Origin: Gautieria morchelliformis
Lineage: Eukaryota > Basidiomycota > Agaricomycetes > Gomphales > Gomphaceae
Length of the DNA stretch: 64,000 nt
Direction of reading: 5' to 3'
Assembly: GCA_015179125.1 (NCBI GenBank)
Contig: WHVA01000020.1
Coordinates: 62,001-126,000, forward strand
Shown here: one piece after another, positions 1-64,000 of the stretch
How the letters are laid out: each line of letters opens with the position of its first letter
Position numbering within the stretch: position 1 is the first letter of the stretch
Notes under the pieces: model-generated
The model's database searches: none
The model's input: only the letters and a program-made list of their open reading frames with translations
Told to the model about the DNA's origin: nothing
Translations under genes and position numbers: made by a program

Positions 1-77
1 ATACAGCGTACGACAGCCCCTCTTCTTACGTCGAGCTCCCAACCCCGGAAATCCCGTCCCATATTTCTCCTTCCAAC

Positions 78-1253
78 ATGGATCCGGACGATCGTCTTCG
101 GAATATGGAGGAGGAATTGACGCGGAACCGGATGAAGACCGACGCGATTGAAACAGCCTTACAAGCGATTTTGGCTAAGTTAGATATTCCACAAGGTGGT
201 GGAAATGAAATGCTGGACGATCCGGATTTCGGAAAAGCGGAACTAGTGGAAAAGAGGATGTCCGCGAAGTTAGCAAAGGTCAAACCCGCAACTCCGGCGG
301 ACTTTGACGGAGATCGGGAGAAGGGACGCGCATTCTTCAACACATGCAGCATCTACTTCGCAATTGTCGGAGACCTCTTTCCGAACGACCAGGCTCGGAT
401 TCACTGGACGTTGTCCTTTTTCAAATCGGACCGTGCAGCCCGTTTTGCAAACAAGGTGATCCGACATGAAGCAAAGGGCAAGGGGAACTACTTCCGGGAC
501 TGGGACGCGTTCGAGAAAACATTTTCCGACCAGTTCTGCCCGAAAAACGAGCAGCTCACAGCCCTTACAAAGCTCGAGGGGACGAGCTGGTACCAGGCCA
601 AAGATCCGGTCGATGACTACATCGATCGCTTCCAGGAGCTCATCGACCTTGCGGGATATGACGACGACAAGACGATCGTCATCAAATTCCGACGAGGACT
701 TGATCCGACGCTCCAGAACCAAGTTGCGCTGCTTGGGGATGGAGCTCCGGATTTTGATAACCCGGAAGGGTGGTACCAGGCTGCGCAGAAGGTTTCTCGG
801 AACAGGGAGGCAAATGAGGCCTTCGTGGAGACGAGTCGGAACACGACACGCAGTTCCGCTCGTCCTACTCAACCTGTGCCAAAACCCGGAAGCGCATTTA
901 TTCCCACACGGAAATTATTTCCGATGCTTGCTCCGCCTGCTCCTATTAGGAACCATAGCCCTCCTCCCTCGAAGAGTGGCCCTGCCCCGATGGATGTTGA
1001 CCGCATGCGCGGAAAAGGCCACGGAACTATCACCTGCTTCCGCTGCCGACAACCAGGCCACTACGCTCGCGAGTGCCCCCAAGCCTTTGATATCCGGCTT
1101 ATGACCACAGAGGAGAAACTCGAGATCCTTCCAGAGTTCCTCGCGCTTGCAGACATAAACGGAGTGCCCACTGCGGAAGAGCTTTCCGAAAATGCGGAAC
1201 ATGGTCTACCGGAAGCGGAAGATGCGTCGGATTTTGTGACACGCAGCGGGTGA
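78..1253 (+). CDS. gag: Gag polyprotein, family A
   Basis: 391-residue capsid/nucleocapsid protein that packages element RNA into cytoplasmic virus-like particles. The N-terminus is a short coiled coil (MDPDDRLRNMEEEL region). A retrotransposon Gag capsid domain lies around residues 85-230, with the typical FFNTCSIYF, W-x-ARF and YIDRFQELI stretches. A CCHC zinc knuckle is visible near residue 315 (CFRCRQPGHYAREC). The start is the first ATG of the frame. The stop TGA (1251-1253) overlaps an open pol frame in the -1 phase, so pol would need a -1 frameshift, but I see no clear slippery heptamer. The frame looks intact, unlike pol. Confidence 0.9.
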   Translation: MDPDDRLRNMEEELTRNRMKTDAIETALQAILAKLDIPQGGGNEMLDDPDFGKAELVEKRMSAKLAKVKPATPADFDGDREKGRAFFNTCSIYFAIVGDLFPNDQARIHWTLSFFKSDRAARFANKVIRHEAKGKGNYFRDWDAFEKTFSDQFCPKNEQLTALTKLEGTSWYQAKDPVDDYIDRFQELIDLAGYDDDKTIVIKFRRGLDPTLQNQVALLGDGAPDFDNPEGWYQAAQKVSRNREANEAFVETSRNTTRSSARPTQPVPKPGSAFIPTRKLFPMLAPPAPIRNHSPPPSKSGPAPMDVDRMRGKGHGTITCFRCRQPGHYARECPQAFDIRLMTTEEKLEILPEFLALADINGVPTAEELSENAEHGLPEAEDASDFVTRSG

Positions 1254-3355
1254 GATGTGTGCCCCTGCTGCCTGTACATAACCGGTTTGCCTGTCTTGAA
1301 GTAGAGAATGAAAAGCCCCCACACCCCTCACTTCGTACAGACCCACCGGATAAAGTCACACAAAAACCAAATCTGACACCCCATCCATCCCGCATCCGCC
1401 CTTGGGAGAGACGCCTTCCGAAGCGCTATGTTGTTGCTGCCACCCCTGGCCCCAAGTCACTAGTCATTAAGGTGGAGATCCAGACGACAGATACGGCGGA
1501 AGTCAAATCCGGACCCGCCCTTGTCGATTGCGGGGCCACTGGTCAGTTTATGGACCGGGACTATGTGGAACGGAACCGACTGACCACGCGGAAGTTGCAA
1601 CGTGCAATCCCGGTGTTCAATGTGGATGGAAGCCCCAATGAGGCAGGGTCCATCACGGAGATAGTAGACACAATTCTCCGCTACGATGGACACTCAGAAC
1701 GCACTTCCTTTGCAGTCACCAGCCTGGGGAAGCAGGACATCATCCTCGGGTTTACCTGGCTTCAGGAGCACAACCCGGAGATCAATTGGCAGACTCGGAA
1801 GGTACTGATGAGTCGATGTCCAGCCAAGTGTCACATGTGCAGGTCGGAACTGCGGAAGGAGCGCCAGGAGCAGTGGAAGACCGAACGGCTCATACAGACA
1901 TGTCGTTCTGGCCCCCATCCACTGCTTGCAGAAGAAGACTCGGAAGCGGAATTTGAACCGGATCCCACTTCCAATTCCGATTCCGATTCCGATTCCGATT
2001 CCGACTCCAACGTCATCCGACTCGGCCCGGAAGACACTCTGGCGGAAGGGGAGCGCTTGCTGTACGTAAACCTTCCACCGGAAGCGGAACACATCCGCGC
2101 CACCGGAAATATTTCGCAACGCCTTGCTGAAGCCTCCAAGAGGCATGATAGAGTAGAGGCGGAAATTCCGGAGTACCTGCGAGAGTTCGAGGACGTCTTT
2201 TCCAAGGAGTCGTTTGATACCCTGCCTCCACGGAAGCTGTGGGACCACGCCATCGAGTTGGAGCCTGGGTCAAAGCCCACCAACTGCAAGGTCTACCCGC
2301 TGTCACCCAAGGAGCAGGTAGAGCTCGATGGTTCCTTGCGGAAAACCTCCGTACAGGGAGGATCCGCCCCTCCAAGTCACCCATGGCATCTCCGGTGTTC
2401 TTCATCAAGAAGAAGGATGGCTCGCTCAGACTGGTGCAGGACTACCGGGCCTTGAATGCGATCACGATCAAGAACCGGTACCCCATTCCACTCATTTCCG
2501 AACTGATCACACAACTCCGCGGGGCGAGGTACTTCACTAAGCTGGAGTCCGCTGGGGCTTCAACAATGTCCGGATCCGGGAGGGAGACGAGTGGAAGGCC
2601 GCATTCCGCACCAATCGAGGACTCTTTGAGCCACAGGTCATGTTCTTTGGCCTCACCAACAGTCCCGCCACATTCCAGACGATGATGAATGACATTTTCC
2701 GTGACATGATAGCAGAAGGGGTTGTCTGCGTCTACCTCGATGACATCCTCATTTTCACGAAAACAATGTCCGAACATCGGGAAATCGTGCGGAGAGTGCT
2801 GGAACGGCTCCGGGAGTACAACCTGTGTCTCAAGCCGGAAAAGTGCGAATTTGAGCGGACGCGGATAGAGTATCTTGGGGTGATTGTGTCGGAAGGAAGG
2901 TGGAAATGGACCCAGTCAAAGTTTCCGGTGTATCGGATTGGCCCGTGCCGCGAAACAAGAAGGAGGTCCAGTCCTTCATTGGGTTTGTCAATTTCTACCG
3001 GCGGTTCATCAAGGACTTCTCCTGCCACGCCCGTGCCCTCTTCGACCTCACCAAGAAGGAGGTTGGATGGCGGTGGGGAGAGCCGGAACAGACTTCCTTT
3101 GACAAACTCAAGGAGCTGATCACTTCCGCCCCGGTCCTGATCTTTCCCGACGACTCTCGCCCTTATCGAGTCGAGGCGGATTCTTCCGACGCAGCTACCG
3201 GAGCGGTCTTGTCACAGCAGTCATCGGAAGATGGTGGGGGGTGGCATCCGATTGCCTTCTTCTCTAAGAGCCTTAGTCCGGTCAGCGGAACTATGAGATC
3301 CATGACAAGGAGATGCTGGCAATCATCCGAGCGCTGGAGGAGTGGCGACACTTCC
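1226..3355 (+). pseudogene. pol: Pol N-terminal half, family A: protease and RT, frameshifted
   Basis: Aspartic protease with catalytic motif DCGATG (a DSGA variant) around 1525-1545, then an acidic Ser-Asp hexanucleotide run (1975-2010), then RT. RT blocks appear in successive frames: [20 protein letters not shown] near 2370-2420, [12 protein letters not shown] near 2643-2680, and the catalytic YLDD at about 2731-2742. The frame changes near 2330, 2545, 2905, 3283 and 3355, each exactly where homology passes from one frame to another, so these are separate indels and not a programmed shift. RNase H begins near 3090 (VEADSSDAATGAVL). The protein cannot be made from this copy. Confidence 0.88.
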
Positions 3356-5435
3356 TCGAGGGTGCTCTATCCCTTTTGAGATCTGGACAGACCACAAGAA
3401 CCTCGAGTATTTCCGCACGGCTAAGAAGCTGAACCGACGACAAGCACGGTGGTCCCTACACCTGTCCCGGTTTGACTTCATGCTCCACCACCGCCCCGGC
3501 CGCACCATGGGCAAGCCCGATGCCCTATCCCGCCGCGCGGATCACGGAAGCGGAAGTGGAGACAACGCGGATATGACACTGCTCCGCCCAAGTCTCTTTG
3601 CAATCCGTGCCCTAGAAGGAGTAACTGCAGTTGGGGCGGAAGCGGAAATGCTCCGGGATATCCGGAGGCAGTACCGGAATGGAGAGAAGGAGGAGTCGGT
3701 GGTGAAGGCAGTGGAGGAACTCCGGAAGGGGCACTCACGGTCTGTACGGGCAGCGGAATGGTCGGAACGTGATGGACTGCTCCACTTCAGAGGCAAGGTC
3801 TATGTTCCGGGTGGGGCGGACCTCCGCCGTCGCATCGTGTCCCAGCACCATGACACACGGGTCGCTGGGCATGCTGGCAGGTGGAAGACGCTGGAGTTAG
3901 TGGCTCGGAATTACTGGTGGCCTCAGATGTCCCGCTACATCGGACAGTACGTGAAGACGTGTGACCTTTGTCTCCGAACCAAAGCGCAACGACGTCCGCC
4001 CGTCGGAGAACTTGTTCCGCTCCCGATTCCCGAATCCCGCTGGGACACCATCAGTGTCGACTTCATCGTTGAACTCCCAGAGTCTCATGGCTACGACGCG
4101 ATCATGAACGTCGTGGATTCGGTGAGCAAGGTGTCCCACTTCATTCCGACGCACACGACGATCACAGCCCTCGGAGCGGCCCGCCTGTTCCTTGCACATG
4201 TCTGGAAGTTGCATGGGCTCCCGAAGCAAGTCGTTTCCGACCGAGGTCCGCAGTTTGTCGCGGAACTGACTCGGGAGCTCTACCGCCTGCTCGGCATAAA
4301 GCTGGCTACCACCACAGCGTACCATCCGCAGGGTGACGGACAGACGGAACGGGTCAATCAGGAGTTGGAGCAATATCTCCGCCTCTTTGTCAATGAGAGG
4401 CAGGATGACTGGGATGAGTTACTTCCGCTGGCGGAATTCCAATACAACAACCATGTCCATTCCGCCACGCAACAGACTCCCTTCATGCTTGACTCCGGAC
4501 GACACCCGCGGATGGGCTTCGAACCACGCCAGGCTGACTCCCGACTCGAGACGGTCAATGAGTTCCGAGACCGCATGGACTCCACCCTTTCGGAAGCCAA
4601 GTCGGCCCTTGCGAAGGCCAAGGATGACATGGCAAGGTACTACAACCGACGCCGGGTTCCTGCCCCAGAGTACCAAGTTGGAGACAAGGTGTACCTAGAT
4701 GCAAGTGACATCCGCACCACACGCCCTTCGCAGAAGCTTGCCCACCGCTACCTTGGGCCCTTCACAGTGACGCGGAGGGTTGGACGGAATGCATACCGCC
4801 TCCGACTTCCGATGTCCATGTCCCGCCTCCACCCCGTCTTCAACGTGGTGAAGTTACTCCCTATGCTTGAGGACCCAATTCCACGTCGGAAGGCTCATCC
4901 GCCACCTCCGCCAGAAATTGTAGATGGGGAAGAGCACTACGTGGTGGAACGGATCCTGGACAGCCGGTTTGTGCGAGGACGACTCCAATTCCTCGTGAAA
5001 TGGGAAGGGTATGGGTACGAGGAGAATTCGTGGGTCCCGGAGCAAGATGTTTCCGCTCCTGACAAACTCCGGGAGTTCTACAGGACACATCCAGGTGCCC
5101 CTCGCCGAATCCGCTCGCTGGCATTTCAATCCCTTGTGTCCCGTGCTTCGAGGACGCAGCACGCTAGAGGGGGGGTGATGTCAGGGGACACCCTGTTTTC
5201 CATTTCCAGTTCCGACACCACATCCAGTTCCGACACCACATCCAGTTCCGACACCACATCCAGTTCCGACTCCATTTCCGACTCCGCTTCCGGTTCCGAT
5301 TCCATCTCCGCATCCGCTTTCGGGAACAATTCCGCTTCTGGGAGAACTTCCACCAGTTCCGTTCGCCTTGCCAGTTCCACTCCAATTTCCGACTTCCGCC
5401 CCAGAACAGTGTCGGAAATCAAGCGACTCGCATAA
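3342..5435 (+). CDS. pol: Pol C-terminal half: RNase H end, integrase, chromodomain
   Basis: Open frame of 697 codons; the listed start is only the frame limit after the last frameshift. It opens in the RNase H/connection region ([11 protein letters not shown]). The integrase zinc-binding H-H-C-C follows ([11 protein letters not shown] ... CDLC, near 3850-3970), then the catalytic D, D-35-E triad (SVDFIVELP near 4055; VVSDRGPQF near 4233; TERVNQELE near 4345). A C-terminal chromodomain lies near 4930-5060 ([12 protein letters not shown] ... LVKWEGY), which in chromoviruses directs integration to marked chromatin. The frame runs about 255 bases into the 3' LTR, so its last ~85 residues are LTR-encoded Ser/Asp/Thr-rich sequence. 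Confidence 0.88.
5165..5178 (+). other. Polypurine tract of family A
   Basis: Purine-rich stretch TAGAGGGGGGGTGA immediately 5' of the LTR, where plus-strand DNA priming starts in Ty3-type elements. The A-prime element keeps the same arrangement before its LTR at 41539, with clear similarity over about 35 bases upstream. Confidence 0.75.
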
Positions 5436-5694
5436 TAGGTGGCATCAAGGGTCGATCAAGGGTCAGGGGGATGCAGGGTTGATGGCGGGTGCCAAGCGTT
5501 GTCCCTGGCTGCGCAGCGTAGTATAATACGGGCTCGCTGACATTGGGGGTCCTTAGACTTTTCTCTTTGGATTTCCCCTTGTCAGGTGAGAACCCCCTCT
5601 CTTGTATGCTCTGTTCATTTATACATACTTTGGATTTCCCCTTGTCAGTTGTGTGGTAGTGTGATCTCCACGACTAGCCAGGGTTGCCCTTACA
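5179..5694 (+). repeat. 3' LTR of family A (516 bp)
   Basis: Begins TGTCAGGGGACACC and ends GCCCTTACA. The outer part has tandem units built on CACATCCAGTTCCGACAC (about four copies, 5211-5275) that are missing from the solo LTRs, which explains its extra length (516 versus 462-463 bp). Two copies of CTTTGGATTTCCCCTTGTCAG lie 63 bp apart near the 3' end. Confidence 0.93.
5586..5648 (+). other. Possible 63-bp intron in family A LTR
   Basis: The first copy of the duplicated block ends CTTGTCAG and is followed by GTGAG, a consensus 5' splice site. The second copy ends CTTGTCAG, a consensus 3' splice site. Removing 5586-5648 would merge the two copies. The length fits fungal introns. The unrelated-length A-prime LTR has the same layout. 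Inferred; no transcript evidence. Confidence 0.35.
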
Positions 5695-6189
5695 GGTTCA
5701 GGTTCAGCCTGGCAAGAGAAAGGAGTGGGATCATGACTCCAGGAAGCTGACAAGTGTGCCGCTGTGTAGTCGTGAATTCTGGTCCAAAACACTCAGTCTG
5801 GTAGGGTTTTAAAGAGTTTCTCAAGATCTAATTGATGAATTCTTTTCAGGAAAGTTCCTCCAAGCAAAACCTGATAACACCTCTCACAAAACCCCAGCCT
5901 ACATATAGAACAATTGGTATATATTTTACACAATTGTTATGTGCAGGAGCAACACAGCAATGTCACTCGGCGACCGCCGGCAACCAGCAATGCTCGGCCA
6001 ACTCAGCTAACACCAAACTCCAACATCTCCGCTCAAAGTCCAAATTTTGGATGGGGTCCCTGGGTAAAACATTGGAATTTTGAAAAAGTAATCAGATACA
6101 CTTCTAGCTAAGCTCAATCACAGTTGATTCCACCACTTTTGGAGTGGCTAAATTAAATATCCAAGGAGGAGATACGATCCGTGTGGCAC
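5695..6189. other. No gene recognised
   Basis: Begins with GGTTC (TSD side of family A). Short ORFs here lack codon structure or recognisable motifs. I see no RNA gene or repeat termini. Confidence 0.5.
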
Positions 6190-6454
6190 CTATGACTGAG
6201 TGGTCGGTTTTCAGTGTCTCACACTGTACTAGACAACCTTTCCATGAGACCTTGTACGTTATATGGTCAAATATCATGGGCTATTTCACTATGACTGTGG
6301 ATAGGGCGAGCCCCGTTCGAGTAGCCCTCTTACCTTCTAAACATTTATTGGCTTCACCTTTTTCACCGAACTACACACTTCATTGCACAAGCCGTTCCGG
6401 CATTCGCTGTGTTCACTAATACACAATATTAACACTTAAAATCCAATATTGACA
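6190..6454 (+). repeat. 3' part of a family E long terminal repeat
   Basis: Aligns by eye with 52590-52879: shared blocks include ACCTTGTACGTTA, GATAGGGCGAG, GGCATTCGCTGTGTTCAC and AATACACAATATTAA, ending in TTGACA. The 5' part of the repeat is missing or diverged, so this is an old truncated copy. Confidence 0.7.
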
Positions 6455-6976
6455 CATTGATCCCTCTTGACCCTGCACACTACTTTACTATATAGATGCC
6501 CAGTCCATGTATCGTAGTTCCTCAGTTCAGATATCAACTTAGCTTCTCATACACTAGACCCCTCTGCTTGATATTGAATCTGATCCTCAGCTTATAGCTG
6601 AGACCGTTCCCCAAATTAGGGCAGAACACTGAGTGGGTGCAACCCACGAGGTTGAAGCCAAGCCCTCTGCCCCAAAACCCAAGTTTGGCCCTGGTAAAGC
6701 CGAACTACAGTACAACTCACAGTCTTAACACCTCATCCTTCTGTGTTTTATCCACATCCTGCCCTCACCCTGTCACCTCCACCATCTCCAATGGGTGAAG
6801 CACCATCTTCTATGATATACCCTCACGCCTGCTCGAATCGCTAAGTGAAGCAATTTACATCTAGTTTGCCCATTCCTCATCTTATAGAGATGCCCTGCAG
6901 CTATAGTCCCTCACCACCTGAATATCCACTTCTGGAACGTCCTCACCTCAGCCAGCCTCGAATACCTGTTCCTATC

Positions 6977-7405
6977 TGTCAGGGTTCACGCATTTCCTTC
7001 CACAAGTTTCTATTTCCTTCCATGAGTTTCCGTTACCTTCCGTCAGTTTCCATAACCTTCCGTCACATTCCGTCACATGTCACCTTCTGTCACCTTCTGT
7101 CACATGTCACATTCTGTCACATTCTGTCACATGTCACATTCCGTCACCTTCCGTAACCTTCTACAAGTTTCCGTCTCCCCTATTATGTAAGCCTTGCCAG
7201 CGCTATAAGACTGTAGCCCGTGTGATGGCATTTCCTCAGCTTGATCTCTGAGGATACCCACTACACAGGCAAGTCCCCATGTATCTATCGTTGGTAGAGT
7301 TATAAACTGAGGATACCCACTACACAGTTGGTCATTGTCCTAGTATCGGCTCTTATCTCCTTGAGTATCTTTGGTTGTGGCTTCGTCATTAGTGTTGCCC
7401 TCACA
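6977..7405 (+). repeat. Solo LTR, family D, TSD CTATC
   Basis: Starts TGTCAGGGTTCACGC and ends GCCCTCACA, flanked by CTATC at 6972-6976 and 7406-7410. It matches the solo LTR at 28295-28627. The extra ~96 bp comes from a variable tract of CTTCTGTCAC/ATGTCAC units (about 7045-7150) and a duplicated GAGGATACCCACTACACAG block. It marks a past full element removed by LTR-LTR recombination. Confidence 0.95.
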
Positions 7406-7410
7406 CTATC

Positions 7411-7931
7411 ATGCCCACTCACATGCCAGCAGCTGCATCACAGCGTGTCAGACATGACACGAGCCATGTGTGAGTGCGCAAATGAGTTGGTGTCATCCTT
7501 TTCTACATTTGACTCTACCCCCATGCGCAATATGCCGCCGCAGCAGCAGCAGACACCCCCGACAGGCAGGCTTGCTAGCAAATGTATACCTACAGTGCAA
7601 TACAGGCCTTTGAACCGCATTATTTAGTCCAGTGGTTTAGCTGATACAGTTGCTCTAGAAAAGCTCCCAGAGTAGCTTAGTTACATTTTTTCTATTCCCT
7701 AATCTGAACACTCTGCAAAGCTATATACCAGCTAGCAAATCGCCTCCCACAAGCTGCAAAAGCTCGAGGGCATGACAGACTCAACTGCTGCTGTCAACAT
7801 TCTCCAATGGTTGACATGTGGCATATGATACCACAATGCAACCTTAGCTTGTACGTAGCTACAACATATGTGTGACAGGTTTAAAAAAGGCAGTGTGTTT
7901 GAAAAGGCCCAGCTAACTTTATTACAAACCT
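7411..7931. other. No gene recognised
   Basis: Contains a short CAG-type triplet run (about 7538-7553) and small ORFs without recognisable domains. Confidence 0.5.
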
Positions 7932-8360
7932 TGTTAGCAACTCGGGGTTATGGCAGGGAAGGTTCGGTAGAGTTCTTAGAAAGCTAGAATCAAATTCACT
8001 ACATGATTTTCAGTCAACATGCTATGAAAATATAAAGAAGATTACTCGCCTCTCTCAGTGAATTTATTGTCACTGAGAGAGGAGCACTATCCTGTCTCAG
8101 AAGGCATATACGTGCACCCGGCCCTTTAGCGCTCAAGAGCTCGCGCGTCAAAGTCATTTCAAACTCCGCTGGGTGCAGCCGCCTGTGAAAATAGAGATAA
8201 CAAAGTGAAATGGAGAGATAGGGAGTGACTGGAAATTTTCGAAAATAATCAGAGAAGTGAATGCATGGTACAAGAACAATGTGAGAAGAGATTGAAACAC
8301 CATACAATAAATCGAATACATTATGCTTGATTTTGGTGCAGGAGCATAAATGCACCCAAC
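7932..8360 (-). repeat. Solo copia-type LTR, family C
   Basis: Reverse-strand copy of the LTR that starts TGTTGGGTGCATTTATGCTCC. The inner end TGTTAGCAACTCGGGGTT matches the copy at 50046-50535. AACCT precedes it (7927-7931), and the right edge reads CACCCAACCT, as if about four bases were lost where the LTR end met the second AACCT. It contains the 13-base inverted repeat CCTCTCTCAGTGA (8049-8061) and its complement (8070-8082). Confidence 0.85.
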
Positions 8361-8955
8361 CTTACTGAGAGGTTCTACATGCAGCTCCTACCGACCAGTG
8401 TTGACTCCTCCAAGGACACTCAGTAACAAGCCGTCAAAACCTCAACTTCAAATGGCGCTGTATGTGGAGGGGATGCACAGTTCCTGTGCACCATACTTGG
8501 AGTAGGCTTACAGTGCATGTGAACCGTATATTTGTATATATACACACATGTATTTACGATGGGCTGCGCATGTATTTAACAAGAATTTAAGGCCCACCTA
8601 AGCAATTTCCTTTTCAAGAGACATGCAAAAACAGCAATTAGCGCCAGGATACTTCAGCAATTCCCCTTTAGGGCTTCAACAAGATATTTTCCCTCTGAGT
8701 CCTTCAGTGTTGTCCAGGACGATACAGAGAACTGTGTCTTACTTAATCCCAGCAGCCATGCTCACTACAAATGTGCATGAAAGATCAACCTACGGAACTC
8801 TAAAGGGCATCAAACATTTTGAAGACCGTGAGAAGACCGTGAAACCACAAAGCTTGCGGCTTTCATCTCACGAAAGATGTCCAGGAAAGCCTGTGCTAGA
8901 AAAATACCATTGTTTGCCTTCTCCACATAATGTTTATGGTAGCTTATATTTATGG
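8361..8955. other. No gene recognised
   Basis: One 111-codon frame (8623-8958) has no recognisable motif. No termini or RNA gene seen. Confidence 0.45.
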
Positions 8956-9023
8956 TAGCTTAGTGGTTTGAATGGTAGCCTGGGTATTTGTGGGCATTGG
9001 TTCGATTCTTGTAGTAGTCTTTT
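8956..9023 (+). ncRNA. tRNA-like pol III promoter, possible SINE or tRNA relic
   Basis: An A-box match TAGCTTAGTGG (8956-8966) is followed by a B-box match GGTTCGATTCTT (8999-9010) at tRNA-like spacing, then a TTTT run at 9020-9023. The intervening bases do not fold into a convincing cloverleaf with a normal anticodon arm, so this is more likely a SINE head or a decayed tRNA than a working tRNA. Confidence 0.35.
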
Positions 9024-9422
9024 GCTTTGCAGATTTTGATTAATAAAATTTGCCACTAGTTGATTCACTTTTGCATTGATTATATCATGGAGCAGTTAAA
9101 TTCACGAAGCACTCATACTATTTGGAATGCACAAACAAGGCTTTAGCATGCTGACCTGAACCGACCTGGTTCGGGGACCCCGCGAGCGCCGCGAGGGAGG
9201 GGAGGGTCAGTGAATGGTGGGTTCAGCAGTCGAATAGGTAGTGGTGGCTCGACTTGTCAGCACACGTGCAAGCTGGACATAGGGGGGACTGAGCTTTTTT
9301 TGAAATTATGTACATTTCACTAAGTTTCCTTCTAAATTTTAAATTTGGCAGCCTGCAGTGCAATTTGGTGCTGTCAGCAGACTTGCTGCCTTTTAGTGTC
9401 TTACACTGTAGTACCAACCCTT

Positions 9423-10163
9423 TCACCGGTGAAGGTGCCCCTTCAGAGCCCTTCGCCGACAGCACCGACAATGGGATGAAGACTAAAGTAGTGAAGGCAA
9501 AGTATGAAAACTCACCAGTGGTGCTTAAGTCCTCCTCTGGTCTAAGATAGTGGTCTATAGAAGAGGGCTCAAGATGATAGTCACAGTGAGGTCAAGTTTT
9601 GAACAAGATAGACATATGATAATTGAACTGCAGAATATACATGCGAATGTAAACTACTTATACTGAAAGCTCATATGATATCAGTGAATAGGAAAGAGGC
9701 TGTTGCGAGTCAGGGTTGGATAGGGGTGTGCAGTCAAGATACAAATAGATGAAACACATATGCAATGGAGGAGAGGAGGAGTGTGAACATGAAACAACTG
9801 GGGGAGAGAGGACAAAGGTACCTATGTAAGAAAACACGCCTTGAGACCTGCATACATGTTACCCTGCACGGACTCTTGGTCTGCTGGGTTGATCCCACAC
9901 GATCTATGGGTCAGATGTCTTGTGAATGCATTCCAGCCATAAGAACACCCAAAGGGGGTTGAGTTGGGAAGATGATGGGGCCAGTGATGAACATTAAGCC
10001 GGGTAAAGGATGCCAATCATGTTTGATGGCATGCCTGCTGGTGAATGATGCAAGTAGCGAATGGCCGTTCAGCGAATTCAATGAAGGGTGAATGGAGCGA
10101 ACATAGAGGTGGAGTGGCAAAGGGGGGAATGAGGATAGCTGGATACAAGAAATAAATGAGTCA
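9423..10163 (-). repeat. Family E fragment, reverse orientation
   Basis: Its reverse complement aligns with about 51855-52640: shared blocks include CTGAACGGCCATTCGCT versus CTGAACAGCCATTCGCT, CACCCCTATCCAACCCTGACTCG, and the CTTCACCGGCGAAGG region. The E element's right third is absent here. Confidence 0.7.
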
Positions 10164-10164
10164 T

Positions 10165-10272
10165 TATTTATATCAACAATAAAATCACCAGATACTTTCA
10201 CCCTCTTCTTTTCTATAATCTGAGAATAAAATAGGTGAGGCTACATATAATAACAAGTTGTGAGTATCTGCC
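10165..10272 (+). repeat. Fragment of insert H right end
   Basis: Shares CCTCTTCTTTTCTATAATCT, GAGAATAAAAT and AGTTGTGAG with the right end of the AT-rich insertion at 56468-57028. It directly abuts the family E fragment. Confidence 0.6.
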
Positions 10273-10554
10273 CTTCATACCCTCATGGCTTCTTGCCTCT
10301 CATGCATAGTTTCGTACTTGCCTATTCCTTCAGGCTCATTATCCTCATCTGACATCCAGTTGATGTGCAAGATAGCTGATGGATCGAAGCCATAATTCAC
10401 TACAAATTGGGGAACTGTGGCCAGTTGCCATCCCATTTTCTATCTACATGTGAGTCATTCATCTCAGCTCCAAACGTCAGAGCCACTCACATCCTCTCAC
10501 CCACACCTGTGACGGGCAACTTTCCGGTTAGTTTCTTCCATCTTTTTCTTGATG

Positions 10555-10934
10555 TTATCTGTCTGTGCCTGATATTTTGTGACGTAGCCCTGGAATGGTC
10601 GTCTTGGTAAACTCATAGAGCAAAGTGCGCTTCAATGGGACAGAAGAGTACAGCTCGAGGACAATGTCAGGTGGATTATCCTGATGTGAAGGTGAGCTGA
10701 CACAACAGAGTGATGCTTGAGCGTATAACTTACATTTATTTCATGCACTGTGAGATCAGCCGTTTTCCTAAGTATGGCACTGTTACTTTGATCGCCCACA
10801 TCTTCAGTGAAGTCAGGCATCATTAGCTCCATGCCACTGTCATCTAACTGTGCATTAGCTCCAGGTTTGAGAGGATCTGGCAAAGGAATTGGTTCAGCAT
10901 ATTTTTTCCACAATATTACATGATGACACATCAC
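10555..10934 (-). CDS. Hypothetical protein, two exons
   Basis: Exon 1 is 10934-10734 and exon 2 is 10680-10555 (TAA stop), separated by a 53-bp intron (10681-10733) with a strong GTAAGTTAT donor and CACATCAG acceptor. The phase is zero, and the joined frame gives 108 residues. The joined region around the splice (TVHEIN then DNPPDIVLELY) reads as ordinary coding sequence. I recognise no domain. It may be the 3' end of a longer gene, since the start ATG at 10934 is simply the first in frame. Confidence 0.35.
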
Positions 10935-11160
10935 GTGTGTATGTATGCGGGAATTTGTACTCTAATTAGTACATGGGCTTTGAATAGCGTGAGCACATTC
11001 TGGCCATGATGAAAAGGGTTGCGAGTATAATGCTTGCATGCATAGGCTTGGTGTGACTTGGATCTGAATAGGTGTGTGGCCAATAGGATGAGGAATTCAT
11101 GAGTTCACACTATAGAATATATGTTTTTTTGACCAGAGTTTGGACTGGTCACGTGACTGG

Positions 11161-11186
11161 GTTTTTTTTTTTTTTTTTTTTTTTTT
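11161..11186. repeat. Poly(T) tract
   Basis: Uninterrupted run of about 26 T. On the minus strand it is a poly(A) run about 195 bp beyond the stop of the FAD oxidoreductase gene. That gene keeps its introns, so it is not a processed copy; the run may be a microsatellite or a retroposon tail. Confidence 0.7.
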
Positions 11187-11380
11187 AAGAGTAAAGGGAG
11201 TACATAGGAGGATAACAATCCCACTGAGGCTTACGCTTGCAACCGTGGATTTAGGGAAAACACTGCTCCGGCTCTTGATTGATAAAATTTTATTGCTGAT
11301 TACTGTACGACGCTGTAAAGTACTTGCTGAGAGCAGAATTTCAACAGGATCGCGGATAAATCACAACATGCATGAAGCAC

Positions 11381-13506
11381 CTACAGCCCGAAGCAACCTG
11401 GCACCTGCATCCACGCGAGCTTCAAGATAATTATCGGCGAAAATAGTTCAGTTGGAGGTGTCAACCAATTGACCACGTGCCAGAACACCGCAGATACATC
11501 TCGATCCTGGACCATAACACCGTCAACTCTACTCCGAACTGCATATATAGATGATTACCTTTGTCGCGAGTCGAAGAAGAGCCTTTCCATACGCACGTTT
11601 CCATGCACCTGTATCAAGGCTATCGCCTTTAGCGGGAGTCGTAGTCTTCCATGCATAGTCCTGGGACTTGTACGTATCCCTAAAATCAGTATGGTCAGTT
11701 GATGCAGCGCTGCGTGCAGGCTGAAGCGAGAAGTCACTGACCATAGACCGCCTGTGCGCTTTGCCTGTAAATCGAAGAAGTTTCGACTGAAGTCTAAGGG
11801 AAGTGGATTTTCAGTGCCCTTAGTGTTGCCGGTAGGAGTAGCCGGACATTTTATCAGCAAGCTGTTCAGGGTCACGGCCTCGACGCATGCTTTAGTACAT
11901 CCCTGCCTAAGGGGGCATCCAGAATATTTAGCAGATACTTCGGAACTAAATGATAGCTCTTACCCACGGACTGGATTGATATTCAGCACAGAGTCCCCGA
12001 TAGCAATGAAGTTGGAAGGGATATTCCTAGCAAGATGGTATTTGATGTATACCGTTGGCGCTGCACAATGTGTTAGTAGGATTTGTTCAAAAATAATGAG
12101 AATGAACGCACGACAGCGAGCATACACGTAAGGGGATGGCACTTGCTCTTGTTCAAATAACTCGAGCAGTCGAAAGATCCAATCTGGGACAGGGCGTAAT
12201 ACTACCATCTCAGAAAGGAATTTCTTGATGTCGTCTATACTGGTCATCCGTTCGCGCACATCCCACCCTCCACAAACAAATTGGACTATTTTCACAGTCG
12301 GTTAAATACAAACAACGGTTATAGACGGGACGCACCTGAGCTTTCCCCTTTCATTCCGATAATCACGTTTCGGCTGTCCGTGCTGGGGTCAGCCATGTTA
12401 ATATACAGCAATCCTGCGGTTGCGAAGTCCTCAGGGAAACCGAGAGCTTTTATAGGCGACATAAGGGCCGGAGGCACATCGAATGCGCATGTGGTATACG
12501 CCATCTTGGGGTCGTAAGTGTGTTTGAGGGCCTCGAGGGGCAAGGGAGACACTTGCTGCTCGGTTCTAATAGTCGATGTGAAGGAAGGACCTTGGAGCCA
12601 CCTAAATCCGCCTCGCGCAGGTCCGGTACAATCTTTGGTTTGGAAGTTATGTAAGCCTGAGTTCAAGAAAAAGTCATGGCAGGAATCATACCAATGACAA
12701 GTGTAGCCGTGACGTTGCTCTCTTCACTTTCACGAGAACGAACTCGCACCGAATCGATAACGTCAGCTGACGACTCTGATCTAACGAGCGCAATAACAGC
12801 CCCTGGGACATATTTAACATTGGGGCAAGTCGCCAGTACCAGTCGTCGAATAAGTGGCTCAAATCCATCCCTGGACAGACTCGTGGTCGTTGGGAAATTG
12901 TTGGCCGTATACTGGTGCCAGGGTGCCTCAAGACGGACACCAGCAACATGGAACTTGTGGTCTGCAGATACGACTCTAACCCGATCGCTTTACTGTCAGT
13001 CCGATCTATAGCTGATGATGCACACCTGGCACCTGCTTTGACAACCTCATGGTCAAAGTTTGGAAATAATTTTCGAACGGCAAGCGTCATGAATGCCTGA
13101 TACCCGTGGTATGAGGTGTATTGAGGAACGCGTGATCGTTGTTGAACAACTGAGGAAGACTTCTCGTCATGGTGGTGGTCATCCGGCCTCGTGACCGATT
13201 CTTCTGGTTCGACCATAACGACACTCTCGAAGTGATCGGCGCACACCCGAGCACTAAGTAACCCCGCAATGCTGCAATGCACAAATCTTGAGCTCGTTAA
13301 CAGAGGGGTATAAGGTGAACGTACCTGCCACCGCAGACGACAGCCGTGCCACTAATTTTAAGGTCTTTACTTCTGAGAACGCCAAGTGCGGGAATGTCGT
13401 CCAATGCAGTCAAAGTAGCTCGAAGATACTTTCTCATATTGGTGGATATGACATTGCAGACGAAAACAAGGCCGAGGAATATGAATACCAAAGCGAATAT
13501 CGCCAT
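11381..13506 (-). CDS. FAD-dependent oxidoreductase/monooxygenase-like protein, nine exons
   Basis: Exons (minus): 13506-13325, 13271-13033, 12961-12692, 12632-12336, 12285-12115, 12060-11964, 11906-11742, 11679-11559, 11506-11381. All eight introns are 50-71 bp with GT...AG ends. The exons sum to 1,668 bases, exactly 556 codons, with every phase consistent. The start MAIFALVF gives an N-terminal membrane helix (residues 1-22). The FAD-binding motif VVCGGSIAGLL spans intron 1, DCTGPARGG sits at the exon 3-4 junction, and IGDS followed by GQGCTKA is the second FAD-contact region of the PHBH/UbiH-like fold. This is the class of basidiomycete FAD/NAD(P)-binding proteins; the substrate is unknown. 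It is probably a functional host gene, anchored in a membrane by its N-terminus. Confidence 0.85.
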
Positions 13507-15273
13507 TCTGGAAAGTTTGAATACGAGGGAATTTAGGTAAGTTTGAGATTGAGGTAAAATCTTGAAGAAAGTCTCACCATGTTTTATAGTGTTTATAGTG
13601 GTGAGTGGCCATCTCGACTCGTATCTGACTAGTACGCAGCAGGCCCGTCCATGTTGGAATATAGGGAACACCACGAGTCATGCATCATGTACAGCAAGCA
13701 GGTTGCCACATGATACCTACCCTTGATTCCCAAACGATAGACAGGGGGGTGATGCTGTAGGGCAGTGGCCATAATCTATCGAACGGCGAGTTGTAACTTA
13801 CGGTTTAGAGGGACTACGCGGCTCTTATCCAGGGTGTTTAGCTGCCAGTGCAACATGTTAACTAGTATCTCCTCGACTCCTCCGTTCCATACAGCCTCCA
13901 GATTATTCCAGGGATTTGACTTGAAATAGTATTGTTTCCGAGTCATACCTCGTTGAAAGTCTTGCTCCGGATTCTTAACCGCAAAAAGTCAGCCCGGTCT
14001 TGTCGGAAAGAAATTCCTGTGTTCTTCATACTGTATTGTGTCATTGCTGATAGATCAACTCCGACTCTTGGCACCTGCGAATCATACTGTCTTTCGTCTG
14101 GGCTATGGCCAACCATACCCTAGTAATGAGTACCGACGCGTGCGTCCAGTCGCCGGAACGCAGAGTCGGCGTCTTTTCTCTCCCTCAACAGCACCGCCAT
14201 TCAACGTGGTCCCCGGCCGATAGCTTGCGAAGCCTTGGCTGGCGCTTTGCATGAAGCAGTCACGCGAGTGTAATGAAGCTATAAACGGCGCTCTCATACC
14301 AGTTAAGCTTTAAACTAAAATTTTCGAAGCAACTAACCTTACTGTAAGTCTAGTGAGCAATTCCCTGCATGTACGTCAGTGTCTCCGGTCGCCATTCCAG
14401 CGACACCGTCAATTATCTGCTGGGTTACAAGTTCAAAGGCCCGTTCCGAGTTGTTCAGGAGCTGTCCAGATTCGATCTCGGATCTCGATTTAGGGCAGCG
14501 ATCGGGTTCCTGGGCGTTCGTAGTGGCTGTTTCGGGAGCTGCTGTAGCGGCAGCAGGTGCGGGAGTTGACTCGGACCTGCTTCCTTGTTCTTCTCCCGCT
14601 GCCCCTGCCTCGTTGACCTCCGCGGAGCGCGCGTTGTCCTTGTTCGAAGGAGCCATTGTAATTCCGTAACGCCTTGTCGTTGATCTCGTCCCACAAAGCT
14701 TTCCTCGGCCATCTCACGCTTCAATGCGTTCATCCGATGCGGTGCGTTTCCCGTTTCTCGTTTCTCGTGCTTTTTTTGCTGTCTTTGTGCACTCATCTCA
14801 TGGCATGTATCGCGTTCCTTTTCCACATCATCGGACGCCTTGGCCCACACACCTTTTATAGCACGCATGCTTATATCTCCTTGTCCCACTCATCCCTTTC
14901 CACATCTCTTGTCCGGCCGTCCGGCCGTCACATTCTCCGCTATGTTCTTGTCGCACTCTCTGGTACATATCCTCCGAGGTCTTGTCCTACCTACGACCTT
15001 ACACCCCCATCATCTTGTTCCCGGCCCCCCTCCCGCCCCCCGTCTCTTCTTGCGCCGCACATCCCGCGTCGTTAGCATACACGTTTGTACAGGCCAAGAC
15101 GGGTTTCGCACTCATCTCTTGAATCTCTATAATCTCTCGCGTTGCGTTGTGTTGTGTTTCCCGTACAGTGTATGTGCAGTGCCGCAACGCTGATTGCTCC
15201 TCCGATCGTGGATCACCCCCTTGCCGGCCCATAACAGGGTGATCTGGACCGACAGGTCACGTGCGCATCGGCG
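13381..15273. repeat. Segment S, copy 1 (unbroken)
   Basis: Runs from within exon 1 of the FAD gene (GCCAAGTGCGG) through its upstream region to CACGTGCGCATCGGCG. A second copy starts at 16880 and is spread to about 34785. Sequence identity is high throughout, for example GATAGATCAACTCCGAC and CACATTCTC-GCTATGTTCTTGTC blocks. Copy 1 gives the empty-site sequence for three insertions found in copy 2. Confidence 0.9.
14339..14656 (-). CDS. Hypothetical 105-residue ORF in segment S
   Basis: Ala/Glu-rich N-terminus, then a conserved tail SERAFELV-QQIIDGVAGM. A shorter relative sits at 33724-33960 in copy 2 (same N-terminal NARSAEV-EAG and C-terminal SERAFELVVQQIIDGVAGM, with an internal deletion in frame). 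In-frame length variation gives weak support for coding. No recognised domain. Confidence 0.3.
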   Translation of the reverse strand: MAPSNKDNARSAEVNEAGAAGEEQGSRSESTPAPAAATAAPETATTNAQEPDRCPKSRSEIESGQLLNNSERAFELVTQQIIDGVAGMATGDTDVHAGNCSLDLQ

Positions 15274-15411
15274 TAGGAGAAATAACAGCGCTTATGTATG
15301 TAGTATGGATCCTTGTGTATCCCATAGCTTCCATGGAGCGGACAAAGCGTTGTCCGAGGTCTATGGCACGAGGCACGTGACCATGACCACCTTGCGTCTT
15401 CAGTCCACATT

Positions 15412-15875
15412 GGATGACTATCCGTAGACCTAAAATCCTAAATAATGTGTCCTAAATCGTCCGGAACATCGTGCCGGCCGTTAGCCGATGACAGAGAAGT
15501 GCGTTGAAACTCCGCCGATCGACCCAACGCCGTCCTAAACACTTCGTTTAGGATGGCCTCCTCCCCCTCGTCCTAAACTTTTTTCGCAGTCCTAAATGTT
15601 TCATTTCATTTAAATTTGACAGTTATTTGACAGCTCATCCCAGAACGGCATACCGTCCCCCCCATATTCCCTCTCAGTCCATCTCAGCCACTAATTAGTC
15701 CATACCAAGTCCTCAGAGCTCGGTAAATGAGCTGCCGTGCGCAGCCGGTGACAGGTTAACTGAAAATTAGATTTTGGTCTTACGGTTTGAGCTACTGGTC
15801 TAAATCTGACAGCTGTCGTGTGTCACTCATCTTAGAACTTTGGATTTAGGTTTTTAGGACTACGGATAGTCATCC
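15412..15875. mobile_element. Non-autonomous DNA transposon (MITE-like), 464 bp
   Basis: Terminal inverted repeats: left GGATGACTATCCGTAGACCT, right arm its near-complement ending GGATAGTCATCC, matching over about 30 bases with two mismatches. ATT flanks both sides (15409-15411 and 15876-15878), a possible 3-bp TSD. It has no coding capacity. The interior repeats TCCTAAA many times, a subterminal-motif pattern often seen in transposase-binding ends. Superfamily not assigned. Confidence 0.75.
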
Positions 15876-16302
15876 ATTCTTCCCCATTGTCCACCCTTCT
15901 TATTGTCCATTCTTCTTATTGTTCTTTCTTCCTATTGTCCCCTTAAGTATATAAGACCATGCTCTCCTACACAAATTCCCTGCGTCCTTCTCGCATATCT
16001 CGCGCTCGATAGCCATAAAGGCTTCGAGCTCCTTGCTTTTTCACACCCGCCCTGTCCCATTCCCACTTCATTAGTCTGTTTGGTTTGTACTTATGCTTGC
16101 GCCGGCTTGAGCACTGCCTACACCTTGGTCGTGCAAAAGAGTGCCGGCATCGCTATAGACATATTGCTCACTATCCAATAGCTTCCACGCGATGCGGGGC
16201 ATCAGGGTGCCATATATGTGAGTACATATGTGCATACACAGACACATACGCATGCCCATACGCATGTCGCATGATGGTACGTACTTATGTACGCAGGTAG
16301 TA
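15876..16302. other. No gene recognised
   Basis: Contains simple alternating stretches such as CATACACAGACACATACGCATG near 16233. No domain-bearing ORF. Confidence 0.45.
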
Positions 16303-16797
16303 CTCTTTTTTTTCTTCGTTTTTTTTTCATTTTATAATCCTATTTATCGTCTTTTGAGGCTAGGCGCTATGACGGGGACTACAAAGCGCCTGTCGATGAC
16401 TCGACATGCGGTTTCCATCTATCCCTTTGTCTCTATCTCTGCTTGTGCTCCGTAGGCGTGCCCGTGCCTGCGTAGATGGGGTGGTGTGTGGTCGTTGCGC
16501 CTTGCGCAGTCCTGCCAGCTCCTCACGTTCTACATCTCCCTGTTTCCCTTCTCCTCTGGTTCCCATACACTTGCTGTAGTCTTTGTGTTTCATGAATGAA
16601 ATTGAACAGGGGCTTCATCGCTTTGGGTCTGCCTAGTAGCGCTCTGACCGCCGTGGCCCCCCGTCTTAGCTTTCCCTGTAGCTCCTGCCTCTGTTCTTTG
16701 TACTTTGGGAATACGAGGAGGAAATGGGGCACTGATTCAACTGCTCTCCTACACGCCATACATAACGGGGTGTCGACCTTACCGATATTATGAGCAA
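16303..16797 (-). mobile_element. 5'-truncated LINE (non-LTR retrotransposon) 3' end
   Basis: The minus strand encodes the C-terminal CCHC-like tail of fungal non-LTR ORF2 proteins: CMACRRAVESVPHFLLVFP followed by KYKEQRQEL, the C-x2-C...H...pattern plus basic helix. About 250 bases further the strand ends in an A-rich tail (T-rich on plus at 16306-16338). A short 3' fragment with a poly(A) tail is the usual product of aborted target-primed reverse transcription. No clear TSD was found. Confidence 0.65.
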
Positions 16798-16799
16798 CG

Positions 16800-16879
16800 C
16801 TGTCAATTATCTGCTGGACTACAAGTTCAGGAGCAGCGTAGGGCAGTGACTGGGTTCCTGGGCGTTCGTGGCGGGTTCC
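16800..16879 (+). repeat. Rearranged piece of segment S interior
   Basis: GTCAATTATCTGCTGGACTA and GGGTTCCTGGGCGTTCGT match 14406-14525 but with an internal deletion. It directly precedes the start of copy 2, so the duplication was a complex event or part of a tandem arrangement. Confidence 0.55.
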
Positions 16880-17005
16880 GCCAAGTGCGGGAATGTCGTC
16901 CATTGCAGTCAAAGTACCTCGAAGATACTTTCGGACAATGGTGGATATAACATTGTAGACGAAAACAAGGGCGAGGAATATGAATACCAAAGTGAATATC
17001 GCCAT
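16880..17005 (-). pseudogene. Truncated exon 1 of the FAD oxidoreductase
   Basis: Encodes MAIFTLVFIFLALVFVYNV and the following residues to DIPALGG, matching residues 1-43 of the gene at 11381-13506. The rest of the gene is absent; the frame then runs into unrelated sequence. Upstream sequence (the promoter side) was copied with it. Confidence 0.85.
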
Positions 17006-17156
17006 TCTGGAAAGTTTGAATACAAGGGAGTTTAGGTTGGTTTGAGATTGAGGTAAAAGATTGAAGAAATTATCACCATGTTTTATAGTGTCTATAGTGG
17101 TGAGTGGCCATATCAACTCGTGTCTGACCAGTACGCAGCAGGCCCGTCCATGGTGG

Positions 17157-17619
17157 TGTCAGGGGACACCCTGTTTTCCATTTCCAGTTCCGACTCCATT
17201 TCCGAAGACGCTTCCGATTCCGATTCCATCTCCGCCTCCGCTCTCGGAAATGATTCCGCTTCTGGGAGAACTTCCACCAGTTCTGTTCGCCTTCCCAGTT
17301 CCACTCCAATTTCCGAGTTCCACCCTCGGGACAGTGTCGGAAATCAAGCGACTCGCGTAATAGGTGACATCAAGGGTCGATCAAGGGTCAGGGAGGTGCA
17401 GGGTTGATGGCGGGTGCCAAGCGTTGTCCCTGGCTGCGCAGCGTAGTATAATACGGGCTCGCTGACATTGGGGGTCCTTAGACTTTTCTCTTTGGATTTC
17501 CCCTTGTCAGGTGAGAATCCCCTCTCTTGTATGCTCTGTTCATTTATACAGACTTTGGATTTCCCCTTGTCAGTTGTGTGGTAGTGTGATCTCCATGACT
17601 AGCCAGGGTTGCCCTTACA
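17157..17619 (+). repeat. Solo LTR, family A, TSD GGTGG
   Basis: TGTCAGGGGACACC to GCCCTTACA, flanked by GGTGG at 17152-17156 and 17620-17624. Copy 1 of segment S shows the pre-insertion site (CATGTTGGAATATAGG), confirming the boundaries. Confidence 0.96.
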
Positions 17620-17795
17620 GGTGGAGTCTAGGGAACACCAAGAGTAATGACCATGTACAGCAAGTAGGTTGCCACAGTGCCACGTACCACACCCTTGATT
17701 CCCAAACGATAGACAGGGGGGTGGTGTTGTAGGGCAGTGGCCATAATGTATCGAATGGTGAATTGTAACTTACGGTTTAGAATGACTACTGCTCT

Positions 17796-18008
17796 TGTAA
17801 AGATGTCTATCTTAAGCCTTGAGTCACAAGAGCACGACAGAACTTGACCAATGTGTGGTATTCTGATGCTACGTAGTGACAGTGTAAGGGTAAGATGCGA
17901 TGGGGGCCGCTGGTCGGTTCCCACGCATAAACTATACAGTGGGTCCCTAAGGGGCCCACTGGGATTATGTAATAACTAATGTACATGTAGATACACGGGT
18001 TATTTACA
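17796..18008 (-). repeat. 3' LTR of B1 (213 bp)
   Basis: On plus it reads TGTAAAGATGTC ... GGGTTATTTACA. It contains a near-perfect hairpin, CAGTGGGTCCC / GGGGCCCACTG, around a TAA loop (about 17938-17962). The polypurine tract abuts it at 18009-18022. Confidence 0.95.
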
Positions 18009-18022
18009 CCCTCCCCTCTATA
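18009..18022 (-). other. Polypurine tract of B1
   Basis: Minus strand reads AGAGGGGAGGG directly before TGTAAATA of the 3' LTR. B2 has the matching AGAGGGGGAGGG at 35809-35820. It marks the plus-strand primer and confirms the element's orientation. Confidence 0.8.
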
Positions 18023-18043
18023 GAAAGCTATAGGGGTTAACTA

Positions 18044-20026
18044 CTACTCATAGAGGTCATCCATGAGGGAGTCCTCTAGAGTGGCCGATACGATGATGTC
18101 GTCGTCGTACGGGGCCAGTGGAGCACGTGACTCCTCCAGGGGCACCTCCACGTCATCGGTGGTGATTGGGTGAGGCTGGTCGGCCTCACCACTAGCGGCG
18201 GTATCCGCTTGGGTGATGGGGCCAGTGTCCTCACGGAGCATGGCCTCAACGGCCGGGTCCTCAGTCTGAGGAGGGGGCCGGAAGCGCGCCAGCTCTCGGT
18301 CAAGCTGAGCATGAGTGAGGGGTCACGGCACCGCGGCCCTCACGTGGCTGGTCTCGATGACCTTTTGTTGGCCCTCGCGGGCGGCGGCACTGAATGCCGC
18401 GCCGGTGATGCTGCGTTGAACATAATGTTCAATGTGCACCACTCACTCACGAGTGACTCCCGCATAGCGGGCCAACCATCTCGCGATCTCCGCGAGTGGG
18501 ATGTCGGGGCCGGCTCGGCCCTCCACAGGGAATGGGCCCGTGATTGAGAGCCGCAGGGTGGTGCTCTGAGGCGTCAGCACTTCCCTGGCGTCGATGAGGC
18601 TCGGCCATTGGTCTGTCGAGCCGAAGAGGTCGAGTAGCCTCGCCCTGAGAGGTGATGCGACCCCTTTGACCCGGGGCACAAGGGCCTTCAACCACATCCA
18701 GACGTCCATGTCGTCTAGGTTGAAGGTGCCATCCGTGTTGTCACGGATCGCGGATGGGATCCCTTCAGGGTTGGGTATCCAACCCTTCAGAATGGCCGCG
18801 ATGTCGTGCGGGGTACTGCCCGCTATCACGAGACAATCCCTTTTGGGATTGCGAGCGCGTTGTTCGCGCTCGATGCGTTTGAATACACCGATCATCTCGC
18901 GCGTACGCGCGAGCTGCGGCGTTTCTTTTGCCCGCACTATGAGTTCGACGAAGCGTGGGTCGTCGAGCGGGCAGACGTCGTACCATTGACTACGACGCTG
19001 TTGGGCCTTTCCTACCGGCCGTGGTAGGAGGTCCGTCTCGGAGATCGGTGGGTCTCCGAGTGGTATGATCACTCCCTCCCCTGGGTAGGGAGGGTGAACT
19101 GTCCCCGCCGGCGGAGGCAGGGCCACGCCAGGCCCGATGTACTGGGCCTCGATCTGTGCTACCCGCCGCTGAAGGGCGGGGTCATTGACGGTGTGCGACG
19201 ATGACGCCACTAGGAAAGCGCTAATCGCGCTTTCCTTTGCAATGGTTAGCCCATTGACGGTGTGGGGGGAGCCATGCAATTTCTTGCGCTTTTTCTTTGG
19301 CTGCTCTGCCAGCCTCTGTGCCCGTTCAGGTTCATATGTCTTCCAGACGGATGAGTCGGACTCCCATCCATTGGGGACGCCGTATGCAGAGTCGGAAGGC
19401 GCGCTCTGCCCTTCCGTCGTTATCGTTGTCGGGGTCGGCGCCGACAATCGGGACGCTAGCCCCGATGTTGTGCGCGCCGGCAACGGCGCCGTCGCGCGAG
19501 GTGATGATGGCCCGGCCACTGGGTCCGTGGCCGGGTCATGTCGCGGCCTTTTTGAGGCAGCGTGGACCAGGGTAACCTGGAGCTGGGCTGCGCTCAGCTG
19601 TTGCTCCAGTTCCTTGATCCTGGTGCGCTCGGTTGCGAGCGCGTCATCGCGGTCCTCGACCGCGCGTTCCAGCTCCTTGACCTCTTTTTTAAGGTTGTGG
19701 ATGTCCCGGAGGGGCTCTTCTCGCGCGTCACACGCGATGCCCCTTGGGAGCCATCCCCAAGCTGCATCGACGGCATCGCCGATGTCTTCATCCCGCAATT
19801 TGACCTTGCGGGTGCCGGTCGCAGCCCTAAGGTGCGTGGCGTAGTCTGCGCATGTTGCGCAATTGTCTGGGTGGACGATGGCGAGGGCGTCCTCCCATCC
19901 CACGATCATCCAGTGCTCCTGGTCTATTGGAGCACGGAGAATGTCTGCGGCACCCTGTCTCGGGGCCGTTGTTCGCGTTGTGGACGTTGACGGATCAATG
20001 TCCATCCCATCTTTGGGGGGCATCAT
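18044..20026 (-). CDS. Family B extra ORF (ORF3), unknown function
   Basis: A 527-codon frame (20026-18443), then a TGA where B2 has a Ser codon; homology continues to 18044 (ending SLMDDLYE) with one more stop, so the ancestral protein was about 650 residues. N-terminal motif HPDNCATCADYATH fits H-x3-C-x2-C-x5-H, conserved in B2 (HPDGCDNCMLFAAH). A coiled coil follows (LKKEVKELERAVEDRDDALA), then a Pro/Ser/Ala-rich linker, then a conserved block NPEGIPSAIR, DVWMWLKALVP, SPLRARLLDLF, DIPLAEIARWLARY. It starts about 120 bases after the chromodomain stop, in the position of an env gene, but has no signal peptide or membrane segment. I recognise no family. It may be a nucleic-acid or particle-binding accessory protein. 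Confidence 0.75.
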
Positions 20027-20146
20027 CTTCGTGGGTAGATGATGGTGGTTGCTTCCAAGAAGCGATGCGCCCTTGGAAAGATCCGAGGCGAAAATTTAAC
20101 CGCGCCGGCCACGGCGCGTCACGTGGTTTGCACATGACAGACGTGT

Positions 20147-23100
20147 CTAGCGGGGTCTGGGGAGGACGCGTGGCTTGCCCACCCCCCGAAGCTCTAGATA
20201 GCTATCTAGGGCTTCAAGGTCCTTGCAGGACGACATGGGTTCCCATGTCACATCGCCTAGGGTCCAACGGACCTGGAACTCCAGGTCCGTCGAGTTTATC
20301 CATTGATGTGCGATAATCTCGTCAACGAGCCACTCAAACACATTTCTATTCACATTGCCATCGCCCTCTGCATACATAGCGCACCACTTCAACCGCTTCA
20401 GTGACTGCAGTCCTCTCCTCATCGTCATTTGCCCCGAAGTCATAAAATGACTTGGCCTCACGACGAGGGAACAATTCGTCATTGTTAGCCTCGTATCGCT
20501 GCATGAGGCTGGAATGGAAGACCGGTGAAATGCGACGGCTTTTCAGTTCGTCGGGAAGATCAAGGGTCACCGTCGAGGTGTCTTTGTGAGCCTCGACGAC
20601 GCGGTACGGTCTGATGTACCGCGGGACTAATTTTCTGGCTCTTCCTTTCGGGAGAGTTAGGTTTTGTGTCGAAAGGTAGACGCGGTTGTTGGCCGCGTAC
20701 CTGTTGCTCGCCATACGTTTCTTATTCGCTTGAAACGTTTGCGTCACTCGATGCTCTATGATTGCATCGTGTGCCGCCATCAGGTTCCATTTTGCCTGAT
20801 GTGCGAACCGGGCCACCCCCTTGAACGGGGTGTCCACGGCTATGGGGAGGTCTATCCGCGGCATATAGCCGTGGTTCAGCTCGAAAGGTGCGAACCCTGT
20901 GGTCGCGCTGACGTTGCTGTTGAGGGTGACCTCGACCATTGGGCATTTCAATGCCCAATCCTTCTGATTGTCTCTGACGACTGCACGCAATATCTGGCCG
21001 ATCGAGCGGTTTGCCCACTCGGTTGCTCCATCTGTTTGGGGATGGAAGGCAGTTGACCTGAGGAGCTTAGTCCCCATGAGTCGCTGTAGTTCACGCCAGA
21101 AGATCGACATGAACTTTGAGTCTCTGTCCGAGACGATGGAGTTGGGAACTCTGTGTAGTCGGATGACCTCCTTCAGAAACAGCCAAGCTACTCCCTTGGC
21201 TGACATGCTCGTCGTGGTTGGAACGAGGTGTACGAGCGACATTAGTAGGTTGATGACTACCATCAGGTAGTCACAGTCGTTGGATTTGGGCAGGGGCCCC
21301 ATGAAGTCGATGCCAATCGACTGCCACGGCCTATCTGGAATGGGTAGGCTGTGTAGTAGGCCTTTGGGCCGTTGTGGCCTGGTTTTCATCATCTGACACC
21401 TCGCGCACGATGTGCAGAACGCTTCTATGTCTGGGCTCATGCCTGGCCACCAATATGCTCTTCGAACGTAGTTCGAAGTCTTCAGATGGCCGTAGTGGCC
21501 GACTATCTGATGTGCCCGATCAATGATAATTTCGATCAGCTTCCTTCCCCCTTAAAGAACAGAGTGGGGGACGGCAATGACGTCTCTTTTGAGCTGATTC
21601 TTAGTCCAGATCAGCCCGTCCTGGATCCTGAATCTCAGGTGCGCGTCCAGGTGCACCATGATCTTTGTGAACATGGTGTCCCTGTGGTACGCGTCTCGTA
21701 GGACCTTAGACAGGTCTACGCCTTGCTCGATGACCCGGCGCAGGGGCGCGCCGTCATTTCCTGCGGCGATGGCTCTGACGTCATCGTTGTCGTTGCAGGA
21801 CGCGGCAACGTTCACGGGCTCTGGTGAGCCCTCGTTTAATGCGGCGGCTTCCGTTACTCTCACCTCTGTCTTCTCAGCGAGGCATTTAGAGCGTCTTGTC
21901 GCCGCTGTTCGCAACTCGACATACCGGTCGGTGGGCAATAACTCACCGTCCAGGTCCAAACGCGCATCCGCGTTCACGAAGACATGGTCCGGGTGATTGT
22001 CATCACTCGTGTCACTCTCGTAGTAGCGCGACAGGCAGTCGGCTACCTTGTTCTCTATACTGTCAACATGAACGGTGTTGAAATTGAACCAGGAGAGAAA
22101 CTCCCACCATCTGACCTGTTGGTCAGATAGGCTCTTCTGGGTCTCGAAGTACTCGAGCCCTTTGTGGTCTGTGACGAGGGTGAACCTTTGCCCCAGCAGT
22201 TTGTCCTCCCATTTCATGAGAGCCTCAAGCACCGCGATTGTCTCGTGCTCGTGAGTCCGGTAGTGTTGCTGAGCAACGCTGAACTTCTTTGACAAGAAGC
22301 CGGCTGGTCGACAAGTTTTCCAGTCAGGACCTTGGCCGTAGACCACACCGACGCCGGCTTTTGATCCGTCGGTGATCACCCAGATCGGCTCTGGGCACCT
22401 TGCGTCTACTGGACGCAGGATCGGGGCCTTACAGGCCAACGCCTTAATGCTTTGCCAGCATTTGTCGAGTAGTGGTGTCCATTCGAATGGACGGTTATTA
22501 CGCGCACAGCCCGATAGCGGGGTGGTATATGCGCTAACATCCGGCATGTAGTGTGCCAGATACTGTACCAGCCCGAGGAAACGCTGGACGTCGTTGAACA
22601 TCCGTGGCCTGCACCACTCGCGGATGTGTTGCATCTTGTCCTCGTCGGCATGTACCCCTCGTGTTGGGTGCATTTATGCTCCTGCACCAAAATCAAGCAT
22701 AATATATCCAATTTGTTGTGTGGTTTCTCAATTTCTTCTCATATTGTTCTTGTATCATGCATCCATTTCTCTGGTTATTTTCGAAATTTTCCACTCACTC
22801 CCTATCTCTCCATTTCATCTTGTTATTCCTACTTTCACAAGCGGCCGCACCCAGCGGAGTCTGAAACGACTTCGACGCGCGAGCTCTTGGGCGCTAAAGG
22901 GCCGGGTAGTAGTACATGCGCAGTGAAACAGTTTTCCCCCTCTCTCAGTGACAAATAAATTCACTGAGAGAGGCAAGTAAATTAGTCTAGCATTCTTTCG
23001 ATTTATTAACCTAGAAATCCTCTGTAGTGAATTGTTTTCTAGGTAGTGTATAATATATTTACAGTGACAACTAAATTCACTGAGAGAGTGAATTGTTTTC

Positions 23101-24094
23101 TAGTCTATTCTTTTGAGCAACAAGTCCATACCTACTGCCTATAATTCCTGTCCTCTACACCTCGGCCATCGATCATATGGCCGAGACACTCCATTCGGAT
23201 GGAGTAGAGGTCCACCTTTTTCTTGCTCAGAAAGAGGTGATTCTTCCTCAGTCTGTCAAAGACGATGTAGAGGTGCTCTTCATGCTCTTGTATTGAGAGC
23301 GAGAATATGAAGATGTCATCCATGTATATATGGACGAAGCGACCTATGCAGTCGCGGAAAATGGCTGTCATCAGCCGTTGGAATGTTGATGGGGCGTTAC
23401 AGTCCCCCATCTGTATCACCTGGCTCCTGAAGGTGCCAAGGATCGTGGCAAAGGCTGTCTTTGCAACGTGATCCGGATGGATCCGGATCTGCTCGTATGC
23501 TTCTGACATATCGAGTTTTGTTCAATATCGGCAGCGAGCCATGTCACTGCGTATGATATCTTGATCCGGGAAGGGCGTGATGTCCTTCACCATGTTCTTG
23601 TTCTGCTGGCGCAGATCGAAGACGGTTCTCAACATACCGTTCTTCTTCGGCACACACAGCATGGGCACTGCCTGCTGTGCTACTGCTGGAATCCACCACT
23701 TTGCAGTGGTGTATCGTTCTATCTTAGCCGACAGTTCCTCTCGGAAGTGTTCGGGGCATTTCGGTAGTCGATACCGCATGTGCTTGTTGGGATCGATGAG
23801 GTTGATCTCATGGTTGATCTCCTGGAGTGGTGGGAGTTCTAATGGAATTCCACTGACTAGGTCAGTGATTCTTTCCATCCATTCCTCGCAGAGGCGAGGA
23901 AGGTCATCATCCGTGAGGATGATGGCAGTGGTTGGCTTAGATGCCATTAGGTGCTGTTGGCGTCTATTAGGTCCTGCGGCACGTGGGTCCGCTTTCCTCT
24001 TTCCCATCGCTTTCACCGTTAGGTGAGAGCATCTCTCCCAACGGCTGTAGGGTGAGTTCGAGGATGAGTCGTCCCGCGACTCGTCCTCCTGGCT
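20147..24094 (-). pseudogene. pol: Pol of B1: RT, RNase H, integrase, chromodomain
   Basis: In frame with Gag-protease after TGA 24095-24097. RT catalytic YMDD near 23310-23330 (HIYMDDIFIF). RNase H follows at 22400-22100 (ITDGSKAGVG, HEHETIAVLEAL, TDHKGLEYF). Integrase has H-H-C-C (AHQIVGHYGH ... CTSCARC) and D, D-35-E (GIDFMGPL, IVSDRDSKF, TEWANRSIG). The chromodomain (VDEIIAHQWI ... LEFQVRWTLGDVTWEP) ends at 20147. Defects: TGA near 23516 where relatives have Arg, the solo copia LTR at 22662-23159, TAA near 21553, and a frameshift near 20370 before the chromodomain. Confidence 0.9.
22662..23159 (+). repeat. Solo copia-type LTR, family C, TSD CCTCG
   Basis: TGTTGGGTGCATTTATG to CCTCTACA, 498 bp, flanked by CCTCG at 22657-22661 and 23160-23164. 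It splits the RNase H-proximal RT of B1 (GHMIDGRGV then HADEDKMQH). Inverted repeat CCTCTCTCAGTGA at 22939-22951 with its complement at 22961-22973. Confidence 0.95.
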
Positions 24095-24097
24095 TCA
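24060..24097 (-). promoter_or_regulatory. Putative stop-codon readthrough site, B1 (TGA plus stem-loop)
   Basis: TGA (24097-24095) ends the Gag-protease frame after NLAH; RT continues in the same frame (SQEDESRDDS). After six bases (AGCCAG) comes a stem-loop at 24088-24060: arm GAGGACGAGTC pairs with GACTCATCCTC (one C-A mismatch), extended by one G-C, closing on CGGGA. B2 and B3 hold the same TGA, spacer and hairpin with compensatory substitutions. Confidence 0.7.
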
Positions 24098-27000
24098 ATG
24101 AGCCAGGTTCGGCTTCGGCGCCTGGATGATCATGCTCACCCATGGCCCTTTGTCCTCGTTCTTCGATTCGTTGTCGTCGAATGAGACCTTGCCTGTGGGG
24201 ATCACTTTGTTTCCCTTGCGAATCGTCCCTGGGCTCGAGAAGTCCAGGGTTATGCCGAATCTCCTTAGGAACGGTGTCCCTAAGATCGCGTCGTAATATT
24301 CGACGTTTGCTATGTCGAAATATTCGTCGTATGTCCCACAACCAAACTTGATGGTCGTGTTCGTTCCATAGTTGATCGTGGAACGGCTGCCTATGCAGGC
24401 TAGCTGCAGCACGATTGGTTGCTCCAGGGAGAATGTCTTCATCCCTGTAGCTCACGTGAATTCGGGGGACAGCAGTACCCCTTCGCTGCCGCTATCTAGC
24501 AGGCAGTGGGCTTTTACGCCGTTTATTTCCCAGTACCCCGATAGGGTACGGTTCTCACTGCGCGGACGTGTTGGCCGCGTCCTGTGTTTGCTTCGGTGGT
24601 GATACACTGGCTCGGCCACCTTGTCTGGCGTGACCGATGTGCGTGCCGCCATGACCTTCGTGGCGGTTTCGTCTTCCAGTGCGAATCTGATCGCGCTGGA
24701 CCTGTAGGTGGTGTCTTCCACCTCCTCGTCCCATTCATAGCATTGGGACGGCTCTGGGTCCCATTCTTCAGTGGGCGCATCTCCATTGTCCGGAGTGTCG
24801 TTGGGTTGGGGATCACCCTCCCCCTCTTCGTCAATTTGGTGAAGAGAATTTTGACTGAGATCTGTCTCTGGATCCTCGGCTTTGTAAGGGCAACCCTGGC
24901 TAGTCGTGGAGATCACACTACCACACAACTGACAAGGGGAAATCCAAAGTATGTATGAATGAACAGAGCATACAAGAGAGGGGGTTCTCACCTGACAAGG
25001 GGAAATCCAAAGAGAAAAGTCTAAGGACCCCCAATGTCAGCGAGTCCGTATTATACTACGCTGCGCAGCCAGGGACAACACTTGGCACCCGCCATCAACC
25101 CTGCATCCCCCTGACCCTTGATCGACCCTTGATGCCACCTATTATGCGAGTCGCTTGATTTCCGACACTGTTCCGGGGCGGAAGTCGGAAATTGGAGTGG
25201 AACTGGCAAGGCGAACGGAACTGGTGGAAGTTCTCCCAGAAGCGGAATCGTTCCCGAAAGCGGATGCGGAGATGGAATCGGAACCGGAAGCGGAGTCGGA
25301 AATGGAGTCGGAACTGGAAATGGAAAACAGGGTGTCCCCTGACAGGCTTCACCTTCGTGCCTCACGGCCGCTGTCCTTATACCGGACCTAAGCCGGGGGC
25401 ACTCCGCCTTCTTGTGGCCAGGTTGGCCGCATTCAAAGCATGTGGTGGTGCTTTGGCTGCCACTGGGCCTATCATTAGGCCGGCCTGACGTTGTCGTCGG
25501 TGGGGCAGGTTGTGGGGACGACCCTGATGCTTGAGGCTGTTTAGCTTCAGGCGGGCGTCCAGCTTGTGCTGGGCGTGAGGGCGGTAGCCGTTGTCCTGTT
25601 CCGCTTCTTGCGAACAGGCTGGGCCTGGTCAGGCCCATTTGTGTCAACGGCTTGCTCCCTGTGAGCCGGGCAGCTCTTGCCATTGCTGCTGCGCTTTCTG
25701 CGCGGCGCATCCCCATGTTGTATCGGGATGCCTCCTCGATCATCCGGGCCGTCTCGAAGAGTTGCTCTAGTGAGCTGCTCTTGGCATTATAGCCCTTTTT
25801 GAGGACCTCGCTGCGCAGCGCCGATACGAACCGTCTCCGGAACCTGTACTTGTCTGGCGGCTGTATCATACGTGCCGCGTATTTCGTGAGCTCGTTCAGC
25901 ATCTCCTGAATGGTTTTCATGCCTTGCATGACTGCGTCGAATTTATTTGATGTGTGATGGTACGTCAGTGTGTGCAGGAACCTTTTTTGAAGGCCTTGCA
26001 TCACGGTTTCCAGTTTCCAGCTGCAGACCTGGCGATCGAAGCGTTCAACGTTTCGAAGGAACCACTCCTGGGCTTTGCCGGTGAGGCAAGTGCCCACATA
26101 GCCGACCTGCATGTCAATGCTGGTTGGCCCTAGGAGGCAATTCATTTTTAGCCATAGTAGGATGGTTGCCACGAAGATTTCAAACTCTTCGAGGTCAGAT
26201 CCCCTGGCATATGGCTCGGGGTGAGCCAATTTTATGCCGGCTTTAGCTAGCACAGACTTCTCTGGGTCTGTGTCCGCGGCGTCTGCTAACGCCACGCGGA
26301 TCATCCATGTGATCCCGTCGTATGGCTCCATTGGTACAACGTCGGCCTGGTCAGGGATTCCCCGGCCGTCCGTTGGGGCCATGGATTACTCGCGCGGTTG
26401 TGATGCCGTGCGGGGCAGGCTGTTATATGCCCTGACGGGCCCCGGGCCCGGATCGGGCTCGGGATCGGGAGCATTCTGTGCTCTCGGTTCCGGGAGCCTT
26501 TTGTGCCTGGTGTCCCTGGTCAGTCCCGCATTGCGGATACGTAGCCTGCTGTTGTAGGCTGCGTGCGCCTGCGCCTTGTACGGCTTGCGTGAGCTGCTCG
26601 TCGGGCAGCTGAGCGGTGTGGCTGTGGGCCACTGTCTCTTCAGCGTTTTTCGCTAGTAGCTCGAGTGCCCATGTGTGGCGGCATGCGGCTGCGGCTTCTT
26701 TACGCTGCCAGTGTGCGACTTCGAGCTCTAAGCTCTCAGTCGTCATTTCAGAGTCAGGCTCTGAGGCGACCTGATCCCTAACGATCTGTTGGATCGTTTT
26801 ACGGCTGTCCGTTGGGGCAGCCGGTTGTTCTTGAGGTTCGTTCCCGAACCTTACATCCTGTTCGACCAGGACGGCTGGCGGCGGCATTTGCTGCTTGTCT
26901 CGCTCCTTTTGGCGTGGGTCTTCCACGTCGCGACTGCGTTCGTTGGCTGCGGACTGTCGCAAGCTCGGACGAGTTGCATTGCGTTCCCTGCGTGGGCGGA

Positions 27001-27649
27001 GTGCTTTCTGGACGTCCTCCAGCGTGGCTGCATCTTGCAGCCTGACCTCCTCCACCTGGTGGAGTTCCTTGCCGATTGCCATTAGGGCGGCGGCGGCGTT
27101 GTCAAGCTGCGATGCCAGCTGATCATGCTTGTGGCGCGTCAGTGTACTTCGGTGCAGCGCAGCCTGCACCTGTTTGTTCAGGGCCTCTGCCGTCTCGTGG
27201 TTGATGGCGTGAGCCCTCGAGCTCTTGCGACTAGAGCTCAAGTATTCCGAGTCCTGACCATCGTCTGGGGCTCGTCTTTTTTGCCGTCGTCCTCCTTCAG
27301 GGACGATCGTCGTCGCTCTACTTCGTGAGCATCGGTTTGAGTCGTGGCTTTGTGCCCGCCTCGACGTTGTTGCTCTACCGTCTGACGACAGCGAGACTTC
27401 TCTACCCTTTCCTTTGTCCTTGGGTAGAGAGAGATGGGGGGGCGGTGCCGGCTCGTTGCCCGGCGTTGTCTCTTCCTCGGCCACACTCGACGAGACGTGG
27501 TCGGGGTTTTCCTCGTCCTCTACTGAGGGGACGAGGGCGGTGAGATCCACGATCTCTCCGTCTTCTATCGTCCTGTTCTCTTGGTCCAGGACAGCGTCAG
27601 CCGTCATGTCGCTGGGCTGCGCCTGGGGCGTGGACCTCGAGCTCGTCAC
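24098..27649 (-). pseudogene. gag-pro: Gag-protease of B1, interrupted by a solo LTR
   Basis: The N-terminal 400-codon acidic, coiled-coil region (27649-26423) shifts frame near 26450 into Gag (MAPTDGRGIPDQ from 26382). The capsid has the YVGTCLTGKAQEWF and FDRQV blocks. The CCHC knuckle is intact (CFECGQPGHKKAEC near 25410-25370). The frame is then cut by the LTR at 24883-25344 and resumes at 24882 with an acidic linker. The aspartic protease motif LLDSGSEGVLLSPEF (near 24510-24465) precedes TGA at 24097. Protease is thus encoded with Gag and not with RT, unlike family A. Confidence 0.88.
24883..25344 (-). repeat. Solo LTR, family A, TSD GGCTT
   Basis: On plus TGTAAGGGCAACCC to GTGTCCCCTGACA, 462 bp, flanked by GGCTT at 24878-24882 and 25345-25349. 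It lies inside the B1 gag linker; the acidic linker reads in frame on both sides once it is discounted. Confidence 0.96.
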
Positions 27650-27820
27650 TCATGTCCGTCTTCGACTGCGTGGAATCATCATGCTCGCAGCCGACAGTAG
27701 AAGGTCCACTGGAGGGTCTCAACGATGTTTAGTCGTCGACGCAGTGATCTTTTTCAAGATTGCTTCGAATCCACTATCAGTTGGTCGCGTGGCGATCAAC
27801 CGCAGGATAGTTCAAAAAGG

Positions 27821-28033
27821 TGTAAAGATGTCTATCTTAAGCCTTGAGTCACAAGAGCATGACAGAACTTGACCAATGTGTGGTATTCTGATGCTACGTA
27901 GTGACAGTGTAAGGGTAAGATGCGATGGGGGCTGCTGGCCAGTTCCCACGCATAAACTATACAGTGGGTCCCTAAGGGGCCCACTGGGATTATGTAATAA
28001 CTGATGTACATGTAGATACATGGGTTATTTACA
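27821..28033 (-). repeat. 5' LTR of B1 (213 bp)
   Basis: Same ends as the 3' LTR, about six differences, all transitions. The minus-strand sequence just inside is CCTTTTTGAACT, shared with B2 and B3. It lacks the TGG expected of a primer-binding site for a tRNA 3' end. Confidence 0.95.
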
Positions 28034-28294
28034 GCTCTGGTCCAGGCCAGTGCAACATGTTAACTCAGATCACCTCAAGGCCTCCGTGTCCCATACGACC
28101 TCCAGAGTATTCCTGGATTTTTACTTGAAAGCTGAGTATCGTTTCAGAGTCGTACATCATGCAAAAGTTTTGCTCCCGGGAGCATTAGCGGCCAAAAATG
28201 AGCCGGGTCTTGTTGGAAAGAAATTACAGTGTTCTTCATACTGTATTGTGTCCGTGTTTAAAAAGGTACGTCTTTACACAGGGCGAATTCTGCC

Positions 28295-28627
28295 TGTCAG
28301 GGTTCACGCGTTTCCTTCCACAAGTTTCTATTTCCTTCCATGAGTTTCCGTCATCTTCCGTCAGTTTCCATAACCTTCCGTCACCTTCTGTCACATGTCA
28401 CTTTCTGTCACATGTCACTTTCCGTCACTTTCCGTAACCTTCTACAAGTTTCCATCTCCCCTATTATGTAAGCCTTGCCAGCACTATAAGACTGTAGCCC
28501 GTGTGGTGGCGTTTCCTCAGCTTGATCTCTGAGGATACCCACTACACAGTTGGTCATTGTCCTAGTATCGGCTCTTATCTCCTTGAGTATCTTTGGTTGT
28601 GGCTTCGTCATTAGTGTTGCCCTCACA
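28295..28627 (+). repeat. Solo LTR, family D, TSD CTGCC
   Basis: TGTCAGGGTTCACGC to GCCCTCACA, flanked by CTGCC at 28290-28294 and 28628-28632. It sits near the 5' end of the DIRS element and so is younger. It has fewer tandem CTGTCAC units than 6977-7405. Confidence 0.95.
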
Positions 28628-28981
28628 CTGCCCCAGCCTGCTGGCTTAGTCGTCGCACCGACAGCCTTGTTACGTGTCACGTTTGCTCTACCCTCGCTCC
28701 CTTTTCTATCTCCCACATTAACTTAGGGCCTGAGTCCCGCTTCGGCATGCTTGAGCCCGCATCATAGGGTTCATCATCATGTCTCAGCGGGGGGCTCACC
28801 CAGGCCTTTATCTATTTCTGTGCCGGCGTGCCTTCCCTCGCTCGCTTGCTTTGCGCCATTTACCTTCGCACAGGTACTTTATCGCCGCTCACATGCTCCG
28901 TGCACACTGACTTTACACAGCTTAGCTCGTTCCGTCGTTCTCCATTGTCGTCGTCTCACACCAGCGACATCTTACCGATTC

Positions 28982-30330
28982 ATGGCTGACAATGGTCAAA
29001 CCACAATTTCACCTGAAAATTCCTCCAGCGCAGGGCCCAGTCATTCAGCGCGCGAGGACAATATCGACACGCGACCCATCGTCGCCGCCGCCGCCGTCCA
29101 GTGCCTTCGCACTGTTGACCGACGCCGTGCCGTTGAGATCGACACAGCTGACGCTACCATTCAATTCCATCAAATCCTCCCTGATGACGAGCGGGGCAAT
29201 GCAGCACTTAGACACTATATCGAAATGTGCCCGAGCTGGATGTTGAGAGAGCAACCGCTGCTGTTCGAGGCGGAGCTCCAGTCACCGGTGAACCCACTGC
29301 CGGCTTCCGACCTTCGCTCAACCACAGCACCCAATGCGCAGACGTTGAGCAGGGGATCGCCGCCAATCAGGGCGGAGGGCCAGTCAGTGGAGAACCTGGC
29401 TCCAATGCCCGACCTTCCCTCAACTGCAGAACCCAACGCGCGAGTCATCTCAAAGTGCAAACGAGAATGCGCAGAGGAGAGGAGCTCGGTCAAAACACGT
29501 CGGACGATTGGGACACAGAGCCGGACTCCGACAGTGTCATCTCGATTAGAAAGCTTAAGAGAAGACATTCGGATTCTGACACTATGACCCTTTCCATGCC
29601 AGCGCCGACCCAGCCAAAACTCTCTCCCTTAAAGCGAACCACCTCTGTGACCTCAAAGCCGCAAGGGATGACCTCGTCTCCCAAATCAACTGCCCCAACT
29701 TCCCTGACAGCTTATGGCTGGACGTACTCGCCAACTGTTTCATCGACCTCGACCGGGTCTTCTCCGGGTATTACAGCCTCGAATCCGAGCATAAGGTTAC
29801 AGAGTCTGTCGGCAACATCGACATCACCCTCCTCACAGGAGGAGGATCCCGAGCTCCATCCAAATCCATCGAATCTCACAGAGACTGGTCAATTGCCTTT
29901 GCAGCAGCGAAGCAAGCGATCCTGTACGTTTCCCCCCACAGAGCTGAAGAACTCGCAGAGTACGAAAAATACATCATCGGACTCTTTGCGGCGTTCCGAC
30001 ACACGACTCTGCACCAAAGAGTCATCAACCTGGACAAAGCAATTAGAATGCGAGTCGCCAGAGATAACCGACTGTCCCTCATCTCCTTTGGGAAATTCGA
30101 TGACCTTTCCACTCGACACCTCATCGGAGAGAGCTTCCCAATCGCAAGGGAATTCCGTGCACCCTGACCACTTCTCGGCGCAGCAACCCCAATTTGCCAA
30201 CGTTTCAACACTGGTCGATGCGCCGGCGACTCCTGCAAGTACAGGCACATCTGCGCTGCCTGCTTCGGCAAGCACCCCATCCGGGACTGTGCGAACCGGA
30301 GGAGGATCGAACCTTCCAAGTGAGTGCAAC
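28982..30330 (+). pseudogene. Gag-like protein of the DIRS element, frameshifted
   Basis: Starts MADNGQTTIS at 28982. The frame changes near 29230 and near 29582, where the acidic/basic linker (DWDTEPDSDS) passes into a frame reading FPDSLWLDVLANCFIDLDRV and AKQAILYVSPHRAEE, the conserved DIRS Gag-like block. An in-frame TGA follows near 30166. The C-terminal Cys/His cluster C-x4-C-x3-H-x-C-x2-C-x4-H-x3-DC (30219-30290) fits a nucleic-acid-binding knuckle. It overlaps the start of the RT frame. Confidence 0.65.
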
Positions 30331-32214
30331 TCCTCGCGCTGGGAGCGTCCCAAGTGGGCCCGGGGTTTTTTATGGACCGAGCATGCACCATCTCATTCAC
30401 CCTCCGCAGATTCCACCAAGTTCGCCGACCCATTTCAGGTAGTTCCTGACAATGCACGCCGCGACAGACCCGCTGCTCAAACAATAGCTGCCAATCCTGC
30501 TTTATTTCCAATTGTCACTCCAATCAATGTCGACCGTTTCGAATCGCTTCTCTCACCCCATCCAAACCGACCCCTCGTTGACTCTGTCTGCAGGAGCCTT
30601 CGCGAAGGAGTATGGCCATATGCCATCTTAGATGAATCTGCCCCGGAAACATTCGATTTCTCCGACCGCAATGTTTCCGCCAAAGGCCTAACTTTCCTCC
30701 GGGAGCAGCTAGACATTGAGATAGCCTCAGGTTGCTACTCCCCCACATTTGGCTCCGATCTTCTTCCTGGCATGTACAGCTCGCCCCTCAGGGTTGTCCC
30801 CAAGCCTCATTCGGACAAATTCCACCTAATTAATGATCTCAGCGCGGGTCCCCATGCTCCAAACTCCTGGATTGCGTGTGACGACTCGCGAGTTCGTTTC
30901 GATAATCTGCAGGATTTTGGTGTCATCCTCCGCAACCTCCACAAACAATTCAAGCACGCTCCCGAGTGGCTCTTCAAGGATGACGTCTCCAGAGCCTACC
31001 GGCGCTGGCCCGTCCATCCGTTCTGGCAACTTAAGCAAATTATCACGATTGATGGTCAGCGCCACGTTGATCATTGCATGCAGTTCGGAACACGCAGCGC
31101 TGCCCGTATCTGGTGCACGTTCATGGGACTCGTTATCTGGATCGCGATTCATGTCAAAGGCATTCCTGATCTTCTCCACTATATGGATGACGCCTGGTCT
31201 TGCGATATGCAATCTGCTTTAGTCCTTTACAAGCCCTACGCTACGCGCTATCCTGCTAAGCAAGTTCGGCTTCTCCTCCTTTGGGATGAGATCGCGCTCC
31301 CTCACGAGGAACCCAAACAATCCTTCAGGCGAACTCTTCGCATCATTGGCCTTGATGTAGACCCGCGCGCCCTCTCCATTACCTTTCCGTCAGATAGCAA
31401 GCGCGACTTAGTATCAGCCATTCAAGCCATCATTGACCCTAGCGTTTCACGCCGTCGCACTCTCCTTCAATGGCAGCATCTCCTCGGCTGGATCAACTGG
31501 TCTCTCAATGTCTTCCCTTTGCTGCGTCCCGCTCTGCAATCCTCCTACGCTAAGCTCGAAGGGAAGACCATCGCCCGTGCTTCCCTTTATTTAAATCAAG
31601 CTGTCATCGGCAACCTCACCTGGCTCGCCGATACAATTGCCACCTCTGATGGACTGTGTCTCATCAATTCTCTCGAATGGGGACGCGCCGACGCTAACCT
31701 CATCATCTACTGCGACGCATCGCTCGAAGGCATGGGTTTTTATGTCCCTGCGCTGGACCATGCTTTCTATTCCCCCATCACCGCTCAGCAGCCTTTAGCA
31801 CACATTTTCTTTTATGAAGCTCTATGCGTTGTGTCCGCGTTGCGCTTTGCAATTGATTTACAGCCGCCTCCGCGCCGCCTCTTAATTTATACGGACTCCA
31901 TGAACACTGTCGACATGTTCCACTCACTCAAGGCTCATGCTTCTTATAACTGCTTGCTTCTCTTCGCTGTACGATTACTCCTCCCGCAGACATCATCCCT
32001 TCGAGTTTTCCACATCCCAGGCGCCGACAATACTATTGCCGACGCTGTCTCCCGCGGCCTTTTTCATGTTGCCGCCTCCTTGCACCCTGCGTTACACATA
32101 CGCCTTTTCAACCCCCTCGGGATGCGATGGGGGCAGCAGCATAATGCTCCTTCCTATCACGTGGACCTGGCAGCCCTTCCGGACTGCCTGGTCCCGCGAA
32201 AGGCTCTGGTATGA
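30325..32214 (+). CDS. Reverse transcriptase-RNase H, DIRS type
   Basis: Single intact frame (open from 29227, but upstream of about 30330 it is the alternate frame of gag). RT: FHLINDLSAG, DDVSRAYRRWPVHP (motif A region), MQFGTRSAARIW, and catalytic YMDD in LLHYMDDAWSCDM near 31180. RNase H: YCDASLEGMGF, YEALCVVSAL, YTDSMNTVDMF and IPGADNTIADAVSRG supply the D-E-D-D residues. Stop at 32214. It copies the element's RNA into a circular or linear DNA intermediate. No internal stops, so this part could be recently active. Confidence 0.9.
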   Translation, partial: CNSSRWERPKWARGFLWTEHAPSHSPSADSTKFADPFQVVPDNARRDRPAAQTIAANPALFPIVTPINVDRFESLLSPHPNRPLVDSVCRSLREGVWPYAILDESAPETFDFSDRNVSAKGLTFLREQLDIEIASGCYSPTFGSDLLPGMYSSPLRVVPKPHSDKFHLINDLSAGPHAPNSWIACDDSRVRFDNLQDFGVILRNLHKQFKHAPEWLFKDDVSRAYRRWPVHPFWQLKQIITIDGQRHVDHCMQFGTRSAARIWCTFMGLVIWIAIHVKGIPDLLHYMDDAWSCDMQSALVLYKPYATRYPAKQVRLLLLWDEIALPHEEPKQSFRRTLRIIGLDVDPRALSITFPSDSKRDLVSAIQAIIDPSVSRRRTLLQWQHLLGWINWSLNVFPLLRPALQSSYAKLEGKTIARASLYLNQAVIGNLTWLADTIATSDGLCLINSLEWGRADANLIIYCDASLEGMGFYVPALDHAFYSPITAQQPLAHIFFYEALCVVSALRFAIDLQPPPRRLLIYTDSMNTVDMFHSLKAHASYNCLLLFAVRLLLPQTSSLRVFHIPGADNTIADAVSRGLFHVAASLHPALHIRLFNPLGMRWGQQHNAPSYHVDLAALPDCLVPRKALV

Positions 32215-33145
32215 ACGTGCCGTTGCGCTCGGCCATGCCATCGAGCCTTCTACCCACCTCGCCTACAACTCGCACCTTCAATCTTACTTGTCCTTCTGTA
32301 AAATGCATAATTTCCCTGTCAATCCTTCGCCCGACATCCTCAGCCTCTTTGTCATTTTCATGTCACACCACATTAAACCTCAATCTGTTTCCACATACTT
32401 GTCCGGCATCTGCAATGGCCTTGAACCTCATTTCCCCAATGTCCGCGCCGCTCGCTCCGCCCTTATCGTCCGCCGCTGCCTCGCAGGAATGCGCAAGTCC
32501 CGCGGTGCCTCCATTCCACACCAAAAGTGCGCACTCACCCGCGATGACCTTACTACTCTGCATGCAGCCTACAACTCCCCTTCCCATGACGACCGTCTCT
32601 TCCTCGCCATGCTCCTCACTGGTTTCTTTTCGCTGCTCCGCCTTGGAGAAATGACCCTTCCTGACTCCCCCTCCAAGCGCTCCTCCAAGAAAATCGTCTC
32701 GTGCTGCTCGTTGCATTTCCTCACCGACCAGTTCTCTTTTCACCTCCCCTATCACAAGGCAGACCGCTTCTACCAGTCCAGCATTATAGTCGTTCTTCGC
32801 ACATATCACTTCCCCCTCGACTCTGTTCTTTTTATGCAGTGCTATATTGCCTCCCACAATTCTCTTTTTCCTTTCCATCCTGAGCTCTGGCTCACCTCCT
32901 CCGGCTTCTCCCCTACTTCCTCATGGTTCCTCATGCACCTCCGCCGCGTCCTTGGCCATGACGTAGGTGGCCACTCGCTGCGCTCCGGTGGTGCTACAGA
33001 CCTTGCCCTCGCCGGCGTTCCCAACAACCTTATCCAGGGTATGGGACGCTGGTCCTTGGACACCTTTAAGGTCTATATTCACAAGCACCCCGTCATCTTG
33101 CATGCGCTCATTCATGGATGCCCCGCCTCTGACCCTCCTTATTGA
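31937..33145 (+). CDS. Tyrosine recombinase, DIRS type
   Basis: 402 codons, overlapping the RNase H frame by 278 bases, a common DIRS arrangement. The core fold begins near residue 95 (STHLAYNSHLQSYLSFC). Catalytic residues: Arg in LLRLGEM, then H-x-x-R in GGHSLRSGGATDLALAGV, Trp in GRWSLDTF and nucleophile Tyr in KVYIHKHP. All R-H-R-W-Y positions are present, so the enzyme looks intact. It would integrate a circular cDNA by strand exchange. The true start is uncertain because the first ATG lies deep in the RNase H region. Confidence 0.9.
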   Translation: MLLITACFSSLYDYSSRRHHPFEFSTSQAPTILLPTLSPAAFFMLPPPCTLRYTYAFSTPSGCDGGSSIMLLPITWTWQPFRTAWSRERLWYERAVALGHAIEPSTHLAYNSHLQSYLSFCKMHNFPVNPSPDILSLFVIFMSHHIKPQSVSTYLSGICNGLEPHFPNVRAARSALIVRRCLAGMRKSRGASIPHQKCALTRDDLTTLHAAYNSPSHDDRLFLAMLLTGFFSLLRLGEMTLPDSPSKRSSKKIVSCCSLHFLTDQFSFHLPYHKADRFYQSSIIVVLRTYHFPLDSVLFMQCYIASHNSLFPFHPELWLTSSGFSPTSSWFLMHLRRVLGHDVGGHSLRSGGATDLALAGVPNNLIQGMGRWSLDTFKVYIHKHPVILHALIHGCPASDPPY

Positions 33146-33723
33146 AAAACCTTATCCTCTACCACTTTTTCCTCATCTCCCGTTCACTCTTGTACCCTTT
33201 CTATGTCCGCCGATAATGTTTTTCCCGCGCGGCAGCCTCGCTGGCGCCGACCTCCCTTTACCACGCTGCTCTAAGCCCTTTGTGCCGCTTAGGAATTCGT
33301 CATTGGTGATAGATCAACTCCGACGCTTGGCACCTGCGAATCATACTGTCTTTCGTCTGGGCTCTGACCAACCCGATACTTCAGACTACACTTTACTGAC
33401 TAGATGATGTAGGGCTCGGGTGGGCAGGTAGCCATTGCTCGGAAAGAAAGCATAATACACGGAGAAAACACGGCAAAAGGTGTTGACCCTCGGATTTCCC
33501 ACGATTTCCCACGTGCCCTTGCATCGGAACGCAGGGTCGGCGTCTTTTCTCTCCCTCAACAGCACCGCCATTCAACATGGTCCCCGGCCGATAGCTTGCG
33601 AAGCTTTGGCTGGCGCTTTGCATGAAGCAGTCACGCGAGTGTAATGAAGCTGTAAACGGAGCTCTGATACCAGTGAATTTCTAAACGAAAATGTTTGAAG
33701 CAACTAACCTCCTGTAAGTCGAT

Positions 33724-33960
33724 CTAGTGAGCAGTTCCCTGCATCTGTACGTCAGTGCCGCTGGTGCCCATTCCAGCAACACCATCAATTATCTGCTGGA
33801 CTACAAGTTCAAAGGCCCGTTCCGAGCTCGTCCTCTGAGACTGGGGCAGGTGCCGGAGCGGGTTGACTCGGATCTGCCTCCTTGTTCTAAGTACTGCTCC
33901 CTTTCCTCCTGCCTCGTCGACCTCCGCGGAACGCGCGTTGTCCATGTTCGAAGGTAGCAT
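33724..33960 (-). CDS. Relative of the 14339-14656 ORF in segment S copy 2
   Basis: 78 codons, shorter by an internal deletion, sharing the NARSAEVDEAG start and the SERAFELVVQQIIDGVAGM end. No recognised domain. It may be a remnant only. Confidence 0.25.
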   Translation of the reverse strand: MLPSNMDNARSAEVDEAGGKGAVLRTRRQIRVNPLRHLPQSQRTSSERAFELVVQQIIDGVAGMGTSGTDVQMQGTAH

Positions 33961-34183
33961 TGTAATTCGCTAACGCCCTGTCATTGATCTGTTCTAATGG
34001 GCAGTAAGAGGCGAACCGTTTCATAAAACGTACTTCCCTGGAGATGCCAGACAGGATTATTTGAGGTCGGAGGTCCCACTACATCTACGGAGGAAACGGG
34101 AGCTTGAGCGTGCTTTTATGATTGGCTTTTTTTCGTGCACCCAGCTCACGGCATGCATCGCAATTCTTTTTCATTCTCATTTA

Positions 34184-34283
34184 TTTCTGTTTCTGTTTCT
34201 GTCTCTGCCTCTTTCTCCAGGCTGTCTCTGTCTCTGTCTCCAGGCTGTCTCTGTCTCTGTCTCTGTCTCTGTCTCTGTCTGTG
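34184..34283 (+). repeat. TCTCTG microsatellite
   Basis: Runs of TTTCTG/TCTCTG with interspersed CCAGGC. Nearly absent at the matching place in segment S copy 1, so it expanded after duplication. It creates a false 245-codon low-complexity frame. Confidence 0.85.
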
Positions 34284-34785
34284 TTCCACATCTCGCTCCC
34301 CGTTCTCGTGCCGCATCATCGGACGCCTGGGCCCCGACACCTTTTATTGGCACGCATGCATACATCTCCTTGTCCCACCCATCACTTTCGACGTCTCTCG
34401 TCCGTCCTTCCGTCCTTCCGTCACATTCTCAGCTATGTTCTTGTCACACACTCTGGTACATATCCTCCGAGGTGTTGTCCTACCTACTACATTACACTCC
34501 CATCATCTTGTTCCCGCCCCGCTTCCCCTCTCCCCGCCCCCCTCTTCTTGCGCCGCACATACCGCGTCGTTAGCACACCTTTGTACAGGACAAGACGGGT
34601 ATCGCACTCATCTCTTGAATCACTGGAATCTCTCGTGTTGCGTTGTGTTGTGTTGCCCGTACAGTGCAGGTGCAGTGCCGCGACGCAGATCGCCCCTGCT
34701 CCTCTGATCGTGGATTACCCCCCTGCCGCGTCCGGTGATCATGTCACGCTGGACGCTGACAGGTCACGTGCGCATCGGCGTCCTA

Positions 34786-35571
34786 AGATTTATTTACCGT
34801 CTCATTACCCAAACATCCGAGCTGACTGTAGGGATATAGCGAGCGCTAGAAGCTACTAGAAGCTCGCACGTGTAAGGAACAAACACGTGATAGCCCTCAC
34901 GTGATGCCGCACGTCTTTATGGGCTTTTTCGAGTAAAGTACACGTCTTGCCTTACTGCAGGACATTTCTTTTGTCTATCTAATTTCTAAAGATCCAGAAA
35001 CTATAAGTATCCTTAGTTTGTAGCATCTTCCTCAGTTGTTTGACCTCGCTCACGCACACAAACGCTGAGGTAAGACTAGTTAGTTACTTTTCATTTCTCT
35101 TTACTTACCTGTACAAAACAGTCTCTTGTACTAGGTAAATCATACAGTCGTTTGACCTCGCTCACGTGCACAAACACTGAGTCTCTTGTACTAGTTCTAC
35201 TATTCTTCCATTGACCCCCTTTGCAGTCGTGTACGACAGATTCACCGTCTCCTTACCCAAACCTCCCTCTGAGCATTGACCCCCTTTGCGGTTGTGGGCA
35301 ACAGTGGTCTGTGCCTGACCTCCCACCTCTTATCCCTTTTCAGGTCATCTGCTCTTTTACCCAGCCCTTCCCTCACTGGTTCTCAAACCCACACCTCCCT
35401 CCCCTTTCCCCTTTCCTAATCGGCCCACCCCTTTCCTCTGTGCTGTCTCCATTGTCCATGTCTTTTCTGGCTGGTGGGTGCTGGAGGTGCTCTACCGACG
35501 CGTTGTCTCCACATCCACATGCGTTGGTGAGTCCTCATTTGATATGGTCTCCTTAATCACCTGTTAACCCA
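34786..35571. other. No gene recognised; flank of B2
   Basis: Contains two copies of a CGTTTGACCTCGCTCACG(C/T) block (about 35038 and 35152). 35270-35350 resembles 53424-53505 across the other side of B2. No ORF with a recognisable domain. Confidence 0.45.
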
Positions 35572-35808
35572 TGTAGTGAATAGGTGTCTGGCGCACAACA
35601 TCCCTGGCCTATCTTATGGCCTTGTGTCACAAGGGAAAGCAGAACTCGACCAATGTGTGGTAATTCCATGTGCTACGTAGTGACAGTTGTAAGGTAAGAT
35701 CTGGGGAACCGCCGTGTGGTTCCCACGCAAGAACTGTACAGTGATTATCTAATCAATCCAGTAGCGCGCATTGACTTGAGGGCAATGCCGGTAAATATCC
35801 GATTTACA
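35572..35808 (-). repeat. 3' LTR of B2 (237 bp, atypical outer end)
   Basis: From CTTATGGCCTTGTGTCACAAGGG onward it matches the 5' LTR. The outer end TGTAGTGAATAGGTGTCTGG is about 26 bp longer than the TGTAATATTGTG end of the 5' LTR. Confidence 0.8.
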
Positions 35809-35829
35809 CCCTCCCCCTCTATGAAGAAC

Positions 35830-36107
35830 TCACACTTCCTCATATATGGACCTCGTGAGGTCCTTGGAGTCCGCATCCGACATTGGTATGTCGGCGTATG
35901 GGGCCGGCGGTGGACACGGGTCCGCCGGGAGCTCCGTGTTGCCGGCGGGTACATGGGGTGGGTAGTCGATGCCCATGTCCTGTCGGAAGGTCGCTTCAGC
36001 GACCGGATTGGCGACCAGTGAGGGGCTGCGTGTAACAGCTAGTTCCTGGTCTAGCTGTGCACGAGTGGCGGTCAATGCTTCTTCGGCCGCGAGCGCCGCC
36101 TTGTGTC
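35830..36107 (-). pseudogene. ORF3 C-terminal piece of B2
   Basis: Reads HKAALAAEEALTATRAQLDQ and ends SIYEEV, aligning with the B1 ORF3 tail (LDRELARFRPP ... DDLYE). It joins in frame with 41861-41976 (LWLVALRDRH) once the A-prime insert is discounted, which fixes that insert's boundaries independently. Confidence 0.8.
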
Positions 36108-36429
36108 TGTCAGGGGACAGCCCGGTGGTTTCTTTTATTTCCTTTATCTTCTGCCTTCCTCCTCCTTCACCTACTTGTTCTCACTTGTTCGTCCCTTCTC
36201 TTATTTCTGACATGTTCCCCCACCCATGTTCATGTCCGGTAGTCTGGCTTGCTCAGTAGCTGTATAGTTAGTTGCTTAGGTAAGGGGATCCTCACCCTAT
36301 TCTCTTTGGATCCCCCTTACCAGGTGCATAGGTCGCTTATGTAGTTACTGAGTAGTGTCTTATATAACTTTGGATCCCCCTTACCAGTACTCTGTGTGAC
36401 TCTCCACGAGCGGTAAGGTTGCCCTTACA
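36108..36429 (+). repeat. 5' LTR of A-prime (322 bp)
   Basis: TGTCAGGGGACAGCCC to GCCCTTACA. Shares its ends and the paired CTTTGGATCCCCCTTACCAG blocks (36304-36323, 36368-36387) with the family A layout, but the rest differs. The second block again ends in CAG after a GTGCAT start, so 36324-36387 could be an intron. Confidence 0.93.
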
Positions 36430-36744
36430 GCAGAATAGGGTCACCCCATCGAGGACCGACGGTACGGTTGCGCGATTCGAACACAGACGGATTTCCCGTG
36501 CTGCGATCCCTGCTTCCTACACCGTTCCCTCTCACACTGTGGAAGCCCACCGGTCTGTCAGCATCGTGCAAGTAACATGGAGTGAAACGCGACAAACGAA
36601 GGCCTTACAAAGTGACCACAGCCGCCTCACAAGACCCAGGCTCACTCCACCATCGTACTAGTAATGAAAGGCGTGAACGACAATTGTGGAGACCTCTGGT
36701 CGCATGAGTCGAGAGTGCACCATCCTCTGGTTTCAAGACGACAC

Positions 36745-36752
36745 TATAAAAG
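36745..36752 (+). promoter_or_regulatory. TATA-box-like site upstream of kinase pseudogene
   Basis: TATAAAAG about 580 bases before the kinase-related ORF. If genuine, the captured fragment included non-transcribed promoter DNA, which argues against simple mRNA capture. Confidence 0.25.
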
Positions 36753-37330
36753 ACTGCTTGACGCAGTAGAGTGTACTGCCCTCTGAAGGCCAAGGCAGCG
36801 CTATAAACCCTACTCACACGCTCTTATCCTTCGACATACCTACCATACGAACACCTTGGTGTTGACTACATACCGCACATTCCCACCCACGACACCACAC
36901 TTCAACCTGCACTTCACACACCTTGAAACCGATCCTCACCCCGACTCTCTCTTATACCCCACAATCGTCTTAATTGAATTCTCACCAAAGGAAGGAGCTG
37001 TGAAGAAGAAGTTGGAGGGAAGAGGAACAAGAACGGCTGGACGTACCGCATGTACACACATCACGCACCTGCGACGCAGCCGTTACCTCTGTACGCCCTC
37101 TTGCATACCCTGCACATGCGTGCGCCTACGGCCCAGGAGATATCTGAAGGGATGGAAAAGGAGCAGAGATGGGTGAAGACAACCCTGGAAGGACTTGAAA
37201 AAGCTGTGGCTCCGTAAAGATGTCACGACGTACAGTCCCAAGAGCACGAGTACCCTGTTCAGAAACTTTGACCCGTTGGGAAAGGGTCCATGGACAACAC
37301 AATCCTCGCCATATTCCTCACCATACGAAC

Positions 37331-38212
37331 ATGAGCCCCGAAAAGAGCCTTGAACTCTTTACCTACCGGCAATATCCCCTTCTAAAATCAATTGGATATT
37401 ATCAGAAAGTGGGTTTGCATCCAATACACATCGACGACGTTCTGCACAACCGTTATCGCATTGGAGATACGCCGCACTTAAAGTTCTTGCTGCTGATGTC
37501 TCTAAGGTTTCCGAAGTTGCCATCCTTTGCCGTCTCAAACAACGGCAGCTGAAGGATGGAGGCTCAACTGGTCAGGAATTCCTGGTGGAGTATTTGGATG
37601 ACTTCAAGCTCGAAGGACCAAATGGCACGCATCAATGTATTGTTACCGAAGTGCTTGGACCCAGCATAGGTGCTGATCTTGATGACATTTACGACGACGA
37701 ACAGTACCAAATAGATGTGGCAAAGAACGTCGTCGCACAAGTGATGTGTGGAGTCGCATACCTGCATAGCTGCGGGGTTGTCCATGGAGGCCTCACGCTG
37801 GAAACATCCTTTTCGGCATACCTGGGAGAACCCCGCAAACAACCACTCTCCCGCTGAGATGGAAGGCCGGTTACATCCACCCCTCACGAACCGAATCCCC
37901 AGAGGCAGTACGTGTCAAAATATGCGATTTCGGAGACACTTTCCTGTGGGATGGCAAACCCGTGATAACTCACCTTCACACGCCTTGCGTCTACGCCGCA
38001 CCAGGGATCATGCTTCACGATCACGTTAGTCCTGCTGTGGACGTATGAGCGCTGGCTGTCCTCATGCACCTGATTCTGAGTGGAGGACCCCTTTGTTCTT
38101 TTCATGGCACGGGATTAAAAAGGAGGTCTTGAGAGAGATGGTGTTGCTGTCGGATAAGCTGCCGGATAGATGAAGTGGGAGGACAGATCAGAGTACTTCG
38201 ACGAGAATGGTT
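37331..38212 (+). pseudogene. SRPK-like Ser/Thr protein kinase, broken
   Basis: Opens MSPEKSLELF, then VGLHPIHIDDVLHNRYRIG, the SRPK lead-in to the kinase domain. The Gly-rich loop is missing and the frame changes near 37485. A later frame reads HLKVLAADVSKVSE, LCRLKQRQL, EYLDDFKLEGPNGTHQC, VTEVLGPSI and GVAYLHSCGVVHGG (catalytic-loop region; HGG where active SRPK relatives have HGD). Past another shift near 37855 come CDFGDTFLWDGKP (DFG motif), YAAPGIM (APE equivalent) and HDHVSPAVDV, then TGA and further decay. SRPK kinases phosphorylate SR splicing factors; this copy cannot be active. At least four lesions. Confidence 0.8.
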
Positions 38213-38230
38213 CATTCATTGGGGACAGGA

Positions 38231-38508
38231 CGAAGTTACCGCCTACATCGGGATCTCGCTCGTCGTCCTCGCGCCCGCGTGATGGATGCTCATCAGCTTT
38301 GTCTCTCTATGCATGGGAACCAGAGCCATGAACATTGCGCTCGCGCTCTCGATCTTTATCGCGATCAGGCGAAGTTACCGCCTACATTGGGATCTCGCTC
38401 GTCGTCCTCGCGCCCGCATGATGGATGCTCATCAGCTTTGTCTCTCCATGCACAGGAACCAGAGCCATGAACATCGCGCTCGTGCTCTCGATCTTTATCG
38501 CGGTCGCG
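38231..38508 (+). repeat. 139-bp tandem duplication
   Basis: CGAAGTTACCGCCTACAT begins at 38231 and again at 38370; the two units differ at only a few bases. The minus strand reads Arg/Asp/Glu-rich (RDKDRERERD), and the same strand at 38692-38925 reads RDRADRDKDRDRDRDGGRR, as in the RD/RS tails of splicing proteins. It may be antisense remains of such a gene. Confidence 0.85.
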
Positions 38509-38691
38509 ATCGCGTCCTTTGGGTTCACGACGGGAGTCACGAGCCTCATCGTGGTCTCAGGTGTGTTCCATCCATCGCTCACGAGAAACACTCTGCTCAC
38601 GACGAGAGCGTTCCACTTCGGGACTGCGGTCTCACTCAACTCCATGATGTTCCCATCTCGGCGAGAGTCTGGCCATGACGTGAGAACTATG

Positions 38692-38925
38692 TCAGAAAGT
38701 GGTTTCACCCCCTTCCTCCACCCGCTTTCTCTTTTCACTGCGTCGCCCACCATCTCTGTCTCTGTCACGATCTTTGTCTCTGTCTGCCCTATCTCTTCCC
38801 TCTCGTGCGCCTAGCCATCTGGATGAGGAAGCATTAGGAGCGAGAGAAGCCGAAAAATGGGGAGCAGAGTCGCGTTGCTGCGCGTACCGCGTACACAGAT
38901 ACCCGGTGCGAGGTTGCGCTACCAC
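38692..38925 (-). pseudogene. Arg/Asp-rich coding remnant
   Basis: 77-codon frame with RDRADRDKDRDRDRDGGRR and RSEKRKRVEEGGETTF. Composition resembles RD-repeat regions of RNA helicases and splicing factors, but low complexity prevents any assignment. Confidence 0.3.
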
Positions 38926-40640
38926 TCACGGATGAGGCTGCCACGAGAGACCCGCACAGCATGCAGGCCCGATGGCTCGCCAATCGCCACGCTACATACC
39001 CGGACCTTGTCGGGGGTGACTGCGTGCGTGGGCGACACGACCGTGACCTGCGTCGCCGACACGACACCCTCATCATGCCCCGTGGTGCAGGCTCCTCCCA
39101 TCCGCGATATGGCGAGAGCCACGACAGTCCTGCGCAGCGCATGCAGGTGCTAACGGTGCCGCACGGCCCCCGTCTCCGTGCAGCACCGTTTACCCGAGCG
39201 ACCCGCACCCCTTCGCCCACCGCCCTGCAGCGCGACACCCCGCCCTTGCGCCCCTTGTCCCGCTCGTGTTACCTGTACCAGCTCCCGCCAACGCGCGAGC
39301 ATATTCTCACGCGCCGGACATGAGCTGGAGGAAGAGGGAGAGCAGACAACGGGGATAGAGAAGAGAGAGACATCGGGCTGATGTGGTATAACGAGGGAGG
39401 ATGTGGAGATGCAGATGGGAAGTGTGTAGGTGCTTGGCAGAACAGACACACTGGTGGCGCCCAGCTCCATATTCCCCATCCACACCCCTCGGAAACTCCG
39501 TAGACTGTACAGGGATGCCCCAGGCACCACGGTGACGTAGCTGCGCACCCTATCAGGCACACACTGACTGCATGAGGGCTCCTGTTCTGTCACCAAGTCA
39601 TGGGGCCCGCAACCTCCTCTCTTCACTGCGCTGCATTGTCTGCTAGTATGCGGCAGATCATGTGGGATGTTTAATGCCTCCGCCGCCTAGCCCTCCCATG
39701 CACTGGGTGGGTCAGGGTCCATTGTGAGCTAGTCATACTGCTGTTGGCACTGGGGTCAGCAGCGCACACCCATATTGATTGCTGTCGTGGGAAGTTGTGG
39801 GGTGCCCTTGCGCGAGCTGTACCGGGAGGGAGTTGGTGTATGGACGGCACCATGGAACAGGTGACTCAAGTGGTGGGTTGGGCAGCAGCATCAGCCATAC
39901 TATTGCTGTGGTGTATGTGGCATTTTGGCAGCGGCAGTGCAGATGGAGAACACGCAACCCTTACGTGCATCATTGCACTTGTCCATCCATGAGGGCCTGC
40001 TCCCATAACGATTGCTATGCTGACCGTGTATACCCTTCCCCCTCCTGATGCATCCCAACAGCCTCGAGCACAGATGCAATGTCAACCAACTGTGAGACCT
40101 ACCACCTTGCCACGCCTACCCATGGTTGTCCAGTATTCCCCAGGGAAGGCAGGACACGGGGTGCCTAGACAAATGCAGCTGGGGTCACATGCATGAAGGA
40201 GAGTGATGGCATGAGAGGAAGTTGTCGTTGGGGCAGTGGTGTCCAAGAGCATCCATTACGGGCAAAGATTGGGAGTTGCTCAAGGGCGGATTTGACCGAA
40301 CAGTGGTGTTCCTCAACAACCAAAAGAGGAGGCTTGTGGTAATGTGTCCTTGTGAGAGTGGTGATAAGGAATGGTGTTGGGGAGGACTGGTGATTCGAGG
40401 GTGTGCCGGGATGACACACCATAGAAGAGGGATGCTGGGGCTGGACATGTGTGCACCACTTCACAACACTGTGACAACCGCAGATGCAGTGAATCACCTA
40501 TGATGCCCCACGTGTCTTGAGCCTGCTGTACATGCCGCTATGCACAGGTAGAAGTGTGAGGTGCCAGCCCAGACCCCCAGAGATGAGTGTCGGCTAACAC
40601 CTCCACGGCTTAGCGGAGCAGAGATAAGCATTGTCGGCTA
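38926..40640. other. GC-rich interior of A-prime, no gene recognised
   Basis: Short frames on both strands, none with a domain I recognise. 39178-39330 is rich in CGC/CCG. Confidence 0.45.
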
Positions 40641-40729
40641 ATACCTCACCAATTCACTATGTCAACCCTAAACCCTGATAAACTGTATATTAACACTCTC
40701 CCCACGGCCACTCTTTCCCTTACACACCC

Positions 40730-41353
40730 ATGTCCTCACCCGCTATGGGACTTGTTGCCCTCCCCAGCTTCACCAGAGATCTGTCAGAACTCCCCACCAT
40801 GTCAGATGTCGATCCCAACCTCCTGCACTTCTCTGGCTTCTCCAAATCCAGACCGGCCAGCGAGGCCAAGCTGAGAGAGACGCTCAAATGCCATGACCCT
40901 GCCGCCAATAACTCCAGCAACAACCAGCCCTATGAGGCCTCGCCACCCTTGAAATGGACTATTGACCCAGAGGACCTTCGATTGGCCACGATCACCCATC
41001 CCAGCCAACCCCTGCCTGCCTGGTCCAGACCTCGACACAGGTGACGGAACACCTACTATCTTACCGACCCCATCATTGTCGGTGATGCAGATACACCTTA
41101 CACATTTGAAGGGTATGTGGGGAGGTCCTTCCGCAATGCAGCAGGGGAGTGTGTGCGTTACGTGAGATTCAAGGGTCCGGAGCTACCCACAGAATCCCAT
41201 CCCAACGAGCTCGTCATTCCCATATACCAGGAGGGCAAGAGCAGCCATGGTGACGGCAGGGCATGTTCCCACCTCTGGTGTACATGGAAGCAAAGCCTTA
41301 TGGGATGTTTGGGGTTAGGCGATGACTGCGCTCGTCAGGACAACAAGCATTGA
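40730..41353 (+). pseudogene. Unknown 207-codon ORF with one TGA, next to a polypurine-like tract
   Basis: The frame from 40730 passes a single TGA (41042-41044) and continues to 41353. It reads MSDVDPNLLHFSGFSKSRPA early and YYLTDPIIVGDADTPYTFEG, VRYVRFKGPELP and NELVIPIYQEG after the TGA. Directly after its stop comes GAGAGGGGTGA and TGTTAGGGTTTAG, then sequence similar to the start of family D LTRs (TTCCACAAGTTTC, CAATTATGTAA, about 41363-41460). It therefore looks like the 3' end of another LTR element captured inside A-prime. Function unknown. Confidence 0.45.
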
Positions 41354-41538
41354 GAGGGGTGATGTTAGGGTTTAGATGTCGGGGTTTGCCTTCTGGACCG
41401 TTCCCACATTTCCAGAACTTCCATGACCTTCCACAAGTTTCGGCTCCGCCAATTATGTAAAGACAGTGGCAGGAGGCTTGGGCTCACTTGCTTCAGGGGT
41501 TTCGTACGTCGAGACGCCGTACCATAGAGAGGGGGTGA

Positions 41539-41860
41539 TGTCAGGGGACAGCCCAGTGGTTTCTTTTATTTCCTTTATCTTCTGCCTTCCTCCTCCTTCA
41601 CCTACTTGTTCTCACTTGTTCGTCCCTTCTCTTATTTCTGACATGTTCCCCCACCCATGTTCATGTCCGGTAGTCTGGCTTGCTCAGTAGCTGTATAGTT
41701 AGTTGCTTAGGTAAGGGGATCCTCACCCTATTCTCTTTGGATGCCCCTTACCAGGTGCGTAGGTCGCTTATGTAGTTACTGAGTAGTGTCTTATATAACT
41801 TTGGATCCCCCTTACCAGTACTCTGTGTGACTCTCCACAAGCGGTAAGGTTTCCCTTACA
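41539..41860 (+). repeat. 3' LTR of A-prime (322 bp)
   Basis: Same ends and length as 36108-36429. Preceded by polypurine tract GAGAGGGGGTGA (41527-41538), whose upstream 30 bases also resemble the end of family A pol. Confidence 0.93.
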
Positions 41861-44098
41861 GTGGCGGTCCCGAAGGGCCACCAGCCACAGTCTCTCCTGC
41901 CCTATTTGGGCAGGTGCACTAAACGTTGTCCCGGATAGTTTGCGCTGAATGAACTGCTCGATCCGGGGCACACTGTTGTAGTAGACAGGAATTATAGGCA
42001 GTAGGTATGGACTTGTTGCTCAAAAGAATAGACTAGAAATTAATTCACTCTCTCAGTGAATTTGGTTGTCACTATAAGTATATTATACACTACCTAGAAA
42101 TTAATTCACTACAGAGGATTTCTAGGTCAATAAATCAAAAGAACACTAGACTAATTTACTTGCCTCTCTCAGTGAATTTGGTTGTCACTGAGAGAGGGGG
42201 AAATCTGTCTCACTGTGCATGTACTACTACCCGGCTCTTTAGCGCCCAAGAGCTCACGCGTCGAAGTCATTTCAGACTCCGCTGGGTGCAGCCGCTTGTG
42301 AAAATAGAAATAACAAAATGGAATGGAGAGGTAGAGAGTGACTGATCATTTCGAAAACAATCAGAGAAATGGATGCATGGTACAAGAACAATGTGAGAAG
42401 AGATTGAAACACCATACAATAAATTGAATATATTATGCTTGATTTTGGTGCAGGAGCATAAATGCACCCAACAGCTGTCCCGATTCATGCCGCCGTACCT
42501 GGTGAGCCAGCGGGCGACCTCATCCAGAGGGATGTCCCGGGGCGACTGCCCTCGGATGGGGAACATCCCCGTGATCGATGATGCCCTTAGGGTATCGCCG
42601 ACAGCATACTGGACCTTGTTGGCTGGAACGAGGTCCTTCCATTGGCCAGTGATGCGGAATAATTCGTATATCCGTGTCCTGAGGGGAGAAGGAGGCTTGG
42701 GGTTCTTGGGCGCAAGCCTCCTCAGCCACATCCATACATCCACGTCATGGATGTTTAGGCTGTGATCCGGCTCATTGCGGATGGCCAATGGAATGCCTTC
42801 AGGGTTGCATAACCAACCCTGGAGCACAACTTGAATGTCATCGGCGGTTCCTTCGCCGATGAGGAAGTAGCTTGCTCTATGGCTACTGGCTCAGGCCTCC
42901 TCCTGGGCTCGTCTCATCACAGTCACCATCCCCCACGTGTGAGAGCCCGTTGGCGTCTCCCTGGCCTCCTTTAGGAGGTCCTGAAACCTCTGCTCTGTGG
43001 TTTCGCAGAGGTTGAACCATTCGGCTCGCAACGCTGTGCTTTTCCCGAGGGTCCGCGGCAAGCGGCCCGTCACGGCGAACGGAGGGTCCCCGAGGGGCAT
43101 GAGCTCCCCTTCCCCTGGGAGAGGGTTGGGAACTGTCCCTGCCAGTGGGGGAAATGACACCGACGGTGCGGGCCTCAGGACCATTCATCGGGCCCTTTCC
43201 TGCTGAGGTACTCGTTCTGAGCTGTGGACAGCGCCAGTCTCAGCACTGGGCCGTTTGTGCTATGACCCGGCGACTGTGCTAGGTACTCATCGGTGACACA
43301 CTTGCGCAGGTCAACAATGGGGTCGTATGTCATGATGGCGTGTCTTTTCTTTGAGACATGCCATGGGCGGTCCGGATCGTAGTGCTCGAGATCTGTATCG
43401 TCCGAGTAGAAGCCCTCGGGAATGTTGACTGACGACGCTGGGGGCTCGCTGGGGCCTGCGAATGATGGGCTGGGTGGGCTGGTGATCCGCGCCTTGAGGC
43501 CTGGAGCAGGTTGACCCAGGTTGGGGTTAGGGGCGGCGATTTGATCCGCCAACCCTGTTTTAGCGTGCGACGGCAATGGGGCCGTCGCGCGAGACGATGA
43601 GCCCGCCACTCGTGATGGGGCAGGTTCTGCTCGCTTTATTTTCATGAGCTTGCGCTGCAGGTCCTGGACCAGTTTGCCCAGGTCCCGTGTTTTGCCATGC
43701 TCGGCCTCAAGCGCATTGTCGAGGGCCCTGATATCATCCTTCAGGGCACCAATCTCGTCCCTCAGGTCGCGTGTCATCAACTGCACCTTCCTGACTGAGT
43801 GGCGTTTGACTTTGTCTACCCACGTTGGCCACGCCATGTATATGGCGGTGCCGACATCCTTTTCCGCCAGCTGGATGCGGTTGGCATTGGTGGTGGTTTT
43901 TAGGTGTGCTGCAAACAACATGCAGTTGTCACACCCGTCGGGATGGACGATGGCCAGGCCATTCCTCCATCCCAAGATCGTCCAGTGCTCCTCCATTGCG
44001 GTCGGAGCACTGAGGATTGCTGCAGCCCCTTGCTTGGGGGCCACGGGCGGCATTGCGGACGTCGAGTGATCGACGTCGATTCCGTCCTTGGCCGTCAT
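41861..44098 (-). pseudogene. ORF3 of B2, main part, interrupted
   Basis: Start MTAKDGIDVDHSTSAM at 44098, aligned to the B1 ORF3 start. HPDGCDNCMLFAAH gives the same H-x3-C-x2-C-x5-H motif. The coiled coil (RDEIGALKDDIRALDNALEA) and a Pro-rich linker follow. The frame shifts near 43180 and 42890; NPEGIPLAIR, DVDVWMWLRRLAP, DIPLDEVARWLTRYGG are then conserved with B1. A copia solo LTR (41977-42473) splits it at GMNRDS/VPRIEQF in frame. The B1 stop corresponds to Ser here, so both lineages descend from a longer intact ORF. Confidence 0.75.
41977..42473 (-). repeat. Solo copia-type LTR, family C
   Basis: 497 bp, plus strand TGTAGTAGACAGG to ATGCACCCAACA. Flanks ACTGT (41972-41976) and GCTGT (42474-42478) match at 4 of 5. 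Inverted repeat at 42163-42175 and 42185-42197. It also carries a near-duplicate TTCACTCTCTCAGTGAATTT block (about 42043-42062). Confidence 0.92.
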
Positions 44099-44278
44099 CA
44101 CCTTTGAGAGAAGATGATGGGGGTGATGGTGGTTGCTTCTCAAGAAGCAATGCGCCTCAGAAAGATCCAAGGTGAAAATTTAAGCGACGCCATCGGCAGG
44201 GCCTGGCATCTCACGTGATCTGCATGTGACCTACGTGACCTGGTGTCTTTTAGGCAGGTTGCACAGTTTATTCACGCC

Positions 44279-47200
44279 TCAGAGCTCTAGGTAGTGATCT
44301 AGAGCTTCCAGGTCCTTGCATGCTGACATGGGCTCCCATGTCATATCACCCAGGGTCCATTGGACCTGAAGTTCCAGGTCCTTGGAATTTATCTATCTAT
44401 GGGATAAAATTTCGTCGTTCGTGCCGAAGTCGGGAACAAGTTTGCTTCTCGATGAGGGAATAAGTCGTCATTGTTGGCCTCGTACCGTCGTACAAGGCTG
44501 GTGTGGAAGACGGGCGTGACACGCCTGTTCTTCAATTCGTCCGGTAGCTCAAGAGTTACCGTCGAGGCCTCGTTGTGGGCCTCGATCACGCGATACGGGC
44601 CAATGTATCACGGCACCAGTTTCCTGGCCCTTCCCTTGGGCAGTGTCAGGTTCTGAGTGGATAGGTATACCTGGCTGCTGACTGCATACGTGTCACTATC
44701 CCGGTGTTTCTTATTTGTGTGAAACACCTGCGATACTCGGTGCTTTAGTATGGCGTCGTGCACCAACATCAGGTTCCAGTGAGCCTGTTGTGCCAGCCGG
44801 GACACTCCCTTGAACGGGGTGTCCATTGTCATGGACATGTCTATCTGTGGCATGTACCCGTGCTCCAATGGAGTGAACCCCATTGTGGTGCTGACGTTGC
44901 TGTTGATGGCCACTTCGACCATCAGGCACTTGTGTGACCAGTCCTTCTGGTCGTCTCTGACAACCGTCCATAGGATCTGTCCAATCGAGCGGTTGGCCCG
45001 CTCGGTGGCTCCATCCGTTTGTGGATGGAATGCGGTCACCATGAGGAGTTTAGTCCCCATGAGCCGCTGAATTTCACGCCAGAAGATTGACGTGAACTTT
45101 GAGTCTCAATCCAAGACGATGGAGTCAGGGACTCCATGGAGTCTGACGACTTCCTTGAGGAATAGCCAGGCTACTTCCTTCGCTGTGACCCTTGTCATTG
45201 TTGGGACGAGGTGGACATGCGAAGTTAGCCTGTCTATGATTACCATGAGGTAATCACAGCCGTCTGACTTGGGCATCGGTCCCATAAAGTCGATTCCGAT
45301 CGACTGCCACGGACTGTCTGGGATGGGCAGGCTGTGTAGCAGGCCCTTGGGCTTTTGGGTGCCAGCTTTGTTCATCTGGCACCCCACGCACAAGATGCAA
45401 AACGTCTCGATGTCGGGGCCCATGCCTTGCCACCAGTATGCTCTTCGAATATAATTCAAAGTCTTCATGTGGCCATAGTGGCCCACAGTTCTGTGTGCAT
45501 GATAGATTATGGTTTCGATCAGCCTCCTTCCCTCGTGAAAAACAGTCTGGGGGACAGCAATGACATCTCTCCTGAGCTGATTTTTTGTCCATATCAGCCT
45601 GTCCTTGATGCCGAACCTTGGGTGGGCATCAGGGTGCACCAAGATCTTCGAGAACATGGTGTCTTCGTGGTCTGTGTCGCGCAGGACCTTTGGCAGGTCC
45701 ATGTCGCCTTCAACGCTCACGCGCAGAGGTGTACCGTCATTGCCTGTGGCAATGGCACGGACGTCGTCGTTGGTTTCCGGTGCGATGTCCTCCTTTGGGT
45801 CCCACTCAGGACCTCCATGCAGGGTGGCAGCCTCTGCCGTCCGTGTCTCCGTCTTCTCCACAAGGCGGGTAGACCGTCTTGTGGCCGCTGCCCACACTTC
45901 GATGTATTGATCCATGGGCAGTGGCTCACCATCTGGATCGAGGTGTTCGTCTGCATTGACGAACACGTGTTCCAGATGTTGATTGTCACTCGTGTCGCTC
46001 TCATAGTATCGAGAGAGACAGTCGGCGACTTTGTTCTCGACACCATCGACATGTATGGTGTTGAAGTTGAAACGGGAGAGGAACTCCCACCATCTGACCT
46101 GTCCGTCACATAGGTTTTTCTGGGTCTCGAAATATTCGAGACCCTTGTGGTCAGTCATTAGGGCGAACTTTCACCCTAGGAGCTTGTCCTCCCATTTCAT
46201 CAGGCCTCGAGCATGGCAATAGTCTCGTGCTCATGGGTCCTGTAGTGCTGTTGGGCCATGCTGAACTCCTTCGACAAGAAGCCCGCTGGCCGGCACGTTT
46301 TCCAGTTGGGGCCCTGGCCGTACACGGCACCGACACCCGACTTTGAACCATCCGTGATGACCCAGATAGGGTCATTGCTTCGGCGGTCTACCAGCCGCAG
46401 GATGGGGACCTTGCAGGCCAGTGCCTTTATGCCTTGTAGGCACTTGTCCAGCAGCGGTGTCCATTTGAACGGCCGGTTATTGCGGACGCACCCTGATAAC
46501 GGGGTGGTGTATGCACTCATATCTGGCATGTAGTGTGCCAGGTATTGTACGAGTCCGAGGAAGCACTGGACATCGTTGAACATCCTGGGCCTCCTCCATT
46601 CGCGGATGCATTGCATTTTGTCTGCATCTGCGTGCACACCTTGGCCGTCTATGATGTGGCCAACTCATATGTTCCGAATAGAGATCAACCTTCTTCTTAC
46701 TCAAGAAGAGGTGATTCTTGCGTAGTCTGTCGAAGACTATGCCAAGGTGTTCTTCGTGCTCCTTTATAGAGTGTGAGAAGATAAATATGTCATCCATATA
46801 TATGTGGACAAAGCGACCTATACAGTCGTGGAAGATCACAGTCATCAGATGTTGGAACGTCGATGGCACATTGCAATCTCCCATCAATAACTTGACTTCA
46901 GAAGGTGCCAAGTATCGTTGCGAACACCATCTTTGCGATGTCTTCAGGACGAATCCGGATCTGTTCATATGCTTCAGACATATTGAGCTTCATCCGGTAT
47001 TGGCAGCCCGCTATGTCACTGTGGATAACATCCTGGTCAGGGAAGGGCGTAATGTCCTTCACTGTATTTTTGTTCTGCTGTCACAGATCGAAGACCGTGC
47101 GTAGTGTGCCGTTTTTCTTTGGCATGCAGAGCATTGGCACTGCTTGACTGCTTGGTGTGCCACTGCTGGTATCCACCACCCTGCGGTGGTGTATCTTTCC

Positions 47201-47571
47201 AGTTTCACGGAAAGCTCTGCATGGAAATGCTCTGGGCATTTCGGCAATCGATACCGCATGCGCTTGGTGGGATCAATGAGATTTATCTCATGGTTGACCT
47301 CCCACAGGGGCGGGAGTTCAAGTGGAATACCACTGACGAGGTCAGTGATCTTTTCCATCCATTCCTCGTGCAGGCGAGGAATATCATCGTCCGTGAGGAT
47401 GATGTCAGCAGAACAAGATGCCATTAAGCGCCTTGTGCATCTATTCGGTACCGCAGGGCGTGGGAGCGCTTTCTTCTTCCCCAACGCCTTCATCATCAGA
47501 TGGGCGCATCTCTCCCTGCGTGTATAGGGAGAGCTTGAGGATGAGTCGTTTCGCGACCCATCCTCCTGGCA
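44279..47571 (-). pseudogene. pol: Pol of B2: RT, RNase H, integrase, chromodomain
   Basis: Follows TGA 47574-47572 in frame. RT catalytic YMDD is kept (HIYMDDIFIFSHS near 46800). Frames break near 47060, 46670 and 46180. RNase H/connection (MTDHKGLEYFETQ) leads to integrase with H-H-C-C (AHRTVGHYGH ... CVGC) and D, D-35-E, broken by TGA near 45110 where relatives have Arg. The chromodomain (INSKDLELQVQWTLGDMTWEP) ends TGA at 44281-44279. Confidence 0.87.
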
Positions 47572-47574
47572 TCA
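47537..47574 (-). promoter_or_regulatory. Putative stop-codon readthrough site, B2 (TGA plus stem-loop)
   Basis: TGA 47574-47572 after STQAH, then TGCCAG, then arm GAGGATGGGTC pairing fully (one G-U) with GACTCATCCTC around GCGAAAC, at 47565-47537. RT continues in frame (CQEDGSRNDS). Confidence 0.7.
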
Positions 47575-49911
47575 ATGGGCTTGGGTGGACTGTGGCCCAG
47601 AGGTGAGCCTGCTCACCTTAGGCATCTGGTCCTCTTTCGACGAGTCTTCGTCAAAAGATACTTTGCCAGTGGGGATTTTTTCGTCTCCCATACAAATTGT
47701 CCCTGGGCTAGAGAAGTCCAGGGTGATGCCTAGCTTCCTCAGGAAAGGTGTTCTGAGGATCGCGTCATAGTATTTGACGTTAGCTACGTCGAAATACTCG
47801 TCGTGAAGTTTACGACCGAATTTAATGGTCGTGTTCGTTCCATAGTTGATTGTGGAACAACTCCTGATGCATGCCAATTGCAGTGCAATTGGCTGTTCTA
47901 GGGCAAACGTTTTCATGCCCGTGGCCTGCGTGAATTCAGGGGAGATCAATACCCCTTCACTCCCACTGTCGAGGAGACAGTGGGCCTTCATGCCGTTGAT
48001 TTCCCAGTAGCCTGACAGGGTCCGGTTCTCCTGTCGCGGTCGCGCAGGGCGTGATCGCTGCTTGCTCCGATGGTGGTACATCAGCTCGGCCACCTTGTCA
48101 GGGGCGGCCGCCGTGCGAGCTGCCATTACTTTGGCGGTTCCAGCGTTGTCCGGCGCGACCCTAATCGCACTAGATCTGTATACGGTCTGGTTGTCCGCTG
48201 TGTCTTCGTCCCAGTCGTAATACTGGGATGGATCAGGCTCCCATTTGTCTGCGGGAGCCTCTGCTTCTCCTTGATCCTCATCATTTTGAGGTTCACCCTC
48301 CCCCTCTTCATCAATTTGCAGAAGAGGGGCATGGTCAGGATCCATGTCCGGATCCTCGTGGTTGCCATGTCTTGCGGCTGCTGTCCGTAAGCCGGACTTG
48401 AGCCGTGGACCCTCTGCTTTCCTGTGCCCTGGTTGGCCACATTCATAGCATGTGACACTGCTTGGAGCATTGCCAGGTAGATCTGGTGGTTGACCTGCTG
48501 GTTTCGGAGGGAAGTTCGGCTTCAACGAGCTTCCCGATGCCTGAGGCTGTTTAGCCTCAGGAGGCCGTCCCGCCGGGGCCGGATGGGGTGGCATTGGATG
48601 TTGGGATGTCCCACTCCTCTGGAAGGGGGCAGGCCTGTTCGGGCCTGCCTGCGACCCCGGTTTGCTTTGCGCAAACCGAGATGCTGTGGCTGTTGCGGCT
48701 GCGCTCTCTGCCCAATGCATCCCCATGTTGTAGCGGGAAGCTTCCTCGATCATGCGGGCCGCTTTGAAGAGCTGCTCAATGGAGCTGCTTTCTGCGTTGT
48801 AGCCCTTCTTGAGGACCTCATTGCGCAGTGTCTCACGCAATGCAGATTTGAACCATCTCCGGAACATATAGTCGTCAGGCGGCTGTATCATGCAAGCCAC
48901 GTATTTCGTGAGATTGTTCAGCATTTCCTGCACGGTTTTTGTGCCCTGCATGACCATGTCGAATTTGTTCGACATGTGGTGGTATGTCAGGGTGTGCAGG
49001 AACCGCTTCTGCAGGCCTTGCATCACCGTCTCTAAGGTCCAATCATGGACCTGGCGGTCGAAACATTCAATGTTTCGAAGAAACCACTCTTGGGCCTCGC
49101 CAGTGAGGCGAGTGCCCATGCATCTGACCTGCATATCAATGCTGGTTGGTCCCAACAGGCAGTTCATCTTGAGCCATCTCAAGATTGCCACAACGAAGAC
49201 CTCGAACTCTTCAAGGTCTGACCCTCCCACGTATGGCTCGGGATGGGCCAGCTTTACGCCGGCCTTTGCAAGCATGGACTTTTCAGGGTCCGTGTCTATG
49301 GTGTTGGCCATCGCGACACGTATCATCCGTGTGATACCGTCGTATGGCTCTTGCGTGCTTTCCGGCTGGTCCGGTATGCCCTGGCCCTTGGTTGGGGCCA
49401 TGGATCGGTCGCACAGCTGTGACGTCGTGCGGGCCATGTCTGTGTAGGCTCTTATCAGGACCGGGGCCGGGTCTGGCTCTTGTCCGGGCACCTCAGGTGC
49501 GTGGGTCTCTGGCGGGGGTGGGTGACACATGTCACCTGTCAGCCCGGCGTTGCGCAGGCGCAGCCTGCTTTTGTAGGCTGCGCGCACTTGTCGTGCATCC
49601 TGTATGGCACGTGTGAGCAGCTTGTCAGGCTGCCGGTCAGTGTGTGGCCTTGTGCCACGGTGGCTGCAGCATTCTGCGCTAACAGCTCGAGAGCCCGTGT
49701 GGCGACGTGCCACACTGGCTTCCTTTCTTTGCCAGTGCGTGGCCTCGAGCTCCAGGCTCTCCGTCATGGTCTCAGAGTCCGGCTCTGAGACAACTTGTTC
49801 CCTGACGATCTGTTGGCTCATCTTGCAGCTGCTTGTTGGCACAGCTGGCTCCGTGTGCAGTTCACTTCTGAATTGTACGTCTTGTTCGACAGGGGCAGCC
49901 GGCGGCGGCAT
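47572..49911 (-). CDS. gag-pro: Gag-protease of B2
   Basis: 779-codon open frame joining the N-terminal region (VEQDVQFRSE), Gag capsid (MAPTKGQGIPDQ, GAQEWFL-type EAQEWFLRNIECFDRQV) and protease (LLDSGSEGVLISPEF) without interruption, showing that Gag and protease are one unit in this family. The zinc knuckle has lost its last Cys (CYECGQPGHRKAEG). The listed start is internal; the N-terminal part continues at 50536-51000 beyond a solo LTR and a TGA. The TGA at its end is treated as a readthrough codon. Confidence 0.85.
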   Translation of the reverse strand: MPPPAAPVEQDVQFRSELHTEPAVPTSSCKMSQQIVREQVVSEPDSETMTESLELEATHWQRKEASVARRHTGSRAVSAECCSHRGTRPHTDRQPDKLLTRAIQDARQVRAAYKSRLRLRNAGLTGDMCHPPPPETHAPEVPGQEPDPAPVLIRAYTDMARTTSQLCDRSMAPTKGQGIPDQPESTQEPYDGITRMIRVAMANTIDTDPEKSMLAKAGVKLAHPEPYVGGSDLEEFEVFVVAILRWLKMNCLLGPTSIDMQVRCMGTRLTGEAQEWFLRNIECFDRQVHDWTLETVMQGLQKRFLHTLTYHHMSNKFDMVMQGTKTVQEMLNNLTKYVACMIQPPDDYMFRRWFKSALRETLRNEVLKKGYNAESSSIEQLFKAARMIEEASRYNMGMHWAESAAATATASRFAQSKPGSQAGPNRPAPFQRSGTSQHPMPPHPAPAGRPPEAKQPQASGSSLKPNFPPKPAGQPPDLPGNAPSSVTCYECGQPGHRKAEGPRLKSGLRTAAARHGNHEDPDMDPDHAPLLQIDEEGEGEPQNDEDQGEAEAPADKWEPDPSQYYDWDEDTADNQTVYRSSAIRVAPDNAGTAKVMAARTAAAPDKVAELMYHHRSKQRSRPARPRQENRTLSGYWEINGMKAHCLLDSGSEGVLISPEFTQATGMKTFALEQPIALQLACIRSCSTINYGTNTTIKFGRKLHDEYFDVANVKYYDAILRTPFLRKLGITLDFSSPGTICMGDEKIPTGKVSFDEDSSKEDQMPKVSRLTSGPQSTQAH

Positions 49912-50045
49912 GCGTCGTCAGTCCTGCTCCTGTTGTTGTTGTTCGTCGGGGTGGTGAGCTTGGTTGCTCGCTGGGGTGTGGGGTGTGCTCCTGACGGACG
50001 CTATGGGCTCTTCGTGTGAACGAAGGGCTTTTTGCACATCTTCTA

Positions 50046-50535
50046 TGTTGGGTGCATTTATGCTCCTGCACCAAAATCAAGCATAATATATTCGATTTAT
50101 TGTATGGTGTTTCAATTTCTTCTCACATTGTTCTTGTACTATGCATTCTTCACTTCTCTGGTTATTTTCGAAATTTTCCAGTCACTCCCTATCTCTCCAT
50201 TTCATTTTGTTATCTCTATTTTCACAAGCGGCTGCACCCATCGGAGTTTGAAATGACTTCGAAGCGCGAGCTCTTGAGCGCTAAAGGGCCGTGTGCACGT
50301 ATAAGCATTCTGAGACAGAATAGTACTCCTCTCCCAGTGACAATAAATTCACTGAGAGAGGCGAGTAGTATCTTTTATATTTCCATAGCATGTTGACTGA
50401 AAATCATGTAGTGAATTTGATTCTAGGTATTGTATTAATATAACAGTGACAATAAATTCACTGAGAGAGTGAATTTGATTCTAGCTTTCTAAGAACTCTA
50501 CCGAACCTCCCTGCCATAACCCCAAGTTGCTAACA
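50046..50535 (+). repeat. Solo copia-type LTR, family C, TSD TTCTA
   Basis: TGTTGGGTGCATTTATG to CAAGTTGCTAACA, 490 bp, flanked by TTCTA at 50041-50045 and 50536-50540. Same inner-end subfamily as 7932-8360. Inverted repeat at 50328-50340 (one mismatch) and 50349-50361. Confidence 0.95.
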
Positions 50536-51004
50536 TTCTAGAGATGCGGCGTCTTGTTGTCGGATCTCCTCCGTTTGGTGGAGTTCCTTACCGAGCTGCA
50601 TGAGGGACATCGTGATATCGTTGAGACACGACGAGATGTTCTCATGCTTGTGGCCTGTGAGCATGTTTCGGTGCAGTGCGTCTTGTACTTGCTTGGCCAA
50701 TGCGCCCGCTGTCTCGTCGTCGATGCTGTGCTTCCTCGAGCTTTTGCAGCTCAAGCTCGAGTATTCCGAGGCTTGCCCATCATCGTTGGGCGCTCATCTT
50801 TTGGGTTGTCATTCCCCTTTGGGGGCGACGGTTGTTGCTTGAATCCGTGAGTGGCGGGCTGAGTTCCTACCCTTGTCTCAGGGCCAGGGGGAGCGGGGCG
50901 GACGCCGGATGATGGTCTATGTTGTGTCACTAGGCTGCACCTGAGGAGTTGTCCGTGGGCTAGAGGCTTGCGTTCTTCTTCGACTGCATGGAATCATCAC
51001 ACTC
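50536..51004 (-). pseudogene. gag: Gag N-terminal region of B2
   Basis: Encodes KHSIDDETAGALAKQVQDAL, LHRNMLTGHKHENI and LGKELHQTEEIRQQDAASLE, the coiled-coil segment shared with B1 (27300-27000) and B3 (55380-55590). Separated from the rest by the copia LTR. The start region is further degraded. Confidence 0.75.
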
Positions 51005-51553
51005 TGTAAGAACCCAGCCTTTGGCCGGTTACTTACCGGTATAACTTTCTTCCGAGCCCGAGCCTTGTGATACTCGTGCCTGAGTACACATGATTCTTAT
51101 CCTGCGCCCGAGCCCGAGCCCGAGCAGAGCTCATATCCAACCTTGATCCCATGCCCATATCCCCTTAGTTACTGATTCCGCTCCCTCATGCATCATTCAT
51201 ATATTACCTCGCCCTGACCTCGCCCTGATCTCCACTAATAGGTTCACCCCTGACTCGTACCCTCGCCCCGTATATAAACCCCCCTGTATGCATTCCTACT
51301 CCTCAGTCTGAAAATCAACTATCGTATAACTTCGATCCTTAGTTAGTTTCTAAGCCTCGCCTCTTAAGCCAAACCTCACCTCTTATTCGTTTGCCTCCGA
51401 AGTTGGGACTCGTGCATAGGGTCAGCGCAGCACATAAGCTGAAGCCTAGTCCCTCTCCGACTTCCCCATCCAAACCTTGCCCCTTAACCTCGGACCGTAC
51501 CTCGGGTTTCGCTCCCGACCTCAGTCAACCTTATGACGGATCGTATCTTAACA
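51005..51553 (+). repeat. Solo LTR, family G, TSD CACTC
   Basis: TGTAAGAACCCAGCC to GTATCTTAACA, 549 bp, flanked by CACTC at 51000-51004 and 51554-51558. The pre-insertion sequence is confirmed by the matching B1 and B3 leaders. It contains repeated CCGAGC units (about 51044-51124). Only copy of this family in the window. Confidence 0.93.
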
Positions 51554-51608
51554 CACTCGCAGTCAACAGTAGGGGGGGGCCTACTGGATGATGTTCGACG
51601 GTAAACAG

Positions 51609-52879
51609 TGTCATGATGCGTTTATTTCCCATACTCAGATGCTCTGTTCTCCCATTTCTCACTCCACCTCCGTGTTCGTTCCGATCACCCTTGCCGCGTT
51701 CGGCGACCGATCTTCGCTGTTCAGGCCATTTACCATAGCCACGCCATCAAAGCACGTTCGACGTCTTTGGACTGACTTGGCAGTCATCGCTGGGCCTATC
51801 ACCTCCTCTGCTCAACCCTCTTTCGATGGTGTTCCTATGATCGGATTGTCATGACTTGTGTATTTCCTGCACCTTGTTATCCCCATTTCCCCTTTCGCCA
51901 CTCCTCCCCCGTGTTCGCTTGGCTTCACCCTCCACCTCGACCACTCCTCCCCTATGTCATCTCCGTTCGCCTTCCTCACATTTCGCTGAACAGCCATTCG
52001 CTGCTCGCATCATTCGCCAGCAGGCACACCATCAAAACACAATCGACATCCCTACCAGGCCTTATGGCTCGTCAGTAGCTCCATCAGCTTCTCAACCCAA
52101 CCCCCTTTTGGTGTTCATATGAGCAGGGTGCGTTCGCGGGACATCCTACCCGTAGGTCATGTGGGATCAACCTAGTAGACGAAGAACCCGTGCAGGGCGG
52201 TGTATATGCGGGCCCCAAGACATGATTTCATACATAGGTGCCTTCACCACCTTTACTCTCCATCGTTTCATGTTCTCCCTCTTCTCTCACTCTATTGTAT
52301 GTTTATTTCATCTATGTTGTATCACGACTGCGCACCCCTATCCAACCCTGACTCGTGATGGCCTCTTTCCTATTCGCTGATACCTTACGAGCATTCGATA
52401 TAAGTAGTTTGCATTCACATGTATATTCCCCAGCTCAATTATCATACGTCGTCAATCTTGTGCAAACTCGACCTCGCTGTGATCATCGTCTTGAGCATTC
52501 TCCTGGAGATTTCTATCTTCTACCAGAAGAGGACTTAGGCATCACTGGTGAGTTCTCATACTTCATCTTCATTACCTTAGCCTTCGAACTATTTTCTGTG
52601 CTGTCAGCGAAGGGCTCCGAAGGAGGACCTTCACCGGCGAAGGGATTGTCGCCACTTTGACAGCCCTTCCGTGACACCTTGTACGTTACGTTGTCAAGTG
52701 CCACGGGCTATTTCGCTACGACTGTAGATAGGGCGAGCTCCGTTTGGGAAACCCTCTTATCTTGTGAACATTTATTGGTTCACCTATTTGCCGAATGGCA
52801 TACTTATTCGCACAAGTTATTCGGGCATTCGCTGTGTTCACTAATACACAATATTAATGCCTAAAAACCAATCTTGACA
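51609..52879 (+). repeat. Long solo LTR, family E (1,271 bp), TSD AACAG
   Basis: TGTCATGATGCG to AATCTTGACA, flanked by AACAG at 51604-51608 and 52880-52884, again within the B2 leader (B3 shows the empty site). The TGTCA/TGACA ends and 5-bp TSD fit an LTR. Its great length and lack of a coding frame are notable. Partial relatives at 6190-6454 and 9423-10163. Confidence 0.85.
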
Positions 52880-52973
52880 AACAGCCGTCGACGTCGCGAT
52901 CTTTTTCACGATCGCGTGGATTTCCACAATTCAGTTGTTCGCTTGGCGAACAACTGCAGGAAGTTCAAAAAGG

Positions 52974-53184
52974 TGTAATATTGTGAATCTTATGGCCTTG
53001 TGTCACAAGGGCAAGTGGAACTCGACCAATGTGTGGTAATTCCGTGTGCTATGTAGTGACAGTTGTAAGGTAAGATCTGGGGAACCGCCGTGTGGTTCCC
53101 ACGCAATAACTGTACAGTGCTTATCTAAGCAATCCAGTAGCGCGCATTGCCTTAAGGGCAATGCGGGTAAATATCCTATTTACA
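52974..53184 (-). repeat. 5' LTR of B2 (211 bp)
   Basis: Plus strand TGTAATATTGTG to ATCCTATTTACA. Contains hairpins GCATTGCC/GGGCAATGC and GGAACC/GGTTCC. The adjoining leader begins CCTTTTTGAACT as in B1 and B3. Confidence 0.92.
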
Positions 53185-54199
53185 CCTCACTTCTCACCTC
53201 ACGCAGCCTGGACAGTGTGGCATCATCTGCACCAATGGCGATACGGCCCTGGCCTTTCTAAGGACAAGCCTACGAGCATCTAGGCTTGCAGTAAATTTGT
53301 CAAGATGTCAGAGAGCGAGTTGGAGGCTTTCTTTGCCTATATTGATCCGTGTGTACATATTATTGAACTTGGTGGTCAAGTGATCTGTGCTGAGGTTGTC
53401 GACTTGTGCCTCGTCTTCTTACCCAAACCACCCTCTGATGTTTGACCTCCTTTCCCATCGTGTGCCCCGGTTGTTGTGCCTCTCCTCTTTCCCTTTCAGG
53501 GTGATGTCATTTTGCCTTCTCTGCCAATGATACCAAACAGTTTACTTTGTTCAGCCATCCTCACCACTGACGTTATTATTGATGTCCGGGTTAGGTCAGT
53601 TCCTTCTTTTCCCACTTCCCTTTTCTGTGGCGACCCAGGGATGAATGTGTTATGGCCACGGCCTTTGTAGCATCCACACACACTAGACCACTTTAGTGGC
53701 CACCACTCAAGGATCCAGTGGTGGAGAAAATGAACTACACCAAGGTCGATATCAAGACGCAACTGCTTGGCCTCACTAAACCTCAGGCTAACCTCTATAA
53801 CAGATTCTAAATCGGCGATAACTCCGCAAGTGAAGACAATGCTGGTTTCCTCTTGCCACCTCATCGTTTTTGTCCAATGAGTATACCACCGACAGCTCAC
53901 AAGACATCTGCAGCTTCTGGGAAGAACAACCAGGGGAGTCTCCTACCAGTGGTTATTTCTATACTCACATTCATGGGGTGTGTCCACTGTTCTGTCTATA
54001 CAGAAGACTCCCATGACCTCTTCCAACTCTAGCTCTCGTTCTAGGGTGAAGCCTTGTCCAAATTTTCGAGGTGTCGAGCAATCTGATACCAAGGAAGAAT
54101 ACGGACCATGATCTTCTACCCTTAGATCTTTCTGTGCTTCCTGTGTCAAATTACCATCCATGCTTTTCAGCGATCGCAGAAGCTACCTTCAAGATTTGT
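53185..54199. other. Unassigned host or relic sequence
   Basis: 53424-53505 resembles 35270-35350. A minus-strand stretch near 53200-53400 reads as possible coding (DEAQVDNLSTDHLTTKFNN) without a recognised family. No complete gene. Confidence 0.4.
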
Positions 54200-54369
54200 C
54201 ATGGAACCTCCTCACTCAACCTTGTTTGCAAAATGGGCTGCACGGTCTGACTGAAAACGGACAATACCCAGTGAATCCGAGCCTGGTCTTTTGGAAAGAG
54301 GTCTCCAACAATTGTGAAGTAGATGCTGCATGTGTTGAAGAATGCATGTCCCTTCTCCCGATCTCTGTC
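54200..54369 (-). pseudogene. gag: Family A gag fragment
   Basis: Reads DREKGHAFFNTCSIYFTIVG and KDQARIHWVLSVF, matching family A Gag around residues 78-120. B3 is inserted exactly at its 54369/54370 edge, within the codons before REKG. The other side of this gag lies beyond B3, outside the window. Confidence 0.85.
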
Positions 54370-54787
54370 TGTAAATATCATATTTACCTGCCTTGCCCTT
54401 AAGGCAATGTGCGCTACTGGACAAGCTTACACTGGAGGCATAGCAAAATTTTCTGGTTTGAAAAACTGTTGAAAAACTGTAAGGATATTCCAAATTTTTT
54501 CAGTGTTTTTCATATAAAAAAACTTTAGAAAAATTTTGTGTTTTTGTTAGAATTTGTTGAGCAAGAAAATTGTAAAAATATTCAAAGTTTTTTGCAGGAT
54601 TTCAGACCAGAAAACCTTTCTATGCCTGCAGTGTTAACTAATAACTGTATAGTTCTTGCATGGGAACCGCGTGGCGGTTCCCCAGATCTTACCTTACACT
54701 GTCACTATGTAGCACACAGAATAACCACATCTTGGTCGAGTTCCATTTGCCCTTGTGACTCAAGGCTATAAGATATACACTCTTACA
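54370..54787 (+). repeat. 5' LTR of B3 with MITE inside
   Basis: TGTAAATATCATATTTACC to CACTCTTACA; 418 bp, which is 211 bp once the 204-bp MITE and its 3-bp TSD are discounted, equal to the B2 5' LTR. Confidence 0.9.
54430..54633. mobile_element. Tourist-like MITE (204 bp), TSD TTA
   Basis: Ends CACTGGAGGCATAG and CTATGCCTGCAGTG, extended inverted repeats of about 35 bases with mismatches, flanked by TTA (54427-54429, 54634-54636). A TWA 3-bp TSD and CACTG-type ends are typical of PIF/Harbinger MITEs. AT-rich and non-coding. Confidence 0.85.
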
Positions 54788-54929
54788 CCTTTTTGAACTT
54801 CCTGCAGTTGTTCGCCAAGTGAACAACTGAATTGTGGAAATCCGCATGATCTTGGAAAAAGATCGCTACGTCGACAGCTGTTTACCGTTGAACATCATCC
54901 AGTAGACCCTCTACTGTTGACTGCAAGCG

Positions 54930-57900
54930 TGATGATTCCACGCAGTCAAAGAAGGACGCAAGCTTCTAGCTCGTGGACAACCCCGCAAGCGCAGCCTAGC
55001 AACACAACGGCTGACGCTACCCTGGACCAAGAGTCCAGGACATCAGAAGACGGAGAGATCGTAGATCTCACCGCACTCGTCCCCCCAATTGAGGATGAGC
55101 AAGGACCCGACCACGTCTCGCCCAGCGTGGCTGAAGAGGGGACACCGATGGACAACAATCCGGCATCTCCGCCCCACTCCCCCTGGCCCCGGAACAAGGG
55201 AAAGGGTAGAGACGTCTCACCGTCGTCTGACGGCAGAACCTCAAGAGCGGGGCACGCCTCGATATGATCTCAAAGCAGAAACTCAGCCCGCCACTCATGA
55301 AGTCGAGCGATGACCCTTATCCCTGATGGGGCACGACAAACCAAAAGATGAGTGCCCGACAACAACAGGCAAGCCTCGGAATATCGAGCTCGAGTCGCAA
55401 ATGCTCGAGGAAGCACGGCATCAACAACGAGATGGCAGATGCAATGGCCAAGCAAGTGCAAGACGCATTGCACCAGAACATGCTCACGGGCCATAAGCAT
55501 AAGCACATAGCATCGCGTCTCAACAACATCATGACGGCCCTCATGCAGTTCAGCAAGGAACTCCACCAGATAGAGGAGATCTGACAACAGGACATGGCAT
55601 CGCTAGAGGACGTGCAAAAGGCATTTCGCTCACGCAAAGAGCCCACAGCAGCCATCAGAAGCACACCCTGTGCGGCAGAGAGCGAACAAGACTGCTCCCC
55701 TGATGACCAACAATGACAGGAGCAGGACCGACAATGCATGCCGCTGCTGGCCGCCCCAGTCAAACAAGATGTACGATTCAGGAATGAATCACATGCGGAA
55801 CTGGCTGCACCAACGAGCAGCCACAAGATGATCCAACAGGTTGCAGAGAACAGGTTGTCTCAGAGCCTGACTCTGAGACCACGACAGAAAGCCTAGAGCT
55901 TGAGGCTGCGCACTGGCAAAAGAAAGAAGCCAGCGGGGCGCGTTGCCACACACGGGCTCTTGAGCTGCTAGCGCAGAACGCTGCAGCCCCCGTGGCCCAG
56001 GGCCACACCGACTGGCAGCCCAACGAGCTGCTTACGCATGCTGTACAAGATGCACGGCAAATACGGGCAGCCTACAATAGTAGTCTATGTCTGCACAACG
56101 CCGGGCTGACGGGCGACACTCATCATGCGCCCCCGCCAGAAGCCCGCACACCTGAGGCGCCTGCCCAGACATGGACCTGGCCCCAACCCCAGTCAGAGCA
56201 TACACTGACATGGTCCGCCCAACATCACAGCCATGCGACCGGTCCATGGCCCCAACTGAGGGCCAGGGCATACCGGACCAGCCAGAAAGCGTGCAAGTGC
56301 CATACAACGGTATCACACAAATGATACGCATCACAATGGCCGACGCCATAGACAGGGACCCTGAAAAGTCCGCCCTGGCAAAGGCTGGTGTAAAACTGGC
56401 CCATCCCGAACCATACACGAGAGGGTCCAACCTCGAAGAGTTCGAGGTCTTCATTGCGGCCATCTTGGATAATCATAATCGTTATGTAATACAGCATATA
56501 TGAGTATATAATATACATTATAAGAGTATATAATATACATTATAAGAGTATTAATAATAACATATAGGAATATACAGTAATATTTATAAGGATGTTATTA
56601 GAATATTCTGTATATGTTTAAACATCTCGGAGAGATATATACATATGAGAGAGTATCTGACTACAAGATAGAATAACAGATAGTTGGATAGATACTTCTA
56701 ATAGAGATGAGTAGGAGTATTAGTATGACTAGTTATAATGAGAGAGTATCAGACTACCATATGGAGTAATAGTAGTTGTGTAGATATTTGTAATATGTAT
56801 GAATAGTTATAATGATATAGTGTATATTAAAAGTGGGTAGAAAAAATAAGAAGAGGCGTAAAAATCAAAAGAGGTGTTCTCGTCGGCGGAGCCACCGCTT
56901 GGGGAGGGACAAAAGAAAATTTATTTATAGCCCAACAATAAGATTGGCATATACTTTGGTCCTCTTCTTTTCTATAATCTGAGAATAAAATGGGTGAAGC
57001 TGGTAATAAAAAGTTGTGAGCATCCGCCCTTGAGATGCCTCAAGATGAATTGCCTGTTGGGGCCAACCAGCATTGATATGCAGGTCAGTTATGTGGGCAC
57101 TCACCTCACCGGCAAGGCCCAAGAATGGTTTCTTCGAAACGTGGAAAGTTTTGACCGCCAGGTCTGCGACTGGACCTTGCAGATGGTGATGCAGGGCCTG
57201 CAGAAGTGGTTCCTGCACACCCTGACATACCACCACGTGTCAAACAAGTTTGACACGGTCATTCAGGGAAAGATCATTCAGGAAATGCTGAACGACCTCA
57301 CAAAATACGCAGCTTGCATGATACAGCCGCTTGATGACTACAAGTTCCAGAGACGGTTCGTGTCAGCATTGGGTGAAACACTGCGCAATGAGGTCCTCAA
57401 GAAGGGCTACAATGCAGAAAGCAGCTCCATCGAGCAGCTCTTCGAAGCAGCCCGCATGATCGAGGAAGCATCCCGCTACAATATGGGGATGTGTCAGGCA
57501 GAGAGCACGGCCGCAATGGCCAGCACATCACGGTTTGCACTGAGCAAACCGGTGCCACAGGCAGGCCAAAGTAGACCTTCCCCTTTCCAGAGGAGTGGGA
57601 TGTCCCAGCGTCCACAGCCGCCCCACCCTGCCCTGGCAGGACGGCCACCTGAGACTAAGCAGCCTCAGGCCTCGGGAAGCTCGTCGAAGCTGAGCTTCGC
57701 CCTGAAGCTATTGGGTCGACCACCGGATCAACCCAGCAATGCCCTGAGTAGCGTCATATGCTTTGAATGTGGCCAGCCAGGGGACAGAAAAGCGGAGTGT
57801 CCATGGCTCAAGTCCGGCTTACAGACAGCAGCCGCAAGACATGGCGACCACGAGGATCCGGACATGGATCCCAACCACACCCCTCTTCCACAAATTGATG

Positions 57901-58634
57901 AAGAGGGGGAGGGTGAACCTCAAAATGATGAGGAACAGGGAGATTCAGAGGCTCCTGTAGATGAATGGGAGCCCAAGCCATCCCAGTAATATCACTGGGA
58001 TGAAGAAACAGTGGACAATCAGACCACATACAGGTCCAGCGCGATTAGAGTTGCGCCGGACAATGATGGGACCGCCAAAGTAATGGCGGCATGCACAGCA
58101 GCCGCCCCAGACAAAGCAGTGGAACCAATGTATCACCATCGGAGCAAGCAGCGATCACAGCCCGCACGGCTGTGAAACGAGAACCGTACCCTGTTAGGGT
58201 ACTGGGAGATCAACGGCGTGAAGGCCCACTGTCTCCTCGACAGTGGGAGCGAAGGGGTGCTGATCTCCCCCAAATTCATGTGGGCCACAGGCATGAAGAC
58301 ATTTGCTCTAGAACAGCCAATCACACTGCAACTGGCATGCATCGGTAGTCATTCCACCATCAATTATGGAATGAACACGACCATTAAATTTGGTCATAAA
58401 CTCCATGATGAGTACTTCGACATAGCGAACGTCGAATACTATTATGTGATCCTCGGGACACCATCCCTGAAGAAGCTAGGCATCACCCTGGACTTTTCTA
58501 GCCCAGGGACAATTCATATAGGGGACGAAACAATCCCCACAGGCAAAGTATCCTTCAACGAAGACTCTTCGAAAGAGGACCAGGCACCGAAGGTGAGCCG
58601 ACTCACCTCCAGGCCATGGTCCACTCAAGCCCAT
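54930..58634 (+). pseudogene. gag-pro: Gag-protease of B3
   Basis: N-terminal acidic region (STTADATLDQES-type, LDQESRTSEDGEIVDL) to 55267, the coiled coil 55348-55584 ending in TGA, then frame changes near 55840, 56160 and 56260. The capsid is split by insert H (56468-57028) and resumes at LKMNCLLGPTSIDMQV (57050). The zinc knuckle has His to Asp (CFECGQPGDRKAEC). Stops occur near 57988 and 58173. The protease LLDSGSEGVLISPKF (58232-58280) reads to TGA 58635-58637. Confidence 0.85.
56468..57028. mobile_element. AT-rich insertion H (561 bp)
   Basis: Splits the B3 capsid between AIL and LKMNCLL. CTTG on both sides (56464-56467, 57029-57032) may be a 4-bp TSD. The left two thirds is very AT-rich (TATAATATACATTATAAGAG units, and a near-repeat of ATGAGAGAGTATC); the right third has GGCGGAGCCACCGCTTGGGG and CCTCTTCTTTTCTATAATCT. 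A fragment of its right end recurs at 10165-10272, so it is a dispersed repeat of unknown class. Confidence 0.6.
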
Positions 58635-58672
58635 TGAAGCCAGGAGGGCAAGTCGCGAGACGACTTGTCCTC
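58635..58672 (+). promoter_or_regulatory. Putative stop-codon readthrough site, B3 (TGA plus stem-loop)
   Basis: TGA 58635-58637 after STQAH, AGCCAG, then arm GAGGGCAAGTC pairing along its whole length (one G-U) with GACTTGTCCTC around GCGAGAC at 58644-58672. RT continues in frame (SQEGKSRDDL). Confidence 0.7.
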
Positions 58673-61600
58673 AAACTCTCCCTATACACGCAGGGAGAGA
58701 TGCGCCCATCTGACAATGAAGGCGCTGGGGAAGAGGAAGGCACTCCTGCGTTCGGCGGGACTGAATAGACGCACAAGGCGCTTAATGGTGTCTTGCGATG
58801 CTGGCATCATCCTCACAGACGATGACATTCCTCGCCTGCATGAGGAATGGATGGAAAAGATCACTGACCTCGTCAGTGGTATTCCACTTGAGCTCCCACC
58901 TCTAAGGGAGGTCAACCATGAGATCAATCTCATTGATCCCAACAAACACATGCGGTACCGATTGCTGAAGTTCCCAGAGCACTTCCACAAAGAGCTTTCC
59001 GTCAAGTTGGAAACATACACCACCGCAGGGTGGTGGATACCAGTGGTGGCACACCAAGCAGTGCCAATGCTCTGCGTGCCAAAGAAAAATGGCATGCTAT
59101 GCATGGTCTTCGAGCTGTGCCAGCAGAACGAAAATACCGTGAAGGATGTTACACCCTTCCCGGATCAGGACGTTATCTGCAGCGACATAGCATGCTGCCA
59201 ATACCGGACAAAGCTCAATATGTCTGAAGCATATGAGCAGATCCGGATCCATCCTGAGCACGTCGCAAAGACGGCATTTGCAATGATACTTGGCACGTTC
59301 CGAAGTCAAGTAATCCAGATGGGAGATTGCAACGCACCATCAACATTCCAACGCCTTATGACAGCAATCTTCCGCAACTGCATAGGTCGCTTCGTCCATG
59401 TGTATATCGACGAGATATTCGTCTTCTCGCACTCAATCAAGGAGCACGAAGAACACCTTGGCATAGTCTTCAACAGACTACACAAAAACCACCTCTTCTT
59501 GACCAAGAAGAAAGTCGACCTTTATTCGGAACGAATGGAGTGTCTTGGCCATGTCATAGACGGCCAAGGGGTGCATGCGCATGTGGACAAAGTGAAATGC
59601 ATCCGTGAATGGAGGAGGCCCAGGACATTCAATGATGTCCAGTGCTTCCTCGGGCCCGTATAATACCTGGCACATTACATGCCAGACGTGAGCACATACA
59701 CCACCCTATTATCAGGGTGTGTCCGCAACAACCGGCATTTGAATGGACGCTGCTGCTGGACAAGTGCCTACAAAGCATAAAGGCACTGGCCTGCAAGGCC
59801 CCCATCCTAGGACCGGTTGACTGTTGCAACCATAAGGTAATGGACTGAGTCGCTCACCTTGTATACATGTGAGTGGACAACCCACTGCATGCGCTGGATC
59901 GCACATCGAGTGATAGAGCTGAGCTGAGGCACCACGCATGCAATAAGATCTGAGTACTAGCCAAAACCGAATACACAGACTGTGGCTCATCTGTAGGGAG
60001 CCAGCTGCATATACACATCAGCCGCAGCATATTTCAACATCTATTTAGCCTGTAGCCAAACTCCTATCTACCACAGTATAAGTCCCATCCCATGTACCAT
60101 AGAATACAATATGAATCTTATCCGTCCAGCTTCAAGTCGCAAGCCGTAGTCCCCTGCGCTTGAGTGAATGTGCACCATGAGTTGAGTCGATTCTGCCTCT
60201 GCGCTCGAGTCAATGTGCATGCCCCAAGCACCTCTAACATTATAATAGTATCGACCCCTGGAGCAATGACCCTATCTGGGTCATCATGGATGGATCGAAG
60301 TCGGGCGTCAGCACCGTATATGGCCAGGGCCCCGACTGGAAAACATGCCAGCCAGTGGGCTTCTTGTCAAAGAAGTTCAGCGTGGCCCAACAGCACTACA
60401 GGACCCACGAGCATGAAACGATCGCCTTGCTTGAGGCCCTGATGAAGTGGGAGGACAAGCTCCTAGGGCGGAAATTCACCCTAGTCACTGACCACAAAGG
60501 CCTCGAATACTTTGAGACCCAGAAGAACCTGTCTGACCGACAGGTCAGGTGGTGGGAGTTCCTCTCCCATTTCAACTTCAATACCGTGCATGTTGATGCT
60601 GTTGAGAACAAAGTCGCAGACTGTCTCTCTCAATACTACAAGAGTGACATGAGCGATGATCGACATCCGGAACATGTGTTTGTCAATGCAGACGAACACC
60701 TCGATCGGGATGGAGAGCTACTGCCCACTGATCAATACATCAAACTACGGGCAGCAGCCATGAGACAGTCAACCTGCCTCGCAGAGAAAATGGAGGTGCG
60801 GACAGCTGAGGCCGCCGCCTTGCATGGAGACCCAGCACGGGACCCGGAGACGCACGTTGCCCCTGAAACCAATGACGACGTCCATGCCATTGCCGCAGGC
60901 AATGATGGCATGCCCCTGCGCGTGCACGTTGAAAGTGATATGGACCTGCCTAAGGTCCTACGCGATGCATACCACGAAGACACCATGTTCTTGAAGATCA
61001 TGGCGCACTGTATTCCCACCCAAGGCTCAGCATCCGGAATGGGCTGATATGGACAAAAAATCAGCTCAAACGAGATGTCATTGCCGTTCCCCAGACTGTT
61101 TTTCATGGGGGAAGGAGGCTGATCGAAACCATAATCGATCACGCACACAGGACAGTGGGTCACTACGGCCACATGAAGACTTCAAATTATATTCGAAGGG
61201 CATACTGGTGGCAAGGTATGGGCCCAGACATTGAGACGTTCTGCATCTCATGTGTGAGGTGCCAGATGAACAAAACTGGCACCCAGAAGCCCAAGGGCCT
61301 GCTGCACAGCCTGCCCATCCCAGACAGGCCATGGCATCGATCGGAATCGACTTCATGGGGCCAATGCCCAAATCAGACGGCTGTGATTACCTTATGGTAA
61401 TCATAGACAGGCTGAATTCGCACGTCCACCTCATCCCAATGATGACGAGGGTCACAGCGAAGGAAGTAGCCTGGCTATTCCTCAAGGAAGTCATTGGGCT
61501 CCACGGAGTCCCCAACTCCATCATCTCCGATAAAGACTCAAAGTTCATGTTGATCTTCTGGCGTGAACTTCAGTGGTTCATGGTTCATGGGGACTAAACT

Positions 61601-62376
61601 CCTCATGGCTACCGCATTCCATCCACAAACTGACGGAGCCACCGAGCGGCCCAACCGCTCGATCAGACAGATCTGATGGACGGTCGTCAGAGATGACCAG
61701 AAGGACTGGGCACACAAGTGCCCGATGGTCGAAGTGGCCATCAACAGCAATCTCAGCGCCACCACAGGGTTCGCCCCCTTCGAGCTGAACCATGGGTACA
61801 TGCCGCGGATCGACATGCCTATGACAGTGGACACTCCTTTCAAGGGAGTGTGCCGGTTTGCACAACAGCCTTGCTGGAACCTGATGATGGTGCACGACTC
61901 CATACTGGACACTGGGTGATGCAGCCATTTCATGCAAATAAGAAACACCAGGATAGCGATATGTACACGGTCGCCGACTGCGTATATATATCCACTCAGA
62001 ACCTGACCCTGCCCAAAGGAAGGGCCAGGAAGCTGGTGCTGCGATACATTGGCCCATATTGCATAATCGAGGCCCACAATGAGGCCTCGACGGTAACTCT
62101 TGAGCTACCAGACGAGCTGAAGAACAGGCGGGTTACACCCGTCTTCCACACCAGCCTCATACAATGACATGAGGCCAACAACAACGACCTATTCCTTCGT
62201 CAAGAAGCGGAGTTGTTCTATGACTTTGGCATGAACGACGAGGAAGCATGGCTCATCAGTGAGATTTTATCCCATAGATGGATAAACTCCAAGGACCTGG
62301 AATTTCAGGTCTGATGGACCCTTGGTGATGTGACATGGGAGCCCATGCCAGCATGTAAAGACCTGCAAGCTCTAGA
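58638..62376 (+). pseudogene. pol: Pol of B3: RT, RNase H, integrase, chromodomain start
   Basis: RT frame is open to 59663 (MSEAYEQIRIHPEH; MGDCNAPSTFQRLM), but the catalytic YMDD reads YIDE (about 59401-59412), so the enzyme would be dead. TAA near 59661, then a 429-bp insertion at 59822-60250. RNase H and connection resume at 60256-61047 (MDGSKSGVSTV, TDHKGLEYFETQ). Integrase (HRTVGHYGH, CISCVRCQMN) is broken near 61045, 61350 and 61597, and again by stops near 61676, 61918 and 62165. The chromodomain (HRWINSKDLEFQV, stop, WTLGDVTWEP) is cut at 62376. Confidence 0.85.
59822..60250. mobile_element. 429-bp insertion in B3 pol, possible solo LTR
   Basis: Starts TGTTGCAACC after TTGAC (59817-59821) and ends before TCGAC (60251-60255), 4 of 5 matching. 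B2 shows the uninterrupted codons (RLVDRRSNDPIW). The start fits an LTR, but the right end (ATAATAGTA) lacks CA, so the class is open. Confidence 0.55.
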
Positions 62377-62854
62377 TGTAGAGGGCAGGAATTATAGGCA
62401 GTAGGTTTGGACTTGGTGCTCAAAAGAAGACTAGAAATTAATTCACTACAGTATTTCTAGGTCAACAAATCGAAAGGAAACAAGACTAATTTACTTGCCT
62501 CTCTCAGTGAATTTAGTTGTCACTGAGAGAGGAGGGAAATGTGTCTCATGCGCATGTACTACTAGCCGGCGCTTTAGCGCCCGTGATGCCACAGTGTGCC
62601 ATGCTAAGCGCCCGTAGAACGTAGCACAGTAGTGAACAGCCGCAGCTCAAACAGGAAATTTGTCCACAACCACCCACAAAGGGTCGGTTGGACAGAACAT
62701 GAAAAGATGTAGAAATACAGCTTCGAAAAATCAAAGAAAAATTTGACAAATCATAGAATGAATGTCAGCATGGTTTCAAGTCAAAATCAAAAGAAATACG
62801 AATGGTGGAATCTATTTGGCTTGATTTTGGTGCAGGAGCATAAATGCACCCAAC
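62377..62854 (-). repeat. 3' LTR of the copia element (478 bp)
   Basis: Plus TGTAGAGGGCAGG to ATGCACCCAACA. Inverted repeat CCTCTCTCAGTGA at 62498-62510 with its complement at 62520-62532, as in the four solo copies. Confidence 0.93.
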
Positions 62855-62868
62855 ATGCCCCCTCAAGC

Positions 62869-63990
62869 CTAATATATTCCAAGCTTCTCGTTGAGGATCT
62901 TCACTCTAGGACTAGGAAGTCCTTTAGTGAGAATATCTGCCAACATTTGTTTGGCTGGCAAATAAACAAGCTTGGCTTCTTGATTTTTGATTATATCTCG
63001 AAGGAAATATAATCTGATGTCGAAATGTTTGGTTCTCGTGTGTTGTTGAGTGCCATACGTGATTGCAATGGCTGATTGATTGTCTGAATAAACTTGGATG
63101 GGTCTGTTCAGCGGTTGGAATGTTTCAGAAATAAAATGGTGCATCCAAAGAGCCTCTTTGCCCGCATGGGTCAGGGCGATGAATTCGGCTTCAGTTGATG
63201 AGAGGGCTACTATCGATTGTTTCTGGAAACTCCATGAAACAGTGCCTCCATCAATCTGAAATAAATATGCCGAATATGAACGCCTATGACTCTGTGAACC
63301 CCAATCCGCATCTGAATACCCCATCAAGCCGTCTCGATTTCTTCCAAGTGTGAGTTTGTAATGCTTCGTGCCTTTCAAATATTTGAAGACACGTTTAACT
63401 GCATTCCAATGTGTGCCACCTGGATTTTCGAGGAATTGTGAGAGCAATGACACCGCAAATGCAATGTCAGGTCGAGTGGCTACAGCTGCCCACATCAGTG
63501 ATCCTATCGCTTGCCTGTATGGAATCTTCGACATGGCTTTCTTGCCTCTCTCTGTAGAAGGACATTGGTCTTTAGATAATTTAACGGCTGGATCAAGAGG
63601 CATAGTATAAGTCTTCGCATCTTCGAGATTGAATTTTTTGATGATCTTCTCGATGTATGCGGGTTGTGAAATTGCAATGGTTTTCTTCTGCCAGTCTCTT
63701 TCGATTTTGAGGTTCAATAGCCAATGAATCTCGCCTAGATCTTTCATACTGAAGACCTGAGCAAGATCTCTTTTGACTTCATCCAGGACTGACTGATCCT
63801 CAGCTGTGATGGTGAGGTCATCCACAGCTGTTGCAATGATCACATGCCCCTTTCCGCCACGTCTATAAAATACAGCCCCATCTGTGGCTGATGTAGTGAA
63901 TCCTAACTTGTGGAATTCACCACTTAGACATTTGTACCATTCTCTTCCAGATTGTTTGAGGCCGTAAAGTGATTTCTTCAAAAGTAGCAC
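62869..63990 (-). CDS. pol: Copia Pol C-terminus: RT and RNase H (partial in window)
   Basis: 373 codons open to the window edge; the N-terminal Gag, protease and integrase lie beyond it. RT: KKSLYGLKQSGREWYKCL, then AVDDLTITAED where copia elements usually have YVDD (so Y-V-D-D reads A-V-D-D), IGSLMWAAVATRPDIAF. RNase H: GYSDADWGSQSHRRSYSAYL, VALSSTEAEFIAL, SDNQSAIAI and KHFDIRLYFLRD. The ADILTKGLP ending is typical of copia Pol. No stops or shifts, so this copy may be young. The stop at 62869 is 15 bases before the LTR. Confidence 0.93.
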   Translation of the reverse strand: MLLLKKSLYGLKQSGREWYKCLSGEFHKLGFTTSATDGAVFYRRGGKGHVIIATAVDDLTITAEDQSVLDEVKRDLAQVFSMKDLGEIHWLLNLKIERDWQKKTIAISQPAYIEKIIKKFNLEDAKTYTMPLDPAVKLSKDQCPSTERGKKAMSKIPYRQAIGSLMWAAVATRPDIAFAVSLLSQFLENPGGTHWNAVKRVFKYLKGTKHYKLTLGRNRDGLMGYSDADWGSQSHRRSYSAYLFQIDGGTVSWSFQKQSIVALSSTEAEFIALTHAGKEALWMHHFISETFQPLNRPIQVYSDNQSAIAITYGTQQHTRTKHFDIRLYFLRDIIKNQEAKLVYLPAKQMLADILTKGLPSPRVKILNEKLGIY

Positions 63991-64000
63991 TTCGTCTTTG

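Follow-up and report, generated by a model that had tools for sequence, protein, structure and literature searches.

LTR elements need far more Gag than reverse transcriptase (RT). In the fission-yeast Tf1/sushi elements Tj1, Tosmo1-3 and Tcry1 an in-frame UGA has been described between Gag and protease (PR) (PMC4600332, PMC10085805), and in Tj1 this UGA is reported to be required for activity (PMC4600332). The UGA of Candida Tca2, for which a 3' pseudoknot is predicted, was reported not to be read through in S. cerevisiae (PMC2194720). RNA structures that accompany readthrough are described as usually lying about 8 nt past the stop (PMC3542737), and a covariant 11-bp stem has been reported in sireviruses (PMC5009743). 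Here we describe an in-frame UGA between PR and RT in family B, an element family represented by three copies (B1, B2 and B3) in the window, by which we mean the whole 64,000-nucleotide stretch of Gautieria morchelliformis DNA that was analysed.

Pfam matches over the B copies, several of which (Gag, PR and rve) lie below Pfam's own cut-off, place Gag, a zinc knuckle and protease 5' of the stop and RT, RNase H (RH) and integrase (INT) 3' of it, and by this predicted domain order, Gag-PR-RT-RH-INT, family B is a Ty3/gypsy retrotransposon. The earlier note took the element for a chromovirus; one B1 integrase ORF, from a decayed copy, gave no Pfam Chromo match, and the relative P0025 has PF00385. 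A further sense ORF lies 3' of integrase in B1 (18443-20095, minus strand, 550 aa) and in B2 (43175-44179, minus strand, 334 aa), the two being 34% identical over 341 positions and giving only marginal Pfam matches. By direct reading, the in-frame TGA that ends Gag-PR lies on the minus strand at 24095..24097 in B1 and 47572..47574 in B2, and on the plus strand at 58635..58637 in B3, about 55 codons past the GTPF-like motif of the protease (56 residues in B2). The earlier note on this DNA had placed the TGA at a matching codon in all three copies, with a six-base spacer after it and RT continuing in the frame of Gag-PR, and this was borne out: the spacer between TGA and stem is AGCCAG in B1 and B3 and TGCCAG in B2, and there is no frame shift past the TGA in B1, B2 or B3. 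In B2 the Gag-PR frame, taken from stop to stop with no start codon chosen, comprises 781 residues to the TGA (47572..49917, minus strand), and the frame from the next codon is open into the start of RT (47059..47571, minus strand). In the decayed B1 copy the frame stays open past the TGA, beginning with the next codon, across the linker and into RT (23522..24094, minus strand); in B3 an open PR frame ends at the TGA (58176..58637, plus strand) and the open frame after it holds RT (58638..59663, plus strand; PF00078). In two other loci, L015 and L021, the frame 3' of the UGA is open for at least 540 codons.

From the host genome 79 loci of about 1.4 kb were fetched from among the roughly 40 best matches to each of three window-site queries. 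Seventy-eight of these, with the three window copies, form a set of 81 copies; the locus left out, L051, belongs to B1 and has the stretch around the UGA duplicated locally, so that the site is present twice. Assigned by best BLAST match, 39 copies belong to B1, whose members are 93-96% alike at the site, and 42 to the older B2/B3 group. The site codon is TGA in 39/39 B1 and 36/42 B2/B3 copies (36/40 when ungapped), and the remaining six have CGA (L083 and L086, near-identical neighbours), GGA, TGT or, in two cases, a gap. Intact copies with a sense codon, which the earlier note had named as evidence against its reading, did not appear in this set: wherever both flanks have 100 or more open codons (35 copies) the codon is TGA, and none of the six non-TGA copies reaches that length. 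The same codon is TGA in four more diverged copies (L132-L135). A pattern scan of the whole genome allowing up to one mismatch returned 631 UGA sites (control, 0), and among the approximately 100 of these that were listed one is TGG and the remainder are TGA. Decay is common, as 5/67 loci of 1.4 kb have a frame that is open to the locus end in both directions, and the observation that other stops are not common to the copies also stood: over codons -110 to +140, counted from GTGAGC, only the UGA is near-fixed, the next commonest stops being found in 7/42, 7/41 and 6/38. Since the UGA is conserved across copies and no other stop is held in common, the UGA was part of the element when it spread.

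The UGA has the context CAU UGA AGC CAG, with its flanking codons fixed, and a 12-nt block, CATTGAAGCCAG, is near-invariant between the subfamilies (0.031); the adjoining interior is diverged (0.548). Folding of single copies gave a hairpin, H1, beginning 6 nt 3' of the stop, a second, H2, downstream, and a third, H0, upstream. The place of the 11-bp stem described previously is confirmed, but folding gives 12 stem positions and a 5-nt loop, with pair 6 open in B1. H1 thus spans 24060..24088 in B1 (minus strand, pair 6 C-A, loop CGGGA), 47537..47565 in B2 (minus strand, 12 pairs, loop CGAAA) and 58644..58672 in B3 (plus strand, 12 pairs, loop CGAGA). H2, of 8 bp, lies at 47510..47533 in B2 (minus strand) and 58676..58699 in B3 (plus strand), and is weak in B1 (24033..24056, minus strand), with an A-A mismatch in 37/39 B1 copies. 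H0, which contains GTGAGC, lies at 24124..24141 in B1 (minus strand) and, with 7 bp, at 47601..47618 in B2 (minus strand) and 58591..58608 in B3 (plus strand); its outer pair is G-C in 38/39 B1 and A-T in 41/42 B2/B3 copies, a clean difference that keeps pairing between the groups and is probably one event. In B1 copies a further 7-bp hairpin is possible (window 24088-24107, minus strand; arms CCTGGCT and AGCCAGG), with the UGA in its loop, cattga; B2/B3 lack it.

In 5/5 copies, chosen for a TGA and a readable site, the first 60 nt past the UGA form a more stable fold than sequences drawn with synonymous codons (z -3.6 to -4.9, with at most 1/1000 draws as stable). The 70 nt after the stop alone gave z -4.9 in B2 and -5.5 in B3, and in the decayed B1 window copy an unremarkable z of -1.3, with 17/200 shuffles folding as well. 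A window at +210..+255 is as structured as H1 (mean z -3.2), and divergence of H1 between subfamilies is ordinary (0.199, with 154/721 windows lower and, at third positions, 61/240 lower). Codon structure is kept between subfamilies over H2, 14-22 codons past the stop (ratio 0.31, about 9 codons), and is weak in the linker after H2 (0.71). A pseudoknot partner for the H1 loop was sought by eye, and no common partner was seen. The conserved UGA, the frame common to its two sides and the structured 3' side are direct observations.

Covariation in the stem, which the earlier note had described, is weak in the larger set of copies and does not prove the stem. The letter changes listed for it are real. 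The variable pairs 6/7 and 11/12, however, set a CpG of one arm opposite a CpG of the other, almost every change there is C>T or G>A, and CpG decay seems to account for most of the paired changes. When compensating combinations were tested (one-sided Fisher), the p values were 0.148, 0.032, 0.290 and 0.647 in B2/B3 and 0.077 at best in B1. Whole-arm shuffles matched the observed pairing in 341/2000 cases for B1, 33/2000 for B2/B3 and 0/2000 for all copies, the last value being affected by relatedness because subfamilies are mixed in it. The loops of H1 read as had been claimed, but their GNRA pattern is not special, being found in 2/37 of the element's tetraloops in the sense and 2/37 in the antisense direction.

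H1 is also one of many hairpins. Counting perfect hairpins (stem of at least 7, loop of 3-12 nt) over the gag-INT stretches, we found 37 in B1, 49 in B2 and 22 in B3, compared with 4.1, 3.6 and 2.4 in dinucleotide shuffles, a density of 5-7 per kb and 9-14 times that of the shuffles; elsewhere in the window, three parts had 0, 12 and 7 (shuffles 2.9, 6.4 and 6.9). Across 22 loci of 2.5-3.25 kb, of which L016 and L022 are one place and three are the window's own copies, there were 13-28 hairpins each, against 1.4-3.2 after synonymous-codon permutation. Loops were mainly of 3-11 nt, with 4 nt commonest (124/495). Two other Ty3-type families of the same genome, C and D, had 12 hairpins in 15.4 kb and 6.8 in base shuffles. 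Along the window hairpin peaks coincide with the B copies, at approximately 18000-28000, 42000-50500 and 53000-63000, and the excess apparently extends 3' of INT. A different element at 1000-5500 (plus strand), encoding protease and integrase and clearly also a chromodomain, has no hairpin with a stem of at least 7. Double changes in stems between B1 and B2/B3 kept pairing in 0.59-0.66 of cases, compared with 0.29-0.40 with slid partners; among single changes A-C was more frequent than G-U, and the hairpin excess is therefore no proof of selection on sense RNA. On each strand, folds of 120-nt windows from B are slightly more stable than those of their base shuffles (mean z -1.4 to -2.4; 0.0 to -0.7 in other parts of the window). 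The tiling may reflect selection for structure, in the RNA or in the cDNA, or template switching that copies arms.

Proteins of related elements are consistent with a division after PR, within searches that spanned 0.55-1.75 times the query length and so limited which fused forms could appear. The P0004 query returned 23 PR-region relatives, none with an RT Pfam label, and in relatives where the GTPF-like motif was matched the tails from this motif to the C-terminus were 41-77 residues; 6/10 Sphaerobolus models end 55 residues past the motif, compared with 56 in B2. P0150 (Pleurotus) continues into RT-like residues, and in several other relatives the motif was unmatched. The P0003 query gave 246 matches, and many of the 120 listed are of about 1,050-1,150 residues and start near RT, fused forms of more than 1,150 residues lying outside this search. 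Fusions of PR with RT are seen in P0003, P0008 and P0120. We considered whether P0003, a relative, might have a sense codon at the site and rejected this: its junction, HWLIEAR, would be another frame over letters like CTCATTGAAGCCAGG, judging from the protein. A search for the relatives' DNA among viral and genome contigs confirmed none, and a pattern for another pol type had 0 matches. Gag-PR proteins that end after PR, at least as predicted, occur in several Agaricomycete elements. P0005, of Gautieria morchelliformis itself, aligns to the Gag-PR of B2. In families C and D (L117-L131, 15 copies), PR runs into RT in one frame with no common stop.

We consider programmed UGA readthrough, with H1 as its likely stimulator, to be the best account of this site, and give it a probability of about one half. 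Unspliced family B RNA would be translated as Gag-PR, ending at the UGA, and a minority of ribosomes would insert an amino acid there and continue in the same frame through the linker, RT, RNase H and integrase, so yielding Gag-PR and, rarely, Gag-PR-RT-RH-INT. The likely cis signals would be the stem-loop, which starts 6 nt past the UGA, and the fixed context CAU UGA AGC CAG. From the sequence features above we infer readthrough itself, its rate and its stimulation by H1. Of the known readthrough classes, type II has UGA-CGG or UGA-CUA followed by a stem-loop about 8 nt after the stop; family B has UGA-AGC or UGA-UGC, and a 12-position stem at 6 nt. Type III has UAG with a 3' G or purine-rich octanucleotide and a structure, and the stop of family B is UGA. 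Two further points count against readthrough: neither UGA-A (B1 and B3) nor UGA-U (B2) is among the known leaky contexts given in PMC3542737, and readthrough leaves a conserved GT-AG set around the UGA unexplained. The readthrough proposed in the earlier note keeps its footing, as the likeliest reading, in the conserved in-frame UGA between PR and RT, but its argument from covariation is weak, and hairpins like H1 are found elsewhere in the element. A broader proposal, that in an Agaricomycete lineage the ratio of Gag-PR to RT is set at a post-protease stop, and that in family B short hairpins tile the coding sequence, the longest of them serving as readthrough stimulator at 6 nt, is put forward more tentatively.

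The GT-AG set is the basis of a splicing explanation, which we regard as unlikely but as the leading alternative. The proposal of a stop switch had overlooked a conserved 51-nt candidate intron across the UGA, with GTGAGC 42 nt 5' of the UGA and CAG closing the segment, at 24089..24139 in B1 and 47566..47616 in B2 (minus strand) and 58593..58643 in B3 (plus strand). As 51 is a multiple of three, removal of the segment joins PR to RT in frame; a spliceosomal intron that holds the UGA could be removed from some transcripts to join Gag-PR to RT, with unspliced RNA as Gag-PR message and genome and with H0, by pairing the donor, perhaps keeping splicing inefficient. GTGAGC is present in 38/39 B1 and 39/42 B2/B3 copies and CAG in 39/39 and 40/42. 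Candidates of the form GTRAGY-CTNA-YAG with a length of 3n are rare, covering 291/23,199 codons in 22 loci, and the UGA-spanning candidate, present in 16/22 loci at 17 codons each, accounts for about 272 of those 291 codons. However, the full signal set is absent from 6/22 loci, and the branch motif from some copies. Fungal introns are expected to be U-rich, but no U or AT enrichment was seen where the signals are exact (37 B1 and 31 B2/B3 copies), T being 0.130 and 0.144 (flanks 0.126-0.178) and GC 0.606 and 0.626 (flanks 0.496-0.586). Codon structure in the segment is weak (0.80, compared with 0.36 in PR) and its interior diverged, as an intron would be, but the same is expected of a protein tail free of constraint. 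The codons flanking the UGA are fixed, which an intron would not need. No intronless copy was found, compared with 631 UGA sites: exon-exon junction patterns with up to three mismatches gave 12 genome matches for B1 and 12 for its control, none with under two mismatches, and 0 and 0 for B2/B3. There is precedent for splicing at the same junction in Ogre (PMC6317226), and the absence of an intronless copy is not decisive, because spliced BARE1 RNA is reported to be missing from its genome as well (PMC3735527). Composition, the fixed UGA context and the missing intronless copy count against splicing, none of them decisively.

Less probable again is a bypass of the UGA, by readthrough or otherwise, in which H1 plays no part and would be an incidental hairpin among many. 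The numbers of stems of at least 7 bp given above (37, 49 and 22), far in excess of shuffles, and the equal structure at +210..+255 are what such a view would expect; set against them is the place of H1, 6 nt past the stop, where it exceeds every other hairpin in length in each of the six loci that keep it perfect (L002, L003, L005, L008, L010 and L015). Simple arithmetic puts at about 0.3% the chance that the longest hairpin of a 3.2-kb locus would start within any given 9-nt stretch. Elsewhere H1 is damaged, and longer hairpins are possible at other places (13 bp in L001 and L020). It is more doubtful still that RT-RH-INT is begun separately, by reinitiation after the UGA, at an internal AUG or from a separate transcript, with no fusion protein made. 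An ATG does stand just before RT (LMAS/LMVS) in several translated copies and in P0003, and many related pol proteins among the matches listed are called from an M near RT, a start of the kind that gene callers choose. Codon structure over the short segment at H2, 5' of this ATG, argues against separate initiation, as do the retention of RRERR.HL..RALGKKK ahead of the ATG in P0003 and the absence of the ATG from some copies (LIAS in L025). In the report on Tca2, expression from the junction was driven by a minor promoter and not by readthrough (PMC2194720).

If readthrough is the mechanism, a switch placed after protease means that protease would be produced in the same quantity as Gag, and the control of particle maturation would have to differ accordingly. 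Element-wide hairpin tiling, a second unexpected feature, bears on packaging or on the origin of such sequences. The gammaretroviral stop lies before PR. Known fission-yeast elements with an in-frame stop likewise switch before protease (PMC4600332, PMC10085805), and family B would do so after it. In this respect the placement is unusual, as had been suggested, but a division between Gag-PR and RT as such is known, in Ogre, where it depends on splicing, and in the Gag-PR proteins of relatives. Among literature titles and abstracts, with subscription papers mostly outside the search, we found no basidiomycete readthrough stop between PR and RT.

Like Tj1 and Tosmo as these are described, family B is a Ty3/gypsy element of a fungus in which an in-frame UGA is conserved where the gag polyprotein meets the pol polyprotein. 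It differs in that their stop precedes PR in a strict 8-nt context (GAA before, CT after), whereas in family B the stop follows PR, in the context CAT TGA AGC and with a strong 3' stem. Like gammaretroviral gag-pol it has a stop, a short spacer, an RNA structure and RT in the same frame, but gammaretroviruses are reported to use UAG-G, an 8-nt spacer and a compact pseudoknot where family B has UGA-A or UGA-U, 6 nt and a hairpin (PMC3542737). Candida Tca2 shares a UGA between gag and pol and a predicted 3' structure; unlike family B it is a Ty1/copia element with its stop after gag (PMC2194720). Plant Ogre elements likewise separate Gag-PR from RT-RH-INT, and are reported to make the full polyprotein from a minority of RNAs through a demonstrated, partly spliced intron in an inter-ORF region with a mean of 274 bp (PMC6317226). 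Family B has the GT-AG around the stop and the in-frame junction of the Ogre arrangement; unlike Ogre, its segment is of 51 nt, in frame and of a composition that is not intron-like, and splicing is only a candidate.
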